From: Trogon surrucura
Taxonomy: Eukaryota; Chordata; Aves; Trogoniformes; Trogonidae
Direction: 5' to 3'
NCBI GenBank assembly: GCA_020746105.1
Contig: CM036657.1
Coordinates: forward strand, 4,601,527 to 4,665,526
Length of the DNA stretch: 64,000 bases
The position numbers and the translations under genes are program-made. The notes under the pieces are model-generated. The model worked only from the letters and a program-made list of their open reading frames with translations. It made no database searches and had not been told where the DNA came from. Of the stretch, positions 1 to 64,000 are shown in pieces. How positions within the stretch are numbered: position 1 is the first letter of the stretch; the number at the start of each line of letters is the position of its first letter.

Positions 1-976
1 ATAAGTGCTTAATTAGCTTTTATATTATTTTGCTTATCCGTCAAAACCATCTGTGCAGTTCAAATACAATTTCATGGAATCACAGAATTGCTGAATGTTA
101 GGGGTTGGAAGAGACCTCTGGAGATCATCTAGTCCAATGCCCCTGCCAGAGCAGGTTCATCTAGAGGAGGTTGCCCACGATGGTGTCCAGGTAGGTTTTG
201 AATGTCTCCAGAGAAGGAGATTCCTCCACCTCTCTGGACAGTGTGTTCCAGTGCACTGCCATCCTCAAAGTAAAGAAGAACCTCCCCATGTTTAGATGGA
301 ACTATGTTCAGATTTCTGCCCATTACCTCTTATCCTGTCACTGGACACCCACGAAAAAAGACTGACCCCATTCCCATTACATCAATCCTTTAAGTATTTA
401 TAAGCATTGATAAGATCCCTCCTCAGTCTTCTCTTTTCCAGACTAAAGAGCCCCAAGTTCTTCAGTCTTTCCTCGTAAGAGAGCTGTTCTAGTCCCCTAA
501 TCATCTTCATAGCCCTTTGCTGCACTCTCTCCAGCAGTTCCCTGTCTTTCTTGAACTGGGGAGCCCAGAACTGGACACAGTACTCCAGATATGGCCTCAC
601 TAGGGCAGAGTAGAGGGGGAGGATGACCTCCCTCCACCTGCTTGCCACACTCTTCTTGATGCACCCCAGGATGCCATTGGCCTTCTTGGCCACGAGGACA
701 CATTGCTATCTCATGGTCAGCCTGTTGTCCACCAGGACTCCCAGGTCTTTTCCTCAGAGCTGCTTTCCAGCAAGTCAGCTCCTAACCTATACTGATACAT
801 GGGGTTGTTCCTCCCCAGGTGCAGTACCCTACCTTGCCCTTGTTGAATTTGATAAGGTTACACTCTGCTCAACTCTCCAGCCTGTCCAGGTCATGCTGGA
901 TGGCATCACAGCCTTCTGGTGTGTCAGCCACTCCTCCCAGTTTTGCGTCATCAGCAAATTTGCTGAGGGTACACTC

Positions 977-1033
977 AATAGAATCATAGAATCATAGAAT
1001 GTTAGGGATTGGAAGGGACCTCGAAAGATCATC
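977..1033 (-). repeat. 57-bp CR1 3' tail fragment inside the host CR1
   Basis: A short stretch with tandem ATAGAATC units and the conserved CR1 3' UTR block interrupts the host CR1 just after its catalytic FADD-equivalent region. About 12 host bases are missing at the junction and no target duplication is seen. It is either an extremely 5'-truncated insertion or a template-switch product. Confidence 0.7.
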
Positions 1034-1440
1034 CAGGTCATTGATGAAGATATTGAACAGGACTGGGGCCAGTACTGACCCCTGGGGAACACCACTTTTC
1101 ACAGACCTCCAACTAGACTCTGTGCCACTAATCACAACCCTCTGAGCTCTATTTTTCATGCAATGTTCAATCCACCCCGCTGTCTATTCATCTAACCAAC
1201 ACTTCCTAAACTTGCTTATGAGTATGCTGTGGGAGACGGTGTCAAAAGCCTCGCTGAAGTCAAGGTAGACAACATCCACTGCCTGCCCCTCATCTATCCA
1301 CCCAGTCATGCCATCATAGAAGGCTATCAGATTAGTCAGACATGACTTCTCCTTGGTGAATCCATGTTGACTACTGATAACCTTCTTTTCCTCCACATAC
1401 TTTGAGATGATGCCCAGAACAAGCTGTTCCATCACCTTTC

Positions 1441-1653
1441 ATAGAATCATAGAATGTTAGGGATTGGAAGGGACCTCGAAAGATCATCAAGTCCAATCCC
1501 CCTGCCAGAGCAGGAATGCCTAGACTATGCCACACAGGAACGTGTCCAGGCAGGTCTTGAATGTCTCCAGAGAAGGAGACTCCACAACCTCTCTGGGCAG
1601 CCTGTTCCAGGGCTCCGTCACCCTCACTGAGAAGAAGTTTCTTCTCGAGTTTT
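1441..1653 (-). mobile_element. 213-bp 5'-truncated CR1 with 7-bp target duplication
   Basis: This contains only the CR1 3' UTR and the last codons of ORF2. It is flanked by ACCTTTC at 1434-1440 and 1654-1660, and removing it restores continuity of the host CR1 RT region. CR1 is usually said to make no or poor target duplications, so a perfect 7-mer is notable. Confidence 0.82.
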
Positions 1654-2188
1654 ACCTTTCTAGGGATGGAGGTGAGGCTGACTGGTCTATAGTTTTCTGG
1701 GTCATCCTTCTTGTCCTTTTTGAAGACTGGAGTGACAGTGGCCTTCCTCCAGTTCTCAGGCACCTTGCCTGCTCTCCAGGACCTTTCAAAGATGATGGAG
1801 AGTGGCCCAGCAATAACTTCTGCCAGCTCCCTCAGCACTCACTGGTGCATCCCATCAGGGCCCATGGACTTGTGGATGTCTAGTTTACTTAATTGATCTC
1901 TAACTTGATCCTCCTCAACCAAGGGAAAGTCTTCCTTCCTCCAGACTTTCTCTCTTCTTTCTCTGAGCAGTAAAGACTGAAGCAAAGAAGGCATTCAGTA
2001 ACTCCATCTTCTCTGCATCCTCTGTTACCATGGTCCCTGCTTCATGTAACAGCAGACTCACATTTTCTCTAGTTTTATTTTTGTCTGTGATATACTTGAA
2101 GAAATCCTTTCTGTTGACCTTGACGTCCCTTGTCAGGTTTAATTCCAAGGAGGCCTTGGCTTTCCTCATTTCATCCCTGCATACTCTG

Positions 2189-3653
2189 TTGAGGGAACCA
2201 GTAGAGGAGCTTGCCAAGACACTATCCATCATCTACCATCAGTCCTGGTTAACAGGGGAGGTCCCAGATGACTGGAGGCTTGCCGATGTGATGCCCATCT
2301 ACAAGAAGGGCCAGAAGGAGGATCTGGGAAACTACAGGCCTGTCAGCTTGACCTCGGTACTGGGGAAGATTATGGAGCAGTTCATCTTGAGTGTGCTCAC
2401 ATGGCATGTGCAGGATAAGCAGGAAATCAGGTCCAGCCAGCATGGGTTCATGAAAGGCAGGTCCTGCTTGACCAATCTGATCTCCTTCTATGACCAAATG
2501 ATCTGCCTAGTGGATGAGGGAAAGGCTGTGGATTCTGTCTACCTGGACTTTAGTAAAGCCTTCAACACCATCTCCCACAGCATTCTCCTAGAGAAGCGGG
2601 CAGCTCATGGCTTAGACAGGTGTACTCTTCGCTGGGATAAACACTGGCTGGATGACTGAGCCCAGAGACTGGTGGTGAACGGAGTTAAATTCAGTTGGCG
2701 GCCAGTCACAAGTGGTGTTCCCAGGGCTTAGTATTTGGACCAATCTTGTTTAATATGTTTATCGATGATCTGGATGAGGGGATTGAATGCAACCTCAATA
2801 AATTGAGTGGGTGTATTGATCAGCTGGAGTGCAGGAAGGCTCTGCAGAGGGATCTGGACAAATTGAATGGATGGGCCAAGGACAATTGTATGAGGTTTAA
2901 CAAAGCCAATAGCTGAATCCTGCCCTTTGGTCACAACAACCCCAGGCAGTGCTGCAGGCTTGGGGAAGAGTGGCTGGAAAGCTGCCTGGCAGAGAAGAAT
3001 CTGGGGGTGCTGGTTGACAGACGGCTGAACATGAGCCAGCAGTGTGCTCAGGTGACCAAGAAGGCCAACGACATCCTGGTCTGTGTCAAAAATAGTGTTT
3101 CTAACAGGAGTAGGGAAGTGATCATGCCCCTGTACTTGGCACTGGTGAGGCCACAGTTTAAGTACTGTGTTCACATTTGGGCACCACAGTATAAGAAAGA
3201 CATTGAGGTGCTGGAGTGGGTCTAGAGAAGAGCAACGAAGCTGGTGAAGGGTCTAGAGAATAAGTCTTATGAGGAGTGCCTGAGGGAGCTGGGATTGTTA
3301 TAGTCTGGAGAAGAGGAGGTTGAGAAGAGATCTCATTGCTCTCTACAACTACCTGAAAGGAGGTTGTAGTGAGGTGGGTCGCTTCTCCCGAGTTACCAGT
3401 GATAGGACGAGAGGAAATGGGTTCAAGTTGTGCCAGGAGAGATTTAGATTGGATATTAGGAAAAATTTCTTTACTGAAAGAGTGGTGAGACATTGGAACA
3501 GGCTGCCCAGGGAAGTCTTCATCTCTGGAGGTGTTCAGAAAACATGTAGACATAGCACTTCAGGATATAGTTTAGTGGTCATGGTAGTATTGGGTTGACA
3601 GTTGGACTAAATGATCTTGGAGGTCTTTTCCAACCTTTATGATTCTATGATTC
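2189..3653 (+). mobile_element. 5'-truncated CR1, plus strand, inserted in the host CR1
   Basis: The plus-strand RT region begins in the thumb-proximal half (PDDW... and [13 protein letters not shown] blocks near 2265-2350) and runs to a 3' end with ATTCTATG units at about 3640-3653. It is flanked by TACTCTG at 2182-2188 and 3654-3660, and excision rejoins the host minus CR1. The right-hand copy partly overlaps the element's own terminal repeat, so the true duplication could be slightly shorter. Frames are broken at 2657, around 2916 and at 3225. The sequence differs clearly from the younger CR1s in the window and represents another, older subfamily. Confidence 0.85.
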
Positions 3654-4181
3654 TACTCTGACAGAAATCTTGTAATCTTCCCAAGTTGTCAGCCCCTTCT
3701 TCCAGGTACTGTAAATTTCCTTCTTCCACTTAAGCTTTTCCCCTGCTCAACCATGCGGGTCTTCTGCTTCCCTTGCCTGATTATTTGCTCTTAGGGATGC
3801 ACTGATCCTGAGCTTGAAGGAAGTGGCATATGAATATCAATCAGCTCTTTTGAACCCCCTTATCTTCCAGAGCTCTAACCCATTGTATTTCTCCAAGCAG
3901 ATTCTTGAAGAGGTCAGTTAGTCTTCCTGAAGTCCAAGCCTGCAATCTTACTTGTTTTGTGCCTACTCCCCATGAACTCTATCTTCTCATGATCACTACA
4001 GCCAAGGTTGCCCCCAATCTTAATGACCTCCACCAGTCCCTCTTTGTTTGTCAGTATTAGGTCCAGTAGTACACCTCTCCTGGTTGGCTTCTCTACCACC
4101 TGAGTCAAAAAGTTATCATCATTACACTGGAGGAACATCCTGGACTGTACATGCCTGGCTGTGTGGCTTTCCTTGTCACAG

Positions 4182-4973
4182 CACTCTCCACATGCAACAG
4201 GGGATCCCCTCCCCTCTGGTCATCAGGTCAAAGGAGGGGACCAAGGAGATGAGGGGGAATGGAAACGAGTCCTGGCTCGGAGAGGAAGGTGGGTCCATGC
4301 CCAGCCTCCCTCACCTGCTCAGTTGCCTCTGCAGAACAGGTACAGAGCTCTGGAAGAGGAGAGCCATGGAAAAGAAGAGGTGAATGAATGTGGAGATGTA
4401 AGGTTGACTTCGCTGAGTAAGTCAGACCCATGCATCAGGACTAGTTCAACTAAAAAGAAAAGGAGGGTAGTTGTCATTGGTGACTCCATCCTGAGGGGAA
4501 GGGAGGGTCCCATTTGCCGTCCAGACCCAGCCCACAGGGAAGTCTGTTGCCTCCCTGGAGCTCGGATTAGGGACATCATTACTAAAAAACTTCCCAGACT
4601 GGTGAGTCCCACTGATTATTACCCATTGTTGATTGTCCAGGCTGGCAGTGATGAGATCAATCATAGAAGTACTCAGAGAATTAAAAAGGACTTTAAGTTG
4701 TTAGGCCAGGTGATCAAAGGATCGGGGGCACAGGTAGTTTTCTCATCTATCCCTTTAGTAGGTGACGGGAATAGTGAAAGGAACAGAAAAGTACATGCAG
4801 TTAATGCATGGCTCAAAGACTGGTGCCTCCAGCAACGTTTTGGGTATTATGATCACGGGGAAGTTTATGCAGTACTGGGCATGAGAGATATAGATGGTGT
4901 AGAGCTGTCTAAGAGAGGGAGGAGAATACTTGCTGGAGAGTTGGCAGGATTAATAGATAGGGCTTTAAACTAA
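4182..4973 (+). CDS. CR1 ORF1, 5'-truncated, SGNH-esterase domain
   Basis: This frame is open up to the stop at 4971-4973. The esterase domain starts with a beta strand and the catalytic block VVVIGDSILRG at about 4468-4500. It continues through a segment with Gly-Ser-Asp-Glu near 4650, where SGNH enzymes place the Asn/Asp of block III, and ends before a Lys/Arg-rich C-terminus. In CR1 elements ORF1 is an RNA-binding or esterase protein that assists retrotransposition. No ATG is available at the element's left edge, because the only upstream Met lies in the older host CR1. The N-terminus is therefore lost and the frame is probably not translated as shown. Confidence 0.8.
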   Translation, partial: HSPHATGDPLPSGHQVKGGDQGDEGEWKRVLARRGRWVHAQPPSPAQLPLQNRYRALEEESHGKEEVNECGDVRLTSLSKSDPCIRTSSTKKKRRVVVIGDSILRGREGPICRPDPAHREVCCLPGARIRDIITKKLPRLVSPTDYYPLLIVQAGSDEINHRSTQRIKKDFKLLGQVIKGSGAQVVFSSIPLVGDGNSERNRKVHAVNAWLKDWCLQQRFGYYDHGEVYAVLGMRDIDGVELSKRGRRILAGELAGLIDRALN

Positions 4974-5089
4974 GTTGGAAGGGGGAAGGGGATAAAACCC
5001 GTCTCACTACACATGAGCCAAGGGGAAGTATCCCAGGGTTAGGCGTAAAAGGCACAAGCAACGGTAACAGATGCTCCATTAAATCTCTT

Positions 5090-7858
5090 AAGTGTCTGTA
5101 TACCAATGCAAGAAGCATGGGGAATAAGCAGGGAGAATTAGAAGTCTATGTGCAGCTGGAGAACTATGATCTTATTGCAATTACAGAGACGTGGTGGGAC
5201 AGCTCACATAACTGGAATGTGGGCCTTGATGGTTATGTTCTTTTTAGGAAAGACAGGCCGATGAGGTGAGGTGGGGGAGTTGTTCTGTACGTGAGAGAGC
5301 AACTGGAGTGTATTGAGATCCATCCAGGGGCAGATGAGGAGCAAGTAGAGAGTTTATGGGTAAGAATTAAGGGGCAGGCTAGCTTAGGTGTCACTGTGGT
5401 GGGTGTCTACTATAGACCACCTGATCAGGAGGAGGAAGTTGATGAGGCCTTTTACAGGCAGATGACAGCACCCTCTCAGTCCCAGGCCCTGGTTCTCATG
5501 GGGGATTTCAACTATCCAGATGTTTGCTGGAAGTCCCACACAGCCAGCCATCCTCAGTCCAGGAGGTTCCTCCAGTGCATCGATGATAACTTTTTGATGC
5601 AAATGGTGGATGAGCCAACCAGGAGAGGAGCGCTGCTGGACCTTGTATTCACCAACAAGGAAGGTCTGGTTGAAGCAGTGAAGGTTGAGGGCAATCTTGG
5701 CTGCAGCGACCATGAGATAGTGGAGTTCAGGATCCTGTGCGGTAAAAACAGAATACCAAGCAGGATCGCAACTCTGGACTTCAGAAGGGCCAACTTTGGC
5801 CTCTTCAAGCAATTGCTGGGGGATACCCCTTGGGACAGGGAGCTGCAAGGTAAAGGGGCCCAAGAGAGTTGGTTGGCATTCAAAGACCACTTCTTTGAGG
5901 CTCAGGATCAGTGCATCCCATCAGGTAGGAAATCAAGAAAGAGATCCAGGAGACCTGCATGGTTAACCAGGGATCTGCTGGGCAGACTCAGGTGGAAAGG
6001 GAAGGTGTATAAATTGTGGAAGGAAGGGCTGGCCACTTGGGTGGAGTACAGGGCAGCTGTCAGGGAGTGCAGGGAGGCAATCAGAAAAGCTAAGGCCTCC
6101 TTGGAGTTAAAACTTGCAAGGGAGGTCAAAGACAACAGAAAGGGCTTCTTCAAATACATTGCTGACAAAACTAATACTAGAGGCAATGTAGGCCCTCTGT
6201 TGAATGAGGTGGGTGTCCTGGAGACAGAGGACAGAAAGAAGGCAGAGTTGCTGAATGCCTTCTTTGCCTCTGTCTACACTGCTGGAGACCGTCCTCAGGA
6301 GCCTCAGTCCCCTGAGGCCCCAGAGGAAGTCATGACAAAGGAGGAGTCTGCCCTGATTGATGAGGACTGGGTTAAGGATCAGTTTGAACACTTAAACATT
6401 CATAAATCCATGGGCCCTGATGGGATGCACCCACGGGTGCTGAGGGAGCTGGTGGAAGTCATTGCTAGGCCACTCTCCATCATCTTTGGTAAGTCATGGG
6501 GAACAGGTGAGGTGCCTGAAGACTGGAGGAAAGCGAATGTCACTCCAGTCTATAAGAAGGGCAGGAAGGATGACCCGAGTAACTACAGACCGGTCAGCCT
6601 CACCTCCATCCCTGGAAAGGTGATGGAACATCTTATCCTTGACGCTGTCTCTAGGCATATCAAGGATAAGAAGGTTATTAGGAGCAGTCAGCATGGCTTT
6701 GCCAAGGGGAAGTCATGTTTGACCAACCTGATAGCCTTTTACGAAGACATAACCAGGTGGATGGATGGTGGCCATGCAGTGGACGTGGTCTACCTGGACA
6801 TCAGCAAGGCCTTTGACACCGTCTCCCACAGCATCCTCATAGGTAAACTGAGGAAGTGTGGTCTGGATGACCAACTAGTGAGGTGGGTCGAGAACTGGTT
6901 GAAGGGAATAAGCCAGAGAGTTGTGGTCAATGGGGCAGAGTCTGGCTGGATGCCTGTGTCTAGTGGGGTTCCTCAGGGGTCAGTGCTTGGGCCGGTTCTG
7001 TTTAATATATTCATCAATGATCTGGATGAGGGATTAGAGAATGTTGTCAGCAAGTTTGCTGATGATACGAAATTGGGATGAGTGGTTGACACACCAGAAG
7101 GCTGTGCTGCCATTCAGAGAGACCTAGACAGGCTGCAGGGCTGGGCGGGGAGAAATCTTATGAAGTTTAATAAGGGCAAGTGTAGAGTTTTGCACTTGGG
7201 AAAAAATAACCCCATGTGCCAGTACAGGTTGGGGACTGCCCTGCTGGAGAGGAGCGCAGGGGAAAGGGACCTGGGGGTTCTAGTGGACAGCAGGATGCCC
7301 ATGAGCCAGCAATGTGCCCTCATGGGCAAGAAGGCCAATGGCATCCTGGGGTGTATTAGAAGGGGAGTAGCAAGTAGGTCAAGAGAGGTCCTCCTGCCCC
7401 TCTACTCTGCCCTGGTGAGGCCGCATCTGGAATATTGTGTCCAGTTCTGGGCCCCTCAGTTCAAGAAGGACAGGGAGTTGCTTGAGAGAGTCCAGCATAG
7501 AGCCACAAAGATGGTGAAGGGAGTGGAGCATCTCCCTTATGAGGAAAGGCTGAAGGAGCTGGATCTCTTTAGCTTGGAGACGAGGAGGCTGAGGGGTGAC
7601 CTCATTAATGTTTATAAATATGTCAAGGGGGAATGTCAGGAAGATGGAGCCAGGCTCTTTTCAGCGGCGTCCACTGACAAGACAAGGGGCAATGGATGTA
7701 AGCTGGAACACAGGAGGTTCCATAAAAATATGAGGAAAAACTTTTTTACTGTGAGGGTGACCGAGCACTGGAACAGGCTGCCCAGGGAGGCTGTGGAGTC
7801 TCCTTCTTTGGAGACCTTCAAAACCCGCCTGGACGCGTTCCTGTGCTCTCTAGTGTAG
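5090..7858 (+). pseudogene. CR1 ORF2 endonuclease-reverse transcriptase with two TGA stops
   Basis: The apurinic-like endonuclease begins with the [10 protein letters not shown] block at 5090 and contains TETWWDSS, the [10 protein letters not shown] block and the CSDHE motif near 5700. It is followed by RT with YRPVSLTS, a [21 protein letters not shown] motif A near 6800, VPQGSVLG, and the FADD catalytic box at about 7057-7068. The frame is intact except for TGA at 5267-5269 and TGA at 7079-7081, the latter just after the catalytic box. Both stops occur at the same codons in the copy at 39098-41870. The C-terminus ends normally at 7858, 60 to 90 bases before the 3' repeats. Confidence 0.9.
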
Positions 7859-8500
7859 GTGATCCTGCTCTGGCAGGGGGGTTGGACTAGATGATCTTTA
7901 AGGTCCCTTCCAACCTCTAACATTCTGTGATTCTGTGATTCTGTGATATCAGGGTGACTGAAGTTCCCCATGAGAACCAAGGTCTGTGATTGTGAGCCTA
8001 CTTTCAGTTGTCTGTAGAAGGCCACATCAACTTCTCCATTCTGATCAGGTGGTCTGTAATAAACACCCTCAACAGTGTCTCTCATGTTATGTTAGCCTGC
8101 CCCTTAATCCTTACCCACAAGCTCTCAACAGGTTCTTCATCCGCCCCCAGGGGGAGCTCAATACATTCCAGTTGTTCTCTCACATAAAGAGGAACTCCAC
8201 CACCTCCCCTTGCTGGCCTGTCTTTCTTAAAAAGGACATAGCCATCCATGACAGTGTTCCAGTCACGTGAGCTGTCCCACCATGTCTCAGTAATTACAAT
8301 GAGATCATGGCCCTGCAACCAGACACAGATTTCTATTTCTTCCTGTTTATTCCCCATGCTGCATGCATTGGTGTATAAGCATTTCAGGGATGGAGTTGAG
8401 TGTGTATTTTTCATCCTTGAGGGATGGTAGATCTTCTGGTTCTCAAAAATACTAACATGCTGCCCCCAGAGGTGCTGATCTGATACACCCAAACACATCT

Positions 8501-9479
8501 CTAGTAGTTACATCCTTATCCTTGAGAAGTAGGAGGAAGAGAAAGAAGAGGGAGATAATGGAGAAGGGGATAATGGAGAGTGTGGAAGTTAACAGAGTGA
8601 CACTAAGTTGCTTAGCTCTCTCCTTGCCCTTTTTTGCTCCTACTGGTTTCCCTCTCTAGAGGCTTCTCTGCTCTCCAGGGCCTTTTGTCTGCAGATGACA
8701 AAGTCTTTGCAACTTGTATTGCTTCCATGGTGAAAATGGCTGTTGGGGCAATTTCCCTTCCTTTCCAGCTTTAGATAAGGCTTCTGATTGCAGGCCCAGT
8801 TAATGTATTATGCAACTGACAGCCCCTCAGCCAGCATTTACATGAAAAGTAATGATGCTATTCAAAGTCAACACATTTGAATGTCCCCACATACACAGAG
8901 TAATTTATTAATCAAGAAGTGTATTTCCTAGGGCTGTCTCCAGAGAAATCTGCAGGAAGAAATTGATGGCTAGCACCCATATAAAGCACGCTTTGATAAC
9001 ACTGGGCTGAACTATGAAGTCCTTCATGAGCACTTAGGCTCCTGCAAAGCTAAGGGGACTTTTGCCTTATGAAGAACTTGAGAGTATTTTATATTTGCAT
9101 TATAATCTGTCCAATTTACAGATTAAATCAATACAAAAATAGCATGATTAGAGTTTCTATATAATATGTCAAAATTCATTTACATGACCTGATGATATAA
9201 GATGATGAATGGTCTGAATGATAAGCCAAAAAGACCATGTTTCTACCCCCCACCTCTTCTACTGGCTCGCTGTTTTACATACAGTAAGTCTTTTAAGTTT
9301 TTTAGGACACAAGGAACATGAATATCTGAACTGCAGAGATTTTTTACCATTGTTACTGAAGTCAATATGGTCTTTAGACACAGCCATTCCTGTGAGAACT
9401 AGTTTTTTTGTCTCAACTTATACACTCTGAATTTCCAGATAGTTTATTGCCAATTAAAATAATTTGGACAGTGAGAAAC
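8501..9479. other. Unassigned interval
   Basis: No long ORF, terminal repeat or recognisable transposon motif was found. It is AT-rich, with a purine-rich stretch at 8524-8585. The left boundary may include an unrecognised CR1 5' region. Confidence 0.6.
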
Positions 9480-9858
9480 TGAAGAGGGTCCCGTCGGAGA
9501 GCCGGTCAAGACAACGACAAATCCCACCAATATGGCTACAAGTCTTCCTCCCTTTGTTGCTCCAGACAGCTCAATCTATACCATTAAGCAGCATCCACAC
9601 GCCTGCCCCTTAACAGAGTTGGTCAGTTACAGGTTTACACGTGCCAGCATTTTATTGGATAGTGCCATTCAACTATGCAGGTGGCTCTCGCTCCCCCCTC
9701 TCTCCCCCCCCGGCAAGACTCTCACAAACAGCTGCACCTCCTCCTCTCTGTGCCCCAAGGCAGCTCCAAGGACAGAACCTTCGTTTAGGCCTAAGCTGGG
9801 TTGTCCAAAAGCTTTTAAAGGGATACCGCGCCCCTGCTCCACAAGAAATTCCCCTACA
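9480..9858 (-). repeat. LTR of family A (class II ERV), minus strand
   Basis: On the minus strand it starts TGTAGGGG and ends CCCTCTTCA, with a CAATAAAR-type polyA region and a CCAATAAAACGC block, matching the LTRs at 42949-43350, 53394-53763 and 60446-60847. No primer site follows on the left and no polypurine tract precedes it on the right, so it is an isolated LTR. The flanks (AGAAAC and AGAGTG) do not form a target duplication, so one side has been rearranged or this is a recombinant LTR. Confidence 0.85.
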
Positions 9859-9971
9859 AGAGTGGACCACTGATGGTAGTTGATATGGACAAGACCAAGG
9901 TATTGTTTCAGAGAGTCCTTGTATCTCCTCTTTGTGGCTCCTCTGTTGCGGCAGCCGGTGGTGAGTTTCAT
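9859..9971 (-). pseudogene. Remnant of a LINE reverse-transcriptase C-terminus (not CR1-like)
   Basis: The minus strand encodes a short Arg/Lys-rich stretch with RGATKRRYKDSLKQ followed by a Trp-Ser-Thr ending. This matches the general pattern (R-G-x-x-x-K/R-R-Y/F-K-D-x-L-K ... W) at the C-terminus of RTE-type and related LINE polyproteins. The codons upstream (9972-10005) keep a weak L-x-K-A-x-F resemblance to the usual preceding block but contain stops. It is truncated by the LTR at 9858 and by the provirus at 10015. The identification rests on about 35 residues and may be wrong. Confidence 0.38.
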
Positions 9972-10014
9972 CTATTATTCAGATAAATCATGCTTTCCAT
10001 AGCCAGTTGTGGTT

Positions 10015-10362
10015 TGTGGGTGGTGGCAGCTGGACTGCTGAAAACCTGGCATTGGTTGAAGACATTGACCTTGACAAATTCCCAGTGTACCCTTGAGATG
10101 GGAAGTTGTGTGTACTGAGTTTGGACACGTTTGCGGAACCTTCTCCCTCGAGATCCGGAGGGATGAGCCCAGCTGGAAGCCGCTCAGTATTAACCAATTA
10201 GAATTTGAACAACAAGTGTTTAACCTATAGGCAAAGGCCATGCTACCTTCTTCTACTACCTTCGACTATGTATAAAAGGCACACCCTTTGTATAATAAAG
10301 GAGCCATTTTTGAGCCACTTAGATCACCATACAGATGTGTCGTGTCTGTCTCTACAACGACA
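10015..10362 (+). repeat. ERV-B 5' LTR
   Basis: It begins TGTGGGTGG and ends CTACAACGACA. A TATA box (TGTATAAAAGG) lies at about 10268 and a polyadenylation signal (AATAAAGG) at about 10292. These place the cap site and R region in the last 90 bases. It pairs with 17049-17395. Confidence 0.92.
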
Positions 10363-10364
10363 TC

Positions 10365-10382
10365 TGGTGACCCCAACGTGTC
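10365..10382 (+). promoter_or_regulatory. ERV-B primer-binding site, tRNA-Trp-like
   Basis: TGGTGACCCCAACGTG starts two bases after the LTR. It matches the complement of the tRNA-Trp 3' end at about 15 of 18 positions. tRNA-Trp is the primer used by alpharetroviruses. Confidence 0.8.
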
Positions 10383-10595
10383 TACATGCCGCCGTGTTGA
10401 CATGTCGACATTCTAAGAAAAACGACGGGATAACAGAAAAAAGGCGAAAAAACGTGTTTTTTTGGGCTGCAGGTCGACGTGCAGCGGAGACGGAACCTGG
10501 AGTAGCTGAGAGCAGTGGGATTCTGCTTTGGTCCGGACCTGAAAATTAAGACACCTGGAAAGGTGAGCCACCAGGAACAGGGTTTAAGAAATATA

Positions 10596-12580
10596 GGTCA
10601 ACATATTTCTAAAGAGGAGGACTCTATTTTGTGCCTCTGGAAAGCTCTTCTTGCTAAAAGAGGAGTCAAGTGTAGTGATTTTGCACTATGGCGTATGTTA
10701 CTGTGGAGTAAAAAGCAGGGATTTGAGGTGTCTGCGTCTGTCGCTTTCAGTGTTTCTGCTTGGCAAGAGGTGGGGCAGAAGTTATGGGACGCAGTTTCTT
10801 TAGGATCGAAGGACGCTTCTGAGTTAGCTACTACTTGGCGATTATTCAGTGAGACTCTGAAAGAAATGAGAGCGGAGCGAGAGTTAAAAGAAAAAGAATT
10901 ACAGGAGATTTCGGGGGAGGCTGCTACTGTGGCCCTCCATGAGAAAAAAATGGAGGAGGTTGAAGGAAGGATGGAGGCTTTGCAGCTCCCTCCTCCCTCG
11001 GACTCTAACAAAAAATCAGATTCAACCTCTCCAACACAAAAATTTTCAGAGAGCAAATGCCTTTCCCTGCAGTACTTTTTAGACAATAAACCAAGATATA
11101 AGCCACCTGCACAGCAATTAGCAGAGTTAACATCTGAAGGCAGTTGTGTTGGAAACCCGCCAGCCCCTTTTGATGTGCCTTTTGATGTGAAAGAAGGAGG
11201 TTTTTCAGCCCAGCCATCCGCTGTTGCCTCTCAGTACCCTCCCTTGCCAGATAGCGATAACAGTGAAGATGAAGGGAGGATAGTTCCTTTTCGATCGTGT
11301 ACACAGGAGGGTGGCCCGCCTGTCGCCCAGAAAAGCGAACAGGAAAGGCAGCCCCCGGGGCATTACCCCCGGCTACTGTGATTGTTCTACCCCGTAATCC
11401 CACGCGATTTTGGAAGCATGTTCGGAAAAAAGCTGCTGAAGTAGGAAATTGGAATTTGGTAGAGAAGCTTAACCTTCTGCGAGAAACGTGCCCTGATCTG
11501 GGACCCTCTCACATTGAAACTGTGGCATATCCTGTGTTTAAAGCGGCACCGAACACAGGGCAGCGTGATGAGCACTCTCTCATTGCTTGGAAAGTAGTCC
11601 AAGATCTGCAGGCAAAGGCAGCAAAATTTGGCATTAATTCTCCAGAGGTGATGCAGCTCATACCAGTAATCAATACAGATTTGTTGTGTCCATATGATAT
11701 TGCGCATTTAGCACAAGTACTGTTTCAGCCGATTCAGTATTCGTTTTTTTACTCTACCTGGAGACAACTGGCACAAAATACAGCTCTAGAAAATATGCAG
11801 TTGCCTCAGGGAGATCCAAGACAAGGAGTAGGACTGGATGCATTAATGGGAACTAATGCTTTCGCTAATCCCCAAGTTCAGGCACAATGGCCTCCACTAT
11901 TATTAGAACAGACTCAGTGGGTTGGAATGTCAGCACTGATGAAAACTATGGAGATGGCCGAGCCGCAGCAGAAATATGTTCCTATACAACAACAACCAAA
12001 GGAACCCTTTTTACAGTTTGTAGAAAAAGTAGCTGCGGCAGTTGAAAAACAAGTTGATGATGAAGGGCTGCGCCAGATGTTAGTTAAACAGTTAGCAAAA
12101 GATAATGCGAACGAAGACTGTCAAAAAATAATAGAAGCCTTTCCAGGAGATCCCTCTGTTGCTGATATGGTCTCGGCCTGCTCTCAAGTTGGTACAGTTG
12201 AACACAAGATGGCAGCTCTCGCCAGAGTTATTGGACAGAAACCAAAATGTTATGGGTGTGGTCAAGAAGGACACCTCAAAAGTAATTGCCCACAACGACC
12301 ATTGAAAACAAATAGTCCCAATGCTAACACAAAGGGAGTGACCTGCAATCGTCGCGGAAAAACTGGTCATTTGGCAAAACAATGCAGATCAAAATATCAC
12401 GTGAATGGACAGCCCCTCTCGGGAAACGGGAAGAAGAGCGCGAGGGGGCGCGCACAGACACAGGTGCCTCTCACCAAGCCATTTCTTGGGGCGGGTCAGC
12501 AAACCTTCCCCTCTGCGACCGCCTCACTGGAAAAACCAATGGATCGGCAGGGATGGATATATCCACCACCGACGCAATAA
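10596..12580 (+). pseudogene. gag: ERV-B gag (matrix, capsid, nucleocapsid)
   Basis: The matrix-like N-terminus follows codon 10593-10595, which reads ATA directly before Gly-Gln, where a myristoylated Met-Gly start would be expected. The first frame runs to 11381. The frame changes between about 11297 and 11381, after which capsid is open to 12580. A major-homology-like segment (Gln-x-x-x-Glu-Pro-Phe ... Phe-Val-Glu) is at about 11995-12030. Two zinc knuckles follow at 12248-12290 and about 12343-12386. The first is a complete CX2CX4HX4C, and the second has lost its second Cys (CNRR). Gag builds the virion shell and binds RNA. This copy cannot make a complete product. Confidence 0.88.
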
Positions 12581-13216
12581 CCAGTGTGACCAAAGAAGTT
12601 ATGAAAGTTCCTATGGATGCCTTTGGCCCCATAGGAAGAGGATTAAGTGCTTTACTAATTGGACGCTCAAGTAGTGCAGTCAATGGCATTATTGTACATG
12701 TTGGTGTTATTGACGCTGATTATACTGGACAAATTTGTGCTGTGGTTTCAACATCATATCCCCCTGTGACTATCCCAAAGGGGTAGCTCAACTGGTTCCT
12801 TTTTTGAGTTCTGTTCCCAATACAGAGCAAAAAGAACGACGAGATCGACTGGCTTGCCTCAAGTGTTTTGGTCTCAGACAGTTACCTCTCAATGGCCACA
12901 GCTGCTTTGTACAGTGACAATGAAAGGACATTCTCCATCATCGGTGCAGCTGTCAGGACTGTTGGACACCGGAGCAGACGTAACCATTATATCTCAGCAC
13001 TCATGGCCATCCACCTGGCCTGTCGGTAACATGGCAATGGGGGTGGTTGGCTTGGGAGGTGCTGCTCAGAGTGTAATGTCAGCTAATACAGTTCTTGTTA
13101 CTAACCCAGAGGGCCAGATGGCTACAATTCGGCCTTACGTGACATACGCCCCGTTGAACTTATGGGGTAGAGATTGTCTTTCCCAGTGGGGAGTTAAAAT
13201 TACCACGGATTTTTGA
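12382..13216 (+). pseudogene. pro: ERV-B pro: dUTPase followed by aspartic protease
   Basis: The frame overlaps the end of gag by about 200 bases in the -1 frame, as in betaretroviruses read by ribosomal frameshift. I did not find a canonical heptamer. The dUTPase part has a GRSS block at about 12661-12672 and a VGVIDADYTG block near 12703-12732. A stop at 12784-12786 breaks the frame, and a different frame continues. The protease at 12854-13216 has the active-site motif LLDTGAD at about 12959 and a GRDCL block near 13168. dUTPase lowers dUTP during reverse transcription, and the protease cleaves Gag-Pol. Confidence 0.82.
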
Positions 13217-15826
13217 CGGGGGTCACTGTGCTGCAGGGCATTCAACAGCCCACCCTTGCCTTGACTTGGCTCACTGACAAACCTGTGTGGGTGGATCAGT
13301 GGCCCCTGAATTGTGAAAAATTACAGGCCCTACAGGATTTAGTACAAGAGCAATTAGCTGCAGGACATATCGAACCCTCTCACAGTCCTTGGAATACTCC
13401 AGTGTTTGTCATTAAAAAGAAATCTGGCAAGTGGCGACTTTTACATGACCTGAGGCAGGTAAATGCTGTAATGACTACCGCGGGAGTCTTACAGCCAGGT
13501 CTCCCCTCTCCAGCCATGATCCCCTTGGAGTGGGACATAATTGTAATGGACTTAAAAGACTGAATTTTCACAATACCGTTGGCAGAGCAAGAGAAAGAGA
13601 AATTTGCATTTTCTGTGCCTTCTGTCAATCATGAGGCACCTTCACAAAGATATCATTGGAAAGTTCTGCCACAAGGCATGAAAAATTCGCCAACAATTTG
13701 TCAGTGGTTTGTTGCACAAGCATTGTCACCTGTTCTGAAAGCATTTCCGGAAGACTATTGTTACCATTACATGGATGATATCTTGTTAGCTGCCTATGAC
13801 AAAAGCCGGTTAAAGTGAAATGGAAAAAAAGTCCACTCATCGCTTGCAACAGTTTGGATTGGTCATAGCACCTAAAAAAATTCAACCTGTAGCACCATGG
13901 AAATACTTAGACATGATTGTTACAAATATGCAAGTTATGCCTCAGCCAGTAAAATTGGATGTGCACATTCGAACCCTTAATGATGTGCAAAAATTAAAGG
14001 GCTCTTTGAATTGGATCAGGCCGTATTTGGGCTTGACCAACTCACAATTGCAACCCCTGTTGGAACCTTTAAAGCATTCACATGATCCCTTGGAACCCAG
14101 GACCTTAACTCCAGAAGCAAAAGCAGCATTGCTCTTGGTAGAACGAGCATTGCATGATAAATTTATAGATCGGATCGATTTTTCCCAGAATGTTCAAGTT
14201 TTTATTTTGACTGATAACGTAGTGCCTTTTGGTGCTCTAGTCCAATGGAACCCTGAATGGCATGACCCCTTGCATATTTTAGAGTGGTTATTTTTACCTT
14301 TTCGGTCACGTAATACTTCTCCCATGTTGTTTGAACTGATTGCTGATGTTATTATCAAGACTCGAAAGAGGTGTTTAGAATTAACCGGGCGCGACCCTAT
14401 GACTATTGTACTCCCTGTACAAAACTGGTATTTTGAATGGTGCCTAGCAAATCAGTATGAACTACAGGTTGCTTTGGCTGGGTTCTCAGGTCAAATCTCT
14501 TATCATTTGCCCTCACATCCCTTGTTAAAGTTTGCCAAAGAAGTCCCTTTTGGACAAAAAATCCTTAGTCAACCTGAACCAGTACAGGGTCCTACTGTTT
14601 TTACGGATGGATCCGGAAAAACGGGCAAAGCAGCAGTTGTTTGGCTGGATGCTGGTCAATGGAAGTCGCAAGTAGTTTTGCAAAACGGTTCCCCGCAAGT
14701 AACTGAATTGCGAGCAATAGCTTTAGCTTTTACCTTATTCCCTGGTCCCGTCAACATTATTACAGATTCGGCATATGCTGCCAATTTGGTGGCGCGCTTG
14801 GACAGAGTTGTCCTTACTACTTTAGACAATCCATTGTTATTTGATGTTTTATTAACACTGTGGAAAACTATTCAGCACCACAAAGAACCGTATTTTATAC
14901 TACATATTCATAGTCATACATCATTGCCCGGATTTTATGCAGAAGGTAATGCCAGGGCTGATGCCCTTGTTTCTGCCCTTGCTTTAGGCCCTGTGCCTAA
15001 TGTTAAGCAACAAGCTGTTTTGTCACATCAATTTTTTCATCAGGGATCCCGAGCATTGCGACAACAATTTGACCTATCTCACTCTGAGGCGCGTTCCATT
15101 GTAGCAGCTTGTCCTGATAGTCAGAGAACTCATGCACCCGTGTTTTTTGGCACCAACCCACGTGGGTTACTAGCCTTACAGATTTGGCAAACTGATGTCA
15201 CTCACATAGATGAGTTTGGATGCCTAAAATATGTTCACGTTACTATTGACACTTATTCGCATGCCATGGTTGCCACGGCTCACACTGGAGAAACAGGTAA
15301 AGATGTCATTAGGCATTTCCAAAAATCCTTTTCTATTTTAGGAGTACCAAAGCAAATAAAAATGGATAATGATCTGGTTTACACCTCAAAGAAAGTTCAA
15401 ACATTTCTTGATATATGGGGAGTCGCACATCTTACCGGTATTCCTCACTCACCAACAGGCCAAGCTATCATTGAACGTGCTCATGGCACACTGAAGCGCA
15501 TGCTTCAAAAACAAAAAGGGGGAATGGTGAGGGAACCACCACAGGCACGTCTGGACAAAGTTCTTTATGTTCTTAACTTTTTACAGCACAGTGATGACTT
15601 TGATACTTCTCCTATCTTCCGACATTTCTCTTCTCTTTTCTCGAAATCGCAAGTTCAGAAAGGTGCCAAAGTCCAAATGAAGGACTTGGTAACAGGCCAA
15701 TGGCAGGGGCCATTTGATTTGATAACCTGGGGAAGGGGTTATGCTTGTGTCTCTACAGATAATGGTCCTCGTTGGTGTCCTGCTCGTTGTGTGCGGCCTG
15801 TTCTGGATTCCCGGAAGACCCCATGA
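13213..15826 (+). pseudogene. pol: ERV-B pol: reverse transcriptase, RNase H, integrase
   Basis: RT begins with a WPL block near 13300 and contains [18 protein letters not shown] at 13387-13440. It has a TGA at 13561-13563, LPQGMKNSP near 13672 and the YMDD catalytic box at about 13767. The frame shifts near 13818. The remaining 668 codons are open: RT connection, RNase H (TDGSG at about 14602, TDS near 14763) and integrase with the first catalytic Asp in TDVT near 15193, the second in DND near 15366 and the Glu in ERAHGTLK near 15474. The HHCC zinc region is only partly recognisable. The pol end overlaps env by 86 bases. Confidence 0.88.
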
Positions 15827-17151
15827 TATCCCACCAGCCTGGCATGGGACCAATGTTTGGGTGACTTTGATGCACCAACTTAACCAGAGCAGCTTTTGTG
15901 TTTCTCTTGCTCAGCCCTATCAACCTTTCCATACCTGCTTAATAGGTGTTCCATTGAATGATTCAGAAGTGCATTTATTAGTAGCTCAGCGTGGTATGGG
16001 AGGATTATCTGTTACAAAGAAATGTAATGGCAGTATGCAAAATTCCACCCTTGGGTTTTTTTGACTGGGCCACCAAATTACCAAAAGGCAGGGAGCCGGA
16101 AGAATTAGAGATTTTGGGAACTTTGACCGCACCATCATGCTTGTATGTTAGTAGCACTGGTTGGCATACCTCCAATGGGTTACCCCTGACAGTGAACAGT
16201 AATATCGAAGTATCTGATGTTACACCTTTGTCCCCCTTTTGGCAGAATGGCTCTCAATGGTGTCAGCATGTTGCTGGAAACAAGAACCATTCAGTAACGG
16301 GAATCGGATCTGCATCACGACTGCCAAAAGGGTTGTTCTCACTGTGTGGGGAGCGACCCTGGGCTGGCATACCAACCAGGGCTGTAGGAGGTCCTTGTAC
16401 TTTTGGTCACTTGGCCATGATGACACCACCTATGAAAATGCTAGTAAATCACAGTGATTTGCATGCCTTTTCTCGAGGGCGTGTGAAAAGATCAGCGACA
16501 CTGCTGAAAAATTGTGATAGCAATGTGCAACTTTGGAATACTGCAGAATGTATTTTTGCTTCTATTTTTGCCCCTGGTGTAGCAGTTGCAAACGCACTAA
16601 AAACCTTAAATAAAATGGCTTGCTGGATAGAAAGGAATGCTAATTTAACCTCTGAAGTTTTGTCGCAATTGGATAACGATGTAAGCTCAATAAGGCATGT
16701 TACCTTGCAGAACCGTGCAGTAATTGATTTCTTGCTTCTGGCACATGGGCACGGAATGTGTTGTGTGAATCTGGAAGATCATTCGGAATCCATCCACAAG
16801 AAAATATAAGATCTACAAATCATGACTCGTCAGATTCAAGAAGACACAGGGTTTTTGGGTATTGAAAAGTCATTTGGGCAATGGGGTTTGTCAGGGTCTT
16901 TAATGTCTTTGGTTAAAACAGGATTTTTAATAGTGCTTGTGGTTGTAATCGTGCTCTTAATGCTACCCTGCCTGATCACTCTGATGCGAAGGGCCCTGCA
17001 TCAGACTGTTAAGGCAGCGTTTGTAGCTCAAAAACAAAAAGGGGGAATTGTGGGGGACGGCAACTGGACTGCTGAAAACCTCCATTGGTTGAAGACATTG
17101 ACCTTGACAAATTCCCAGTGTACCCTTGAGATGGGAAGTTGTGTGCACTGA
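15741..17151 (+). pseudogene. env: ERV-B env, alpharetrovirus-like TM
   Basis: A hydrophobic leader at about 15762-15815 starts an SU frame that closes at 16064. SU and TM continue in another frame from 15991. A furin-type site RVKR lies near 16485, followed by a fusion-peptide-like stretch. The conserved LQNR...DFLLLAHGHG heptad region lies near 16710. After it the disulphide loop is short: the first Cys of the expected CX6CC is absent and only CC remains. A TAA at 16807-16809 cuts the TM ahead of the membrane anchor (about 16900-16980). Non-functional as read. Confidence 0.83.
17034..17048 (+). promoter_or_regulatory. ERV-B polypurine tract
   Basis: A purine run (AACAAAAAGGGGGAA) sits directly before the 3' LTR start TGTGGGGG, as needed to prime plus-strand DNA synthesis. 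Confidence 0.85.
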
Positions 17152-17395
17152 GTTTGGACACGTTTGTGGAACCTTCTCCCTCAAGATCCGGAGGGATGAG
17201 CCCAGCCGGAAGCTGCTCAGTATTAACCAATTAGAACTTGAACAACAAGTATTTAACCTATAGGCAAAGGTCATGCTACCTTCTTCTACTACCTTCGACT
17301 ATGTATAAAAGGCACACCCTTTGTATAATAAAGGAGTAATTTTTGAACCACTTTGATCACCATACAGATGTGTCGTGTCCATCTCTACAACGACA
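17049..17395 (+). repeat. ERV-B 3' LTR
   Basis: It begins TGTGGGGGAC and ends CTACAACGACA, with TATA and AATAAA elements at the same places as in the 5' LTR. It is followed by the target duplication GTGGTT. Confidence 0.92.
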
Positions 17396-17496
17396 GTGGT
17401 TGAGATATTTGTACACCACTTCTATACAATCATAGTGAAAGTTAAAGATATCAAGGAGACTAAAGGGACGGAGAACTGATTTTTATTTACTTATCC

Positions 17497-17638
17497 TTGA
17501 TCGCGAGTTCGATTCCCGTTTGGTTCTCACGTGTTGCCTGACCTAGTCGAGAGGTGGCATCCCTGCCCATAACAGGGAGTTTGGATTAAAATGATCTCTA
17601 AGGTCCCTTCCAGCCCAGGCCATTCTATGATTCTATGA
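17497..17638 (+). mobile_element. SINE-like unit: tRNA T-arm fused to a CR1 3' end
   Basis: The left part holds a tRNA B-box (GAGTTCGATTCCCG at 17505-17518). The right part, from about 17530, is a CR1 3' UTR of the type seen at 54810-54915 and ends in ATTCTATG units. The A-box half is missing, so the copy is 5'-truncated. tRNA-headed SINEs with a CR1 tail are mobilised by CR1 machinery in some birds. Confidence 0.65.
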
Positions 17639-18690
17639 CTCTTAAACCTTTCTTTCCTGTTTGGCCCGTGATAGATTACCTGACAGAGAGCGAGATTAGT
17701 TTTAGCTTCTGCAGGTGTTAGTGTTGATTTTACTGTGAGAACTACTATAAGGACCATAAAGTTCAGAGCATCTCCCTGCTATGGGACATGCTGCCTAGAT
17801 ACCCAGGAGGTCTTTAAATGTTATGAGGCTACCAAATGTAGATTTAACACTTTCTAGCATTGTCAAATCCATCCTCTCAAAATGCAGGCCGTGTAGTAAG
17901 CAATGAAAAATATTCTAGAGAGCATCAGAATGGGGAGTTCAGGAATCTACTCACAAAATGTTAACTTCCTTGCCATTAGCAGTCTGAAAGTTCCTTCAGT
18001 TCAAAATTTTTAGAGTCTTCCTGATCAAATTCCTATTTGTATTCACAAGCAAGCAGAGCAGACTTCGATCACATAAGCCTTAATGGACTTCAGCTCTGAA
18101 CTGAAGGAGGCCAAGCTCTGTTCAGTCACTCCATCTCCATGCCCATTCAGTCTTTTGTCTAAATTGCTATGCTGTGTGATAACTGTTTCTTAAAGAGTAG
18201 ACAATTGCTCCCCTGGAAACTGAAACAATAATTCTAATGGTCTGGAAGAGGCTATGAAACCTCTTTATCAGCTGCAGATTTGATAGCAACAGAGGCTGCT
18301 AGAAGGCTGGGAACTCCCCAAACTCTTTGGAGATCTCCATTCACCCCACAGAAGATTTCAGCCCTTGCCTGCAATTTTAACATTGAAAAATCTTAAAACT
18401 GTAACTCATGTATCATCTTTCCTGCTGACTTTGCATCCTGATGTGCTGACAAGCAGAAATATTCTAGCAATGCTAGAAAGAGGTTAAGGAAGATATCAAC
18501 AATTAAAGCAAACATGTACAAGACAGCTGGAAGGAAAAATTCCTTCTGGTCTCCAAACAGTAAAATACAATAATGGCACTGGAAAAATAAAGCATCAAAA
18601 AAAATTATCACAAAAAACCCCAAACTACTTCACACTTGCACATTCACATGCATTTCTTGAAAAAAAATCTTTAAAAATGGTCTAAATATT
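17639..18690. other. Unassigned interval
   Basis: No ORF or repeat was recognised with confidence. It reads like ordinary AT-rich non-coding DNA. Confidence 0.55.
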
Positions 18691-18699
18691 ATCCAGGTG

Positions 18700-19318
18700 A
18701 TGAAGGAGTTAATGAAGGATTGCTTAAAGCTTAAGATTTGCTGAGACTTAATATAGCTAATTATTTAGACGTACTAGAGAAAGATAAGTGTGTCTGCAAT
18801 ATCTGAGGGTGAGATGACCATTCTTGAAGTTGTCAAGGAAGATTATTAGCAGAAGAACTTTTAATCAAAGGTTGGCTGTCCTTGGAGAAGTAACATCCTG
18901 GAGAATATGTAAATCATATTTATCCACCATTATCATGTTTAGATATAGTTTTGCATTGTTAGATAGAGAGCAAATTAACTCTGTTCTTAGGCAAACTACC
19001 CTCATTTTAATACTGAAAATCACACCCACAGAGCAGGAGACCCTGGCCCAGGTGAAGACCCTTTCTCATGCAACATGTGTAGTTGTACTAATGATTGTGT
19101 AACCATATGTAAATTACCAATCAGATGCTAGTGGGATGTTTTTTGAAATTTGTTAATGATAAGACTGTGTATAAAAATCACCTTAGAAAGCACTGAGGTG
19201 TACTGGTTTGATCCCAGTACCCAAACTTGTGCAACTTTGTAATAAACAGCAATATCTCGTCTCAGTGTGTGAGACTAGCTTATTGCACACCAGGAAATGA
19301 ACTCAGTTTTGAGACAAC
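18700..19318 (+). repeat. Possible old LTR
   Basis: A TATA-like GTGTATAAAAAT at about 19167 is followed about 70 bases later by GTAATAAACAGC (polyA-type) and a short GT-rich stretch, the spacing of a retroviral U3-R-U5. I could not fix the ends or find a target duplication. It could be unrelated sequence. Confidence 0.3.
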
Positions 19319-19449
19319 ATGAACATCCCCCTGGATTTCAGTTCAGGGCAAACTGTTCCAGAAGTTGACAAGATATTAGCTCACAAAATTATTTTCCTGT
19401 CATTTTATACTTATCTCTTGTTTTAACAAGCCCAAAGCCAAGCGATAAA

Positions 19450-20319
19450 ATTGTAAAGCAGACTGATGCAGAATCAATGGGATTATTGGGAAGTTATAAG
19501 AACAAGATAATCACAAAAATAGGGAACATTAAGGTGAGTAAGCTAAAAACAACTGCAATTATATATGTTAACTAAGCAAGGCATTGCAAACCAGTTGACC
19601 AAGACCCACAGGCTGGGAGTCCAAAGATATCCATATACACTAAAGGAACCCAAGAGTTTACCAAAAGGACAACCGCGGGAAGATCACCAGGGGTCTCAGA
19701 AGACCACCGGAGACCCCTGGAAAGACTAATGAGCATGCGCAACAAAGGTGGAGCTTATAATAATGATTTTTAGGAATTAATCTGAATATCATAGAATCAC
19801 AGAATGTCAGGGGTTGGAAGGGACCTCAAAAGATCATCTAGTTCAGCCCCTCTGCCAGAGCAGGATCACCTAGAGTAGGTCACACAGGAACGCGTCCAGG
19901 TAGGTTTTGAATGTCTCCAGAAGAAGGAGACTCCACAACCTCCCTGGGCAGCCTGTCACCCTCACTGTGAAAAAGTTTTTCCTAATGTTTTTGTGGAACC
20001 TCCTATCTTCCAGCTTGTATCCATTGTCTCTTGTACTGTTATCGAACATCACTGAAAAGTGATGTACATATTTTTATTTCTCACTACTCTTCTCTGATTT
20101 GTTCTTTAATAAATTTAACTTTCTTTTTTTAAAAAATATGTGTGATCATTCTGGGAAATGTAGTGAATATGTATGTTTCTGTATAATATAAGCGTCACTT
20201 CAGGTGCTATAGGGCATGCATGATAGGTGATCTCTCCTGCATCTTGTGCCGCAATAAAAGAATGCCTGCCTTTTAATATTGCATTGATGTTAAGAGGTTT
20301 ATTCCCAATTTTGGTGACA
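19450..20319 (+). repeat. 5' LTR of a gamma-type ERV, interrupted by CR1
   Basis: The right end (TTGGTGACA) is fixed by the primer site five bases further on. TATA-like GTATAATATAAG is near 20181 and AATAAAAG near 20254. The left end is inferred from a TGTAAAGC start and is uncertain. A CR1 3' piece occupies 19787-20058. Confidence 0.65.
19787..20058 (-). mobile_element. CR1 3' fragment inside the LTR
   Basis: Terminal ATCATAGAATCACAG units are at the left. The last 60 codons of ORF2 and the 3' UTR are present, with a small internal deletion near 19955. It splits the U3 region of the surrounding LTR. Confidence 0.8.
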
Positions 20320-20324
20320 GTTTT

Positions 20325-20342
20325 TGGCGACCCAGATGGGAC
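20325..20342 (+). promoter_or_regulatory. Primer-binding site of the gamma-type ERV
   Basis: TGGCGACCCAGATGGGAC follows the LTR. It is partly complementary to tRNA-Arg 3' ends, but I cannot settle which tRNA was used. Confidence 0.55.
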
Positions 20343-20793
20343 CTTGCTTCTGAAATTTGGTGGATCCATGGGATCACAGGACCTCCAGCCAGCACCAAGG
20401 GATTCTTGGGGAGAACCTCTGATACCCGAATTGAAGAATTCTAAGCAAGATCCCTGGGACAGGTAAAAGGCATTCTTCCTTCTTTAAAGTGTAGTTGCCT
20501 GCCTGTAAGGTGTGGCAAAAGCTCCGCAGGATTGGGCTATAAGGGTACCTAAAGTGAAGGTTTAAGTTCTGCTAGACAAAAGTCTGTGTAATGCCTGAGT
20601 TTTGGGTAAGGTATTGCATGCATTGGTTGGTATTTGGTATTCGGTGTATACGTATACTCGATATCACCCACACATTACTTTGGGGAGGCTCAAAGTCCAG
20701 GCTTTGATATTGTCTTACTTGGTTATTGGACCTGTATTACTGTTTTGGTTTACAACTATCGGACCTTTAAGTTTTTGGTATTATTAATTGATT

Positions 20794-21659
20794 ATGGGTA
20801 ACAAACCATCTTCAAGGGGAGGTATTTTGAAAGCCTCCCCACTGGGTTGTATATTAAGGCATTGGAAAGATTGCAGTGGTGATCCACTGACCAAAAAACT
20901 GTTAGTGGAATTTTGGAGTCATCGGTGGCCACTTTATACTTTGGACAAACAAGAAAAATGGCCAAAGAATTGTACCCTAAAATATAATGCTATTTTACAG
21001 TTAATGCTGTTTTGTAGACAAGAAGGGAAATGGAATGAAGTATCATATGTATCATTGTGAAATTATTCTGAATGCTTGAAAGGAATGTGGAACTCTCCCT
21101 TCAGACCCTATGGTATTGGCTTTGAAAATAAAAGAAAAAGGGGAAAATGAGGAGATATTACTCAGCTTGTGGTATTGGGAAAAGATGTTTGAAGTGTGGA
21201 AGAGAGGAAGACGACGATTTAGAGTTAGTGATTGCTCCATGATTTGGGATGAGAGAGAAAGCTGATAGTGATGGTGATAACACAGGCGGTGCAAATAGGG
21301 ATAGGGCTAGAAGCACAGATGTTGCAGGAAGATCAGGAAGAAGATTTGATGGCGTAGAGGGATTTAGTCTGATTGCAGGGAGGACCAGAGGACGACAGGG
21401 AGAGACAGGAGAAGTTTTCCAGGCTCCCCTTCGACAAGCAATAGGAAACAATGGCCCTACAGCAGTTAAAATGCCCTTGATTACGGATCTTAGGGCTTGG
21501 AAGGAAACTGCTGGAGTCTACAGGGAGGATCTGGAGCTAGTGGCAAAAGTGTTTGAGACCATAATTAGAACCCAGGATCCTGACTGGAATGACATACAAG
21601 TAGTGTTAGACACTTTACTAGATGATACTGAGAAAAGGATGGTGTTCAGCATTGCTTGA
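20794..21659 (+). pseudogene. gag: Gamma-type gag fragment (matrix and start of capsid)
   Basis: It begins ATGGGTAACAAACC, a Met-Gly start suitable for myristoylation, and continues with SPLGCILRHW, similar in layout to the matrix of the provirus at 43756-53020. The first frame ends at 21060. Capsid follows in another frame (21249-21659) with APLRQA and QDPDWNDIQ blocks near 21427 and 21570. The gene stops abruptly at about 21660, where a minus-strand pol fragment begins. Everything 3' of the capsid start is lost. Confidence 0.8.
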
Positions 21660-21661
21660 AA

Positions 21662-23284
21662 TGAAGTGTGATGTAATCAATCTGCCAGGCCTCCCCACAC
21701 TTATATATTAACCAACATTCTCCATATCACAAAGGTTTTAATCACTTAGCTTGCTTAATTGCAGCACGTATTTCACAGTCGTGGATAACCTGCACAATAG
21801 CGTCCATAGTTAAATCCACCCCTCGGTCACAAGCCCATCTGGATGTTCCATCTCTTCCCTGATGTCCTGAAGTGTCATGGGCCCACTGAGCTAGAAACAG
21901 TTCACCTTTGTGTTCCCAGTCCAAGTCTATTTGGAACACTTGAGCAGCCTGATCCACTTGCTGGTTGTGTCAATGTTCCTCAGTGGCACGACTTTTGGGC
22001 ACATGGGCATCCACATGATGTACCTTCATACCTAAGTTCTCTAGCCAGGCAGCAATGTCTTGCGACAGTTCACCAGCCCAAACAGGTTTACCTCTGTGCT
22101 GCCAGTTATTTCACTTCTGCTGTTTTAACCAACCCCCACAAGGCATTTGCCACCATCCACAAGTCAATGTGGCGATAGAGTACTGGCCACTTTTCTTGTT
22201 CAGCAGTATCTAAGGCCAGCTGGATGGCTTTTACCTCTGCAGACTGACTCGATCCACCTCTCCCTCAGTTGCTTCTGCAATTTGTCCTGTGGGACTCCAC
22301 AAAGCAGCTTTCCACTTAAGACAATTTCCTACAAGGCGGCAAGATCCATCAGTGAATTAGAACGTAGTGCTTTTCATCATCTGTCAATTGATTATATGGT
22401 GGAGCTTCTTCATCAGGTGTCACCATCTCCTCGGGTAGCATTGCAAGGTCTTTACCTTGTGGCCAGTCTGTGATCACTTCTAAAAGTCCTGGACGATCAT
22501 GATGACCCATTCGAGCTCTCTGTGTAATCAGGGCAGTCCATTTGCTCCATGTAGCATCGGTGGCATGATGTGTGGAAAAAACCTGACCCTTGAACATCCA
22601 GTCCAGGACTTATATTCGTGGTACCAGGAGAAGCTGTGCTTCAGTACCAATCACTTGCAAAGTAGCTTTAACTCCTTCATATGCGGCCAATATTTCTTTT
22701 TCAGTTGCAGTATAGTTTGCCTTGGAGCCTTTTTATTTTCGGCTCCAAAATCCTAAGGGTTGACCTCGAGTTTCTCCTGGTGCCCTCTGCCAGAGGCTCC
22801 AGGCAGGACCATTATCCCCAGCTGTGGTGTATAGCAGATTTTTAATATCTTGCCCTGTTCGGCTTGGCCCAAGAGCTACTGCCTGTACAATATCTTGTTT
22901 GATTTGTTCAAAGGCCTGTTGCTGTTCAGGGCTCCACTTAAGATTGTTTTTCTTTTGAGTCACTTCAAAGAGAGTTTTCACAATCTGACTATAACCAGGA
23001 ATATGCATTCTCCAGAAACTCACAGTGGCTAAGAAGGATTGTGTTTCTTTTTTGTTAGTTGGTGGCAACATAGCTGATATTGTGTCAATCACGTCTATTG
23101 GAATGTGGTGATGCTCATCTTGCCATTTCACTCCCAAATACTGGACCTCTCATGCAGGTCCCTTGACCTTGCTTCTCTTTATGGCAAAACCAGCATCTAA
23201 AAGAATCTCAATTATTTTCTAACCTTTCTTAAAAACTTCTTCTGCTGTGTTACCCCATATGATGATGTCATCGATGTATTGCAG
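21662..23284 (-). pseudogene. pol: ERV pol, 3' half: RT C-terminus, RNase H, integrase N-terminus
   Basis: Read leftward. The RT catalytic box YIDD lies at about 23265-23280. The RT connection region is at 22733-23137, RNase H-like sequence at about 22130-22740, and the integrase zinc region at 21742-21957. There the HHCC set is incomplete because the second Cys position reads Arg (CEIR). The first catalytic Asp of the integrase core (WQID) lies near 21680, and the gene is cut at 21662. The RT N-terminus resumes at 27867 beyond an inserted CR1. The lineage looks like class III (ERVL-type), but the class call is uncertain. Confidence 0.75.
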
Positions 23285-23366
23285 ATCACAGAATCACAGA
23301 ATGTTAGGGATTGGAAGGGACCTCGAAAGATCATCAAGTCCAATCCCCCTGCCAGAGCAGGAACGC

Positions 23367-26252
23367 CTAGATAATGCTACATAGGAACGTGTCCAGGCCG
23401 GTCTTGAATGTCTCCAGAGAAGGAGACTCCACAACCTCCCTGGGCAGCCTGTTCCAGTGTTCCGTCACCCTCACTGAGAAGAAGTTTCTTCTCGAGTTTA
23501 AGCGGAACCTCTTATGTTCCAGTTTCAGCCCATTACCCCTTGTCCTATCAGTGGTTGTCACCGAGAAGAGCCTGGCTCCATCCTCGTGACACTCATCCTT
23601 GATATATTTGTAAACATTAATGAGGTCACCCCTCAGTCTCCTCTTCTCCAAACTAAAGAGCCCCAGCTCCCTCAGCCTTTCCTCATAAGGGAGATGCTCC
23701 ACTCCCTTAATCATCCTAGTTGCCCTGTGCTGGACTCTCTCCAGCAGTTCCCTGTCTTTCTTGAACTGAGGGGCCCAGAACTGGACACAGTATTCCAGAT
23801 GGGGTCTCACCAGGGCAGAGTAGAGGGGAAGGAGAACCTCTCTCAACCTACTAACCACCCCCCTTCTAATACACCCCAGGATGCCATTGGCCTTCCTGGC
23901 CACAAGGGCACAGTGCTGGCTCATGGTCATCCTGCTGTCCACCAAGACTCCCAGGTCCCTTTCCCCTACACTGCTCTCTAATAAGTCATTCCCCAACTTA
24001 TACTGGAACCTGGGGTTGTTCCCACCCAGATGCAAGACTCTACATTTACCCTTGTTATATTTCATTAAATTTTTCCCCGCCCAACTCTCCAGCCTGTCCA
24101 GGTCTCGCTGAATGGCAGCACAGCCTTCTGGAGTATCAGCCACTCCTCCCAGCTTGGTGTCATTAGCAAACTTGCTGATAGCACTCTCTAGTCCCTCATC
24201 CAAGTCATTGATGAATATATTGAATAATACTGGTCCCAGTACCAACCCTTGAGGGCCTCCACTGGATACAGGCCTAAAACCAGACTCCGCCCCATTGACC
24301 ACGACTCTCTGGCTTCTTTCCCTTAGCCAGTTCACAGTCCACCTCACTACTCGATAGTCTAGACCACACTTCCTCAGTTTAGCAGCAAGGATGCTGTGGG
24401 AGACTGTGTCAAATGCTTTACTGAAGTCAAGGTAGACCACATCCACCGCTCGGCCATCATCTATCCACCTTGTTATATCCTCGTAAAAGGCTATGAGGTT
24501 AGTCAAGCACGACTTCCCCTTGGTGAAGCCATGTTGACTGTCTCTAATGACCCTCTTATCCTTGATATGCCTTGAGATGGCACCAAGGATAAGTCGTTCC
24601 ATCACTTTCCCAGGGATGGAGGTGAGGCTGACCGGTCTATAGTTTCCCGGGTCCTCCTTCTTGCCCTTTTTGAAGACTGGAGTGACATTTGCTTCCCTCC
24701 AGTCCTCAGGCACCTCTCCCGTCTCCCAAGACTCGGCAAAGATGATGGAGAGTGGTCTAACAATGACATCAGCCAGCCCCCTCAGCACCCGTGGATGCAT
24801 CCCATCTGGACCCATGGATTTATGGATGTCCAGATTGCTTAATTGGTCCCTAACCCAGTCCTCATCGACTAAAGCAAACTCCTCCACTGCCCTGACTTCC
24901 TCTGGGGCCTCAGGGGAACGGGGCTGCTCAGGACAGCCCCTGGCAGAGTAGACAGAGGCAAAGAAGGCATTCAGTAACTCTGCCTTCTCTGTATCTTCTG
25001 TCACTAAGGCACCCACCTCATTCATCAGTGGGCCTACATTGCCTCTGGTGTTAGTTTTATCTGCCACGTATTTGAAAAAGCTCTTCCTGTTGTCCTTGAC
25101 CCCTCTCGCCAGGTTTAATTCTAGGGAGGCCTTTGCTTTCCTAGTTGCCTCCCTACATCCTCGGACAACAGCCTTATATTCTTCCCAAGTGGCCAGCCCC
25201 GCCTTCCAAGATCTGTAAATTCTCCTCTTGCACCTGAGCTTACCCAGTAGATCCCTGTTTAGCCACGCAGGTCTCCTGGCTCCCTTCCTTGACTTCCTAC
25301 GTGTCGGGATGCTCTGATCTTGAGCACGGTAGAAGCAGTCCCTGAACGCTAACCAACTATCTTGGGCCCCTTTACCTTCAAACAGCCTTGCCCATGGGAT
25401 TGTCTCTAGTATTTGTTTGAAAAAGCCAAAGTTTGCCTTGGTGAAGTCCAGGGTTGCAATTCTGCTTGCTATTTTGTTTCTGCTACACGAGATCCTGAAC
25501 TCCACCATTTCATGGTCACTGCAGCCAGGGCAGCACTCAACCTTTACTGCTTCAACCAGATCCTCCTTGTTAGTGAGGATGAGGTCCAGCAGTGCTCCTC
25601 TCCTAGTCGGCTCCTCCACCATTTGCATCAGAAAATTATCATCGATGCACTGGAGGAACCTCCTGGACTGTGGCTGGCTGGCTGAGTTGTCCTTCCAGCA
25701 AATATCAGGGAAGTTTAAATCCCCCATGACAACCAGGGCCTGTGATGGTGAGACCGCTCTCAGCTGCCTGTAGAAGGCCTCATCAACTTCCTCACCCTGA
25801 TCTGGTGGCCTGTAATAGACACCCACAACAGTATCTCTCCTGCCAGCCTGCCCCTTAATTCTAACCCATACACTCTCAACTTGCTCCTCATCCATGCCTG
25901 GATGGTATTCAATACATCGTAGTTGCTCTTTCACGTAAAGAGCGACTCCACCTCTTCGCCTGGCTGGCCTGTCTTTCCTGAAAAGGACATAGCCACCCAT
26001 GACCACATTCCAGTCATGTGAGCTGTCCCACCATGTCTCTGTAATTGCCACCAGATCATAATCTCCTGCCCGAACCCAGGTTTCTAGCTCCTCCTGCTTA
26101 TTCCCCATGCTGCGTGCATTGGTGTATAAGCATTTCAGGGAGCAAGCTGAGCACACTGATCTCACCCTAGGGGGATGGGAGGCCACCCGGTCCTCATAAT
26201 TTCTAGAGCACTGCCCCGCTGCAATCCCAGCTATAACCCCATCCCCCTTCAT
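23367..26252 (-). CDS. CR1 ORF2, 961 codons, endonuclease-reverse transcriptase
   Basis: It is one uninterrupted frame from the ATG at 26252-26250 to the TAG at 23367. The start is chosen because it is the first ATG after the ORF1 stop (26257-26255), two bases away. The endonuclease has [18 protein letters not shown], a [10 protein letters not shown] block and CSDHE. RT has [19 protein letters not shown] (motif A), a PQG block and a catalytic box that reads FAND, not FADD, at 24159-24170. The PQG block is also changed (GGPQGLVLG against VPQGSVLG in sister copies). ORF2 nicks target DNA and copies CR1 RNA. With Asn at a catalytic Asp this copy is probably RT-dead despite the open frame. Confidence 0.92.
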
Positions 26253-26254
26253 AC

Positions 26255-26654
26255 CTATTTTAAAGAACACTCTATGAGTCCCGCCAGCTCGTGACCAAGG
26301 ATCCTTTTTTCCCTTTGTGTCATTTGAACCCCAGTTTGTTTCAGTAGACCAGGTGCCCTGTAGATCTCCCCATGCTTAAAAAATCCAAAGCCAGACCGCT
26401 GGCACCACCCCTTTAGCCAAGTATTAATCTGCTGCACTTTGTCAAACCTATCACTATTTTTCCTCATAATTGAAGGAATAGAGGCAAACACAACCTGTGT
26501 GCCTGATCCTTCTAGCATCCGCCCCAGTGCCCTAAAGTCCCTTTTGATTGCTTCTGGCCGTCTCTCTACTATCTCATCGTTACCGATCTGCATAACCAAA
26601 AGGGGGAAATAGTCCGTGGGTTTGACCAGACCAGGAAGCTTCTTGATAACATCC
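26255..26654 (-). pseudogene. CR1 ORF1 C-terminal half (esterase)
   Basis: This is the C-terminal part of the SGNH-esterase ORF1 (open 26599-26255) with a Gly-Asn-Asp-Glu block near 26580 and a Lys/Arg-rich end. It connects, across the LTR at 26655-27829, to the REVCC-type block at 27835-27866. It is broken by the LTR and by 5' truncation, so no complete ORF1 product is possible. Confidence 0.78.
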
Positions 26655-27829
26655 TCTTTTGGTTTGGCCTGGCCGGATTTTGGCGGCCGGGGGGGGAGCT
26701 GCAGGGTGGCTTCTGTAAGAAGCTGCTAGAAGCTCCCCAAGTTTGATAGAGCCAATGCCAGCCAGCTCCAAAGAGGGACCTGCCGCTGGCCAAGGCTGAG
26801 CCTATCAGTAAGGTGATAGCAGAGGAACGCCTCTGTGAAAAACATATTTAAGAACGGGGAAAAAGAACTGTGCCATAACAGCTGGCACAGAGATGGAGGA
26901 GTGAGAATCTGTACAGACACCAAGGTCAGTGAAGAAGGAGGCGGGGGGAGGATGAGCTCCAGGCGCCGGAGCAGAAGGATTCCCCTGGGTCGTGGTGAAG
27001 ACCATGGTGAAGCGGGTTGTCCCCCTGCAGCCCATGGGCGAGGTGCAGATGTCCACTGTGAGGATCACCGCGTAGATGTCCACCGAGGACTCCACGCCGT
27101 GTGGGTGGATGCCTGAAAGGGGGCTGTAGCCTGTGGGAAGCCCGCATCAGAGCAAGTCGCTGCCGGAACCTGTAGCCCGTGGAAGAGAGGAATGCCCACG
27201 CTGGAGCAGGTTGACCGGTGGGACTTTTGGGACGCTGCGGGTGGCTCACACCGGAGCAGTTTCCCCCGAAGGACTGCACCTCAGACTCACGAGGGGTGGG
27301 CTGCCCCTCGTGAGGTGTCTCCCGTTGGGCAGTTTGTGATGAATTGCCCTTCCTGGGACGACTCATGCGGAGAAGAGAGCGTGAAACTTGTCTCCCGTGA
27401 GAGGGACCCCACAATGGCCCTGGGGAAGAGTGAAGAGTCCTCCCCCGGAGTGAAGAAGCGGTGGAACCAACGTCGGATGAACTGACCGTAACCCCCATTC
27501 CCTGTCCCCATGCGCCGCTCGGGGGGAGGAGATGGAGAAACCGGGATTGATGTTAAGCCCGGGAAGAAGGGAGGGATGGGGGGAAGGTGTTCTGTTTAAG
27601 ATGTTTGCTCTTTCTCACTTCTCCTCTCTGATTAGTTCTTTTAATACATGTACCTAATTTCCCCAAATCGAGTCTGTTTTGCCCGGGACGGTAAATGAGG
27701 ATGATCTCCCTGTCCTTATCTCAAACCCTGAGCCCTTGGAAATATTTTCTCCCCCTGTTTAGCAGTGAAGGGGGAGTGAGAGAGCGGCTGTGTGGGTACC
27801 TGGCGGCTGGCCAGGGTCAACCCACGACA
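26655..27829 (+). repeat. ERVL-like solo LTR with 5-bp target duplication
   Basis: 1175 bp, flanked by CATCC at 26650-26654 and 27830-27834. It ends GGGTCAACCCACGACA and carries a GC-rich middle with repeated TGGAGCAG-type units, an ATATTTAAG TATA-like element near 26842 and a decayed polyA signal (AATACA) near 27640. It matches 58029-59209 in opposite orientation. The short ORFs within it are not conserved. Confidence 0.88.
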
Positions 27830-27866
27830 CATCCTTAACTCGGGCCCCAGAGAGGCAGCAGACTTC

Positions 27867-28830
27867 CCTGTTCCAGTGCTTCTCCTTTCTCCACAGCAGT
27901 CTGGATCAGTCCATGGCAGATGGTAGGGCTGTGTTTCCACCCCTGGGGCAGTCGGTTCCAGGTGTACTGGATACCCCTCCAGGTGAAAGCAAACTGCAGC
28001 CTGCACTCTGCTGCTATAGGAATAGAGAAAAACGCACTAGCAGTGTCAGTCGTGGCATACCACTGAGCTGCCTTGGACTCCAGTTCATACTGAAGGTCTA
28101 ACATGTCCAGCACAGCAGCACTCATCGGTGGTGTAACTTCATTCAGGCCAATGATAGTCTAAAGTCAGTCTTTTGCACAGGCCGGATAGGACTGTTAAAT
28201 GGTGAATGAGCTTTGCTGATCACTCCTTGGCTTTCTGGTTGATGGATCAGCTTATGGATGGGAACCACAGAGTCTCAGTTAGTATGATATTGTCATCAAT
28301 GCATCGTTGTTGTAGTAGTTGGTACCTATTGATCTTTAGTTTTCATCAGCCCCACAACACTAGGCTCCTCTGAAAGTTTGGGCAAGCTAGACAGCTGATC
28401 AGTGTCCTCAGTCTCTACAGCTGCTATGCCAAAAGCCCATTGATACCCTCTTGGATCCTTATAATACCCTTTCTTGAGGAAGTTTAAGCCTCAGATGCAT
28501 GGGGCATCTGGACTATAGGGTGCTTTTTCCACATATTCCCAGTAAGGCTCTTTTTTTGGTCTCCAACACAGACAGTTTTTGAGAACCACCCGTCACTCCA
28601 GAAATAGTAACAATTTCAGTTCCTGTATCATTTGATGATATTCCAGTGCACTGTGCACCAGTGTCCACTAGGGCTTTATATTTTCGTGATTCTAATGTGC
28701 CAGGCCACTGAATCCACACAGTCCAATAAACTCAGTTGTCCCTCTCCTCCACCTGGCTGGAGGCAGGGCCCCTCTGATTTTGAGGGTGGTTCACATGCTT
28801 TACAGGATTTGTAACGGACTATGTTTACAT
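27867..28830 (-). pseudogene. pro-pol: ERV pol 5' half and protease (continuation of 21662-23284)
   Basis: The RT N-terminal half at 27867-28140 has the FFSIPI and LPQGWKHSPT blocks that precede YIDD. The protease at about 28513-28719 has ALVDTGAQCT (active-site Asp-Thr-Gly). Stops and shifts lie between them. The order protease then RT on the minus strand matches the fragment left of the CR1, so both belong to one broken provirus. Confidence 0.75.
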
Positions 28831-29034
28831 TGCCGCTATTTACATTTGGACCTTGGTAGATCGGAGCAATCCTTCTCCTGGGAAAACGTTCTCTCCTATT
28901 TGTGTTTTGTAACTTATACGTTCATGCCCGTAGAGAAGTTGGCTTTCCATCCCATATCTCCATACTCAAGCAGGAAAAAACGTAAGTCACCTTGTCATAT
29001 GTTTCAGTTGTTTCTAGCTGGTCTCACAGGGGCA

Positions 29035-29170
29035 TGTCTTCTAATGGCATCAGCACGAGTCCATTGAGGTCTGTTTTCCCTCTTGGACAGTTTATCAATC
29101 AGTTTGTCAAATGATTTCTCCATTGAGTTGTTGGTTTCCTCACAGGCTTGTAGGGGATTAGCAGTATTGT
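29035..29170 (-). repeat. 136-bp direct repeat, left copy
   Basis: It is about 98 percent identical (three mismatches by eye) to 29547-29682. Both copies encode the same gag-like segment, so this is a duplication inside the element and not two terminal repeats. Confidence 0.9.
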
Positions 29171-29177
29171 TTTACTT

Positions 29178-29335
29178 CTTCTATCTTCTCTCTATTGTTC
29201 TATACTGTCCAAGCTACCTCCAGCATTTTACATAAGTTCCTAGAATCCTCCCCTTGTAACTTTTGCAATTTTCTCCTGATATCAGGTGCTGATTGTCCCA
29301 TAAAGATCAGTGCCAATTCTATTTTATCCTCCTTT
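29178..29335 (-). pseudogene. Gamma-type gag scrap between the direct repeats
   Basis: The minus strand encodes an RRKLQKLQGED-like segment followed by LEVAW, matching the capsid end of the gamma provirus gag (around 50870-50960). It is foreign to the flanking class III-like gag, so the duplication has trapped a piece of another ERV. Confidence 0.7.
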
Positions 29336-29546
29336 CAGGATCAGGGTTAGCATTGAAGCAGTGGTTTTTAGCTGGAGCCATAGTTATAGCCAGAACTGTA
29401 GTTTTAGCTGGTATGTAAAAGACTCAATAAGCCTGGGCAAACAGAATCAGTGGGAGAGTGGAGGTGTCAGACAGGTATTCCACAAGGGGAGCTTTTCCTG
29501 GAACTTGTCCTCAAGGACAGGATGCTCTTATCTTCAAAGTCTTCAG

Positions 29547-29682
29547 TGTCTTCTAATGGCATCAGCACGAGTCCATTGAGGTCTGTTTTCCCTCTTGGAC
29601 AGTTTATCAATCAGCTTGTCAAATGATTTCTCCATTGAGTTGTTGGTTTCCTCACAGGCTTGTAGGGGATTAGCGGTACTGT
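29547..29682 (-). repeat. 136-bp direct repeat, right copy
   Basis: Partner of 29035-29170. It lies within the longer open gag-like frame, which suggests it is the original position. Confidence 0.9.
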
Positions 29683-30204
29683 CTTCGTACTGTCGTGCTT
29701 TGTTGGCCACTTCATTCACAGCTGGTGTCTGGCCATATGATGCCCAGACCGTTGTTGACAAGGTCTGCATATACTTTGGTGGTGCACTCCTCACAAACTT
29801 CGGAATAACAGGTTTGTGGCAGGGCATTTCATCAGAGTTTACAATTGTTAGCAGATTTCTGTAAATGATCTCTTTCACTGCTAACTCTCTCAGGTACTTA
29901 ATGCCTTTTTCCATGGTGGTACACTTCTGTGGCTGGCACTTCATGTCCTCCTTAGAAGGAAACCTGACTTTTACAGTTGATAACTGTCACTTCCAGAGGT
30001 TGAGACTGTTTTCTCGCAAGTTCCACGTTGACAGTTGCATTTCTAGACAGGGATCCCAACTGTTTGGCTTCTCTACTGCCTAAGTCAATGTTATCAGCCC
30101 CTTGATCCCAGCATCAGAGTAACCAGCTCATAAGTGACTCACCTTCATGATGGCTAAAGTCCTTTCTCACATTTTGCAGTTCCTTCAGAGATAAAGAATT
30201 GATG

Positions 30205-30650
30205 ACAACAAAGCTAGTGAAGGGTCTAGAGCACGTCTCTACGAGGAGCAGCTAAGAAAACTGGGGTTGTTTAGCCTGGGGAAGAGGAATCATTATCACT
30301 CTCTACAACTACCTTATCACTCTCTACAAGTACCTTAAAGTAGGTTGTAGTGAGGTGGGGATAGGTCTGTTCAACCAAGTAACAAGTGATAGGAGAAGAG
30401 GAAATAGCCTCAAGTTGCACCAAGGGAAGTTTAGACTGGACATTAGGAAGAAGTTCTCTACTGAAAAATTTATCAGGCATTGGAAAGGTTTGCCCAGGGC
30501 AGTGGTGGAGTCCCCATTTCTGGAGATATTTAAGAGTTGAGTAGACATAGTGCTTAGGGATACGGTTTAGTCAAGGACTTGTCAGTGTTAGGTTAATAAT
30601 TTGATTTGATGATCTTAAAGGTCTTTTCCAGTCTAGATGATTATGTGAGC
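30205..30650 (+). mobile_element. Old CR1 3' fragment, plus strand
   Basis: It contains the CR1 ORF2 C-terminus (LRRDL-type and FRLDIRKK blocks) and a diverged 3' UTR. It contains a small tandem duplication of CTCTCTACAACTACCTTAT-like sequence at about 30298-30327. The terminal octamers are decayed. Confidence 0.72.
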
Positions 30651-30654
30651 ATCT

Positions 30655-31108
30655 GGCTTTTCTCTGTAAGACTTCAAGTATGCTCCAGTGTACCCAGCAC
30701 ACCTCAGAAGAACAGGCTGAGGGCCATCAGTAGCACTCCATCCCTCTAGCCACAGCATGTCATCTCACAGCTTGTCACAGGTAAGCCTGATATTATCCAC
30801 CTTCTCCTGCAAGTCTAGTTTAAAGCTCTGTCAATGAATCCCCCAAGTTACTGAGTGAAGACCATCTTCCACCTTTGAGAAAGGTGAATCCCATCTGACA
30901 TCAGCAGGCCTGGTGCCGTGTAGGCCATCCCATTAACCAAAAAACCAAAACTGTGGTGGTGACACCAGCCATGGAGCCATCTATTAATAAACCAAATCCA
31001 TCTGTTTCTTCCAATGTCACTGCTCACAAATGGAAGGAGAGAATTAAAAACAGCCTTTGCTTCAGATTCCCTCACCAACCCTCTCAAGGCCCTGAAGTCT
31101 CTTTTGAT
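30655..31108 (-). mobile_element. Old CR1 ORF1-region fragment, minus strand
   Basis: The minus strand encodes an ORF1 esterase C-terminus (IKRDFRALRGL through a W-L-x-G-W-C block, 31111-30848), followed by a degraded ORF1-ORF2 junction. It is cut by the CR1 whose 3' end starts at 31109. Confidence 0.7.
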
Positions 31109-34100
31109 CACAGAAACACAGAATGTTAGGGATTGGAAGGAACCTCAAAAGATCATCTAGTCCAACACCCACACTAAAGCAGGATCACCTAGAGTAGGTC
31201 ACACAGGAACACATCCAGGCAGGTTTTGAATGTCGCCAGAGAAGGAGATTCCACAACCTCCCTGGGAAGCCTGTTTCAGTGCTCTGTCACCCTCACTGTG
31301 AAGAAGTTTTTTCTAATGTTTTTGTGGAACCTCCTATGCTCCAGCTTGCACCCATTGCCCCTTGTTCTGTCACTGGACATCACTGAGAAGAGCCTGGCTC
31401 CCTCCTCCTGACACTCCCCCTTGACATATTTATAAACATTTATGAGGTCACCCCTCAGCCTCCTCTTCCCCAAGCTAAAGAGACCCAGCTCCCTCAGCCT
31501 TTCCTCATCAGGAAATAATCTTTGTGGCTCTGCGCTGGACTCTCTCAAGCAACTCCCTGTCCTTCTTGAACTGAGGGGCCCAGAACTGGACACAATATTC
31601 CAGATGCGGCCTCAGCAGGGCAGAACACTTCTGAAGGACCATGAACAAAACCCTGCAGCAATGAATTGAAGACTTTGTGTATTTTTCTCTAGTCTTGGAG
31701 TATTTCGGGCACCAAAATAGCCATGTACCAACCAGAAACTAACTACCATTTGTAGCAAAAAAGCTGGAGGAGAAGAAAACCCAGATGTGGCCTCACCAGG
31801 GCAGAGTAGAGGGGCAGGAGGACCTCTCTTGACCTAATAGCCACACCCCTTCTAAGGCAACCCAGGATGCCCTTGGTCGCCTTGGCCACAAAGGCACATT
31901 GCTGGCTCATGGGCATCTTGCTGTCCACCAGGACCCCAAGTCCTTTTCCCGTACGCTGCTCTACACCAGGTCAGTCCCCAACCTGTACTGGTACATGGGG
32001 TTCTTGCTTCCCAGGTGCAAGACTCTACACTTGCCCTTGTTGAATTTCATAAAATTTCTCCCCACCCAACTCTCCAGCCTCTCCAGGTCTCGCTGGATGG
32101 CAGCACAGCCTTCTGGCGTGTCAGTCACTCCTCCCAGTTTTGTGTCATCTGCAAGCTTGCTGACGGTGCTCTCTAATCCCTCATCCAGGTCATTGATGAA
32201 TATATTGAAAAGCACTGGCCCCAACACTGACCCCTGAGGGACCCCACTAGATACAGGCCTCCAACTAGACTCCATCCCATTGACCACAACTCTCTGACTT
32301 CTCTCCCTCAGCCACTTCACAGTCCACCTCACTACGCAATCATCCACACCGCACTTCCTCAGTTTAGCTACAAGGATGCTGTGGGAGACGGTCTCAAATG
32401 CTTTAGTGAAATCAAGGCAAACCATGTCCACTGCACAGCCATCATTCATCCACCTGGTTATGTCCTCATAAAAGGCTATCAGATTGGTCAAACATGACTT
32501 TCCCTCGGCAAAACCATGTTGACTGCTCCTAATGACCCTCTTAGCCTTGATATGCCTAGAGACAGCGCTGAGGGTAAGTTGTTCCATCACCTTTCCAGGG
32601 ATGGAGGTGAGGCTGACTGGTCTGTAGTTACTCGGGTCATCCTTCCTGCCCTTCTTATAGACTGGAGTGACATTCGCTTTCCTCCAGTCTTCAGGCACCT
32701 CACCTGTTCCCCACGACTTACCAAAGATGATGGAGAGTGGCCTAGCAATGACTCCCGCCAACTCCCTCAGCACCCGTGGGTGCATCCCATCAGGGCCCAT
32801 GGATTTATGGATGTTGAGATTGCCTGACTGATCCCTAACCCAGTCCTCATCAACCAAGGCAAATTCTTCCTTTATCCTGACTTTCTCTGGGGCTCCTGAT
32901 GACAGTCTCCAGCAGTGTAGACACAGAGGCAAAGAAGGCATTCAGCAACTCTGCCTTCTTTCTGTCCTCTGTCTTCCGGGCACCCACCTCGTTCACAAGA
33001 GGGCCTACATTGCCTTGAGTGTTAGTTTCGTCAGCAGTGTATTTGAAGAAGCCCTTTCTGTTGTCCTTGACCTCCCTTGCAAGGTTCAATTTCAAGGAGG
33101 CCTTGGCTTTCCTAGCTGCCTCCCTTCATCCTCTCACCAGAGTCTTATACTCCACCCAAGGGGCCAGCCCCTCCTTCCATGATCTATAGACTCTCTTCTT
33201 CCACTTGAGTTTGCCCAGCAGTTCCCTGGTTAACCATGCAGATCTCCTGGATCTCTTTCTTGATTTCCTACCTGATGGGATGCTCTGATCCTGAGCCTGC
33301 AAGAAGTGATCCTTGAACACTGATCAACTCTCTTGGGGCTCTTTGCCTTCCAGTTCCCTGTCCCAAGGGGTTTCCCCCAGCAATTGCTTGAAAAGGCCAA
33401 AGTTGGCCCTTCTGAAGTCCAGAGTTGGGATCCTGCTTGGGATTCTGTTTTTACCGCACAAGATCCTGAACTCCACCATCTCACGGTCACTGCAGCCAAG
33501 GTTGCCCTCAACCTTCACTGCTTTAATCAGACCCTCCTTGTTAGTGAGTATAAGATCCAGGAGTGCTCCTCTCCTGGTTGGCTCATCCACCATTTGCATC
33601 AAGAAGTTTTCATTGATGAACTGGAGGAACCTCCTGGACTGTGAATGGCTGGCTGTATAGGTCTTCCAGCAAATATCTGGGTGGTTGAAAACCCAGATGA
33701 GAACCAGGGCCTGTGATTGAGAGGCTACTGACAGCTGCCTGTGAAAGGCCTCATCAACTTTCTCCTCCTGATCAGGTGGTCTGTAATAGACACCCATAAC
33801 AGTATGACCCATGCTAGCCTGCCCCTTCATTCTCACCCACAAACTCTCGACTTCCTCCTCATCCGCCCCTGGACAGATCTCAATACATTCCAGTTGCTCT
33901 CTCATGTAAAGAGCAATTCCACCACCTCGCCTTCTTGGCCTGGCTTTCCTAAAAGGGACAGAGCCATTCATGGCCACATTGTAGTCATGTGAGTTATCCC
34001 ACCATGTCTCTGTAATTGCCACCAGATCATAACACTTTGACCACGCACAGATTTCTAACTCCTCCTGTTTGTTGCTCATGCTGCGTGCTTTTGTGTAGAG

Positions 34101-34225
34101 GCACTTCAGCTGGGCTGTTGGCCATGTCACCTTCTTGGTGGAACACCCCTTCATTTTCTTGAGGTGTTCTATAGACGTTTCCCCTTTGGCTCCTACTACC
34201 TCAGGAGCCCCTGGTTCATCCCTGT
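31109..34225 (-). mobile_element. CR1, minus strand, ORF2 broken
   Basis: The 3' end at 31109 has ACAGAAACACAG units. ORF2 runs from the LKCLYTKARS block near 34098 to about 31210. The endonuclease (33324-34154) is open. Breaks follow near 33320, 33120, 32850 and 31960. The RT catalytic box reads LADD near 32140. A non-CR1 insertion at about 31627-31775 splits the C-terminus. The family is close to the copies at 4180-7948 and 38594-41940. Confidence 0.87.
31627..31775. other. About 150-bp non-CR1 insertion flanked by an imperfect 25-bp repeat
   Basis: CCAGATGCGGCCTCAGCAGG at the left and CCAGATGTGGCCTCACCAGG at the right bracket sequence unrelated to CR1. It is AT-rich and has no ORF. It looks like a filler insertion from repair, or a small unknown element with a long target duplication. 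Confidence 0.6.
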
Positions 34226-37095
34226 AACACTTTCATAGAATCATAGAATGTTAGCGAATTGAAGGGACCTCGAAAGATCATCAAGTCCAATCCCCCTGCC
34301 AGAGCAGGAATGCCTCGATAATGCTACATAGGAACGTGTCCAGGCGGGTCTTGAATGTCTCCAGAGAAGGAGACTCCACAACCTCCCTGGGCAGCCTGTT
34401 CCAGAGTTCCGTCACCCTCACTGAGAAGAAGTTCCTTCTCGAGTTTAAGCGGAACCTCTTATGTTCCAGTTTCAGCCCATTACCCCTTGTCCTATCAGTG
34501 GTTGTCACCGAGAAGAGCCTGGCTCCATCCTCGTGACACTCATCCTTGATATATTTGTAAACATTAATGAGGTCACCCCTCAGTCTCCTCTTCTCCAAAC
34601 TAAAGAGCCCCAGCTCCCTCAGCCTTTCCTCATCAGGGAGATGCTCCACTCCCTTAATCATCCTAGTTACCCTGTGCTGGACTCTCTCCAGCAGTTCCCT
34701 GTCTTTCTTGAACTGAGGGGCCCAGAACTGGACACAATATTCCAGATGGGGTCTCACCAGGGCAGAGTAGAGGGGAAGGAGAACCTCTCTCGACTTACTA
34801 ACCACCCCCCTTCTAATACACCCCAGGATGCCATTGGCCTTCCTGGCCACAAGGCCACAGTGCTGGCTCATGGTCATCCTGCTGTCCACCAAGACTCCCA
34901 GGTCCCTTTCCCCTACACTACTCTCTAATAAGTCATTCCCCAACTTATACTGGAACCTGGGGTTGTTCCTACCCAGATGCAAGACCCTACATTTACCCTT
35001 GTTATATTTCATTAAATTTTTCCCCGCCCAACGCTCCAGCCTGTCCAGGTCTCGCTGGATGGCAGCACAGCCTTCTGGCGTGTCAGCCACTCCTCCCAGC
35101 TTGGTGTCATCAGCAAATTTGCTGATTGTACTCTCTAGTCCCTCATCCAAGTCATCGATGAATATATTGAATAATACTGGTCCCAGTACCGACCCTTGAG
35201 GCACTCCACTGGATACAGGTCTCCAACCAGACTCCGCCCCATTGACCAAAACTCTTTGGCTTCTTCCCCTTAGCCAGTTCACAGTCCACCTCACTACCCG
35301 AGAGTCTAGACCACACTTCTGCAGTTTAGCAGCAAGGATGCTGTGGGAGACTGTGTCAAATGCTTTACTGAAGTCAAGGTAGACCACATCCACCGCTCGG
35401 CCATCATCTATCCACCTTGTTATATCCTCATAAAAGGCTATGAGGTTAGTCAAGCACGACTTCCCTTTGGTGAAGCCATGTTGACTGTCTCTAATGACCC
35501 TCTTATCCCTGATATGCCTTGAGATGGCACCAAGGATAAGTCGTTCCATCACTTTCCCAGGGATGGAGGTGAGGCTGACCGGTCTATAGTTACCCGGGTC
35601 CTCCTTCTTGCCCTTTTTGAAGACTGGAGTGACATTTGCTCCCTCCAGTCCTCAGGCACCTCTCCCGTCTCCCAAGACTTGGCAAAGATGATGGAGAGTG
35701 GTCTAGCAATGACATCAGCCAGCTCCCTCAGCACCCGTGGATGCATCCCGTCTGGACCCATGGATTTATGGATGTCCAGATTGCTTAATTGGTCCCTAAC
35801 CCAGTCCTCATCGACTAAAGCAAACTCCTCCACTGCCCTGACTTCCTCTGGGGCCTCAGGGGAATGGGGCTCCTCAGGACAGCCTCCGGCAGAGTAGACA
35901 GAGACAAAGAAGGCATTCAGTAACTCTGCCTTCTCTGTATCTTCTGTCACCAAGGCACCCACCTCATTCATCAGTGGGCCTACATTGCCTCTGGTGTTAG
36001 TTTTATCTGCCACGTATTTGAAAAAGCTCTTCCTGTTGTCCTTGACCCCTCTCGCCAGGTTCAATTCTAGGGAGGCCTTTGCTTTCCTAGTTGCCTCCCT
36101 ACATCCTCGGACAACAGCCTTATATTCTTCCCAAGTGGCCAGCCCCGCCTTCCAAGATCTGTAAATTGTCCTCTTGCACCTCAGCTTACCCAGCAGATCC
36201 CTGTTTAGCCACGCAGGTCTCCTGGCTCCCTTCCTTGACTTCCTACGTGTCGGGATGCTCTGATCTTGAGCACGGTAGAAGCAGTCCATAAATGCTAACC
36301 AACTATCTTGGGCCCCTTTACCTTCAAACAGCCTTGCCCATGGGATTTTCTCTAGTAATTGCTTGAAAAATCCAAAGTTTGCCTTGGCAAAGTCCAGGGT
36401 TGCAATTCTGCTTGCTATTTTGTTTCTGCTACATGAGATCCTGAACTCCACCATTTCATCGGCTCCTCCACCATTTGCATCAGAAAATTATCATCGATGC
36501 ACTGGAGGAACCTCCTGGACTGTGGCTGGCTGGCTGAGTTGTCCTTCCAGCAAATATCAGGGAAGTTAAAATCCCCCATGACAACCAGGGCCTGTGATGG
36601 TGAGACTGCTCTCAGCTGCCTGTAGAAGGCCTCATCAACTTCCTCACCCTGATCTGGTGGCCTGTAATAGACACCCACAACAGTATCTCTCCTGCCAGCC
36701 TGCCCCTTAATTCTAACCCATACACTCTCAACTTGCTCCTCATCCATGCCTGGATGGTATTCAATACATTGTAGTTGCTCTTTCATGTAAAGAGTGACTC
36801 CACCACTTCGCCTGGCTGGCCTGTCTTTCCTGAAAAGGACATAGCTATCTATGACCACATTCCAGTCATGTGAGCTGTCCCACCATGTCTCTGTAATTGC
36901 CACCAGATCATAATCTCCTGCCCGAACCCAGGTTTCTAGCTCCTCCTGCTTATTCCCCATGCTGCGTGCATTGGTGTATAAGCATTTCAGGGAGTAAACT
37001 GAGCACACTGATCTCACCCTAGGGGGATGGGAGGCCACCCGGTCCTCATAATTTCTAGAGCACTGCCCCACTGCAATCCCAGCTATACCCCCAAC
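34226..37095 (-). mobile_element. Young CR1, minus strand, 5'-truncated
   Basis: The 3' end at about 34232 is TCATAGAATCATAG. It is very similar to the copy at 23285-27866 and shares its ORF2 N-terminal block ([10 protein letters not shown]). It is cut in the ORF2 leader at about 37095, where gamma gag begins. The insertion lies directly beside the CR1 ending at 34225. Confidence 0.88.
34281..37080 (-). pseudogene. CR1 ORF2 with a 94-bp deletion and a frameshift
   Basis: It has the same domain order as 23367-26252. The RT C-terminal part (35552-34281) is open and keeps the FADD box near 35107. The normal stop is lost, so the frame runs 12 codons further to 34281. A one-base change of frame near 35640 separates it from the middle (36454-35549). 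At about 36454 a deletion, 94 bp by comparison with the sister copy, removes the end of the endonuclease around CSDHE. Not functional. Confidence 0.87.
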
Positions 37096-37914
37096 CCCAA
37101 TGGGATGAAGTTTCATACGCGGATATGTTTTTTGCTCTCCGAAATCATCCAGAGCGGCAGAGGGACTGTGGGATGGGCCCACCACAGGACCTCATGGTGC
37201 TTGTGTTAGAGAAGGAAAATAATAAAGATCCCAAAGCCAGATTGAAGCAGTGTTGCTCGACGTGCAGTATTGGCCAGAGATGCATTAGAACAGATAAAGT
37301 GCTTCAAACCTCAGAAGAAGACTTAACAAATTTGTTTGCACCCCCTCCTCAACCACAGGAACAACATGTAGACTCGGATACCACTCCTACCCCCCCCCAG
37401 ACAGCCCTGTAGCCTCCCATACTAGACAATAATGCACCTCAGTAATTTTACAGGCGCCCCTTCGAAAGGCAGTAAGGCCTGACAGTGGGACAATGTTAAT
37501 TAAAGTGTCTTTTTCTACTACTGATTTACGAGAACGGAAAAGGGTTGTCAAGGATTACAGGAGCGATCCAGTGATGCTATCTAAACACTTTCAGTTTATA
37601 GTGAAACAGCATAACCCTGATGGGAATGATATACAGTTATTGCTAGAATATGCGACTGAGACAGAGAAGCAGCTGATTTTAACAGTGGCAGGGGATCTGG
37701 CTGAAGACCATTATAAAACAACGGGGGGGGGGGGGGGAACGTTAAAGAACATTTCACCCTCCAAGATCCAAAATGGGATCCGAATAGGTCCGCCCACATG
37801 GAAAGGCTGCAGGTCTATCAAGAATGGATTTTAAAGGGAATGGAAAGGGCAATTCCCAAAACCATAAACCGGTCAGCCGGTTTAGAGGATCATTTTCTGT
37901 TTCACTTCATTGAG
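37096..37914 (+). pseudogene. gag: Gamma-type gag fragment, plus strand
   Basis: A matrix-to-capsid segment: an RNHPERQRDCG-like block near 37140, a Pro-rich linker near 37340-37390, then capsid APLRKA and HNPDGNDIQ blocks (37493-37720). A run of 15 G at about 37723-37737 and several frame changes break it. The homologous order to 20794-21659 and 50451-52133 supports the call. It is a different copy from either. Confidence 0.72.
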
Positions 37915-38563
37915 GGCCGGTTTAGCTCAGTGGGTTGAGCGTGGTGCTTGAAACACCAAGGTCGCGGGTTTGATTCCCGTTCGGTTAGAAGGGGGGTGGT
38001 TAGTAGGTTGAGAGAGGTTCTCCTTCCCCTCTACTCTGCCCTGGTGAGACCCCATCTAGAATACTGTGTCCAGTTCTGGGCCCCTCAGTTCAAGAAAGAC
38101 AGGGAACTGCTGGAGAGAGTCCAGCACAGGGCAACTAGGATGATTAAGGGAGTGGAGCATCTCCCTTATGAGGAAAGGCTGAGGGAGCTGGGGCTCTTTA
38201 GTTTGGAGAAGAGGAGACTGAGGGGTGACCTCATTAATGTTTACAAATATATCAAGGGGGAGTGTCACGAGGATGGAGTCAGGCTCATCTCAGTGACAAC
38301 CACTGATAGGACAAGGGGTAATGGGCTGAAACTGGAACATAAGAGGTTCCGCTTAAACTCGAGAAGAAACCTCTTCTCAGTGAGGGTGACGGAACACTGG
38401 AACAGGTTGCCCAGAGAGGTTGTGGAGTCTCCTTCTCTGGAGACATTCAAGACCGGCCTGGACATGTTCTTATGTAACATTATCTAGGCGTTCCTGCTCT
38501 GGCAGGGGGATTGGACTTGATGATCTTTCGAGGTCCCTTCCAGTCCCTAAGATTCTGTGATTC
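37915..38563 (+). mobile_element. tRNA-Ile-like head fused to a 575-bp CR1 tail
   Basis: The head at 37915-37987 has a full A-box (TAGCTCAGTGGG), a five-pair anticodon stem with loop CTTGAAA, and a B-box (GGTTTGATTCC). It resembles a nuclear tRNA-Ile apart from the anticodon loop and a broken acceptor stem. From about 37984 the sequence is CR1 ORF2 C-terminus and 3' UTR of the young local subfamily, ending in ATTCTGTG. The join has GTTAG microhomology. The CR1 part is open from 37948 to 38487. The tail is much longer than in ordinary tRNA-CR1 SINEs. Confidence 0.75.
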
Positions 38564-38592
38564 AGGCCTAAGCTGGGTTGTCCAAACCTTTC
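38564..38592 (-). repeat. 29-bp scrap of family A LTR
   Basis: AGGCCTAAGCTGGGTTGTCC and the following bases match the family A LTR interior (compare 53692-53722). It is squeezed between two CR1-derived units and is probably what remains of an LTR after deletion. Confidence 0.7.
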
Positions 38593-38595
38593 AAC

Positions 38596-38978
38596 TTCCC
38601 AGTCTGGTGAGTCCCTCTGATTACTACCTGTTGTTGGTTGTCCAGGCTGGCAGTGATGAGATCAATCATAGAAGTACCAAGAGAATTAAAAAGGACTTTA
38701 AGACATTAGGCCAGGTGATAAAAGGATCGGGGGCACAGATAGTTTTCTCATCTATCCCTTCAGTAGGTGACAGGAATAGTGAAAGGAACAGAAAAGTACA
38801 TGCAGTTAATGCATGGCTCAAAGACTGGTGCCACCAGCAATGTTTTGGGTATTATCATCACGGGGAAGTTGACGTGATACCGGGCATGAGAGATATAGAT
38901 GGTGTAGAGCTGTCTAGGAGACAGAGGAGAATCCTTGCTGGAGAGTTGGCGGGATTAATAGATAGGGCTTTAAACTAG
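38596..38978 (+). pseudogene. CR1 ORF1 C-terminal half
   Basis: This is the esterase C-terminus with a GSDEINH block near 38652 and the RRILAGELAGL end. It is closed by the TAG at 38976-38978 and lacks the GDS nucleophile block. Confidence 0.8.
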
Positions 38979-39097
38979 TTTGGAAGGGGGAAGGGGATAA
39001 AACCTGGCTCACTACAGATGAGCCAGGAGGAAGTATCCCAGGGTTAGGTGTAAAAGGCACAAGCAACAGTAACAGATGCTCCATTAAATCTCTGAAG

Positions 39098-41870
39098 TGT
39101 CTGTATACCAATGCAAGAAGCATGGGGAATAAGCAGGGAGAATTAGAAATCTATGTGCAGCTGGAGAACTATGATCTCATTGCAATTACAGAGACGTGGT
39201 GGGACAGCTCACATAACTGGAATGTGGCCCTTGATGGCTATGTTCTTTTTAGGAAAGACAGACCGATGAGGTGAGGTGGGGGAGTTGCTCCTTACGTGAG
39301 AAAGCAACTGGAGTGTATTGAGATCCATCCAGGGGCAGATGAGGAGCAAGTAGAGAGTTTGTGGGTGAGAATTAAGGGGCAGGCTAGCTTAGGTGTCACT
39401 GTGGTGGGTGTCTATTACAGACCACCTGATCAGGAGGAGTAAGTTGGTGAGGCCTTTTACAGGCAGCTGACAGTAGCCTCTCAATCCCAGGCCCTGGTTC
39501 TCATGGGGGATTTCGACTACCCAGATGTTTGCTGGAAGTCCCACACAGCCAGCCATCCTCAGTCCAGGGGGTTTCTCCAGTTCATCAATGAAAACTTCTT
39601 GATGCAAATGGTGGATGAGCCAACCAGGAGAGGAGCGCTGCTGGACCTTGTGTTCACCAACAAGGAAGGTCTGGTTGAAGCAGTGAAGGTTGAGGGTAAT
39701 CTTGGCTGCATCGACCATGAGATAGTGGAGTTCAGGATCCTGTGCGGTAAAAACAGAATACCAAGCAGGATCGCAACTCTGGACTTCAGAAGGGCCAACT
39801 TTGGCCTCTTCAAGCAATTGCTGGAGGATACCCCTTGGGACAGGGAGCTGCAAGGTAAAGGGGCCCAAAAGAGTTGGTTGGCATTCAAAGACCACTTCTT
39901 TGAGGCTCAGGATCAGTGCATCCCATCAGGTAGGAAATCAAGAAAGAGATCCAAGAGACCTGCATGGTTAACCAGGGATCTGCTGGGCAGACTCAGGTGG
40001 AAGGGGAGGTTATATAAATTGTGGAAGGAAGGGCTGACCCCTTGGGTGGAGTATAGGACAGCTGTCAGGGAGTGTAGGGAGGCAACTAGAAAAGGTCAAG
40101 CCTCCTTGGAATTAAAACTTGCAAGGGAGGTCAAGGACAACAGAAAGGACTTCTTCCAATACTCTGCTGACAAAACTAACACTAGAGGCAGTGTAGGCCC
40201 TCTTGTGAATGAGGTGGGTGCCCAGGAGACAGAGGACAGAAAGAAGGCAGAGTTGCTGAATGCCTTCTTTGCCTCTGTCTACACTGCTGGAGACTGTCCT
40301 CAGGAGCCTCAGTCCCCTGAGGCCCCAAAATAAGCCAAGATAAAGGAGGAGTTTGCCCTGATTGATGAGGACTGGGTTAAGGATCAGTTTGAACACTTAA
40401 ACATTCATAAATCCATGGGCCCTGATGGGATGCACCCACAGGTGCTGAGGGAGCTGGCGGGAGTCATTGCTAGGCCACTCTCCATCATCTTTGGTAAGTC
40501 ATGGGGAACAGGTGAGGTGCCTGAAGACTGGAGGAAAGCGAATGTCACTCCACTCTATAAGAAGGGCAGGAAGGATGACCCGGGTAACTACAGACCGGTG
40601 AGCCTCACCTCCAACCCTGGAAAGGTGATGGAACATCTTATCCTTGATGCTGTCTCTAGGCATATCAAGGATAAGAAGGTTATTAGGAGCAGTCAGCATG
40701 GCTTTGCCAAGGGGAAGTCATGTCTGACCAACCTGATAGCCTTTTATGAAGGCATAACCAGGTGGATGGTTGATGGCCGTGCAGTGGATGTGGTCTATCT
40801 GGACACCAGCATGGCATTTGACACCGTCTCCCACAGCATCCTCATAGGTAAACTGAGGAAGTGTGGTCTGGATGACCAAGTAGTGAGGTGGGTCGGGAAC
40901 TGGTTGAAGGGAAGAAGCCAGAGAGTTGTGGTCAATGGGGCAGAGTCTGGCTAGATGCCTGTGTCTAGTGGGGTCCCTCAGGGGTCAGTGCTCAGGCCAT
41001 TGCTGTTCAGTATACTTATCAGTGACCTTGATGAGGGATTAGAGAATGTTGTCAGCAAGTTTGCTGATGACACAAAACTGGGATGAGTGGTTGACACACC
41101 AGAAGGCTGTGCAGACATTCAGAGAGACCTGGACAGGCTGGAGGGCTGGGCAGGGAGAAATCTTATGCGGTTCAACAAGGGCAAGTGTAGAGTCTTCCAC
41201 TTGGGAAAGAATAACCCCATGTGCCAGTACAGGTTGGGGACTGCCCTGCTGGAGAGCAGCACAGGGGAAAGGGACCTGGGGGTTCTAGTGGACAGCAGGA
41301 TGACCATGAGCCAGCAATGTGCCCTCGTGGCCAAGAAGGCCAATGGCATCCTGGGGAGTATTAGAAGGGGAGTAGCAAGTAGGTCAAGAGAGGTCCTCCT
41401 GCCCCTCTACTCTGCCCTGGTGAGGCCGCATCTGGAATATTGTGTCCAGTTCCGGGCCCCTCAGTTCAAGAAGGACAGGGAGTTGCTTGAGAGAGTCCAG
41501 CACTGGGCAACTAGGATGATTAAGGGAGTGGAGCATCTCCCTTATGAGGTAAGACTGAAGGAGCTGGGTCTCTTTAGCTTGGAGTAGAGGAGGCTGAGGG
41601 GTGACTGCATTCATGTTTATAAATATGTCAAGGGTGAGTGTCAGGAGGATGGAGCCAGGCTCTTTTCAGCAGCGTCCATTGACAGGACAAGAGGCAATGG
41701 GTGCAAGCTGGCACATGGGAGGTTCCATAAAAATATGAGAAAAAAATTTTTCACAGTGAGGGTGACAGAGCACTGGAACAGGCTGCCCAGGGAGGTTGTG
41801 GAGTCTCCTTCTTTGGAGACCTTCAAAACCCACCTGGACGCATTCCTGTGCAGTCTGCTGTAGGTGGTCC
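39098..41870 (+). pseudogene. CR1 ORF2 with several stops
   Basis: The endonuclease and RT are in the usual order. In-frame stops lie at 39272-39274, about 39440, 40331, 40953, 41084-41086 and about 41585. The catalytic box FADD near 41062-41073 is intact. CSDHE reads CIDHE near 39708. The first and fifth stops coincide with the two stops of the copy at 5090-7858, and the rest are private. Confidence 0.87.
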
Positions 41871-41940
41871 TGCTCTGGCAGGGGGGTTGGACTAGATGAT
41901 CTTTGAGGTCCCTTCCAATCTCTAACATTCTGTGATTCAG

Positions 41941-43751
41941 TGCTTCTGTGGCTCAGTTAACTCGGTAGCATCATTTATGGCAGCAGACAGTCGATCAACA
42001 AATTGATTAAATGGTTTGGTCATCCCTTCTCGTACCGTTGCATACGGGGGTGATTTTTTCATTTCTGGGACTCATAACAGCGCTCGATGAGCCAGAGTCT
42101 GAGAAACTTGATGCACGATTATCGGATACGTCAGTTGGGTTGCAGTAGTGGCATAATTTCTGCTACCAGTCAACATATCTGCTTGTAATCTATATAAAGG
42201 ATCATTAATTTTTGTGGTGTTTGTTGGCCTCTTCCCGAGCCAATCTTTTCCATTCTCTCTCCCACAGTAAATACTGTGACGGGCTTAATAATAACGAAAC
42301 AATATTAGTGCAGTCATTTGGGCACAATACGTCCGCTCTAAAAATGAATTGTATAATACTTTGTGCAGCTTCTGATCGGATGCCATGCGGGGTGACAGTC
42401 TGTTTCGCTTGCTGTAAGATCTTCCAATCATGCGGTTCCCAGGTCCCTTGTCCGTTATTAATAATAACGGGACACGCAACCGAACTGGCTGCTTCCCAAT
42501 CTCCCTCTATTATAGCGTCTCTGATGATGCCGCTCCATCGCTGTTGCAAAGGATCCTTTATGGTTCAAGCCTGAAAGTCAGGCTTGAGTGAGGGAGCTGA
42601 TGGTAGTGGGGGGGCTGAGGGTTCAACTGGTGGTACTATATGGGATAATGCTTGAATCTCTTGCGGGACCTTAGATATTGTTTCTTGTTGTCTCCAAAGT
42701 GACGATGAAACTGGTTTAAGGGTTTCTTCCATGTCTTGCTGTCTAATTGATAATTCAGCGAGCTTGTTCAGGATCTCTTTCAGAGGTTCATTCAGATCTT
42801 CCTCTTTCTTGGTCCGAGGCCTCTCCATTTGCATAACTTGATCATTACCTCTGACAGATGTGTCAGGACTCGGTTCCGATTCAGAATCCTCGTTGGAAGA
42901 GGGTATCAAAGGGTTAATTTTCGGGCGACAGTTGGCTCAGCCCTGTGCTGTAGAGCAATTTCTTGTGGAGCAGAGGCGCGGTATTACTTTAAAGATGTGG
43001 ACAACCCAGCTTAGGCCTAAACAAAGGCTCTGTCCTTGAAGCTGCCTTGGAACACGGGGAGGAGGAGGTTTTATCTGTTTTGTGAGAGCTTTGCGAGATG
43101 CTTGGCTGGAGATGCTGGCCCTGGGGGGAGAAGAGGGGGCGAGAGCCACTTGCATAGTGGAATGGCACTACCCAATAAAACGCTGGCGTGTGTAAACCTG
43201 TAACTGACCAACTTTGGGAAGGGGCAGGCGCGGGGACACTGCTGAACTGTATATATTGAGCTGTCTGGAGCAATAAAGGGAGAACTACTTGTAGCCATAT
43301 CGGTGGGATTCGTTGTTGTCTTGACCGGCTCTCCGACGGGACCCTCTTCACTGTGCCTCCTCTTTCTGCTGGGCCACGCCTCTCGAGTCCAGCAGAAGCA
43401 CGGTTTCTGGTTTTGCCTCTGGTTTTGCCTCAGTTGCAACCTGCATCGGCAGGGAAATGTTCTCTTTTTCACTTTTTTGTAAAAAGTCTTTCAGAGAGGA
43501 GCACACGGGGCCGCTGTACCCTTCATGGAGCGTGTCTGTCCTAGCTGAAAAAATGTCGCCGGTCGGGATGAGCAGGGGGTTTCCTCCTTTGCCTTTTTCT
43601 TTTCATACCCTCCCCCCAACGCTTCGATCGCCGCCGCCGCGGCAACTTTCTCTTCTGTTTGCATGATTTCTAGAGTGCGTATTATGGTTTTCCAAACAGT
43701 TCCTAGTCCTTTCGCTTCTTTTCCTTCTTTTCCTCCCTCTAAAGTACAGTC
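41941..43751 (-). pseudogene. gag: ERV-D gag, main part (matrix end, linker, capsid)
   Basis: This continues the gag started at 53197. It has a KEAKGLGTVWK segment near 43720, a Glu/Lys-rich linker at 42565-42909, then a betaretrovirus-type capsid at 42205-42549 with GTWEPHDWK near 42440 and LLSPSQYLLWEREW near 42270. The major-homology segment (KPFNQFVDRL) lies near 42000. Frame breaks occur at about 42565 and 42085, and a solo LTR interrupts the linker. Gag would assemble the core, but this copy is dead. Confidence 0.8.
42949..43350 (+). repeat. Solo family A LTR with 6-bp target duplication
   Basis: 402 bp, TGTAGAGC...CTCTTCA, flanked by CTGTGC at 42943-42948 and 43351-43356. A CCAATAAAACGC block and CAATAAAGG lie near 43172 and 43271. 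It sits, in opposite orientation, in the gag of an ERV that uses the same LTR family. Confidence 0.93.
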
Positions 43752-43755
43752 CCAC

Positions 43756-44260
43756 TGTTGCCCGTAAACAAAGACACAAACCAACAGAGTGTCAGTTTAT
43801 GCGGTGCTTTATTCAGGGCCCGGGAAACCTGCGGACTAGCGTCCAAAGTCAGGATTCCAAAGACCCTCATTTTCTGTTTAATTTTTATACCTTTTACAAC
43901 TTGGCTTACATACAGAATTCTACATCATACAGAAACAATTGATAATTATCCCCAAACTTATAAATTTTCATGCTTGTCTAACCTAAGGATAATGGTTAAC
44001 TGATTCCCATCACCAGAACCCCTTTGTTTATACAATACACCTTTCTTATCCCTAAGCAACTGTTCCCTAAGCAACTGTTCGTTATTTCTGCTAGTCCTGT
44101 TTGTCCTATATGCCCTACTGATTCCTTTGATTATTGTTCCTTCTTTCTCAGTACATTCCTTCTTGTTTTCCTAGACTTGTTATTCTCATAAGGCCTACCT
44201 GGCCAGTCAAAGCCTTAACCTAACTACTTCTACAATTTTAATTCTACTTTATTTGCAACA
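43756..44260 (-). repeat. Gamma provirus 3' LTR
   Basis: The sequence matches 52516-53020 at 504 of 505 positions by eye. It is preceded on the minus strand by the polypurine tract at 44261-44273. Confidence 0.95.
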
Positions 44261-44273
44261 AGTCCCCCCTTTT
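44261..44273 (-). promoter_or_regulatory. Polypurine tract
   Basis: On the minus strand AAAAGGGGGGACT directly precedes the TGTTGC start of the 3' LTR. Confidence 0.9.
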
Positions 44274-44312
44274 GAGCATTCTTCGATTATCTTCGCAAGG
44301 ATGCTCAACCAT

Positions 44313-45255
44313 TTAGGTTGTCGTCTCTTGATAAGCGGGTGGGTTGTCTGGATGGGGTTGCAGGTGGTTCTGCGGGAATATCACTTCTCTGCGCGTCATC
44401 GCCTTCATGACTCTCCGAGTATGTTGTCCTTCTCTCATGATCATTCCTAAAAGACACTTATACGTAATCAAGGCAACAATGATAATCACAACAATCATGA
44501 TTCCATATTGCACAATAGATGATATCCAACCAGAAACTCGAATTCCCAGGGAGCTGAATATTTCTCCTATCCAATTGTGTTCTGCTTCCTTCTGAATTTC
44601 GTGGACTTTCCCTTCGATTTGTTCCAATTGGCTAACGTCCTTTTCAACTTCTTGAGTAACGTTTGGGATGTGCACACAACAATGATCAATTCTACCATGC
44701 AGGTACCCACAAACTCCATGTTCCTTTAATAACATCAGGTCCAAGGCCATTCGATTTTGTATTGTCATTCTAGTGGTTGCTTGTAGTTGTAGATTCAAAT
44801 CCCTAAATCCCTTCTTAGTTACTGCTGCAAGCCTTTCAGTTTGTCCCAATAATTTAAACAACATTTCCCGATTCCGATATGTTGATACCTGTGCAAATAT
44901 AGATTCTAACACCCACCCAAACTTAACCCCTGAAGATGGTTCGTGCCACTCGTCATTTCCTAATCCTATGTCGTCGATATCATCACCAATATCCCGTTTT
45001 TGCCTTCCCTGCATTTCCTTTGTGGTGAGTTTTGAATATTTCCAGAATGGACAAAGTGTTGGGACTCCCAAGGTAATCTGAGTAGCTGGCCCATCGACAG
45101 CCATATGTGTGGTCCAATATCCATGTCCCATTACCCATACCAGATTTCCTGGACTCCTTACTGTGGCTGTTTTGCAATCAACTTGCTTTAAACTTTCTCT
45201 GATGGAATGATTATAACCTCTACACTCACAACCAATGCAATAGCATTCGAACTGG
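44313..45255 (-). pseudogene. env: Env TM subunit of the gamma provirus, out of frame with SU
   Basis: It is open from about 45250 to the stop at 44313. In order: a Cys-rich SU end, a basic cleavage site RQKR near 45010, heptad repeats, and an IQNRMALDLMLL segment near 44750 in the position of the immunosuppressive-like region. A Cys followed nine residues later by CC comes next (gammaretroviruses usually have six between). Then come a membrane anchor near 44440-44530 (IMIVVIIIVALI) and a tail with PPAY near 44325, a late-domain-type motif. TM mediates membrane fusion. A frame change between about 45230 and 45260 separates it from SU. Confidence 0.87.
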
Positions 45256-46956
45256 CATTAAACCAATATGTTCATCAGGAGTGTCACAAGTGTAAATTTG
45301 TGTACAATTCCAATCCCCTATTAACTGTGTCTCTTTTCTCCATTCACTACTTTCCTTATACATCTGTGAATAAGTTTGATTCTTCTTTCCCTTCCAATGT
45401 ATACACCAATGTACTGGTCCAATATAACTATATGTTTCTAACAGGCTTGGTCCCCAGATTGTTTGCCATTGTTTCATCGTTGTAGAATTGGTGATATTTT
45501 GGCACACTTCCTCTCGCTTCTCTTGTTTTTCCCGAGTTCTCATTTTACTACATAAATCAGGGCCTCGAGGGTGCACTACACTGTCTCGAATTAAACAATT
45601 TCCTTTAATTTTCGGGTCTTCAATCCATCCATAATATCCTGGGTTTTGCTCACACTGTTTCTTAGTTATTTTTGTTTTGCTAATCAATATACAAACATTT
45701 ACCCATTCATAAGTTGTGGTAGTGACAAACTTGCAATTCCAGGAAACATTCTGTAACATTTTGGGCATTTCGAGAACTGGTATAATTCCCCAGGGTATGG
45801 GATCACCTGCTGCATGCGGCATAGGTAAACATGCTGTAATGGTTGTGGCATTCTGAATTTGTCCAAAATCTCTAATTAGTCCTACTATTAAATTTTCTTG
45901 ACTCCCAGCTTTAGCTAGTTTACCATCTTCGATAACCTGTCGAACCACTCTTTTCTTCTTTATATACACCGTCGCCATTCCATTAACCCACCAATCATCC
46001 CGGGCTATCCAGCACCAATATCGTCCTATATCAATTTCCCTGCTCACCTTTTTAATGATCAAGACTATCGATTGGAACCTATTTTCAATTCGGTATTTTC
46101 CTCCTGTTTCTAAATTCTTTCCCTTATACCACCACCCGTAATCCGAATAACTTAAATTTCGTACAAGACAATTTAGAATCACGTCTTTTCCTTCCACTGC
46201 CGGATATGTTCCATGTTCTGGCCTTATTCCCTGATGCTGATGGGGTACCGACTCTACGTTTCTAATCCCATAGTTTCCGCTAGCTCCACAAATAACAATG
46301 CACAAATATTTCCCTTCTGTCCTCCCAACCCTGGGATTTGTTATATTTAACCATCCTTTACCTCCCAACTTATTTGACCTCCAGCTTACCCCTGCTGTTT
46401 GTGGGTCCCACATTTGCTGACTGGCATTGAACTTCCACCACTTCACTTGGACCTTTTGACTGCACTGTGTTCCAAATTTAAAGGTACAATTTATCTTCAA
46501 CGGGGGGCCATCCCACATTTCCACCCTCTTGTTTGCTGGGATTATCTGAATTGCATCCCTAGTCTCCTCTTTCTGTGAAGTGTTAGTAACGTATAGATTC
46601 ATATCCCCATAATCAACACTATACCGTATCCAGATCACACAGGTGTATTTTCCTTCATTGTCTTTTGACACTTTGGGTATCTGCAGGGTAGTTTTCCCTT
46701 CCTGACGTGTCACATCCCAGATGGTTTCAATTCCTTTTGTGATTAATTCATCTCCCGTGATCCACCTCCATCTCGCATTAATTTCCTCAAATCCAGCTCC
46801 CTGGTCATCAGTAAACAAACAAGTCAAGTTAACATCAGTAGTTTCAGGTACTAACAGATACGGTTCAGACACATTAACTTTTACATGAGTTTCTACCAAT
46901 GCCAACAGATGAAAGAGAACCATTACTCCTAATTTTTGCTTCTGAATACCATTCAT
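45226..46956 (-). CDS. env: Env SU with three N-terminal Ig-like domains (576 codons)
   Basis: The ATG at 46956-46954 is chosen because it overlaps the pol stop (ATGA) and starts a signal peptide (KQKLGVMVLFHLLALV). Three segments then carry the Ig pattern. Domain 1: Cys46, Trp63/65, then KDNEGKYTC to Cys106. Domain 2: Cys157, Trp173/174, then EGKYLC to Cys219. Domain 3: Cys263, Trp275/276, then IGRYWC to Cys315. A KKKR linker near residue 334 leads to an SU-like part with about ten Cys and many N-glycosylation sites. Domain 3, with its YWC ending, recalls the CD300/pIgR-type V-set. The frame ends at 45226 just after a frame change. SU binds receptor, and the role of the Ig part is unknown. 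Confidence 0.85.
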   Translation of the reverse strand: MNGIQKQKLGVMVLFHLLALVETHVKVNVSEPYLLVPETTDVNLTCLFTDDQGAGFEEINARWRWITGDELITKGIETIWDVTRQEGKTTLQIPKVSKDNEGKYTCVIWIRYSVDYGDMNLYVTNTSQKEETRDAIQIIPANKRVEMWDGPPLKINCTFKFGTQCSQKVQVKWWKFNASQQMWDPQTAGVSWRSNKLGGKGWLNITNPRVGRTEGKYLCIVICGASGNYGIRNVESVPHQHQGIRPEHGTYPAVEGKDVILNCLVRNLSYSDYGWWYKGKNLETGGKYRIENRFQSIVLIIKKVSREIDIGRYWCWIARDDWWVNGMATVYIKKKRVVRQVIEDGKLAKAGSQENLIVGLIRDFGQIQNATTITACLPMPHAAGDPIPWGIIPVLEMPKMLQNVSWNCKFVTTTTYEWVNVCILISKTKITKKQCEQNPGYYGWIEDPKIKGNCLIRDSVVHPRGPDLCSKMRTREKQEKREEVCQNITNSTTMKQWQTIWGPSLLETYSYIGPVHWCIHWKGKKNQTYSQMYKESSEWRKETQLIGDWNCTQIYTCDTPDEHIGLMPVRMLLHWL

Positions 46957-49900
46957 GTAGGAGATAAAGTTTCTACCGACCATCGCATAGGAACTTTCTT
47001 GACTCTGGTGTAATGAATCCAGTTGTCTATCCCGCCGACCTTGACAGCCGTATAGGTGGTCATGATCACCTGGTGAGGACCGTCCCATGTTTCTTTCAGG
47101 GGTTCCACTGACCAGTTCCTTACATAAACTTGGTCTCCCGGAAGTATGTCGTGGACTGGATTATCCAGTGATAGAGGTCGATTCCACTGTAGTGCTCCTC
47201 TAATAGCTGTAAGAGTCTTATTTAGAGATAACACATAATTTAGTATCATCTGGTCTCCTACCAGATGGGGGTCTCCCTTATAAGTAACTGCATGGTAGGG
47301 TTTGCCGTATAGGATCTCATACGGGCTTACTCCTAACCTTTCCCTTGGTTTAATTCTAATTCTTAGTAGAGCTAACGGCAATGCCTGCGGCCACTGAATT
47401 TTTGCCTCTTGGCAGATTTTCTTAATTTGACCCTTTAGAGTCTGATTCATCCTTTCCACTTGCCCGCTTGATTGTGGTCTCCAAGGAGTATGCAAATTCC
47501 AGGTTATCCCTAATACTACTGAAACTTGTTGGACAATTCCTGCTGTAAAATGTGGGCCCCTATCTGATGATATCCCTAACGGAACCCTGAATCTGGGGAT
47601 GATCTCTTTCAGAAGTGTTTTCACCACCTCTTTAACTTGATTAGTTCTACAAGGGAAGGCCTCAGGCCATCCTGAAAACGTACACACGTACACCAGAAGA
47701 TATTTATACATTTGGGTTTTTGGTAGCTCAGAAAAATCAATCTGCCAGTAATCTCCCGGTTGAGGCCCTACTTGCAGCTTGCCCATCTGAATCTGTTTCC
47801 TAATTACTGGATTGTTTTTAATACATACCGGACACATAGCATTTATTCTCTTTGCTAATGTTAACATCTGGTTTGAGAATATGTCATTTTTCAGGAATTT
47901 CACCATTGCTTCTGCACCCCAATGACATTTGTTGTGTTCTGATTCTAGTATTGCTTTCATAATTCTTACCGGCAATATTACTTGTCCCACCGGAGTTACA
48001 TACCAGCCTTTGATGTTCTTCCTTGCCTGTAACATTTGAGCCAGTTTTTCATCTTCCGGTGAGTAGTGTGGTTTCTCATCCATATATGCAGCAGCCGGTT
48101 GATGTCGAACTGGTATTAGTGCCATTTGAGTCCATACCTCTCTTGCCACTTGTCTGGCAACCTGATCAGCTCGCCGATTCCCTTGAAATTCTTTTCCTGG
48201 ATCATTTTGGTGTCCTTTAACATGCATTACTGCCACTGCTAATGGTTTGTAGATAACTTCCAGTAGTAAACTAACTTCAGTTTTGTGTTTAACCGTCAAT
48301 CCTTGCGAATTGAGAAGCCCCCTCTCTTTCCACAGAGCCCCATGCACATGCACTACTCCAAAAGCATATTTAGAGTCTGTCCAAATATTGACTTTCTTTC
48401 CTTGGCTCAGGATTAGGGCTCTTATTAGAGCCCAGATCTCGGCCTTTTGTGCCGATGTGCCTGGGGGTAGCGCTTTTGCTTCTACTATTTGCTGTAATGT
48501 GACCACTGCATATCCCGCATACCTGGTACCATTTTCCACGAAGTTGGATCCATCCGTAAACAGCTCCCAGTCCGGATCTGGTAGGGGTACGTCCTTCAAG
48601 TCCTTCCGGCTGGCATACACCTGCTCAATCACTTCCATGCAATCATGTTCTAATTCTCCTTCTTCCTGTGTGGACCTTAAAAACTCCGCTGGGTTGAGAT
48701 GGTTAGTTACTTTCAATTCCACATCATCCTGTTCCCTTAACTGGGCCTGGTATTGGAGCATTCTGCTTGATGAGAGCCAATGCCCCCCTTTTTGTTCCAA
48801 TACTGCTATAACCATGTGGGGTACAAAGACTGTTATGTGTCTTCCCAACGTTAGCTTACGGGCTTCCTGAATCAAGAGTACTGTGGCCGCCACTGCCCTC
48901 AAACATCCCGGTCATCCTCCGCTTACCGTATCCAACTGTTTGGAGAAATATCCCACAGGCCTCTTCCAGGATCCCAGCTTTTGGGTAAGCACACCCAGGG
49001 CCAGTCTCTGTCTTTCATTTACATATAGTTGAAAGTCCTTATTCAAATCCGGCAAACCCAAAGCAGGTGCCTCCTTGAGTGCCCTTTTCAATTCCTGGAA
49101 TGCCTTTTCCTGCACCTTTCCCCATCTAAATACAGACACTTTTGTTGCTTCATAAAGCGGTCTGGCCATCAATCCAAAATTTGAAATCCACAAGCGACAC
49201 CAACCGACCATCCCTAGAAAGGATCTTAATTCTTGGTGATTGCGGGGCACGGGGATTGCGCATATTGCTTGGACGCGATTGGCTCCCAATCGGCGAACCC
49301 CTTGCGAAATTTCACATCCCAAATAGATGACCTTTTGTTTTACTAACTGTGCTTTTTCTTTGGATACCCGGTATCCAGCCTGTCCCAACATATTCAATAA
49401 TTCAATAGTCAATTGTTGGCAGAGATTTCGATTCGTAGCACCCAGGAAAATATCATCTACATACTGCAACACAACATAGGAAAAAGGTGAGTCCTTTACC
49501 TGGGTAGTTTTCCATCCTTCGAGCTCCTTGGCCAGCTGATTTCTGAAAATTGTAGGTGAGTTCTTAAATCCTTGAGGTAACCTGGTCCAGGTGAGTTGGC
49601 GCTTACGTCCAGTTTCCGGATTTTCCCATTCAAATGCAAAAATATTTCTGCTCTCAGGTGCCAGAGGGATGCAGAAGAAAGCATCTTTCAAATCAATTAC
49701 TGTAAACCACTGAAATTTCTCAGACACAGATGTTAACAAAGTATATGGATTGGCTCCTACTGGGTGTATATCTTTGGTGATGGAATTTACTGCTCGTAAG
49801 TCCTGTACTAGTCTGTATTTACCGTTGGGTTTTCTAACTGGGAAAATTGGAGTATTGAACTCGGATTCACATTCCTGCAAAATTCCTAATACCATATACT

Positions 49901-50450
49901 GAGTTATCATAGCGGCTATTCCTTTCCGGGCTTCCAGCTTAATAGGATACTGACGTATCCTTACTGGTCGGGCCCCCTCTTTTAATTCCACTATCGCAGG
50001 TACTGCTGCCTTCGATTTCCCTGGCGCTCCTGTTTCCCACACCCATGGTACTACAGCCTGCTCAATCTCTGGTGGTATTTCCTCCTTCTCCACCTCCCTA
50101 ACCATAAAGATTTTCGCTAAATTTTCCTCCGGTATTTCTAATTTTACTCTTCCTTTTTCAAATATGATTTGTGCTTGTAATGCTGAGAGTAAATCTCTTC
50201 CCAGTAGACACTCTGGACTGCTTGGCGTATATAAAAACTGATGGTCAAACTCCTTTCCCCCAAATTTTATATCGAGTGGCCGCAGGAATGTCCTTTCCTC
50301 TACTTCCCCAGTTACCCCAACAACAAGCACTGTAGAATCACTCAGAGGTCCCATTTGTTTATTCATTGCCGAAAAACTTGCCCCGGTATCTACCCTAAAT
50401 TCCATCGGTTCCCCCCCTATTTCCAAAATAACCTTTAAATCCCGGTCTAG
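46953..50450 (-). pseudogene. pol: Gamma provirus pro-pol, one in-frame stop
   Basis: It continues the gag frame after UGA. Protease has VDTGAS near 50390. RT has SEFNTPIFPVRKPNGKYR near 49850, LPQGFKNSPT near 49575 and YVDD at 49452-49463. A TGA at 48912-48914 stops the frame between RT and RNase H. RNase H (TDGSN near 48545, TDSKYAFG near 48375) and integrase follow. The integrase has HHCC zinc region near 47800-47930, QIDFSE near 47740, SSDRGPHF near 47560, VERMNQTLK near 47450 and a chromatin-type C-terminus near 47000-47160. Pol would cleave Gag-Pol, copy RNA and integrate DNA. The single stop is the only defect I see. Confidence 0.9.
48912..48914 (-). other. In-frame TGA within pol
   Basis: This is the only stop between the gag UGA and the end of pol at 46953. 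It falls in the linker between RT and RNase H. It is not followed by CUA, so it does not share the leaky context of the gag stop. Confidence 0.85.
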
Positions 50451-50453
50451 TCA
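50448..50453 (-). promoter_or_regulatory. Gag stop with UGA-CUA readthrough context
   Basis: On the minus strand gag ends AGC TGA CTA GAC, and protease follows in the same frame with no further stop for over 500 codons. Gammaretroviruses make Gag-Pol by reading through a single stop. UGA followed by CUA is a leaky context known from alphaviruses and some cellular genes. I did not model any downstream pseudoknot. Confidence 0.78.
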
Positions 50454-52133
50454 GCTCTGATTCTGATAATTTTTCATCATAAAAGCTTGAGCGACACCTT
50501 GTGGTCCTCCTACAAAAGGGTTCATTCCGTTACCAGAATTCATCCCTCCGTCCAAATTCATCCCATTTCCTAATGCATTTCCACCTATGTTACCACCCAC
50601 TGGTGTTCCCATCCCCAAATTAAGTGGGCACTCCCTTTTCCAGTGTCCCTGGCCCTTACACAGCGCACATTGATTAGGTCCCAACTTTTCCCGACCTCCC
50701 GGGACTTGATTTCCAAAACCCCCAAACCCGAAGTTTCTTCCTCGTTCATTACCTCTTCCTCTCCCCCGGCCCCTTCCTCTATTATTTACTTGAGAAGCCT
50801 GTTGCAGGACTGCCAGCATACTCGCTTGCTGTTTCTTTACCGATTCCTTTTCCCTACTATTATATACTTTCCAGGCCACTTCTAATAATTTCTCCAAGTT
50901 CCGTGTATCTTCCCCTTCTAGCTTCTGCAGCTTTTTCCTAATGTCCTCCTGAGATTGTCCCATAAAAATCAATGCCAATTGTAATTTGCCTGACTCAGCT
51001 TCCACATCCAAATCCGTATATCTCCGAGCCGTCTCCTTCAGTCTCTCTAAAAACGCCGATGGTGACTCCCCTTTGTCTTGTCTTACCAAATACAATTTAG
51101 ACCAATTCAATGTTTTCGGAATCCCTTCGCGTATCCCATCTATCAATAATTCTTGGTACGCTTTCAGTCTACGATACCCCTCCCCGGAGTTGGGATCCCA
51201 CTCGGGATCTTCTCTGGGCACCAAATTATTAATAGTATCACCTTTAATAACCCGCATCCTAACCATTTCTCGCGCACGATCTGTCATAGCCTTAAACACC
51301 ATCTCCTTTTCAGTGGAATCCATTATGGTATCTAATAACACCTGTAAATCATTCCAATCTGGATTTTGTGCTTTTATCACCATTTTTATTACCCGAGCCA
51401 CCTTCTCCGGATTTTCTCTATATGCCCCTGCCGATTGCTTCCAAATCATCAGATCACTCGGAGAAAATGGGACCTTTACTAAAATTCTTTCTCCAATTCC
51501 CCCCACAGCCTCCCGTAACGGGGCCATCAACTGAGGTTGTAGCAATCTCTTTTTCCGTTCTAACCTCCCTTTACGAGTCCGCTCTGCAAGCGGTGTTCTC
51601 GGCTTATCAGCCAACAATTCTCCAGACTCCGTTTCCTCTTCTGATATAACAGGAATAGTGACCTTATGGTCATTCAGTGGTGGTATTTCGGGGGCCGACG
51701 GCGCGCTTGGGGAAACTAACAAAGACACATCCTCCTCCGGTTCCGAGAACCAGACTTTCCGCTCCTTACAACCAGCACATTCCTTATCTATTGATCCCAA
51801 TACCATCATTCCACATTCTTTCTGCCACTCAGGTTTCCCTTTTAAATAATAAAATAAGTCAAGATACGGCACCTCTTCCCATTTTTCATTTTCCCGTAAG
51901 AACTGCATTAAGGGGGTTATAATTTCTGAATTCACTGTACCGTTTCGTGGCCACTGCATCCCTTCTGTTTCATATTCAGGCCATACATAATTACAATAAT
52001 CAATTAAATTTCTCTTTCTTAATTCCTTTCCAAAATTACCATCTTTCCAACGTTTCAATAAACAACCAAGAGGAGAATCCTCAGGGATATCGATTTCATT
52101 GCACGATAGAACTCTAAACATTTTAAACGGCAT
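50451..52133 (-). CDS. gag: Gamma provirus gag, 560 codons, intact
   Basis: The first ATG is at 52133-52131. A second in-frame ATG lies four codons later. Neither is followed by Gly, so N-myristoylation is not predicted. Matrix carries SPLGCLLKRW near 52070. A PSAP late-domain motif lies near 51705. Capsid has FSPSDLMIW near 51465 and QNPDWNDLQ near 51370. A coiled Lys/Glu region and an RGRGRGRGRG stretch near 50770 lead to one zinc knuckle CALCKGQGHWKREC at about 50631-50672, the single-knuckle layout of gammaretroviruses. The C-terminal tail is Gly/Asn/Met-rich. Gag forms the virion core. Confidence 0.92.
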   Translation of the reverse strand: MPFKMFRVLSCNEIDIPEDSPLGCLLKRWKDGNFGKELRKRNLIDYCNYVWPEYETEGMQWPRNGTVNSEIITPLMQFLRENEKWEEVPYLDLFYYLKGKPEWQKECGMMVLGSIDKECAGCKERKVWFSEPEEDVSLLVSPSAPSAPEIPPLNDHKVTIPVISEEETESGELLADKPRTPLAERTRKGRLERKKRLLQPQLMAPLREAVGGIGERILVKVPFSPSDLMIWKQSAGAYRENPEKVARVIKMVIKAQNPDWNDLQVLLDTIMDSTEKEMVFKAMTDRAREMVRMRVIKGDTINNLVPREDPEWDPNSGEGYRRLKAYQELLIDGIREGIPKTLNWSKLYLVRQDKGESPSAFLERLKETARRYTDLDVEAESGKLQLALIFMGQSQEDIRKKLQKLEGEDTRNLEKLLEVAWKVYNSREKESVKKQQASMLAVLQQASQVNNRGRGRGRGRGNERGRNFGFGGFGNQVPGGREKLGPNQCALCKGQGHWKRECPLNLGMGTPVGGNIGGNALGNGMNLDGGMNSGNGMNPFVGGPQGVAQAFMMKNYQNQS

Positions 52134-52491
52134 TATACTACTCACACACACACACACTCGTACAACTACGATACTATAACCCTTTTACCTTAATACCAAC
52201 CAACTTGCCTATTCTCGACGCCGCGAGTGGCAAGTGCTGGCTCAGCGCGGCTTTCGCTGCGTCTTACGGCCAGCGCCTAGGCTTCCCAATACCAGAACCT
52301 TTGCCCAACCCTGCGAGATAAGTCCTCGTCTTATGGGCAGGCACCCAACCTTAAAAGAATAAAGCACCTTCGGGCTTACCTTACGGTTGTCCGTCCAGCG
52401 CGGAGTCGGGCACGGGTTGATGTCTCCCCAGAAATCACCTGGTGCCGGCTTGGAGTGGATCAGCCCGTGAACCGCTCCTGCCGCCTCCGGA

Positions 52492-52509
52492 GTCCTGCCG
52501 CGGTCACCA
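52492..52509 (-). promoter_or_regulatory. Gamma provirus primer-binding site
   Basis: On the minus strand TGGTGACCGCGGCAGGAC starts six bases after the LTR. The TGG start is as expected for a tRNA CCA end. I could not assign the tRNA with confidence. Confidence 0.6.
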
Positions 52510-52515
52510 GAAAAC

Positions 52516-53020
52516 TGTTGCCCGTAAACAAAGACACAAACCAACAGAGTGTCAGTTTATGCGGTGCTTTATTCAGGGCCCGGGAAACCTGCGGACTAGC
52601 GTCCAAAGTCAGGATTCCAAAGACCCTCATTTTCTGTTTAATTTTTATACCTTTTACAACTTGGCTTACATACAGAATTCTACATCATACAGAAACAATT
52701 GATAATTATCCCCAAACTTATAAATTTTCATGCTTGTCTAACCTAAGGATAATGGTTAACTGATTCCCATCACCAGAACCCCTTTGTTTATACAATACAC
52801 CTTTCTTATCCCTAAGCAACTGTTCCCTAAGCAACTGTTCGTTATTTCTGCTAGTCCTGTTTGTCCTATATGCCCTACTGATTCCTTTGATTATTGTTCC
52901 TTCTTTCTCAGTACATTCCTTCTTGTTTTCCTAGACTTGTTATTCTCATAAGGCCTACCTGACCAGTCAAAGCCTTAACCTAACTACTTCTACAATTTTA
53001 ATTCTACTTTATTTGCAACA
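52516..53020 (-). repeat. Gamma provirus 5' LTR
   Basis: On the minus strand it starts TGTTGCAAATAAAG. U3 holds a tandem 15-bp repeat, a TATA box (GGTATAAAAATT) lies near 52650 and the polyA signal (TGAATAAAGC) near 52568. It ends ACGGGCAACA. This promoter would drive the provirus. Confidence 0.95.
52811..52840 (-). repeat. 15-bp tandem repeat in U3
   Basis: CCTAAGCAACTGTTC occurs twice head to tail here and again at 44051-44080 in the other LTR. Short U3 duplications often act as enhancers in retroviruses. Confidence 0.85.
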
Positions 53021-53024
53021 CCAC

Positions 53025-53197
53025 AATAGATCTCCTACTTCACGCCATTCCGTTGAACTAAAGATTAATGACGGGTCGTTCATTTTCTCCCGCTTCCGAG
53101 CCCGTTGGATCAGGGCCAATACATCTCGCTCCTTTACTTTTTCTCCTCTCTTAGAGAGTATACCAACAAGGAGGCGAGTTGCCGCGTCAGTTTCCAT
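53025..53197 (-). pseudogene. gag: ERV-D gag start (matrix)
   Basis: It opens with the ATG at 53197-53195 (METDAATRLL) and is a betaretrovirus-like matrix start, but without Gly at position 2. It is interrupted by the gamma provirus after about 57 codons and continues in frame at 43751 (the 4-bp CCAC duplication lies at the break). The leader between this ATG and the primer site is about 175 bases. Confidence 0.78.
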
Positions 53198-53373
53198 CGC
53201 GGTCTTACCTTGGCAGGGGCTTGATCGGCCACTCAAACTCTGGTGTCCGGTGCCCTCTTGATCACGCCTGGGTTTCTCCTGCCTCCGGCTCTCCGACTCC
53301 CAAATCGGCTCACGTCCAATGCTTCAGAGTCTTTCCGTATTCAAGCAATTTGCATTTAAGCAATTCCCCATTT

Positions 53374-53391
53374 AAGCCTGTTCGGGCGCCA
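53374..53391 (-). promoter_or_regulatory. ERV-D primer-binding site, tRNA-Lys
   Basis: On the minus strand TGGCGCCCGAACAGG starts two bases after the LTR. This is the exact complement of the tRNA-Lys3 3' end for its first 15 bases. Confidence 0.9.
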
Positions 53392-53393
53392 GA

Positions 53394-53763
53394 TGAAGAG
53401 GGTCCCTTTGGAGAGCTGGTCAAGACGATGACAAATTCCACCGATACGGTTACATGTCGCCCTCCCTTTATTGCTCCAGACAGCTCAATATATACAGTTA
53501 AACAGTGTCCACGCACCTGCCCCTTAACAGAGTTGGTCAGTTACAGGTTTACACGTGCCAGCGTTTTATTGGGTAGTGCCATTAAACTATGCAGGCGGCT
53601 CTCGCCTCCCCTCTCCCCCCGGCAAGGCTACGAAACAGCTACACCTCCTCCTCTCCGTGCCCCAAGGCAGCTTCAAGGACAGAGTCTTTATTTAGGCCCA
53701 AGCTGGGTTGTCCAAACCTTTAAAGGATTACTGAGGCCCTGCTCCACAAGAAATTCCTCTACA
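53394..53763 (-). repeat. ERV-D 5' LTR (family A)
   Basis: On the minus strand it starts TGTAGAGG and ends CCCTCTTCA, matching the family A LTRs at 42949-43350 and 60446-60847. As it is the only copy followed by a primer site, it identifies family A as a class II, tRNA-Lys ERV. Confidence 0.92.
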
Positions 53764-53984
53764 ACCTCACCCTTTATGCGAATAAAGTTAAGACTCCTCT
53801 GTCTTTGTGAACACTGACCTCTGGCAAGGTGATTTTCCATACAGAAGGAAGCAGAACTTTACTAACATTTGGAGAAGCCAGCATTGCAAAGAGAGGCTTT
53901 ATTTGCTGATTACCAGCAACCAAGCCTCACACTGCATTCTGGCTTTCTGGGCTGTGAGCACACATTGCTGTCTCCTTTGTCAGC

Positions 53985-54915
53985 GACATGGTCGATGGCA
54001 TTGAGTGCGCCCTCAGCAAGTTTGCCAATGACACCAAACTGTGTAGGGCCGTGGACTCACTTGAGGGAAGAGATGCCATCCTGAGGGACCTTGATAGGCT
54101 TGAGAAATGGGCCAGTGCAAACTGCATGAGCTTCAACAAGTCAAAATGCAAGGTCCTTCACCTGGGTCGGGCCAATCCTAGGCACAAATACAAACTGGGC
54201 ACAGAGTGGGTTGACAGTAGCCCTGAAGAGAAGGAAATTGGGGTGTTGACAGACGAGAAGCTCAACATGAGCCGGCAGGGCGCTCATGCAGCCCAGAAGG
54301 CCAACCGCATCCTGGGATGTATCAGGAGAAGCGTAGCCAGCAGGTCAAGAGAGGTGATTCTGCCCCTTTACTCTGCTCTTGTGAGACCCCACCTCGAATA
54401 CTGCGCCCAGTTCTGGTGTCCCCACCATAAGAGGGACATAGAACTGTTAGAACGTGTTCAGAGGAGGGCAACAGAAGTGATCCAGGGGCTGGAGCACCTT
54501 TGCTATGAGGACAGGCTGCAGGAGCTGGGATTGTTCAGTCTTGAAAAGAGAAGACTTCGGGGGGACCTAATAGCTGCCTTCCAATACCTGAAGGTATTCT
54601 ACGGAAAGGCTGGGGAGGGACTTTTTACAAGACCATCCAGTGATAGGACAAGGGGAAATGGGTTTAAGGTGAAGGAGAATAGATTTAGATTAGATCTTAG
54701 GAAGAAATTCTTCAGTATGAGTGTGGCAAGACTTTGGAATAAATTGCCCAGAGATGTTGTGGCTGCCCCCTCCCTGGAGGTGTTCAAGGCCAAGTTGGAC
54801 AGAGCCTCGAGTAGCCTGATCTAGTAGAGAGGCGTCCCTGCCCATGGCAGGGAGGTTGGATTAGATGATCTCTAAAGTCCCTTCCAACCTAGGCCATTCT
54901 ATGATTCTATGATTC
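53985..54915 (+). mobile_element. 5'-truncated CR1, plus strand
   Basis: Starts in RT just before the catalytic box, which reads FAND (near 54018), and runs through the RT C-terminus to a 3' UTR ending in ATTCTATG units. The frame from 53988 to 54824 is open for 278 codons. It is a different subfamily from the young minus CR1s (DDEKLNMSRQ-type block). It has the same 3' UTR type as the SINE-like unit at 17497-17638. Confidence 0.88.
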
Positions 54916-54919
54916 TCCT

Positions 54920-56685
54920 AATTCAGTTTTTCATCTGTGATTGTGATGAAAGTAGTGCAAGCCTTTGGAGTGGCTTGTTTGCTGCCTTGCCTGCTGCCTG
55001 ATCAGGTGACTTAGGTGAGAATGAGTAAGACTTTTTCTTTTTTAAGTGAAGATCATGTGAGTTTAGCAAAGTAGATATTAATCTCTAGCAAGAATATTTA
55101 GTATATAAAAGATCTTAAATCACATTGCAAGCATGTGATTTTTTTAAATTATTTTTTTTAAGTAAGATAAATTCCTAAAGGAGATTCTCTTTGACTGCTA
55201 ATGCTTCATCCAGAATACCTGTGTGTACAAGAGGAAATAGCCTGGAATAGTTAAGTTTAAAACATTGTGCTTGTGCTTTAAGAAATTCCAAATTCTTGAC
55301 TTGGTGTCTTTGAATATCAGCATTCTGCACAATGCATGCCCTGGTCTGAGGGTCAGCAGAAAGGGAGAAAATGGGAACCTAATTTGTTTAGCTTCTGTAG
55401 CCTCAAGGTAAGTTGTGAAAGAGGAATGTGCAAAATAAATATTAATTTTATGTGAAACACATGCATTGGTAATGATTAGAAACTTTTTGTGTTGTCTGTT
55501 GTACAAACCCAGATATTTATCACTGATTTAAAATACTTTTGCCAAGTTTGCATAATGAGTTGCTTATGCCTGAAAAAAAATAGTTTTCACACACAGAATA
55601 AAGAAATCTGTCTTATCCAATGGTAGCATGTTCTTTTAGTGAAATAGAATTCAGTGAACAGTTGTCTCTATTCCAGTCCATTTATGATTCTGCAGCAGTG
55701 CCGGGTGCACACTTACTGAAGTGTGACCTTGAGCAAGACCTGCAGTCACAGTGCAAAGTAAAATGAAGTATTGCCACTGCTTCCTTTCTCCTTAGAAGCT
55801 AAAAATACTGTGTGTGTGTTTTCTACAATTTTGCACGCTTGAGTTAGCTCCTTACACAGTGGATACCCTTAATAAAATGACAACAGCAAGTTAGTTTTGT
55901 CTTTTGAACTGGCACTGGCTACATGGCTCAAAAATACAGTATTACGGTACTTGAATGTGTGTTGAGTCTAATTCTTTTTCTTTTTTTTCCATTTTCCAGA
56001 CAACTGCTTTTCCGTTAACTTTGGGAAAACGTACTGGCAGATTCACTTAAAATAAGTTCAGCTCCACCCTTTGTATAAGTGACTTAGTCTGTGCAATAAG
56101 AAATTAAGATCAAGGGACATTTTTTTGTTAACCTGTGGTTTTGTTATCTGCATCCCAAAGAGCATGGTGAAACACAATCCTATCTGCAATATAACTAACT
56201 CATCTCAAGGAGCTTTAAGATGCTTACTGTAACATGTGCTATTATAAGATGCCTCGATGGAATTATTGGTAACTGACGTAAAATATGACAAACTGTTTTA
56301 GGCTTTCTGAGAAAAGAAACATGCATTATGGGTGAGTGGCCCCATAATGTAACTGATTAATGAAGGATTGCTGAGGCATACGCAGCTGATGTTATGAAAA
56401 ATGAATTCTTTGTTGTTGTGTCACCAACTGCATTCGGAAAAAGACTGTTATTAAGAATCATTATCAATAGCTATATTTTCAAACTCTCTTTTAATAATAG
56501 GGCTAGAATTAATTTAATAGGTTTACTTCATTTGGTGGTAATTGATAAATAATCAAAATTTATCAATGTGCCTGCGTGTGTTTCACTAACAATCATGCAG
56601 AAACGGTCCATTTACCACCTGACTTGGTCCAAATTAGAATTAAATTGATGATCGATTAATTTTAGAAGAGGCAGTGTTGTATTTT
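54920..56685. other. Unassigned interval
   Basis: AT-rich, with no long ORF, LTR ends or CR1 blocks. A small open frame at 55198-55506 on the minus strand has no recognisable domain. Together with 17639-18690 it is the longest stretch here that looks like non-repetitive DNA. Confidence 0.6.
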
Positions 56686-56686
56686 C

Positions 56687-56900
56687 ATAGAATTATAGAA
56701 CTGTTTGGGTTGGAAAGGTCCTTTAATATCATTGAGTCCAACCATTAACCTAGCAATGCCAGCCTTATTACTAGGCCATGTCACCAAGTGCCACATCTAC
56801 ACATCTTTTAAATACCTCCAGGGATGGTGACTCTACCACTTCCCTGGGCAACTTGTTCCAATGCTTAACAACCCTTTTGGTGAAGAAGTTTTTCCTAATA
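56687..56900 (-). mobile_element. Old CR1 3' fragment
   Basis: Contains ATAGAATTATAG units, the CR1 3' UTR and the ORF2 C-terminal NFFTKRV block. It is more diverged than the other copies. Confidence 0.8.
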
Positions 56901-57073
56901 TCCAAAGGGAGGCAACTCTTAGTGGAGCAGAGGTTTCGGTATCCTCTCATCAAACTCCCCAGCCTTCCCGTTGTAACCCACATGAACAGGGCCAATGGGA
57001 ACAGGTCTCTGCCCGAAGAAACAAATGAAACAAACGGAGCAAGCCGGTTCCTTTAAGAAGTGCGCCACCTATA

Positions 57074-57690
57074 GTGCCCTTGCGGAACAGGTATGGGGCT
57101 CTGCAGGAGGAACTGGTTGCAAACGAGGACAAGGGCTCACAAAAGCTAGAAGAGTCACCAAAGCTAACTAGCCTCAGGAGGGCCATCATTACTGACCCTG
57201 AAAAGAAAAATCGAAGGGTCATTGTTGTAGGTGACTCCCTGTTGAGGGGAACAGAGGGCCCGATATGCAGACCAAACTCGCTTCATAGAGAGGTCTGCTG
57301 TCTTCCTGGTGTCCGGGCAAAGGACATCGTAGGTAAACTTCCCATCCTTGTGAGCCCTTCAGACTATTACCCGCTTCTGGTCTTTCAGGTGGGAAGTGAT
57401 GATGTAGCAATGAGAGGCCTTAGGGCAACTGGTAAAGGGATCAGGAGCTCAAGGTGTATTCTCCGCCATCCCTCTGACATCAGCGATGGACGTGGGAATA
57501 TATAGGAAGTCAACAGGTCAATTCATGGCTCGGGGACTGGCGTCGTCGACAGGGCTTTGGATTTTACAATCACAAATTGGTATACAAGGCACCAGAGCTG
57601 CGTGCAGCCAATGGGATGCACTTGTCCCAGAGGGGGAAAAGGATTCTGGGGCAGGAGTTGGCAAGGTTCATTGGTAGGGCTTTAAATTAG
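57074..57690 (+). pseudogene. CR1 ORF1 esterase, frameshifted
   Basis: Carries VIVVGDSLLRG near 57220 (GDS nucleophile) and a GSDD block near 57392, in the same layout as 4182-4973. The frame is lost near 57450 and the C-terminus continues in other frames to the RFIGRALN-like end near 57690. Confidence 0.78.
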
Positions 57691-57875
57691 ATTTGAAGGG
57701 GGAAGGGGTCAGTAATTTCATGCTTGCCTATGACAAACAGTGGGGCAGTACATCAGGGGCAGAGGGATGGAGTCCTAGTAAGGGCTCTCAACTTGTTGCC
57801 CTGAGGCAAGCCAGGGACGATGCACCGGGACACCCCAATGGGATCAAGGGGAATTCACACAAGAGGGTGACACAG

Positions 57876-60198
57876 TCAGCCCAGCTGAAGTGCCTCTATG
57901 CGAATACACACAGCTTGGGCAATAAACAGGATGAATTAAGGGCCACTGTGCTGCTGGAAAGCCATGACATAGTGGCTGTAACTGAGACTTGGTGGGATGA
58001 TTCCCATCACTGGAGCATAATGATAGATTGTCATGGGTTGACCCTGGTCAGCCGCCAGGTACCCACACAGCCGCTCAATCACTCCCCCTTCACTGCTGAA
58101 CAGGGGGAGAAAATATTTCCAAGGGTTCAGGGTTTGAGATAAGGACAGGGAGATCACCCTCATTTACCGTCCCGGGCAAAACAGACTCAGTTTTGGGGAA
58201 ATTAGGTACATTTATTAAAAGAACTAATCAGAGAGGAGTAGTGAGAAGTAAGAAAGAGCAAACAAATCTTAGAACACCTTCCCCCCATCCCTCCCTTCTT
58301 CCCGGGCTTAACATCAATCCCGGTTTCTCCACCTCATCCCCCCGAGCGGCGCAGGGGGACAGGGAATGGGGGCTGCGGTCAGTTCATCCGACGTTGGTTT
58401 CACCGCTTCTTCACTCCGGGGGAGGACTCTTCACTCTTCCCCAGGGCCACTGTGGGGTCCCTCTCACGGGAGACAAGCTTCACGCTCTCTTCTCCGCGTG
58501 AGTCGTCCCACGAAGGGCAATTCATCACAAACTGCCCAACGGGAGACACCTCACGAGGGGCAGCCCACCCCTCGTGAGTCTGAGGTGCAGTCCTTCGGGG
58601 GAAACTGCTCCAGCGTGAGCCACCCACAACGTCCCAAAAGTCCCACTGGCCAACCTGCTCCAGCGTGGGCATTCCCTCTTCCACGGGCTACAGGTTCCGG
58701 CAGCAACTTGCTCTGATGTGGGCTTCCCATGGGCTACAGTCCCCTTTCAGGCATCCACCCACACGGCGTGGAGTCCTCGGTGGACATCTATGCGGTGATC
58801 CTCACGGTGGACTTCTGCACCTCGCCCATGGGCTGCAGGGGGACAACCCGCTTCACCATGGTCTTCACCACGGACCTGGGGGACTCCTTCTGCTCCGGCG
58901 CCTGGAGCTCATCCTCCCCCCCCCCCCTTCTTCACTGACCTTGATGTCTGCACAGATTCTCACTCCTCCATCTCTGTGCCAGCTGTTATGGCGCAGTTCT
59001 TTTTCCCGTTCTTAAATATGTTTTTCACAGAGGCGTTCCTCTGCTATCACCTTACTGATAGGCTCAGCCTTGGCCAGCGGCGGGTCCCTCTTTGTAGCCG
59101 GCTGGCATTGGCTCTATCAATCTTGGGGAGCTTCTAGCAGCTTCTTACAGAAGCCACCCTGCAGCTCCCCCCCCCCGCCGCTGAAATCTGGCCAGGCCAA
59201 ACCAAAACATAGATGGATACAAGCTGTTCAGGAAGGACAGGCAGGGTAGGAGGGGAGGAGGAGTTGCCCTCTACATCCATGATCAGCTGGAATTGATGGA
59301 GGCCCATATGGGGAAGGACAGTGAGCCAGTTGAGAGTGTATGGGTTAAGATTAAAGGGAAGACAGGGGAAGGTGATGTTACAGTAGGGGTCTGCTACAGG
59401 CCACCTGACCAGCAGAGCCAAGCAGATGAGGTCCTCCATAGGCAGACAGAAGTGTCTTCACGTTCACAGGCCCTGGTCCTTGTGGGAGATTTCAACCACC
59501 CTGACATCTGCTGGAGGGACAGCACAGCAAGGCATCAGCAATCCAGGATGTTCCTGGAATGCATTGATGACAACTTCCTCCTCCAAATGGTAGAGGAACC
59601 AACAAGAAAAGATGCTATACTGGACCTTGTTCTCACCAACAGGAAAGGGCTGGTGAGCAATGTGAGGCTCAGGGATAGCCTTGTCTGCAGTGACCATGAA
59701 GTGATAGAATTCAAGATCCTCAGGCCAACTAGGAGGGTGTATTCCAAGCTTATGACCCTGGACTTCAGGCACGCAGACTTGGATCACTTCAGGGATCTGC
59801 TGGCCAAAGTGCTGTGGGACAAAGCCCTAGAGGGAAGGGGGGCCCAGGACAGCTGGTCAGTATTCAAGGATCACCTTCTCCGTGTCCAGGAGCAAACTAT
59901 ACCAACAAAGAGGAAGGCACGAAAGAATGCTAGGAGACCTGCCTGGATGAGCAAGGAGCTCCTGGACACACTGTCACACAAAAAGAAACTTTACAAGGAG
60001 TGGAAGATTGGATGGCTAGAGTGGGGGGGCGTATAAGGAAGCTGCCCGAGCAGCAAGAGACTTCGTTAGAAAAGCTAAAACTCATTTAGAATTAAGTCTA
60101 GTCAGAGAGATCAAGGGAAACAGCAAAAATTTCTATAGGTATATTAATGGCAAGAAGAAGACCAGGGAAGGTCTGGACCCCCTCAGAAAGGAAATGGG
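57876..60198 (+). pseudogene. CR1 ORF2 endonuclease, split by an LTR
   Basis: The N-terminus (LKCLYANTHS, TETWWDDS) is at 57876-58028. After the LTR the frame resumes at 59215 with the RQGRRGGG block, GDFNHPDICW near 59485, CSDHEVIEF near 59688, and a link toward RT that ends at 60198. A frame change lies near 60030. The two halves join in frame around the TAGAT duplication. Confidence 0.8.
58029..59209 (-). repeat. ERVL-like solo LTR with 5-bp target duplication
   Basis: 1181 bp, flanked by TAGAT at 58024-58028 and 59210-59214. On the minus strand it starts TGTTTTGGTTTGG and ends CAACCCATGACA. A polyA signal (TTAATAAATG) lies near 58214 and an ATATTTAAG TATA-like element near 59017. The GC-rich middle repeats CTGCTCCAGCGTG-type units. 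It is the same family as 26655-27829. Confidence 0.9.
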
Positions 60199-61639
60199 TG
60201 TCACGTCCCACTCAGGAGAGAGGGACGAGTGACTTTCAAATTCGTAATACACCACCAGCGTGGACAACGGTGAGACGAGTCTCAAGGCCCATACACTAAC
60301 ATTTATTAATTTATCACAGCATATAGATCGGACTCATGACAATAGACTAAAATTTAAAAGGCAAGATAGGGCAGACAACATAACAAAAAAAAGAGTCCAG
60401 GAAAGGCTAAACAAAGCAAATGAACTTACAACAACTTAATAATACTGAAGAGGGGTCCCTTCGGAGAGCCGGCCAAGTTAACGATCATCACACCAATATG
60501 GCTACAGATCGTCCTCTCTTTATTGCTCCGGACAGCTCAATATATACAGTTCAGCAGTGTCCCCGCGCCTGCCCCTTCACAGAGTTGGTCGGTTACAGGT
60601 TTACACGCGCCAGCGTTTTATTGGGCAGTGCCATTCCACTATGCAAGCGGCTATCAACCCCTCTTCTCCCCCCGGGGCCAGCACCTCCCGCCAAGCATCT
60701 CGCAAAGCTCTCACAAAACAGATAAAACCTCCTCCTCCCTGTGTTCCAAGGCAGCTTCAAGGACAGAGCCTCTGTTTAGGCCTACGCTGGGTTGTCCACA
60801 CTTTTAAAGTTATACCGCACCTCTGCTCCACAAGAAATTCCTCTACATAATACTAACAAGGAATCACAAGGAAGAAATTTAGGCATAAACCTAAATAAAA
60901 AGTATGATAGACCTTGCATTATTTAGCTAGAAAAAGAGAGACTTAATGATAACAAGGAAAAAATACATAACAACTTCTAATAGGCAGCATTATACTTCTA
61001 ATTACAAGACAGAAAGAAAGTATAAACTAAACAAACAGTGTGATAGGCCTTGTGAGAGAGGAGAAAAGGAAAGGGGGGGGGGGGGGTAGACAAAAGGAAA
61101 AGGAGGGGGGGGAGAAAGAGAGAGAGAGGTGGGGAGTGGAGGGGGAAACAGGGAGAGACAGAGATCACCGCTCCTGATTCTTGCGTTTGCTGCCGACGAG
61201 GGTTCAAGGATGATGCCGTCATCTTTTCTTCTTCTCCTGCGTTTTTCTTCTTGATGTTTTCATCTCGGGTTACACGCTTCTTCTGTCTGCTTTTTTCTTA
61301 TTCCTCATCTTCAGTTCCATCTTGTAGTTCTATCTTGTAGTTCTAAACTTTGCTTTTCCTCGCCTCAATTTATACACCATTTTCTATGTGCAGACGTGCA
61401 GAGAACCAGGTAGGGGGATCAAGGCACTTAATTGTTTCCAGTAATTCTCATTAACATGTGTGAATGTCCCATCTCCTTGACAGATGTGATAGAGATTAGG
61501 CCATCCTGCCTCCGCACGATTTCCTAATTTCTACACATATTTGTCACCAGGGCTGTCTGAGGCATTTGTAACCTTATCAGATCGCCCCTCCACAACATTC
61601 CATGGGACCAAAAACTGGTTTTCTTTTCTGACCGTGACA
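60199..61639 (-). repeat. LTR of another family (E), minus strand
   Basis: The ends TGTCACGT and CGTGACA are inverted repeats. On the minus strand a TATA box (GTGTATAAATTG) is near 61371 and a polyA signal (TAATAAATG) near 60301. It is about 1030 bp without the solo LTR inside it. No primer site or polypurine tract is seen beside it, and the flanks do not give a clean duplication. G-runs and GA-rich tracts occur at 61065-61160. Confidence 0.6.
60446..60847 (-). repeat. Solo family A LTR with 6-bp target duplication
   Basis: 402 bp, flanked by TAATAC at 60440-60445 and 60848-60853. It is nested in LTR E, so family A was active after LTR E inserted. Confidence 0.93.
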
Positions 61640-63400
61640 AGAAATGTTTAAGGCAAAATCCATGAATCAGTCCGCTACACCACCCCGTGACTTAAACATT
61701 GATTGTAACCGGCTTCTGAAGTCTTCAGTTTGTGGAGGGGAGGGAGAGAAACGGGGAGAGGAAAGAGAGAAGGGGGATAGAGAGAGAGAGAGAATGGGAG
61801 GAGGGAGAGCAGAGAGAAGAATCCTGCATTGCACAGTAGCTATGCTAATTAACAAACTATTAATTAATACTGCTCAACTACTTAACGTATATATTTAACA
61901 ACATCTTCTTTAACAAACTTCAAAACACTTAAAGTAACAGTCTTTTTGGTTTTGCACTCCTCTTGTTCTGAGCTCTGAGATTATGTCCTCCATCTTCTTT
62001 AACACAGTCCTTCGGTGTCGTCCATCTTCTCCGACGCAAACAATCCTTTGCTCGTGAAACTGTGTGGCGCCCTCGCAGGTGTCCTTTGCCGCACTCAGTT
62101 CCAGGGACACACTCCATCCTTCCCGTCCGAATTTCACGATTAAAATTATGAACATACTTAATTATAACAATAACCATACTATTATTTCCATATTTTACAT
62201 TGAAAATATCAACAATTTAACTATAACATTTTCAGTTAAACAAATTTAACAAAACTAAAACATATTACCGATCAAGGTTACAAATGTGTTTCTTGCATTG
62301 GGGGATTAGGAAGAGAAGGGGGCTGTTGCCTATCAAAACAATTACAACACACAACATCTATTACAACAATCATAAAACTCATCAGTGCATTGCCAAAGCA
62401 CACATACAAAGACAGTGAGCGCAATTGAAGCCGTCAAGGCCAATGCAACCATAACGTGACTGACTATCACCTCTGTGTTCATCTTGGCTGCTGTGAGCTC
62501 GGCAATGCTGCTTTGCTGAGTTGGGGTCTTCATACTCAGTAAGAAAACTAGACCTACATGCCCCCAGCCCAGTACGCATGCGCGATTTCGGACTGGGTCC
62601 TTTCGCTATAGACTTTTTGCACCTTGCAGTTGCCACACTACCCCGTGAGTCCCAGCGATATCCGGAGAGAGGTGAACTAAGTTCCAGGACTCCAGCTATT
62701 AAACACCTGGAAAAGTCCTCTGGTCTTGTGTGTATCAAACCAGCCGGAGCATCACCAGAAGCAACATGGCAATCATTATGAGGTACAAACTTTGTTTTAA
62801 TATGTTTTACTGTGACTTCAGCACAGTCCACTCTTAGAGTGATGTGAACCGGCCAATCATATCTAATTCAATAATAATTTTCCCAATTAGAACAATTTAT
62901 CACATTTTGGCAAGACTACAACTCCAAGAGGTTTGATACTAAGTAAACATGTAAGTGTGGAACTCTGATACAGTACTGTGGGATAGTAGTTATCCTTTCA
63001 AAAATATCTAATTTACCAACAGACACACAAATCAAGGCTAAAAGTACAGCATGTTAGTGACAGGGTATAGCTAATCAATTTTCTATAATCAATGGTCAAG
63101 TACTACAGATCATGAAGTTTACAAGATGGACAGACTGGAGAATTATAGGGGAGGGTAATGGGTGCAGCTTGTTATTTCTCTGTTCTCCAGGTCCTCAATC
63201 ACTTCAGTAACACCCAGTCCAGCCAGGCTAGTGGGGGGGGGCGGGGGGGGGGGATAGTTACGAAAAGCCAGTTGGGGCGAATCGCGTTGGCTGCAGGGTC
63301 CTAGTGCAAGCTGTTTCCACTGGGCCAAACACCAGCTCCTGCCTGCTAACACATCAATCACCAATATATTCCTCTCATAAGAGGATTTCTCCAAGATTTC
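61640..63400. other. Unassigned interval with purine-rich tract and a small membrane-type ORF
   Basis: A GA-rich tract lies at 61733-61826. A minus-strand frame at 62342-62533 encodes about 46 residues from its second Met, with one hydrophobic stretch (VMVALALTASIALTVFVCVLW) and a Cys-rich end, which may be chance or an ERV accessory remnant. The G-rich block at 63233-63252 is low complexity. No pol or gag motif was found. It may be the interior of the element that owns LTR E. Confidence 0.4.
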
Positions 63401-63404
63401 TGAC

Positions 63405-63692
63405 ATATTTCCCCAAAGCCTTCTCCTTGAGAAACTGATGTATTACGGTCTAGACAAACGGTCTGTTTAGTGTGTGGGAACTGGCTGACAGGCTGCACAT
63501 AGAGGATGGTAGAAATATCTCCTTATCAGTCTGGCAACCAGTCACAAGTGGGGTCCCTCAGGGATAAATATTAGGCCTAATGCTGTTTAATATCTTCATA
63601 ACTGATCTGGATGATGGATTCAAGTGTGCCCTGATGAAGTTTGCTGACGATACCAAACTGAGCAGGGAAATGGACACTTCAGAAGGGAGAGC
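63405..63692 (+). mobile_element. CR1 RT fragment, plus strand
   Basis: Carries an ILLEKL-like start, NWLTGC, SGVPQG followed by a stop, LFNIFITDLDDG and the FADD box near 63640. It is truncated at the right by the family A LTR. Confidence 0.75.
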
Positions 63693-64000
63693 TGTAGGGG
63701 AATTTCTTGTGGAGCAGGGGTGCCGTATCCCTTTAAAGGTTTGGACAACCCAGCTTAGGCCTGAGCAAAGGCTCTGTCCTTGAAGCTGCCTTGGGGCACA
63801 GAGAGGAGGAGATGCAGCTGTTTGTGAGAGCCTTGCTGGGGGGAGAAGGGGGAGCGAGAGCCGCCTGCATAGTTGAATGGCACTATCCAATAAAACGCTG
63901 GCGGGTGTAAATCTGTAACTGACCAACTCTGTTAAGGGGCAGGCGCATGGACACTCCTTAACTGTATATATTGAGCTGTCCAGAGCAATAAGAGGAGGAA
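63693..64000 (+). repeat. Family A LTR, plus strand, cut by the window edge
   Basis: TGTAGGGGAATTTCTTGTGG starts it. The CCAATAAAACGC block and the CAATAAGAGG region are present, and the last 70 to 90 bases lie beyond the window. The left flank is GAGAGC. Whether it is solo or starts a provirus cannot be seen here. Confidence 0.88.

What the first reader, a model, noticed from the sequence alone, without database searches (positions are those of the whole stretch)
45226..46956. Retroviral env ORF carrying three tandem Ig-like domains ahead of SU
After a signal peptide, three successive segments show the immunoglobulin signature: a first Cys, a core Trp 10 to 20 residues later, a hydrophobic strand, then D/E-x-G-x-Y-x-C (Cys pairs 46/106, 157/219 and 263/315 from the ATG at 46956). 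The third ends in YWC, as in CD300/pIgR-type V-set domains. A basic KKKR linker separates them from an SU-like, Cys- and glycan-rich region, and a normal TM follows. I know of no described gammaretroviral envelope with this layout. Capture of a host immune-receptor ectodomain, perhaps for receptor use or as a decoy, is inference.
Basis: partly seen in the sequence, partly recalled or inferred. Interest (0 to 1): 0.93.

Follow-up and report, generated by a model that had tools for sequence, protein, structure and literature searches.

The report
Immune-like domains on bird retrovirus Env
A young bird retrovirus carries three immune-receptor-like (immunoglobulin) domains in front of its envelope protein, and bird poxviruses carry close relatives of the same three-domain block as a separate gene, so an immune-acting cassette has probably passed between two unrelated kinds of virus.

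Summary
A 9.3-kb gammaretrovirus-like provirus (43756-53020, minus strand; 505-nt LTRs, one mismatch) has an env ORF whose first ~335 residues are three tandem Ig domains by Pfam, profile comparison and AlphaFold. In this copy TM is in another frame; related bird genomes give predicted proteins of 668-928 aa with Ig, SU and TM together. New here: (1) domain 1 is closest to B7 ligands (PD-L2, PD-L1, CD276), though not exclusively. (2) Eight named poxvirus proteins, seven avipoxviral and one from Cheloniid poxvirus 1, are stand-alone homologues, 39-49% identical in the seven compared. (3) A basic [RK]xxR precedes SU in 28 of 29 rows, also without Ig. Most likely reading: the Ig block is cut off the Env precursor as a soluble immune modulator, and poxviruses took the cassette from such a retrovirus. 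Cleavage, target and direction are inferred. Listings of ten literature searches showed no description; the nearest precedent is a nectin-3 capture replacing env in crocodilian ERVs.

The parts
52516..53020 (-). 5' LTR of the provirus (505 nt, TGTTGC...GCAACA ends); flanked outside by GTGG (53021-53024)
43756..44260 (-). 3' LTR (505 nt, one mismatch to the 5' LTR at 44202); polypurine tract just upstream; flanked by GTGG (43752-43755), a 4-bp target-site duplication
50451..52157 (-). gag (Gag_p30 5.8e-35; zinc knuckle 0.0051, below cut-off); ends in TGA, in the same frame as pol
48912..50426 (-). protease and reverse transcriptase (best solved match 9.7e-118, an RT/RNase H p80; gammaretroviral identity of that entry recalled, MMLV RT listed at 2.5e-70); a TGA at its end interrupts pol in this copy
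46953..48902 (-). RNase H and integrase with MLV-type C-terminal domain (MLVIN_C 1.2e-13)
46957..47088 (-). upstream in-frame part of the env ORF, overlapping the 3' end of pol; its last ~10 codons resemble the N-termini of several pox proteins
46891..46956 (-). signal peptide region of env (residues 1-22; hydrophobic helix 6-19 in the model)
46585..46887 (-). Ig domain 1 (residues ~24-124), B7-like V-set
46237..46563 (-). Ig domain 2 (residues ~132-240), with an extra Cys pair 165/223; weak sequence match to BTLA
45955..46230 (-). Ig domain 3 (residues ~243-334), I-set-like, ends in YWCW
45940..45960 (-). basic linker KKKRVVR (residues 333-339) with the conserved [RK]xxR, a proposed furin-type site
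45226..45939 (-). SU (residues 340-576), cut short in this copy by a frame break near its end
44313..45131 (-). TM with fusion core and membrane span; C-x9-CC motif; open, but in a different frame from SU in this copy

Best explanation
This is the env gene of a recently inserted avian gammaretrovirus-like provirus whose Env precursor has an added N-terminal module of three Ig domains, the first of B7 (PD-L/CD276) type. Anatomy, shown by sequence: signal peptide, Ig1-Ig2-Ig3, a basic [RK]xxR linker, SU, then TM. Mechanism, inferred: a furin-like protease cuts at the linker as well as at the SU/TM junction. Each Env precursor then yields the fusion machinery (SU-TM) plus a soluble or loosely held Ig protein that binds host immune receptors or ligands and damps antiviral responses. 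Avipoxviruses and Cheloniid poxvirus 1 hold the same Ig block as a separate gene, in most cases ending about where the retroviral linker begins. One capture from a retrovirus of this group by an ancestor of these poxviruses explains that best. The copy in the window is broken in pol and env, but its young LTRs and the undivided relatives show that the layout belongs to a recently active lineage.
Against: No cleavage, secretion, binding or expression was measured. Most linkers are minimal RxxR rather than Rx[KR]R (8 of 29), and one row (P0022) has none. Domain 1 also matches other Ig proteins: the insect DIP-alpha chain ranks third at 49 bits for the whole chain. The direction is not settled: held as one clade against pox plus outgroup, the Envs are not rejected (AU p 0.35, 0.22), and the outgroup (P0043, P0023) was my choice and has long branches. 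The leader comparison was anchored by eye; for the window row three of seven pox rows (two of them with identical leaders) gave only 0.034-0.036, for five other Env rows the values ran from 0 to 0.063, and P0010 could not be anchored. P0030 runs on past the end of the block. The host donor gene of the Ig domains was not found. The window's own env cannot make SU-TM as one protein.
Confidence: 0.55

Rival explanations
1. The Ig block stays on SU and is the receptor-binding part of Env: the virus enters by binding a partner of a B7-like protein, the added domains giving a new receptor.
For: The block lies at the N-terminus, where gammaretroviral receptor-binding domains lie (recalled). In the Ig-less sisters SU starts 59 and 67 residues from the N-terminus with no other recognised domain before it. 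Ig number varies between lineages, as would suit receptor switching.
Against: The Ig-less sister P0044 reads from a signal-peptide-like start to a cytoplasmic tail, so SU can do without the block. The basic site between block and SU is conserved. The poxvirus versions are stand-alone and lack SU, so the block can act without an Env.
Confidence: 0.25
2. The block was first a poxvirus gene, taken from a bird B7-like gene, and a retrovirus picked it up from a poxvirus.
For: All pox rows form one clade of their own and the AU test does not exclude Env monophyly. A large DNA virus is known to have captured PD-L1 (PMC9514091, abstract and passages seen).
Against: With a parrot Env (P0043) and P0023 as outgroup the pox clade sits inside the Env rows in the best trees; on the SU tree the parrot Env falls in the sister group (100/100). 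Several pox blocks start with residues resembling ones that, in the window, are encoded inside pol. Env blocks are more diverse in layout than pox blocks.
Confidence: 0.15
3. The Ig-Env is now a host gene: birds keep it as a soluble decoy or regulator and the proviruses are remnants.
For: Many bird loci are annotated with long proteins of this kind.
Against: The window copy is a young provirus with a target-site duplication and near-identical LTRs and is broken. The relatives are divergent, and no orthologous locus was shown or tested here.
Confidence: 0.07

Closest known systems
Gammaretroviral / gamma-type Env (Pfam TLV_coat; solved relatives: MLV and ERV TM cores, syncytin-1/2, filovirus GP2)
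   Same: Gag, pol and TM are of this kind: RT 9.7e-118 to a solved RT/RNase H p80, MLVIN_C, TM core matches at 0.0018 and weaker, TLV_coat listed for several relatives.
   Different: Three Ig domains ahead of SU; an extra basic site before SU; TM cysteine motif C-x9-CC in all 30 fetched proteins in which C-x(5-10)-CC occurs, where C-x6-CC is usual (recalled).
Avipoxvirus Ig-like domain proteins of the SWPV1-183 / CNPV081 and SWPV2-155 / CNPV166 groups (gene pairing from PMC5390406, passages seen)
   Same: Homologous over three Ig domains and in part the leader, 39-49% identity in the seven named ones compared.
   Different: Stand-alone genes with no SU or TM; most end about where the retroviral linker begins.
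Nectin-3 capture by crocodilian CrocERV31 (PMC4299795, passages seen)
   Same: Endogenous retroviruses of a vertebrate carry a host-derived protein with three Ig-like domains.
   Different: There the captured gene replaced env and is a recognisable nectin-3; here the Ig block is fused in front of a retained Env and domain 1 is B7-like.
De2, PD-L1 homologue of a dolphin gammaherpesvirus (PMC9514091, abstract and passages seen)
   Same: A viral protein with a PD-L-type V domain; De2 binds host PD-1 and inhibits T-cell signalling.
   Different: De2 is a two-Ig-domain membrane protein, 60% identical by the paper to a cellular ligand; here the likeness is at family level only and no receptor is known.
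Foamy virus Env (leader peptide-SU-TM cut twice by furin; recalled, not tested)
   Same: A basic site in front of SU besides the SU/TM site.
   Different: The foamy leader is not an Ig block (recalled); no homology was looked for.

Membership tests
Gammaretrovirus-like ERV (class I) | Gag p30, gag and pol in one frame divided by a single stop, MLV-type RT and integrase C-terminus | tested here: met
   (one further stop inside pol in this copy)
Gammaretrovirus-like ERV (class I) | LTRs ending TG...CA and a 4-bp target-site duplication | tested here: met
Gamma-type Env | class I TM core with immunosuppressive-type region and CX6CC | tested here: inconclusive
   TM core matches ERV, MLV, syncytin and filovirus structures, weakly (best 0.0018), but the cysteine motif is C-x9-CC; the CX6CC standard is recalled
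Gamma-type Env | N-terminal receptor-binding domain of MLV type in SU | tested here: inconclusive
   for the Ig-less sister P0044 all listed Env matches lie in TM, none in SU; much of SU in the model is below pLDDT 50
Immunoglobulin superfamily | Ig sandwich with Cys pair and core Trp, each domain | tested here: met
B7 family (domain 1) | closest sequence match among solved Ig domains is to B7 ligands | tested here: met
   51 of 60 listed rows, four proteins, PD-L1 highly redundant; DIP-alpha ranks third, so the match is not exclusive
B7 family (domain 1) | V domain followed by a C-set domain and membrane anchor; binds PD-1/CD28-type receptors | tested here: inconclusive
   domain 2 matches only BTLA and PD-L2, weakly (0.047 and 0.45); binding is not testable here
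Avipoxvirus Ig block family | homology over three Ig domains | tested here: met
CrocERV31 nectin-3 capture | captured gene replaces env | tested here: not met
   SU and TM are retained, in relatives as one protein, here in two frames
CrocERV31 nectin-3 capture | captured protein is nectin-3 | tested here: inconclusive
   no nectin among the best 60 PDB matches of domains 1 (of 738) or 3 (of 130) or the 5 of domain 2; nectin sequences were not compared directly

The most novel reading that the evidence does not exclude
A retrovirus lineage of birds uses its env gene as a polyprotein that also makes a secreted, B7-like immune modulator, released by a second furin-type cut; the same cassette became an independent gene in avipoxviruses, so an immune-evasion module has moved from a retrovirus to a large DNA virus.
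Probability: 0.42. Interest if true: 0.93.

Novelty: new variant of a known kind. Interest (0 to 1): 0.86.

Why it matters
Retroviral Envs with captured immune-receptor domains in front of SU-TM are not known to me and did not show in the listings of the ten searches made. If the block is released, env becomes a source of a secreted immune modulator, a role otherwise familiar from large DNA viruses (recalled). The shared cassette gives a concrete case of gene flow between a retrovirus and poxviruses of birds, and it points to the origin of poxvirus genes so far filed as 'Ig-like domain protein'. It also supplies a set of natural variants (three, two, one or no Ig domain on related Envs) in which the role of the module can be tested.

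Tried and rejected
Chance pattern: rejected by Pfam, fold and conservation.

CD300/pIgR origin of domain 3: pIgR is among its matches but below titin, CEA, DSCAM and NCAM chains; nothing specific. Domain 2 has no Pfam hit in the window; of the five members of A4 one matches Lep_receptor_Ig (0.0056) and one ICAM_N (0.059).

Host donor gene: the profile search with the Ig block returned 11 proteins: eight named pox, one unnamed pox-like, one Env (P0004) and one unnamed Env-like fragment (P0032), no bird host gene; donors may lie beyond its reach.

Pox DNA: three scans of viral contigs found no relative, so the pox leader could not be compared as DNA. The window's own genome could not be searched: the genome search did not complete.

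Recombination between Ig block and SU: the two trees differ in where the window sits. Holding window and manakin/flycatcher rows together in the Ig tree is not rejected (p 0.097; with pox 0.37); window, P0003 and P0004 together in the SU tree gives p 0.039. I make no claim from this.

Ig number on the SU tree: 28 rows, 16 changes against a shuffled mean of 16.6 (as low in 90 of 200); so gains and losses are frequent, or the labels suffer from partial gene models. Row choice: not all proteins went into each tree (24, 28, 27, 29 and 18/13 rows); the long-branched P0020 was but left out; fragments and pol-Env fusion models were mostly left out. P0028 was labelled pox by its likeness and place; its source gives no name. 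P0027 was not in the identity table or the leader test.

The VIA-align list is a second look at Foldseek's matches and does not test the SU part; no nectin-specific comparison was made.

Full report

The provirus. Two 505-nt LTRs (43756-44260 and 52516-53020) differ at one position, end in TGTTGC...GCAACA and are flanked by GTGG on both sides. Gag, protease-RT and RNase H-integrase lie in one frame; gag is closed by a TGA, and a second TGA interrupts pol. The RT matches solved retroviral RTs at up to 9.7e-118, MMLV RT among them. In env, the SU frame ends at 45226, and the TM frame, open from about 45155 and listed as an ORF at 44313-45131, is a different one. So this copy is young but defective in pol and env. 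That the host is a bird is inferred from the relatives.

Relatives. A protein search with the window's ORF gave 22 homologues: 19 Env-like proteins or fragments from birds or unnamed sources and three poxvirus proteins. Predicted proteins with Ig, SU and TM include a manakin one of 910 aa, an unnamed one of 921, a white-eye one of 827 (starting inside domain 1) and a canary one of 928. Others have two Ig domains (for instance Prinia P0013, Melospiza P0020) or one (Manacus P0007, Catharus P0036, the unnamed P0017). These counts are by alignment; in P0036 and in the kakapo protein the Ig hits are below Pfam's cut-offs. A second search with SU-TM alone gave 38 proteins. Among them are a kakapo Env of 679 aa with one Ig-like domain, a mousebird fragment with Ig domains (orders), and sister Envs without an Ig hit from Ammospiza, Prinia and, fused to pol in its gene model, duck. 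On the SU tree 21 rows, among them the Ig-bearing passerine and mousebird Envs, form one side (100/100), and seven rows with the Ig-less Envs and the kakapo Env the other; Ig number is scattered.

The added block. In the Ig-less sisters the SU start motif follows 59 and 67 residues from the N-terminus, in the one-Ig kakapo Env 174. A basic [RK]xxR lies within 12-27 residues before SU in 28 of 29 rows (window included), against 0.088 expected from random windows of the same proteins; RxxR in 25 of 29 (0.055), Rx[KR]R in 8 of 29 (0.020). The rows are related, so these are not independent events, but the site is there with or without Ig. The simplest history is that Ig domains were put between the signal peptide and an existing cleavage site.

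What the domains are. The profile of domain 1 (seven rows) matched 738 PDB sequences at E up to 0.1; of the 60 listed, 51 are B7 ligands: CD276, PD-L2, PD-L1, ICOS ligand, with PD-L1 many times over. CD276 ranks first through two copies of the domain (34-36 bits each), the insect DIP-alpha third (49 bits for the chain), PD-L2 next (about 45 bits, also for chains of the V domain alone). Domain 2 has only weak matches, BTLA at 0.047 and PD-L2 at 0.45. Domain 3 is a broad I-set-like match. The identity of the bird donor gene is open.

Poxviruses. A profile of three pox proteins and the window block found 11 proteins: eight from named poxviruses (two shearwaterpox proteins, crowpox, albatrosspox/penguinpox, mudlarkpox, two of finch poxvirus, Cheloniid poxvirus 1), one unnamed protein that groups with them, and two Env-like rows. 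They cover Ig1, Ig2 and Ig3 and mostly stop about where the retroviral linker begins (for three, for the rest; P0027 starts within Ig1, P0030 runs on past the end). Identity to the window block is 39-49% for the eight compared, the unnamed P0028 among them (P0027 not compared). A paper on shearwaterpox viruses pairs SWPV1-183 with CNPV081 and lists SWPV2-155 with CNPV166, called Ig-like domain protein, and the search found no 'retrovir' in its text (PMC5390406, passages).

Direction. Pox rows are one clade in every Ig tree (100/100, 99/97, 100/100, 100/99), next to manakin or manakin plus flycatcher Envs. With kakapo and P0023 as outgroup, which was my choice, they sit inside Env diversity, but Env monophyly is not rejected (p 0.35, 0.22). 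The leader helps: residues just upstream of the window's ATG at 46956 lie within the pol ORF and resemble the N-termini of pox proteins (0 of 2000 shuffles for P0029 and P0031; 0.0025 for P0028 and P0030; 0.034-0.036 for P0011, P0014, P0026, the last two with the same leader; P0010 not testable), with the anchor columns left out; five other Env rows gave 0-0.063. A retrovirus-to-pox transfer would explain that, since these codons exist in the provirus because env overlaps pol there. The overlap was seen only in the window, and which ATG is used is unknown. I put this direction at about 0.8.

Mechanism. Shown: anatomy, homology, conservation of the linker motif. Inferred: cleavage by furin, secretion, and a role as an immune modulator through B7-type partners. 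The stand-alone poxvirus version is the main reason to prefer release over a role in attachment.

Literature. Ten searches of the held library listed no paper whose title or abstract start describes an Env with N-terminal Ig domains; two of them were aimed at CNPV081 and at viral PD-L1, and searches list 20 of 24 and 11 of 12 papers. Passages of four papers were seen. Most subscription papers and all bioRxiv preprints are outside the library. The nearest are the crocodilian nectin-3 capture (PMC4299795, passages) and the herpesvirus PD-L1 homologue De2 (PMC9514091, abstract and passages).

Noticed in passing
window 10050-17382 (+): A second ERV with LTR-like repeats (10050-10349 and 17083-17382, 95% alike), Gag_p24, RT thumb, integrase and an Avian_gp85-type env fragment, unlike the gammaretroviral one.
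   Followed up: partly
TM of relatives, e.g. window 44313-45131 (-): The TM cysteine motif is C-x9-CC in all 30 fetched proteins in which C-x(5-10)-CC occurs, where C-x6-CC is the usual spacing (recalled).
   Followed up: partly
window 53179-53817 and 53988-54824 (+): Two ORFs of 212 and 278 aa just beyond the provirus without a Pfam match at 0.01.
   Followed up: no
window 4161-7858, 23367-26270, 31961-37185, 39503-41587: Several LINE ORFs with endonuclease and RT domains (CR1-like by layout, recalled) on both strands.
   Followed up: no
window 37916-37986 (+): tRNA-like match, Rfam 45.6 bits, amid LINE sequence.
   Followed up: no
proteins P0015 and P0021 (barn swallow): Predicted proteins that run from integrase into the Ig block, so annotation of these loci in databases is confused.
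   Followed up: no
window 52495-52515 (-): The sequence after the 5' LTR has a TGG only six bases on; the primer tRNA was not identified.
   Followed up: no
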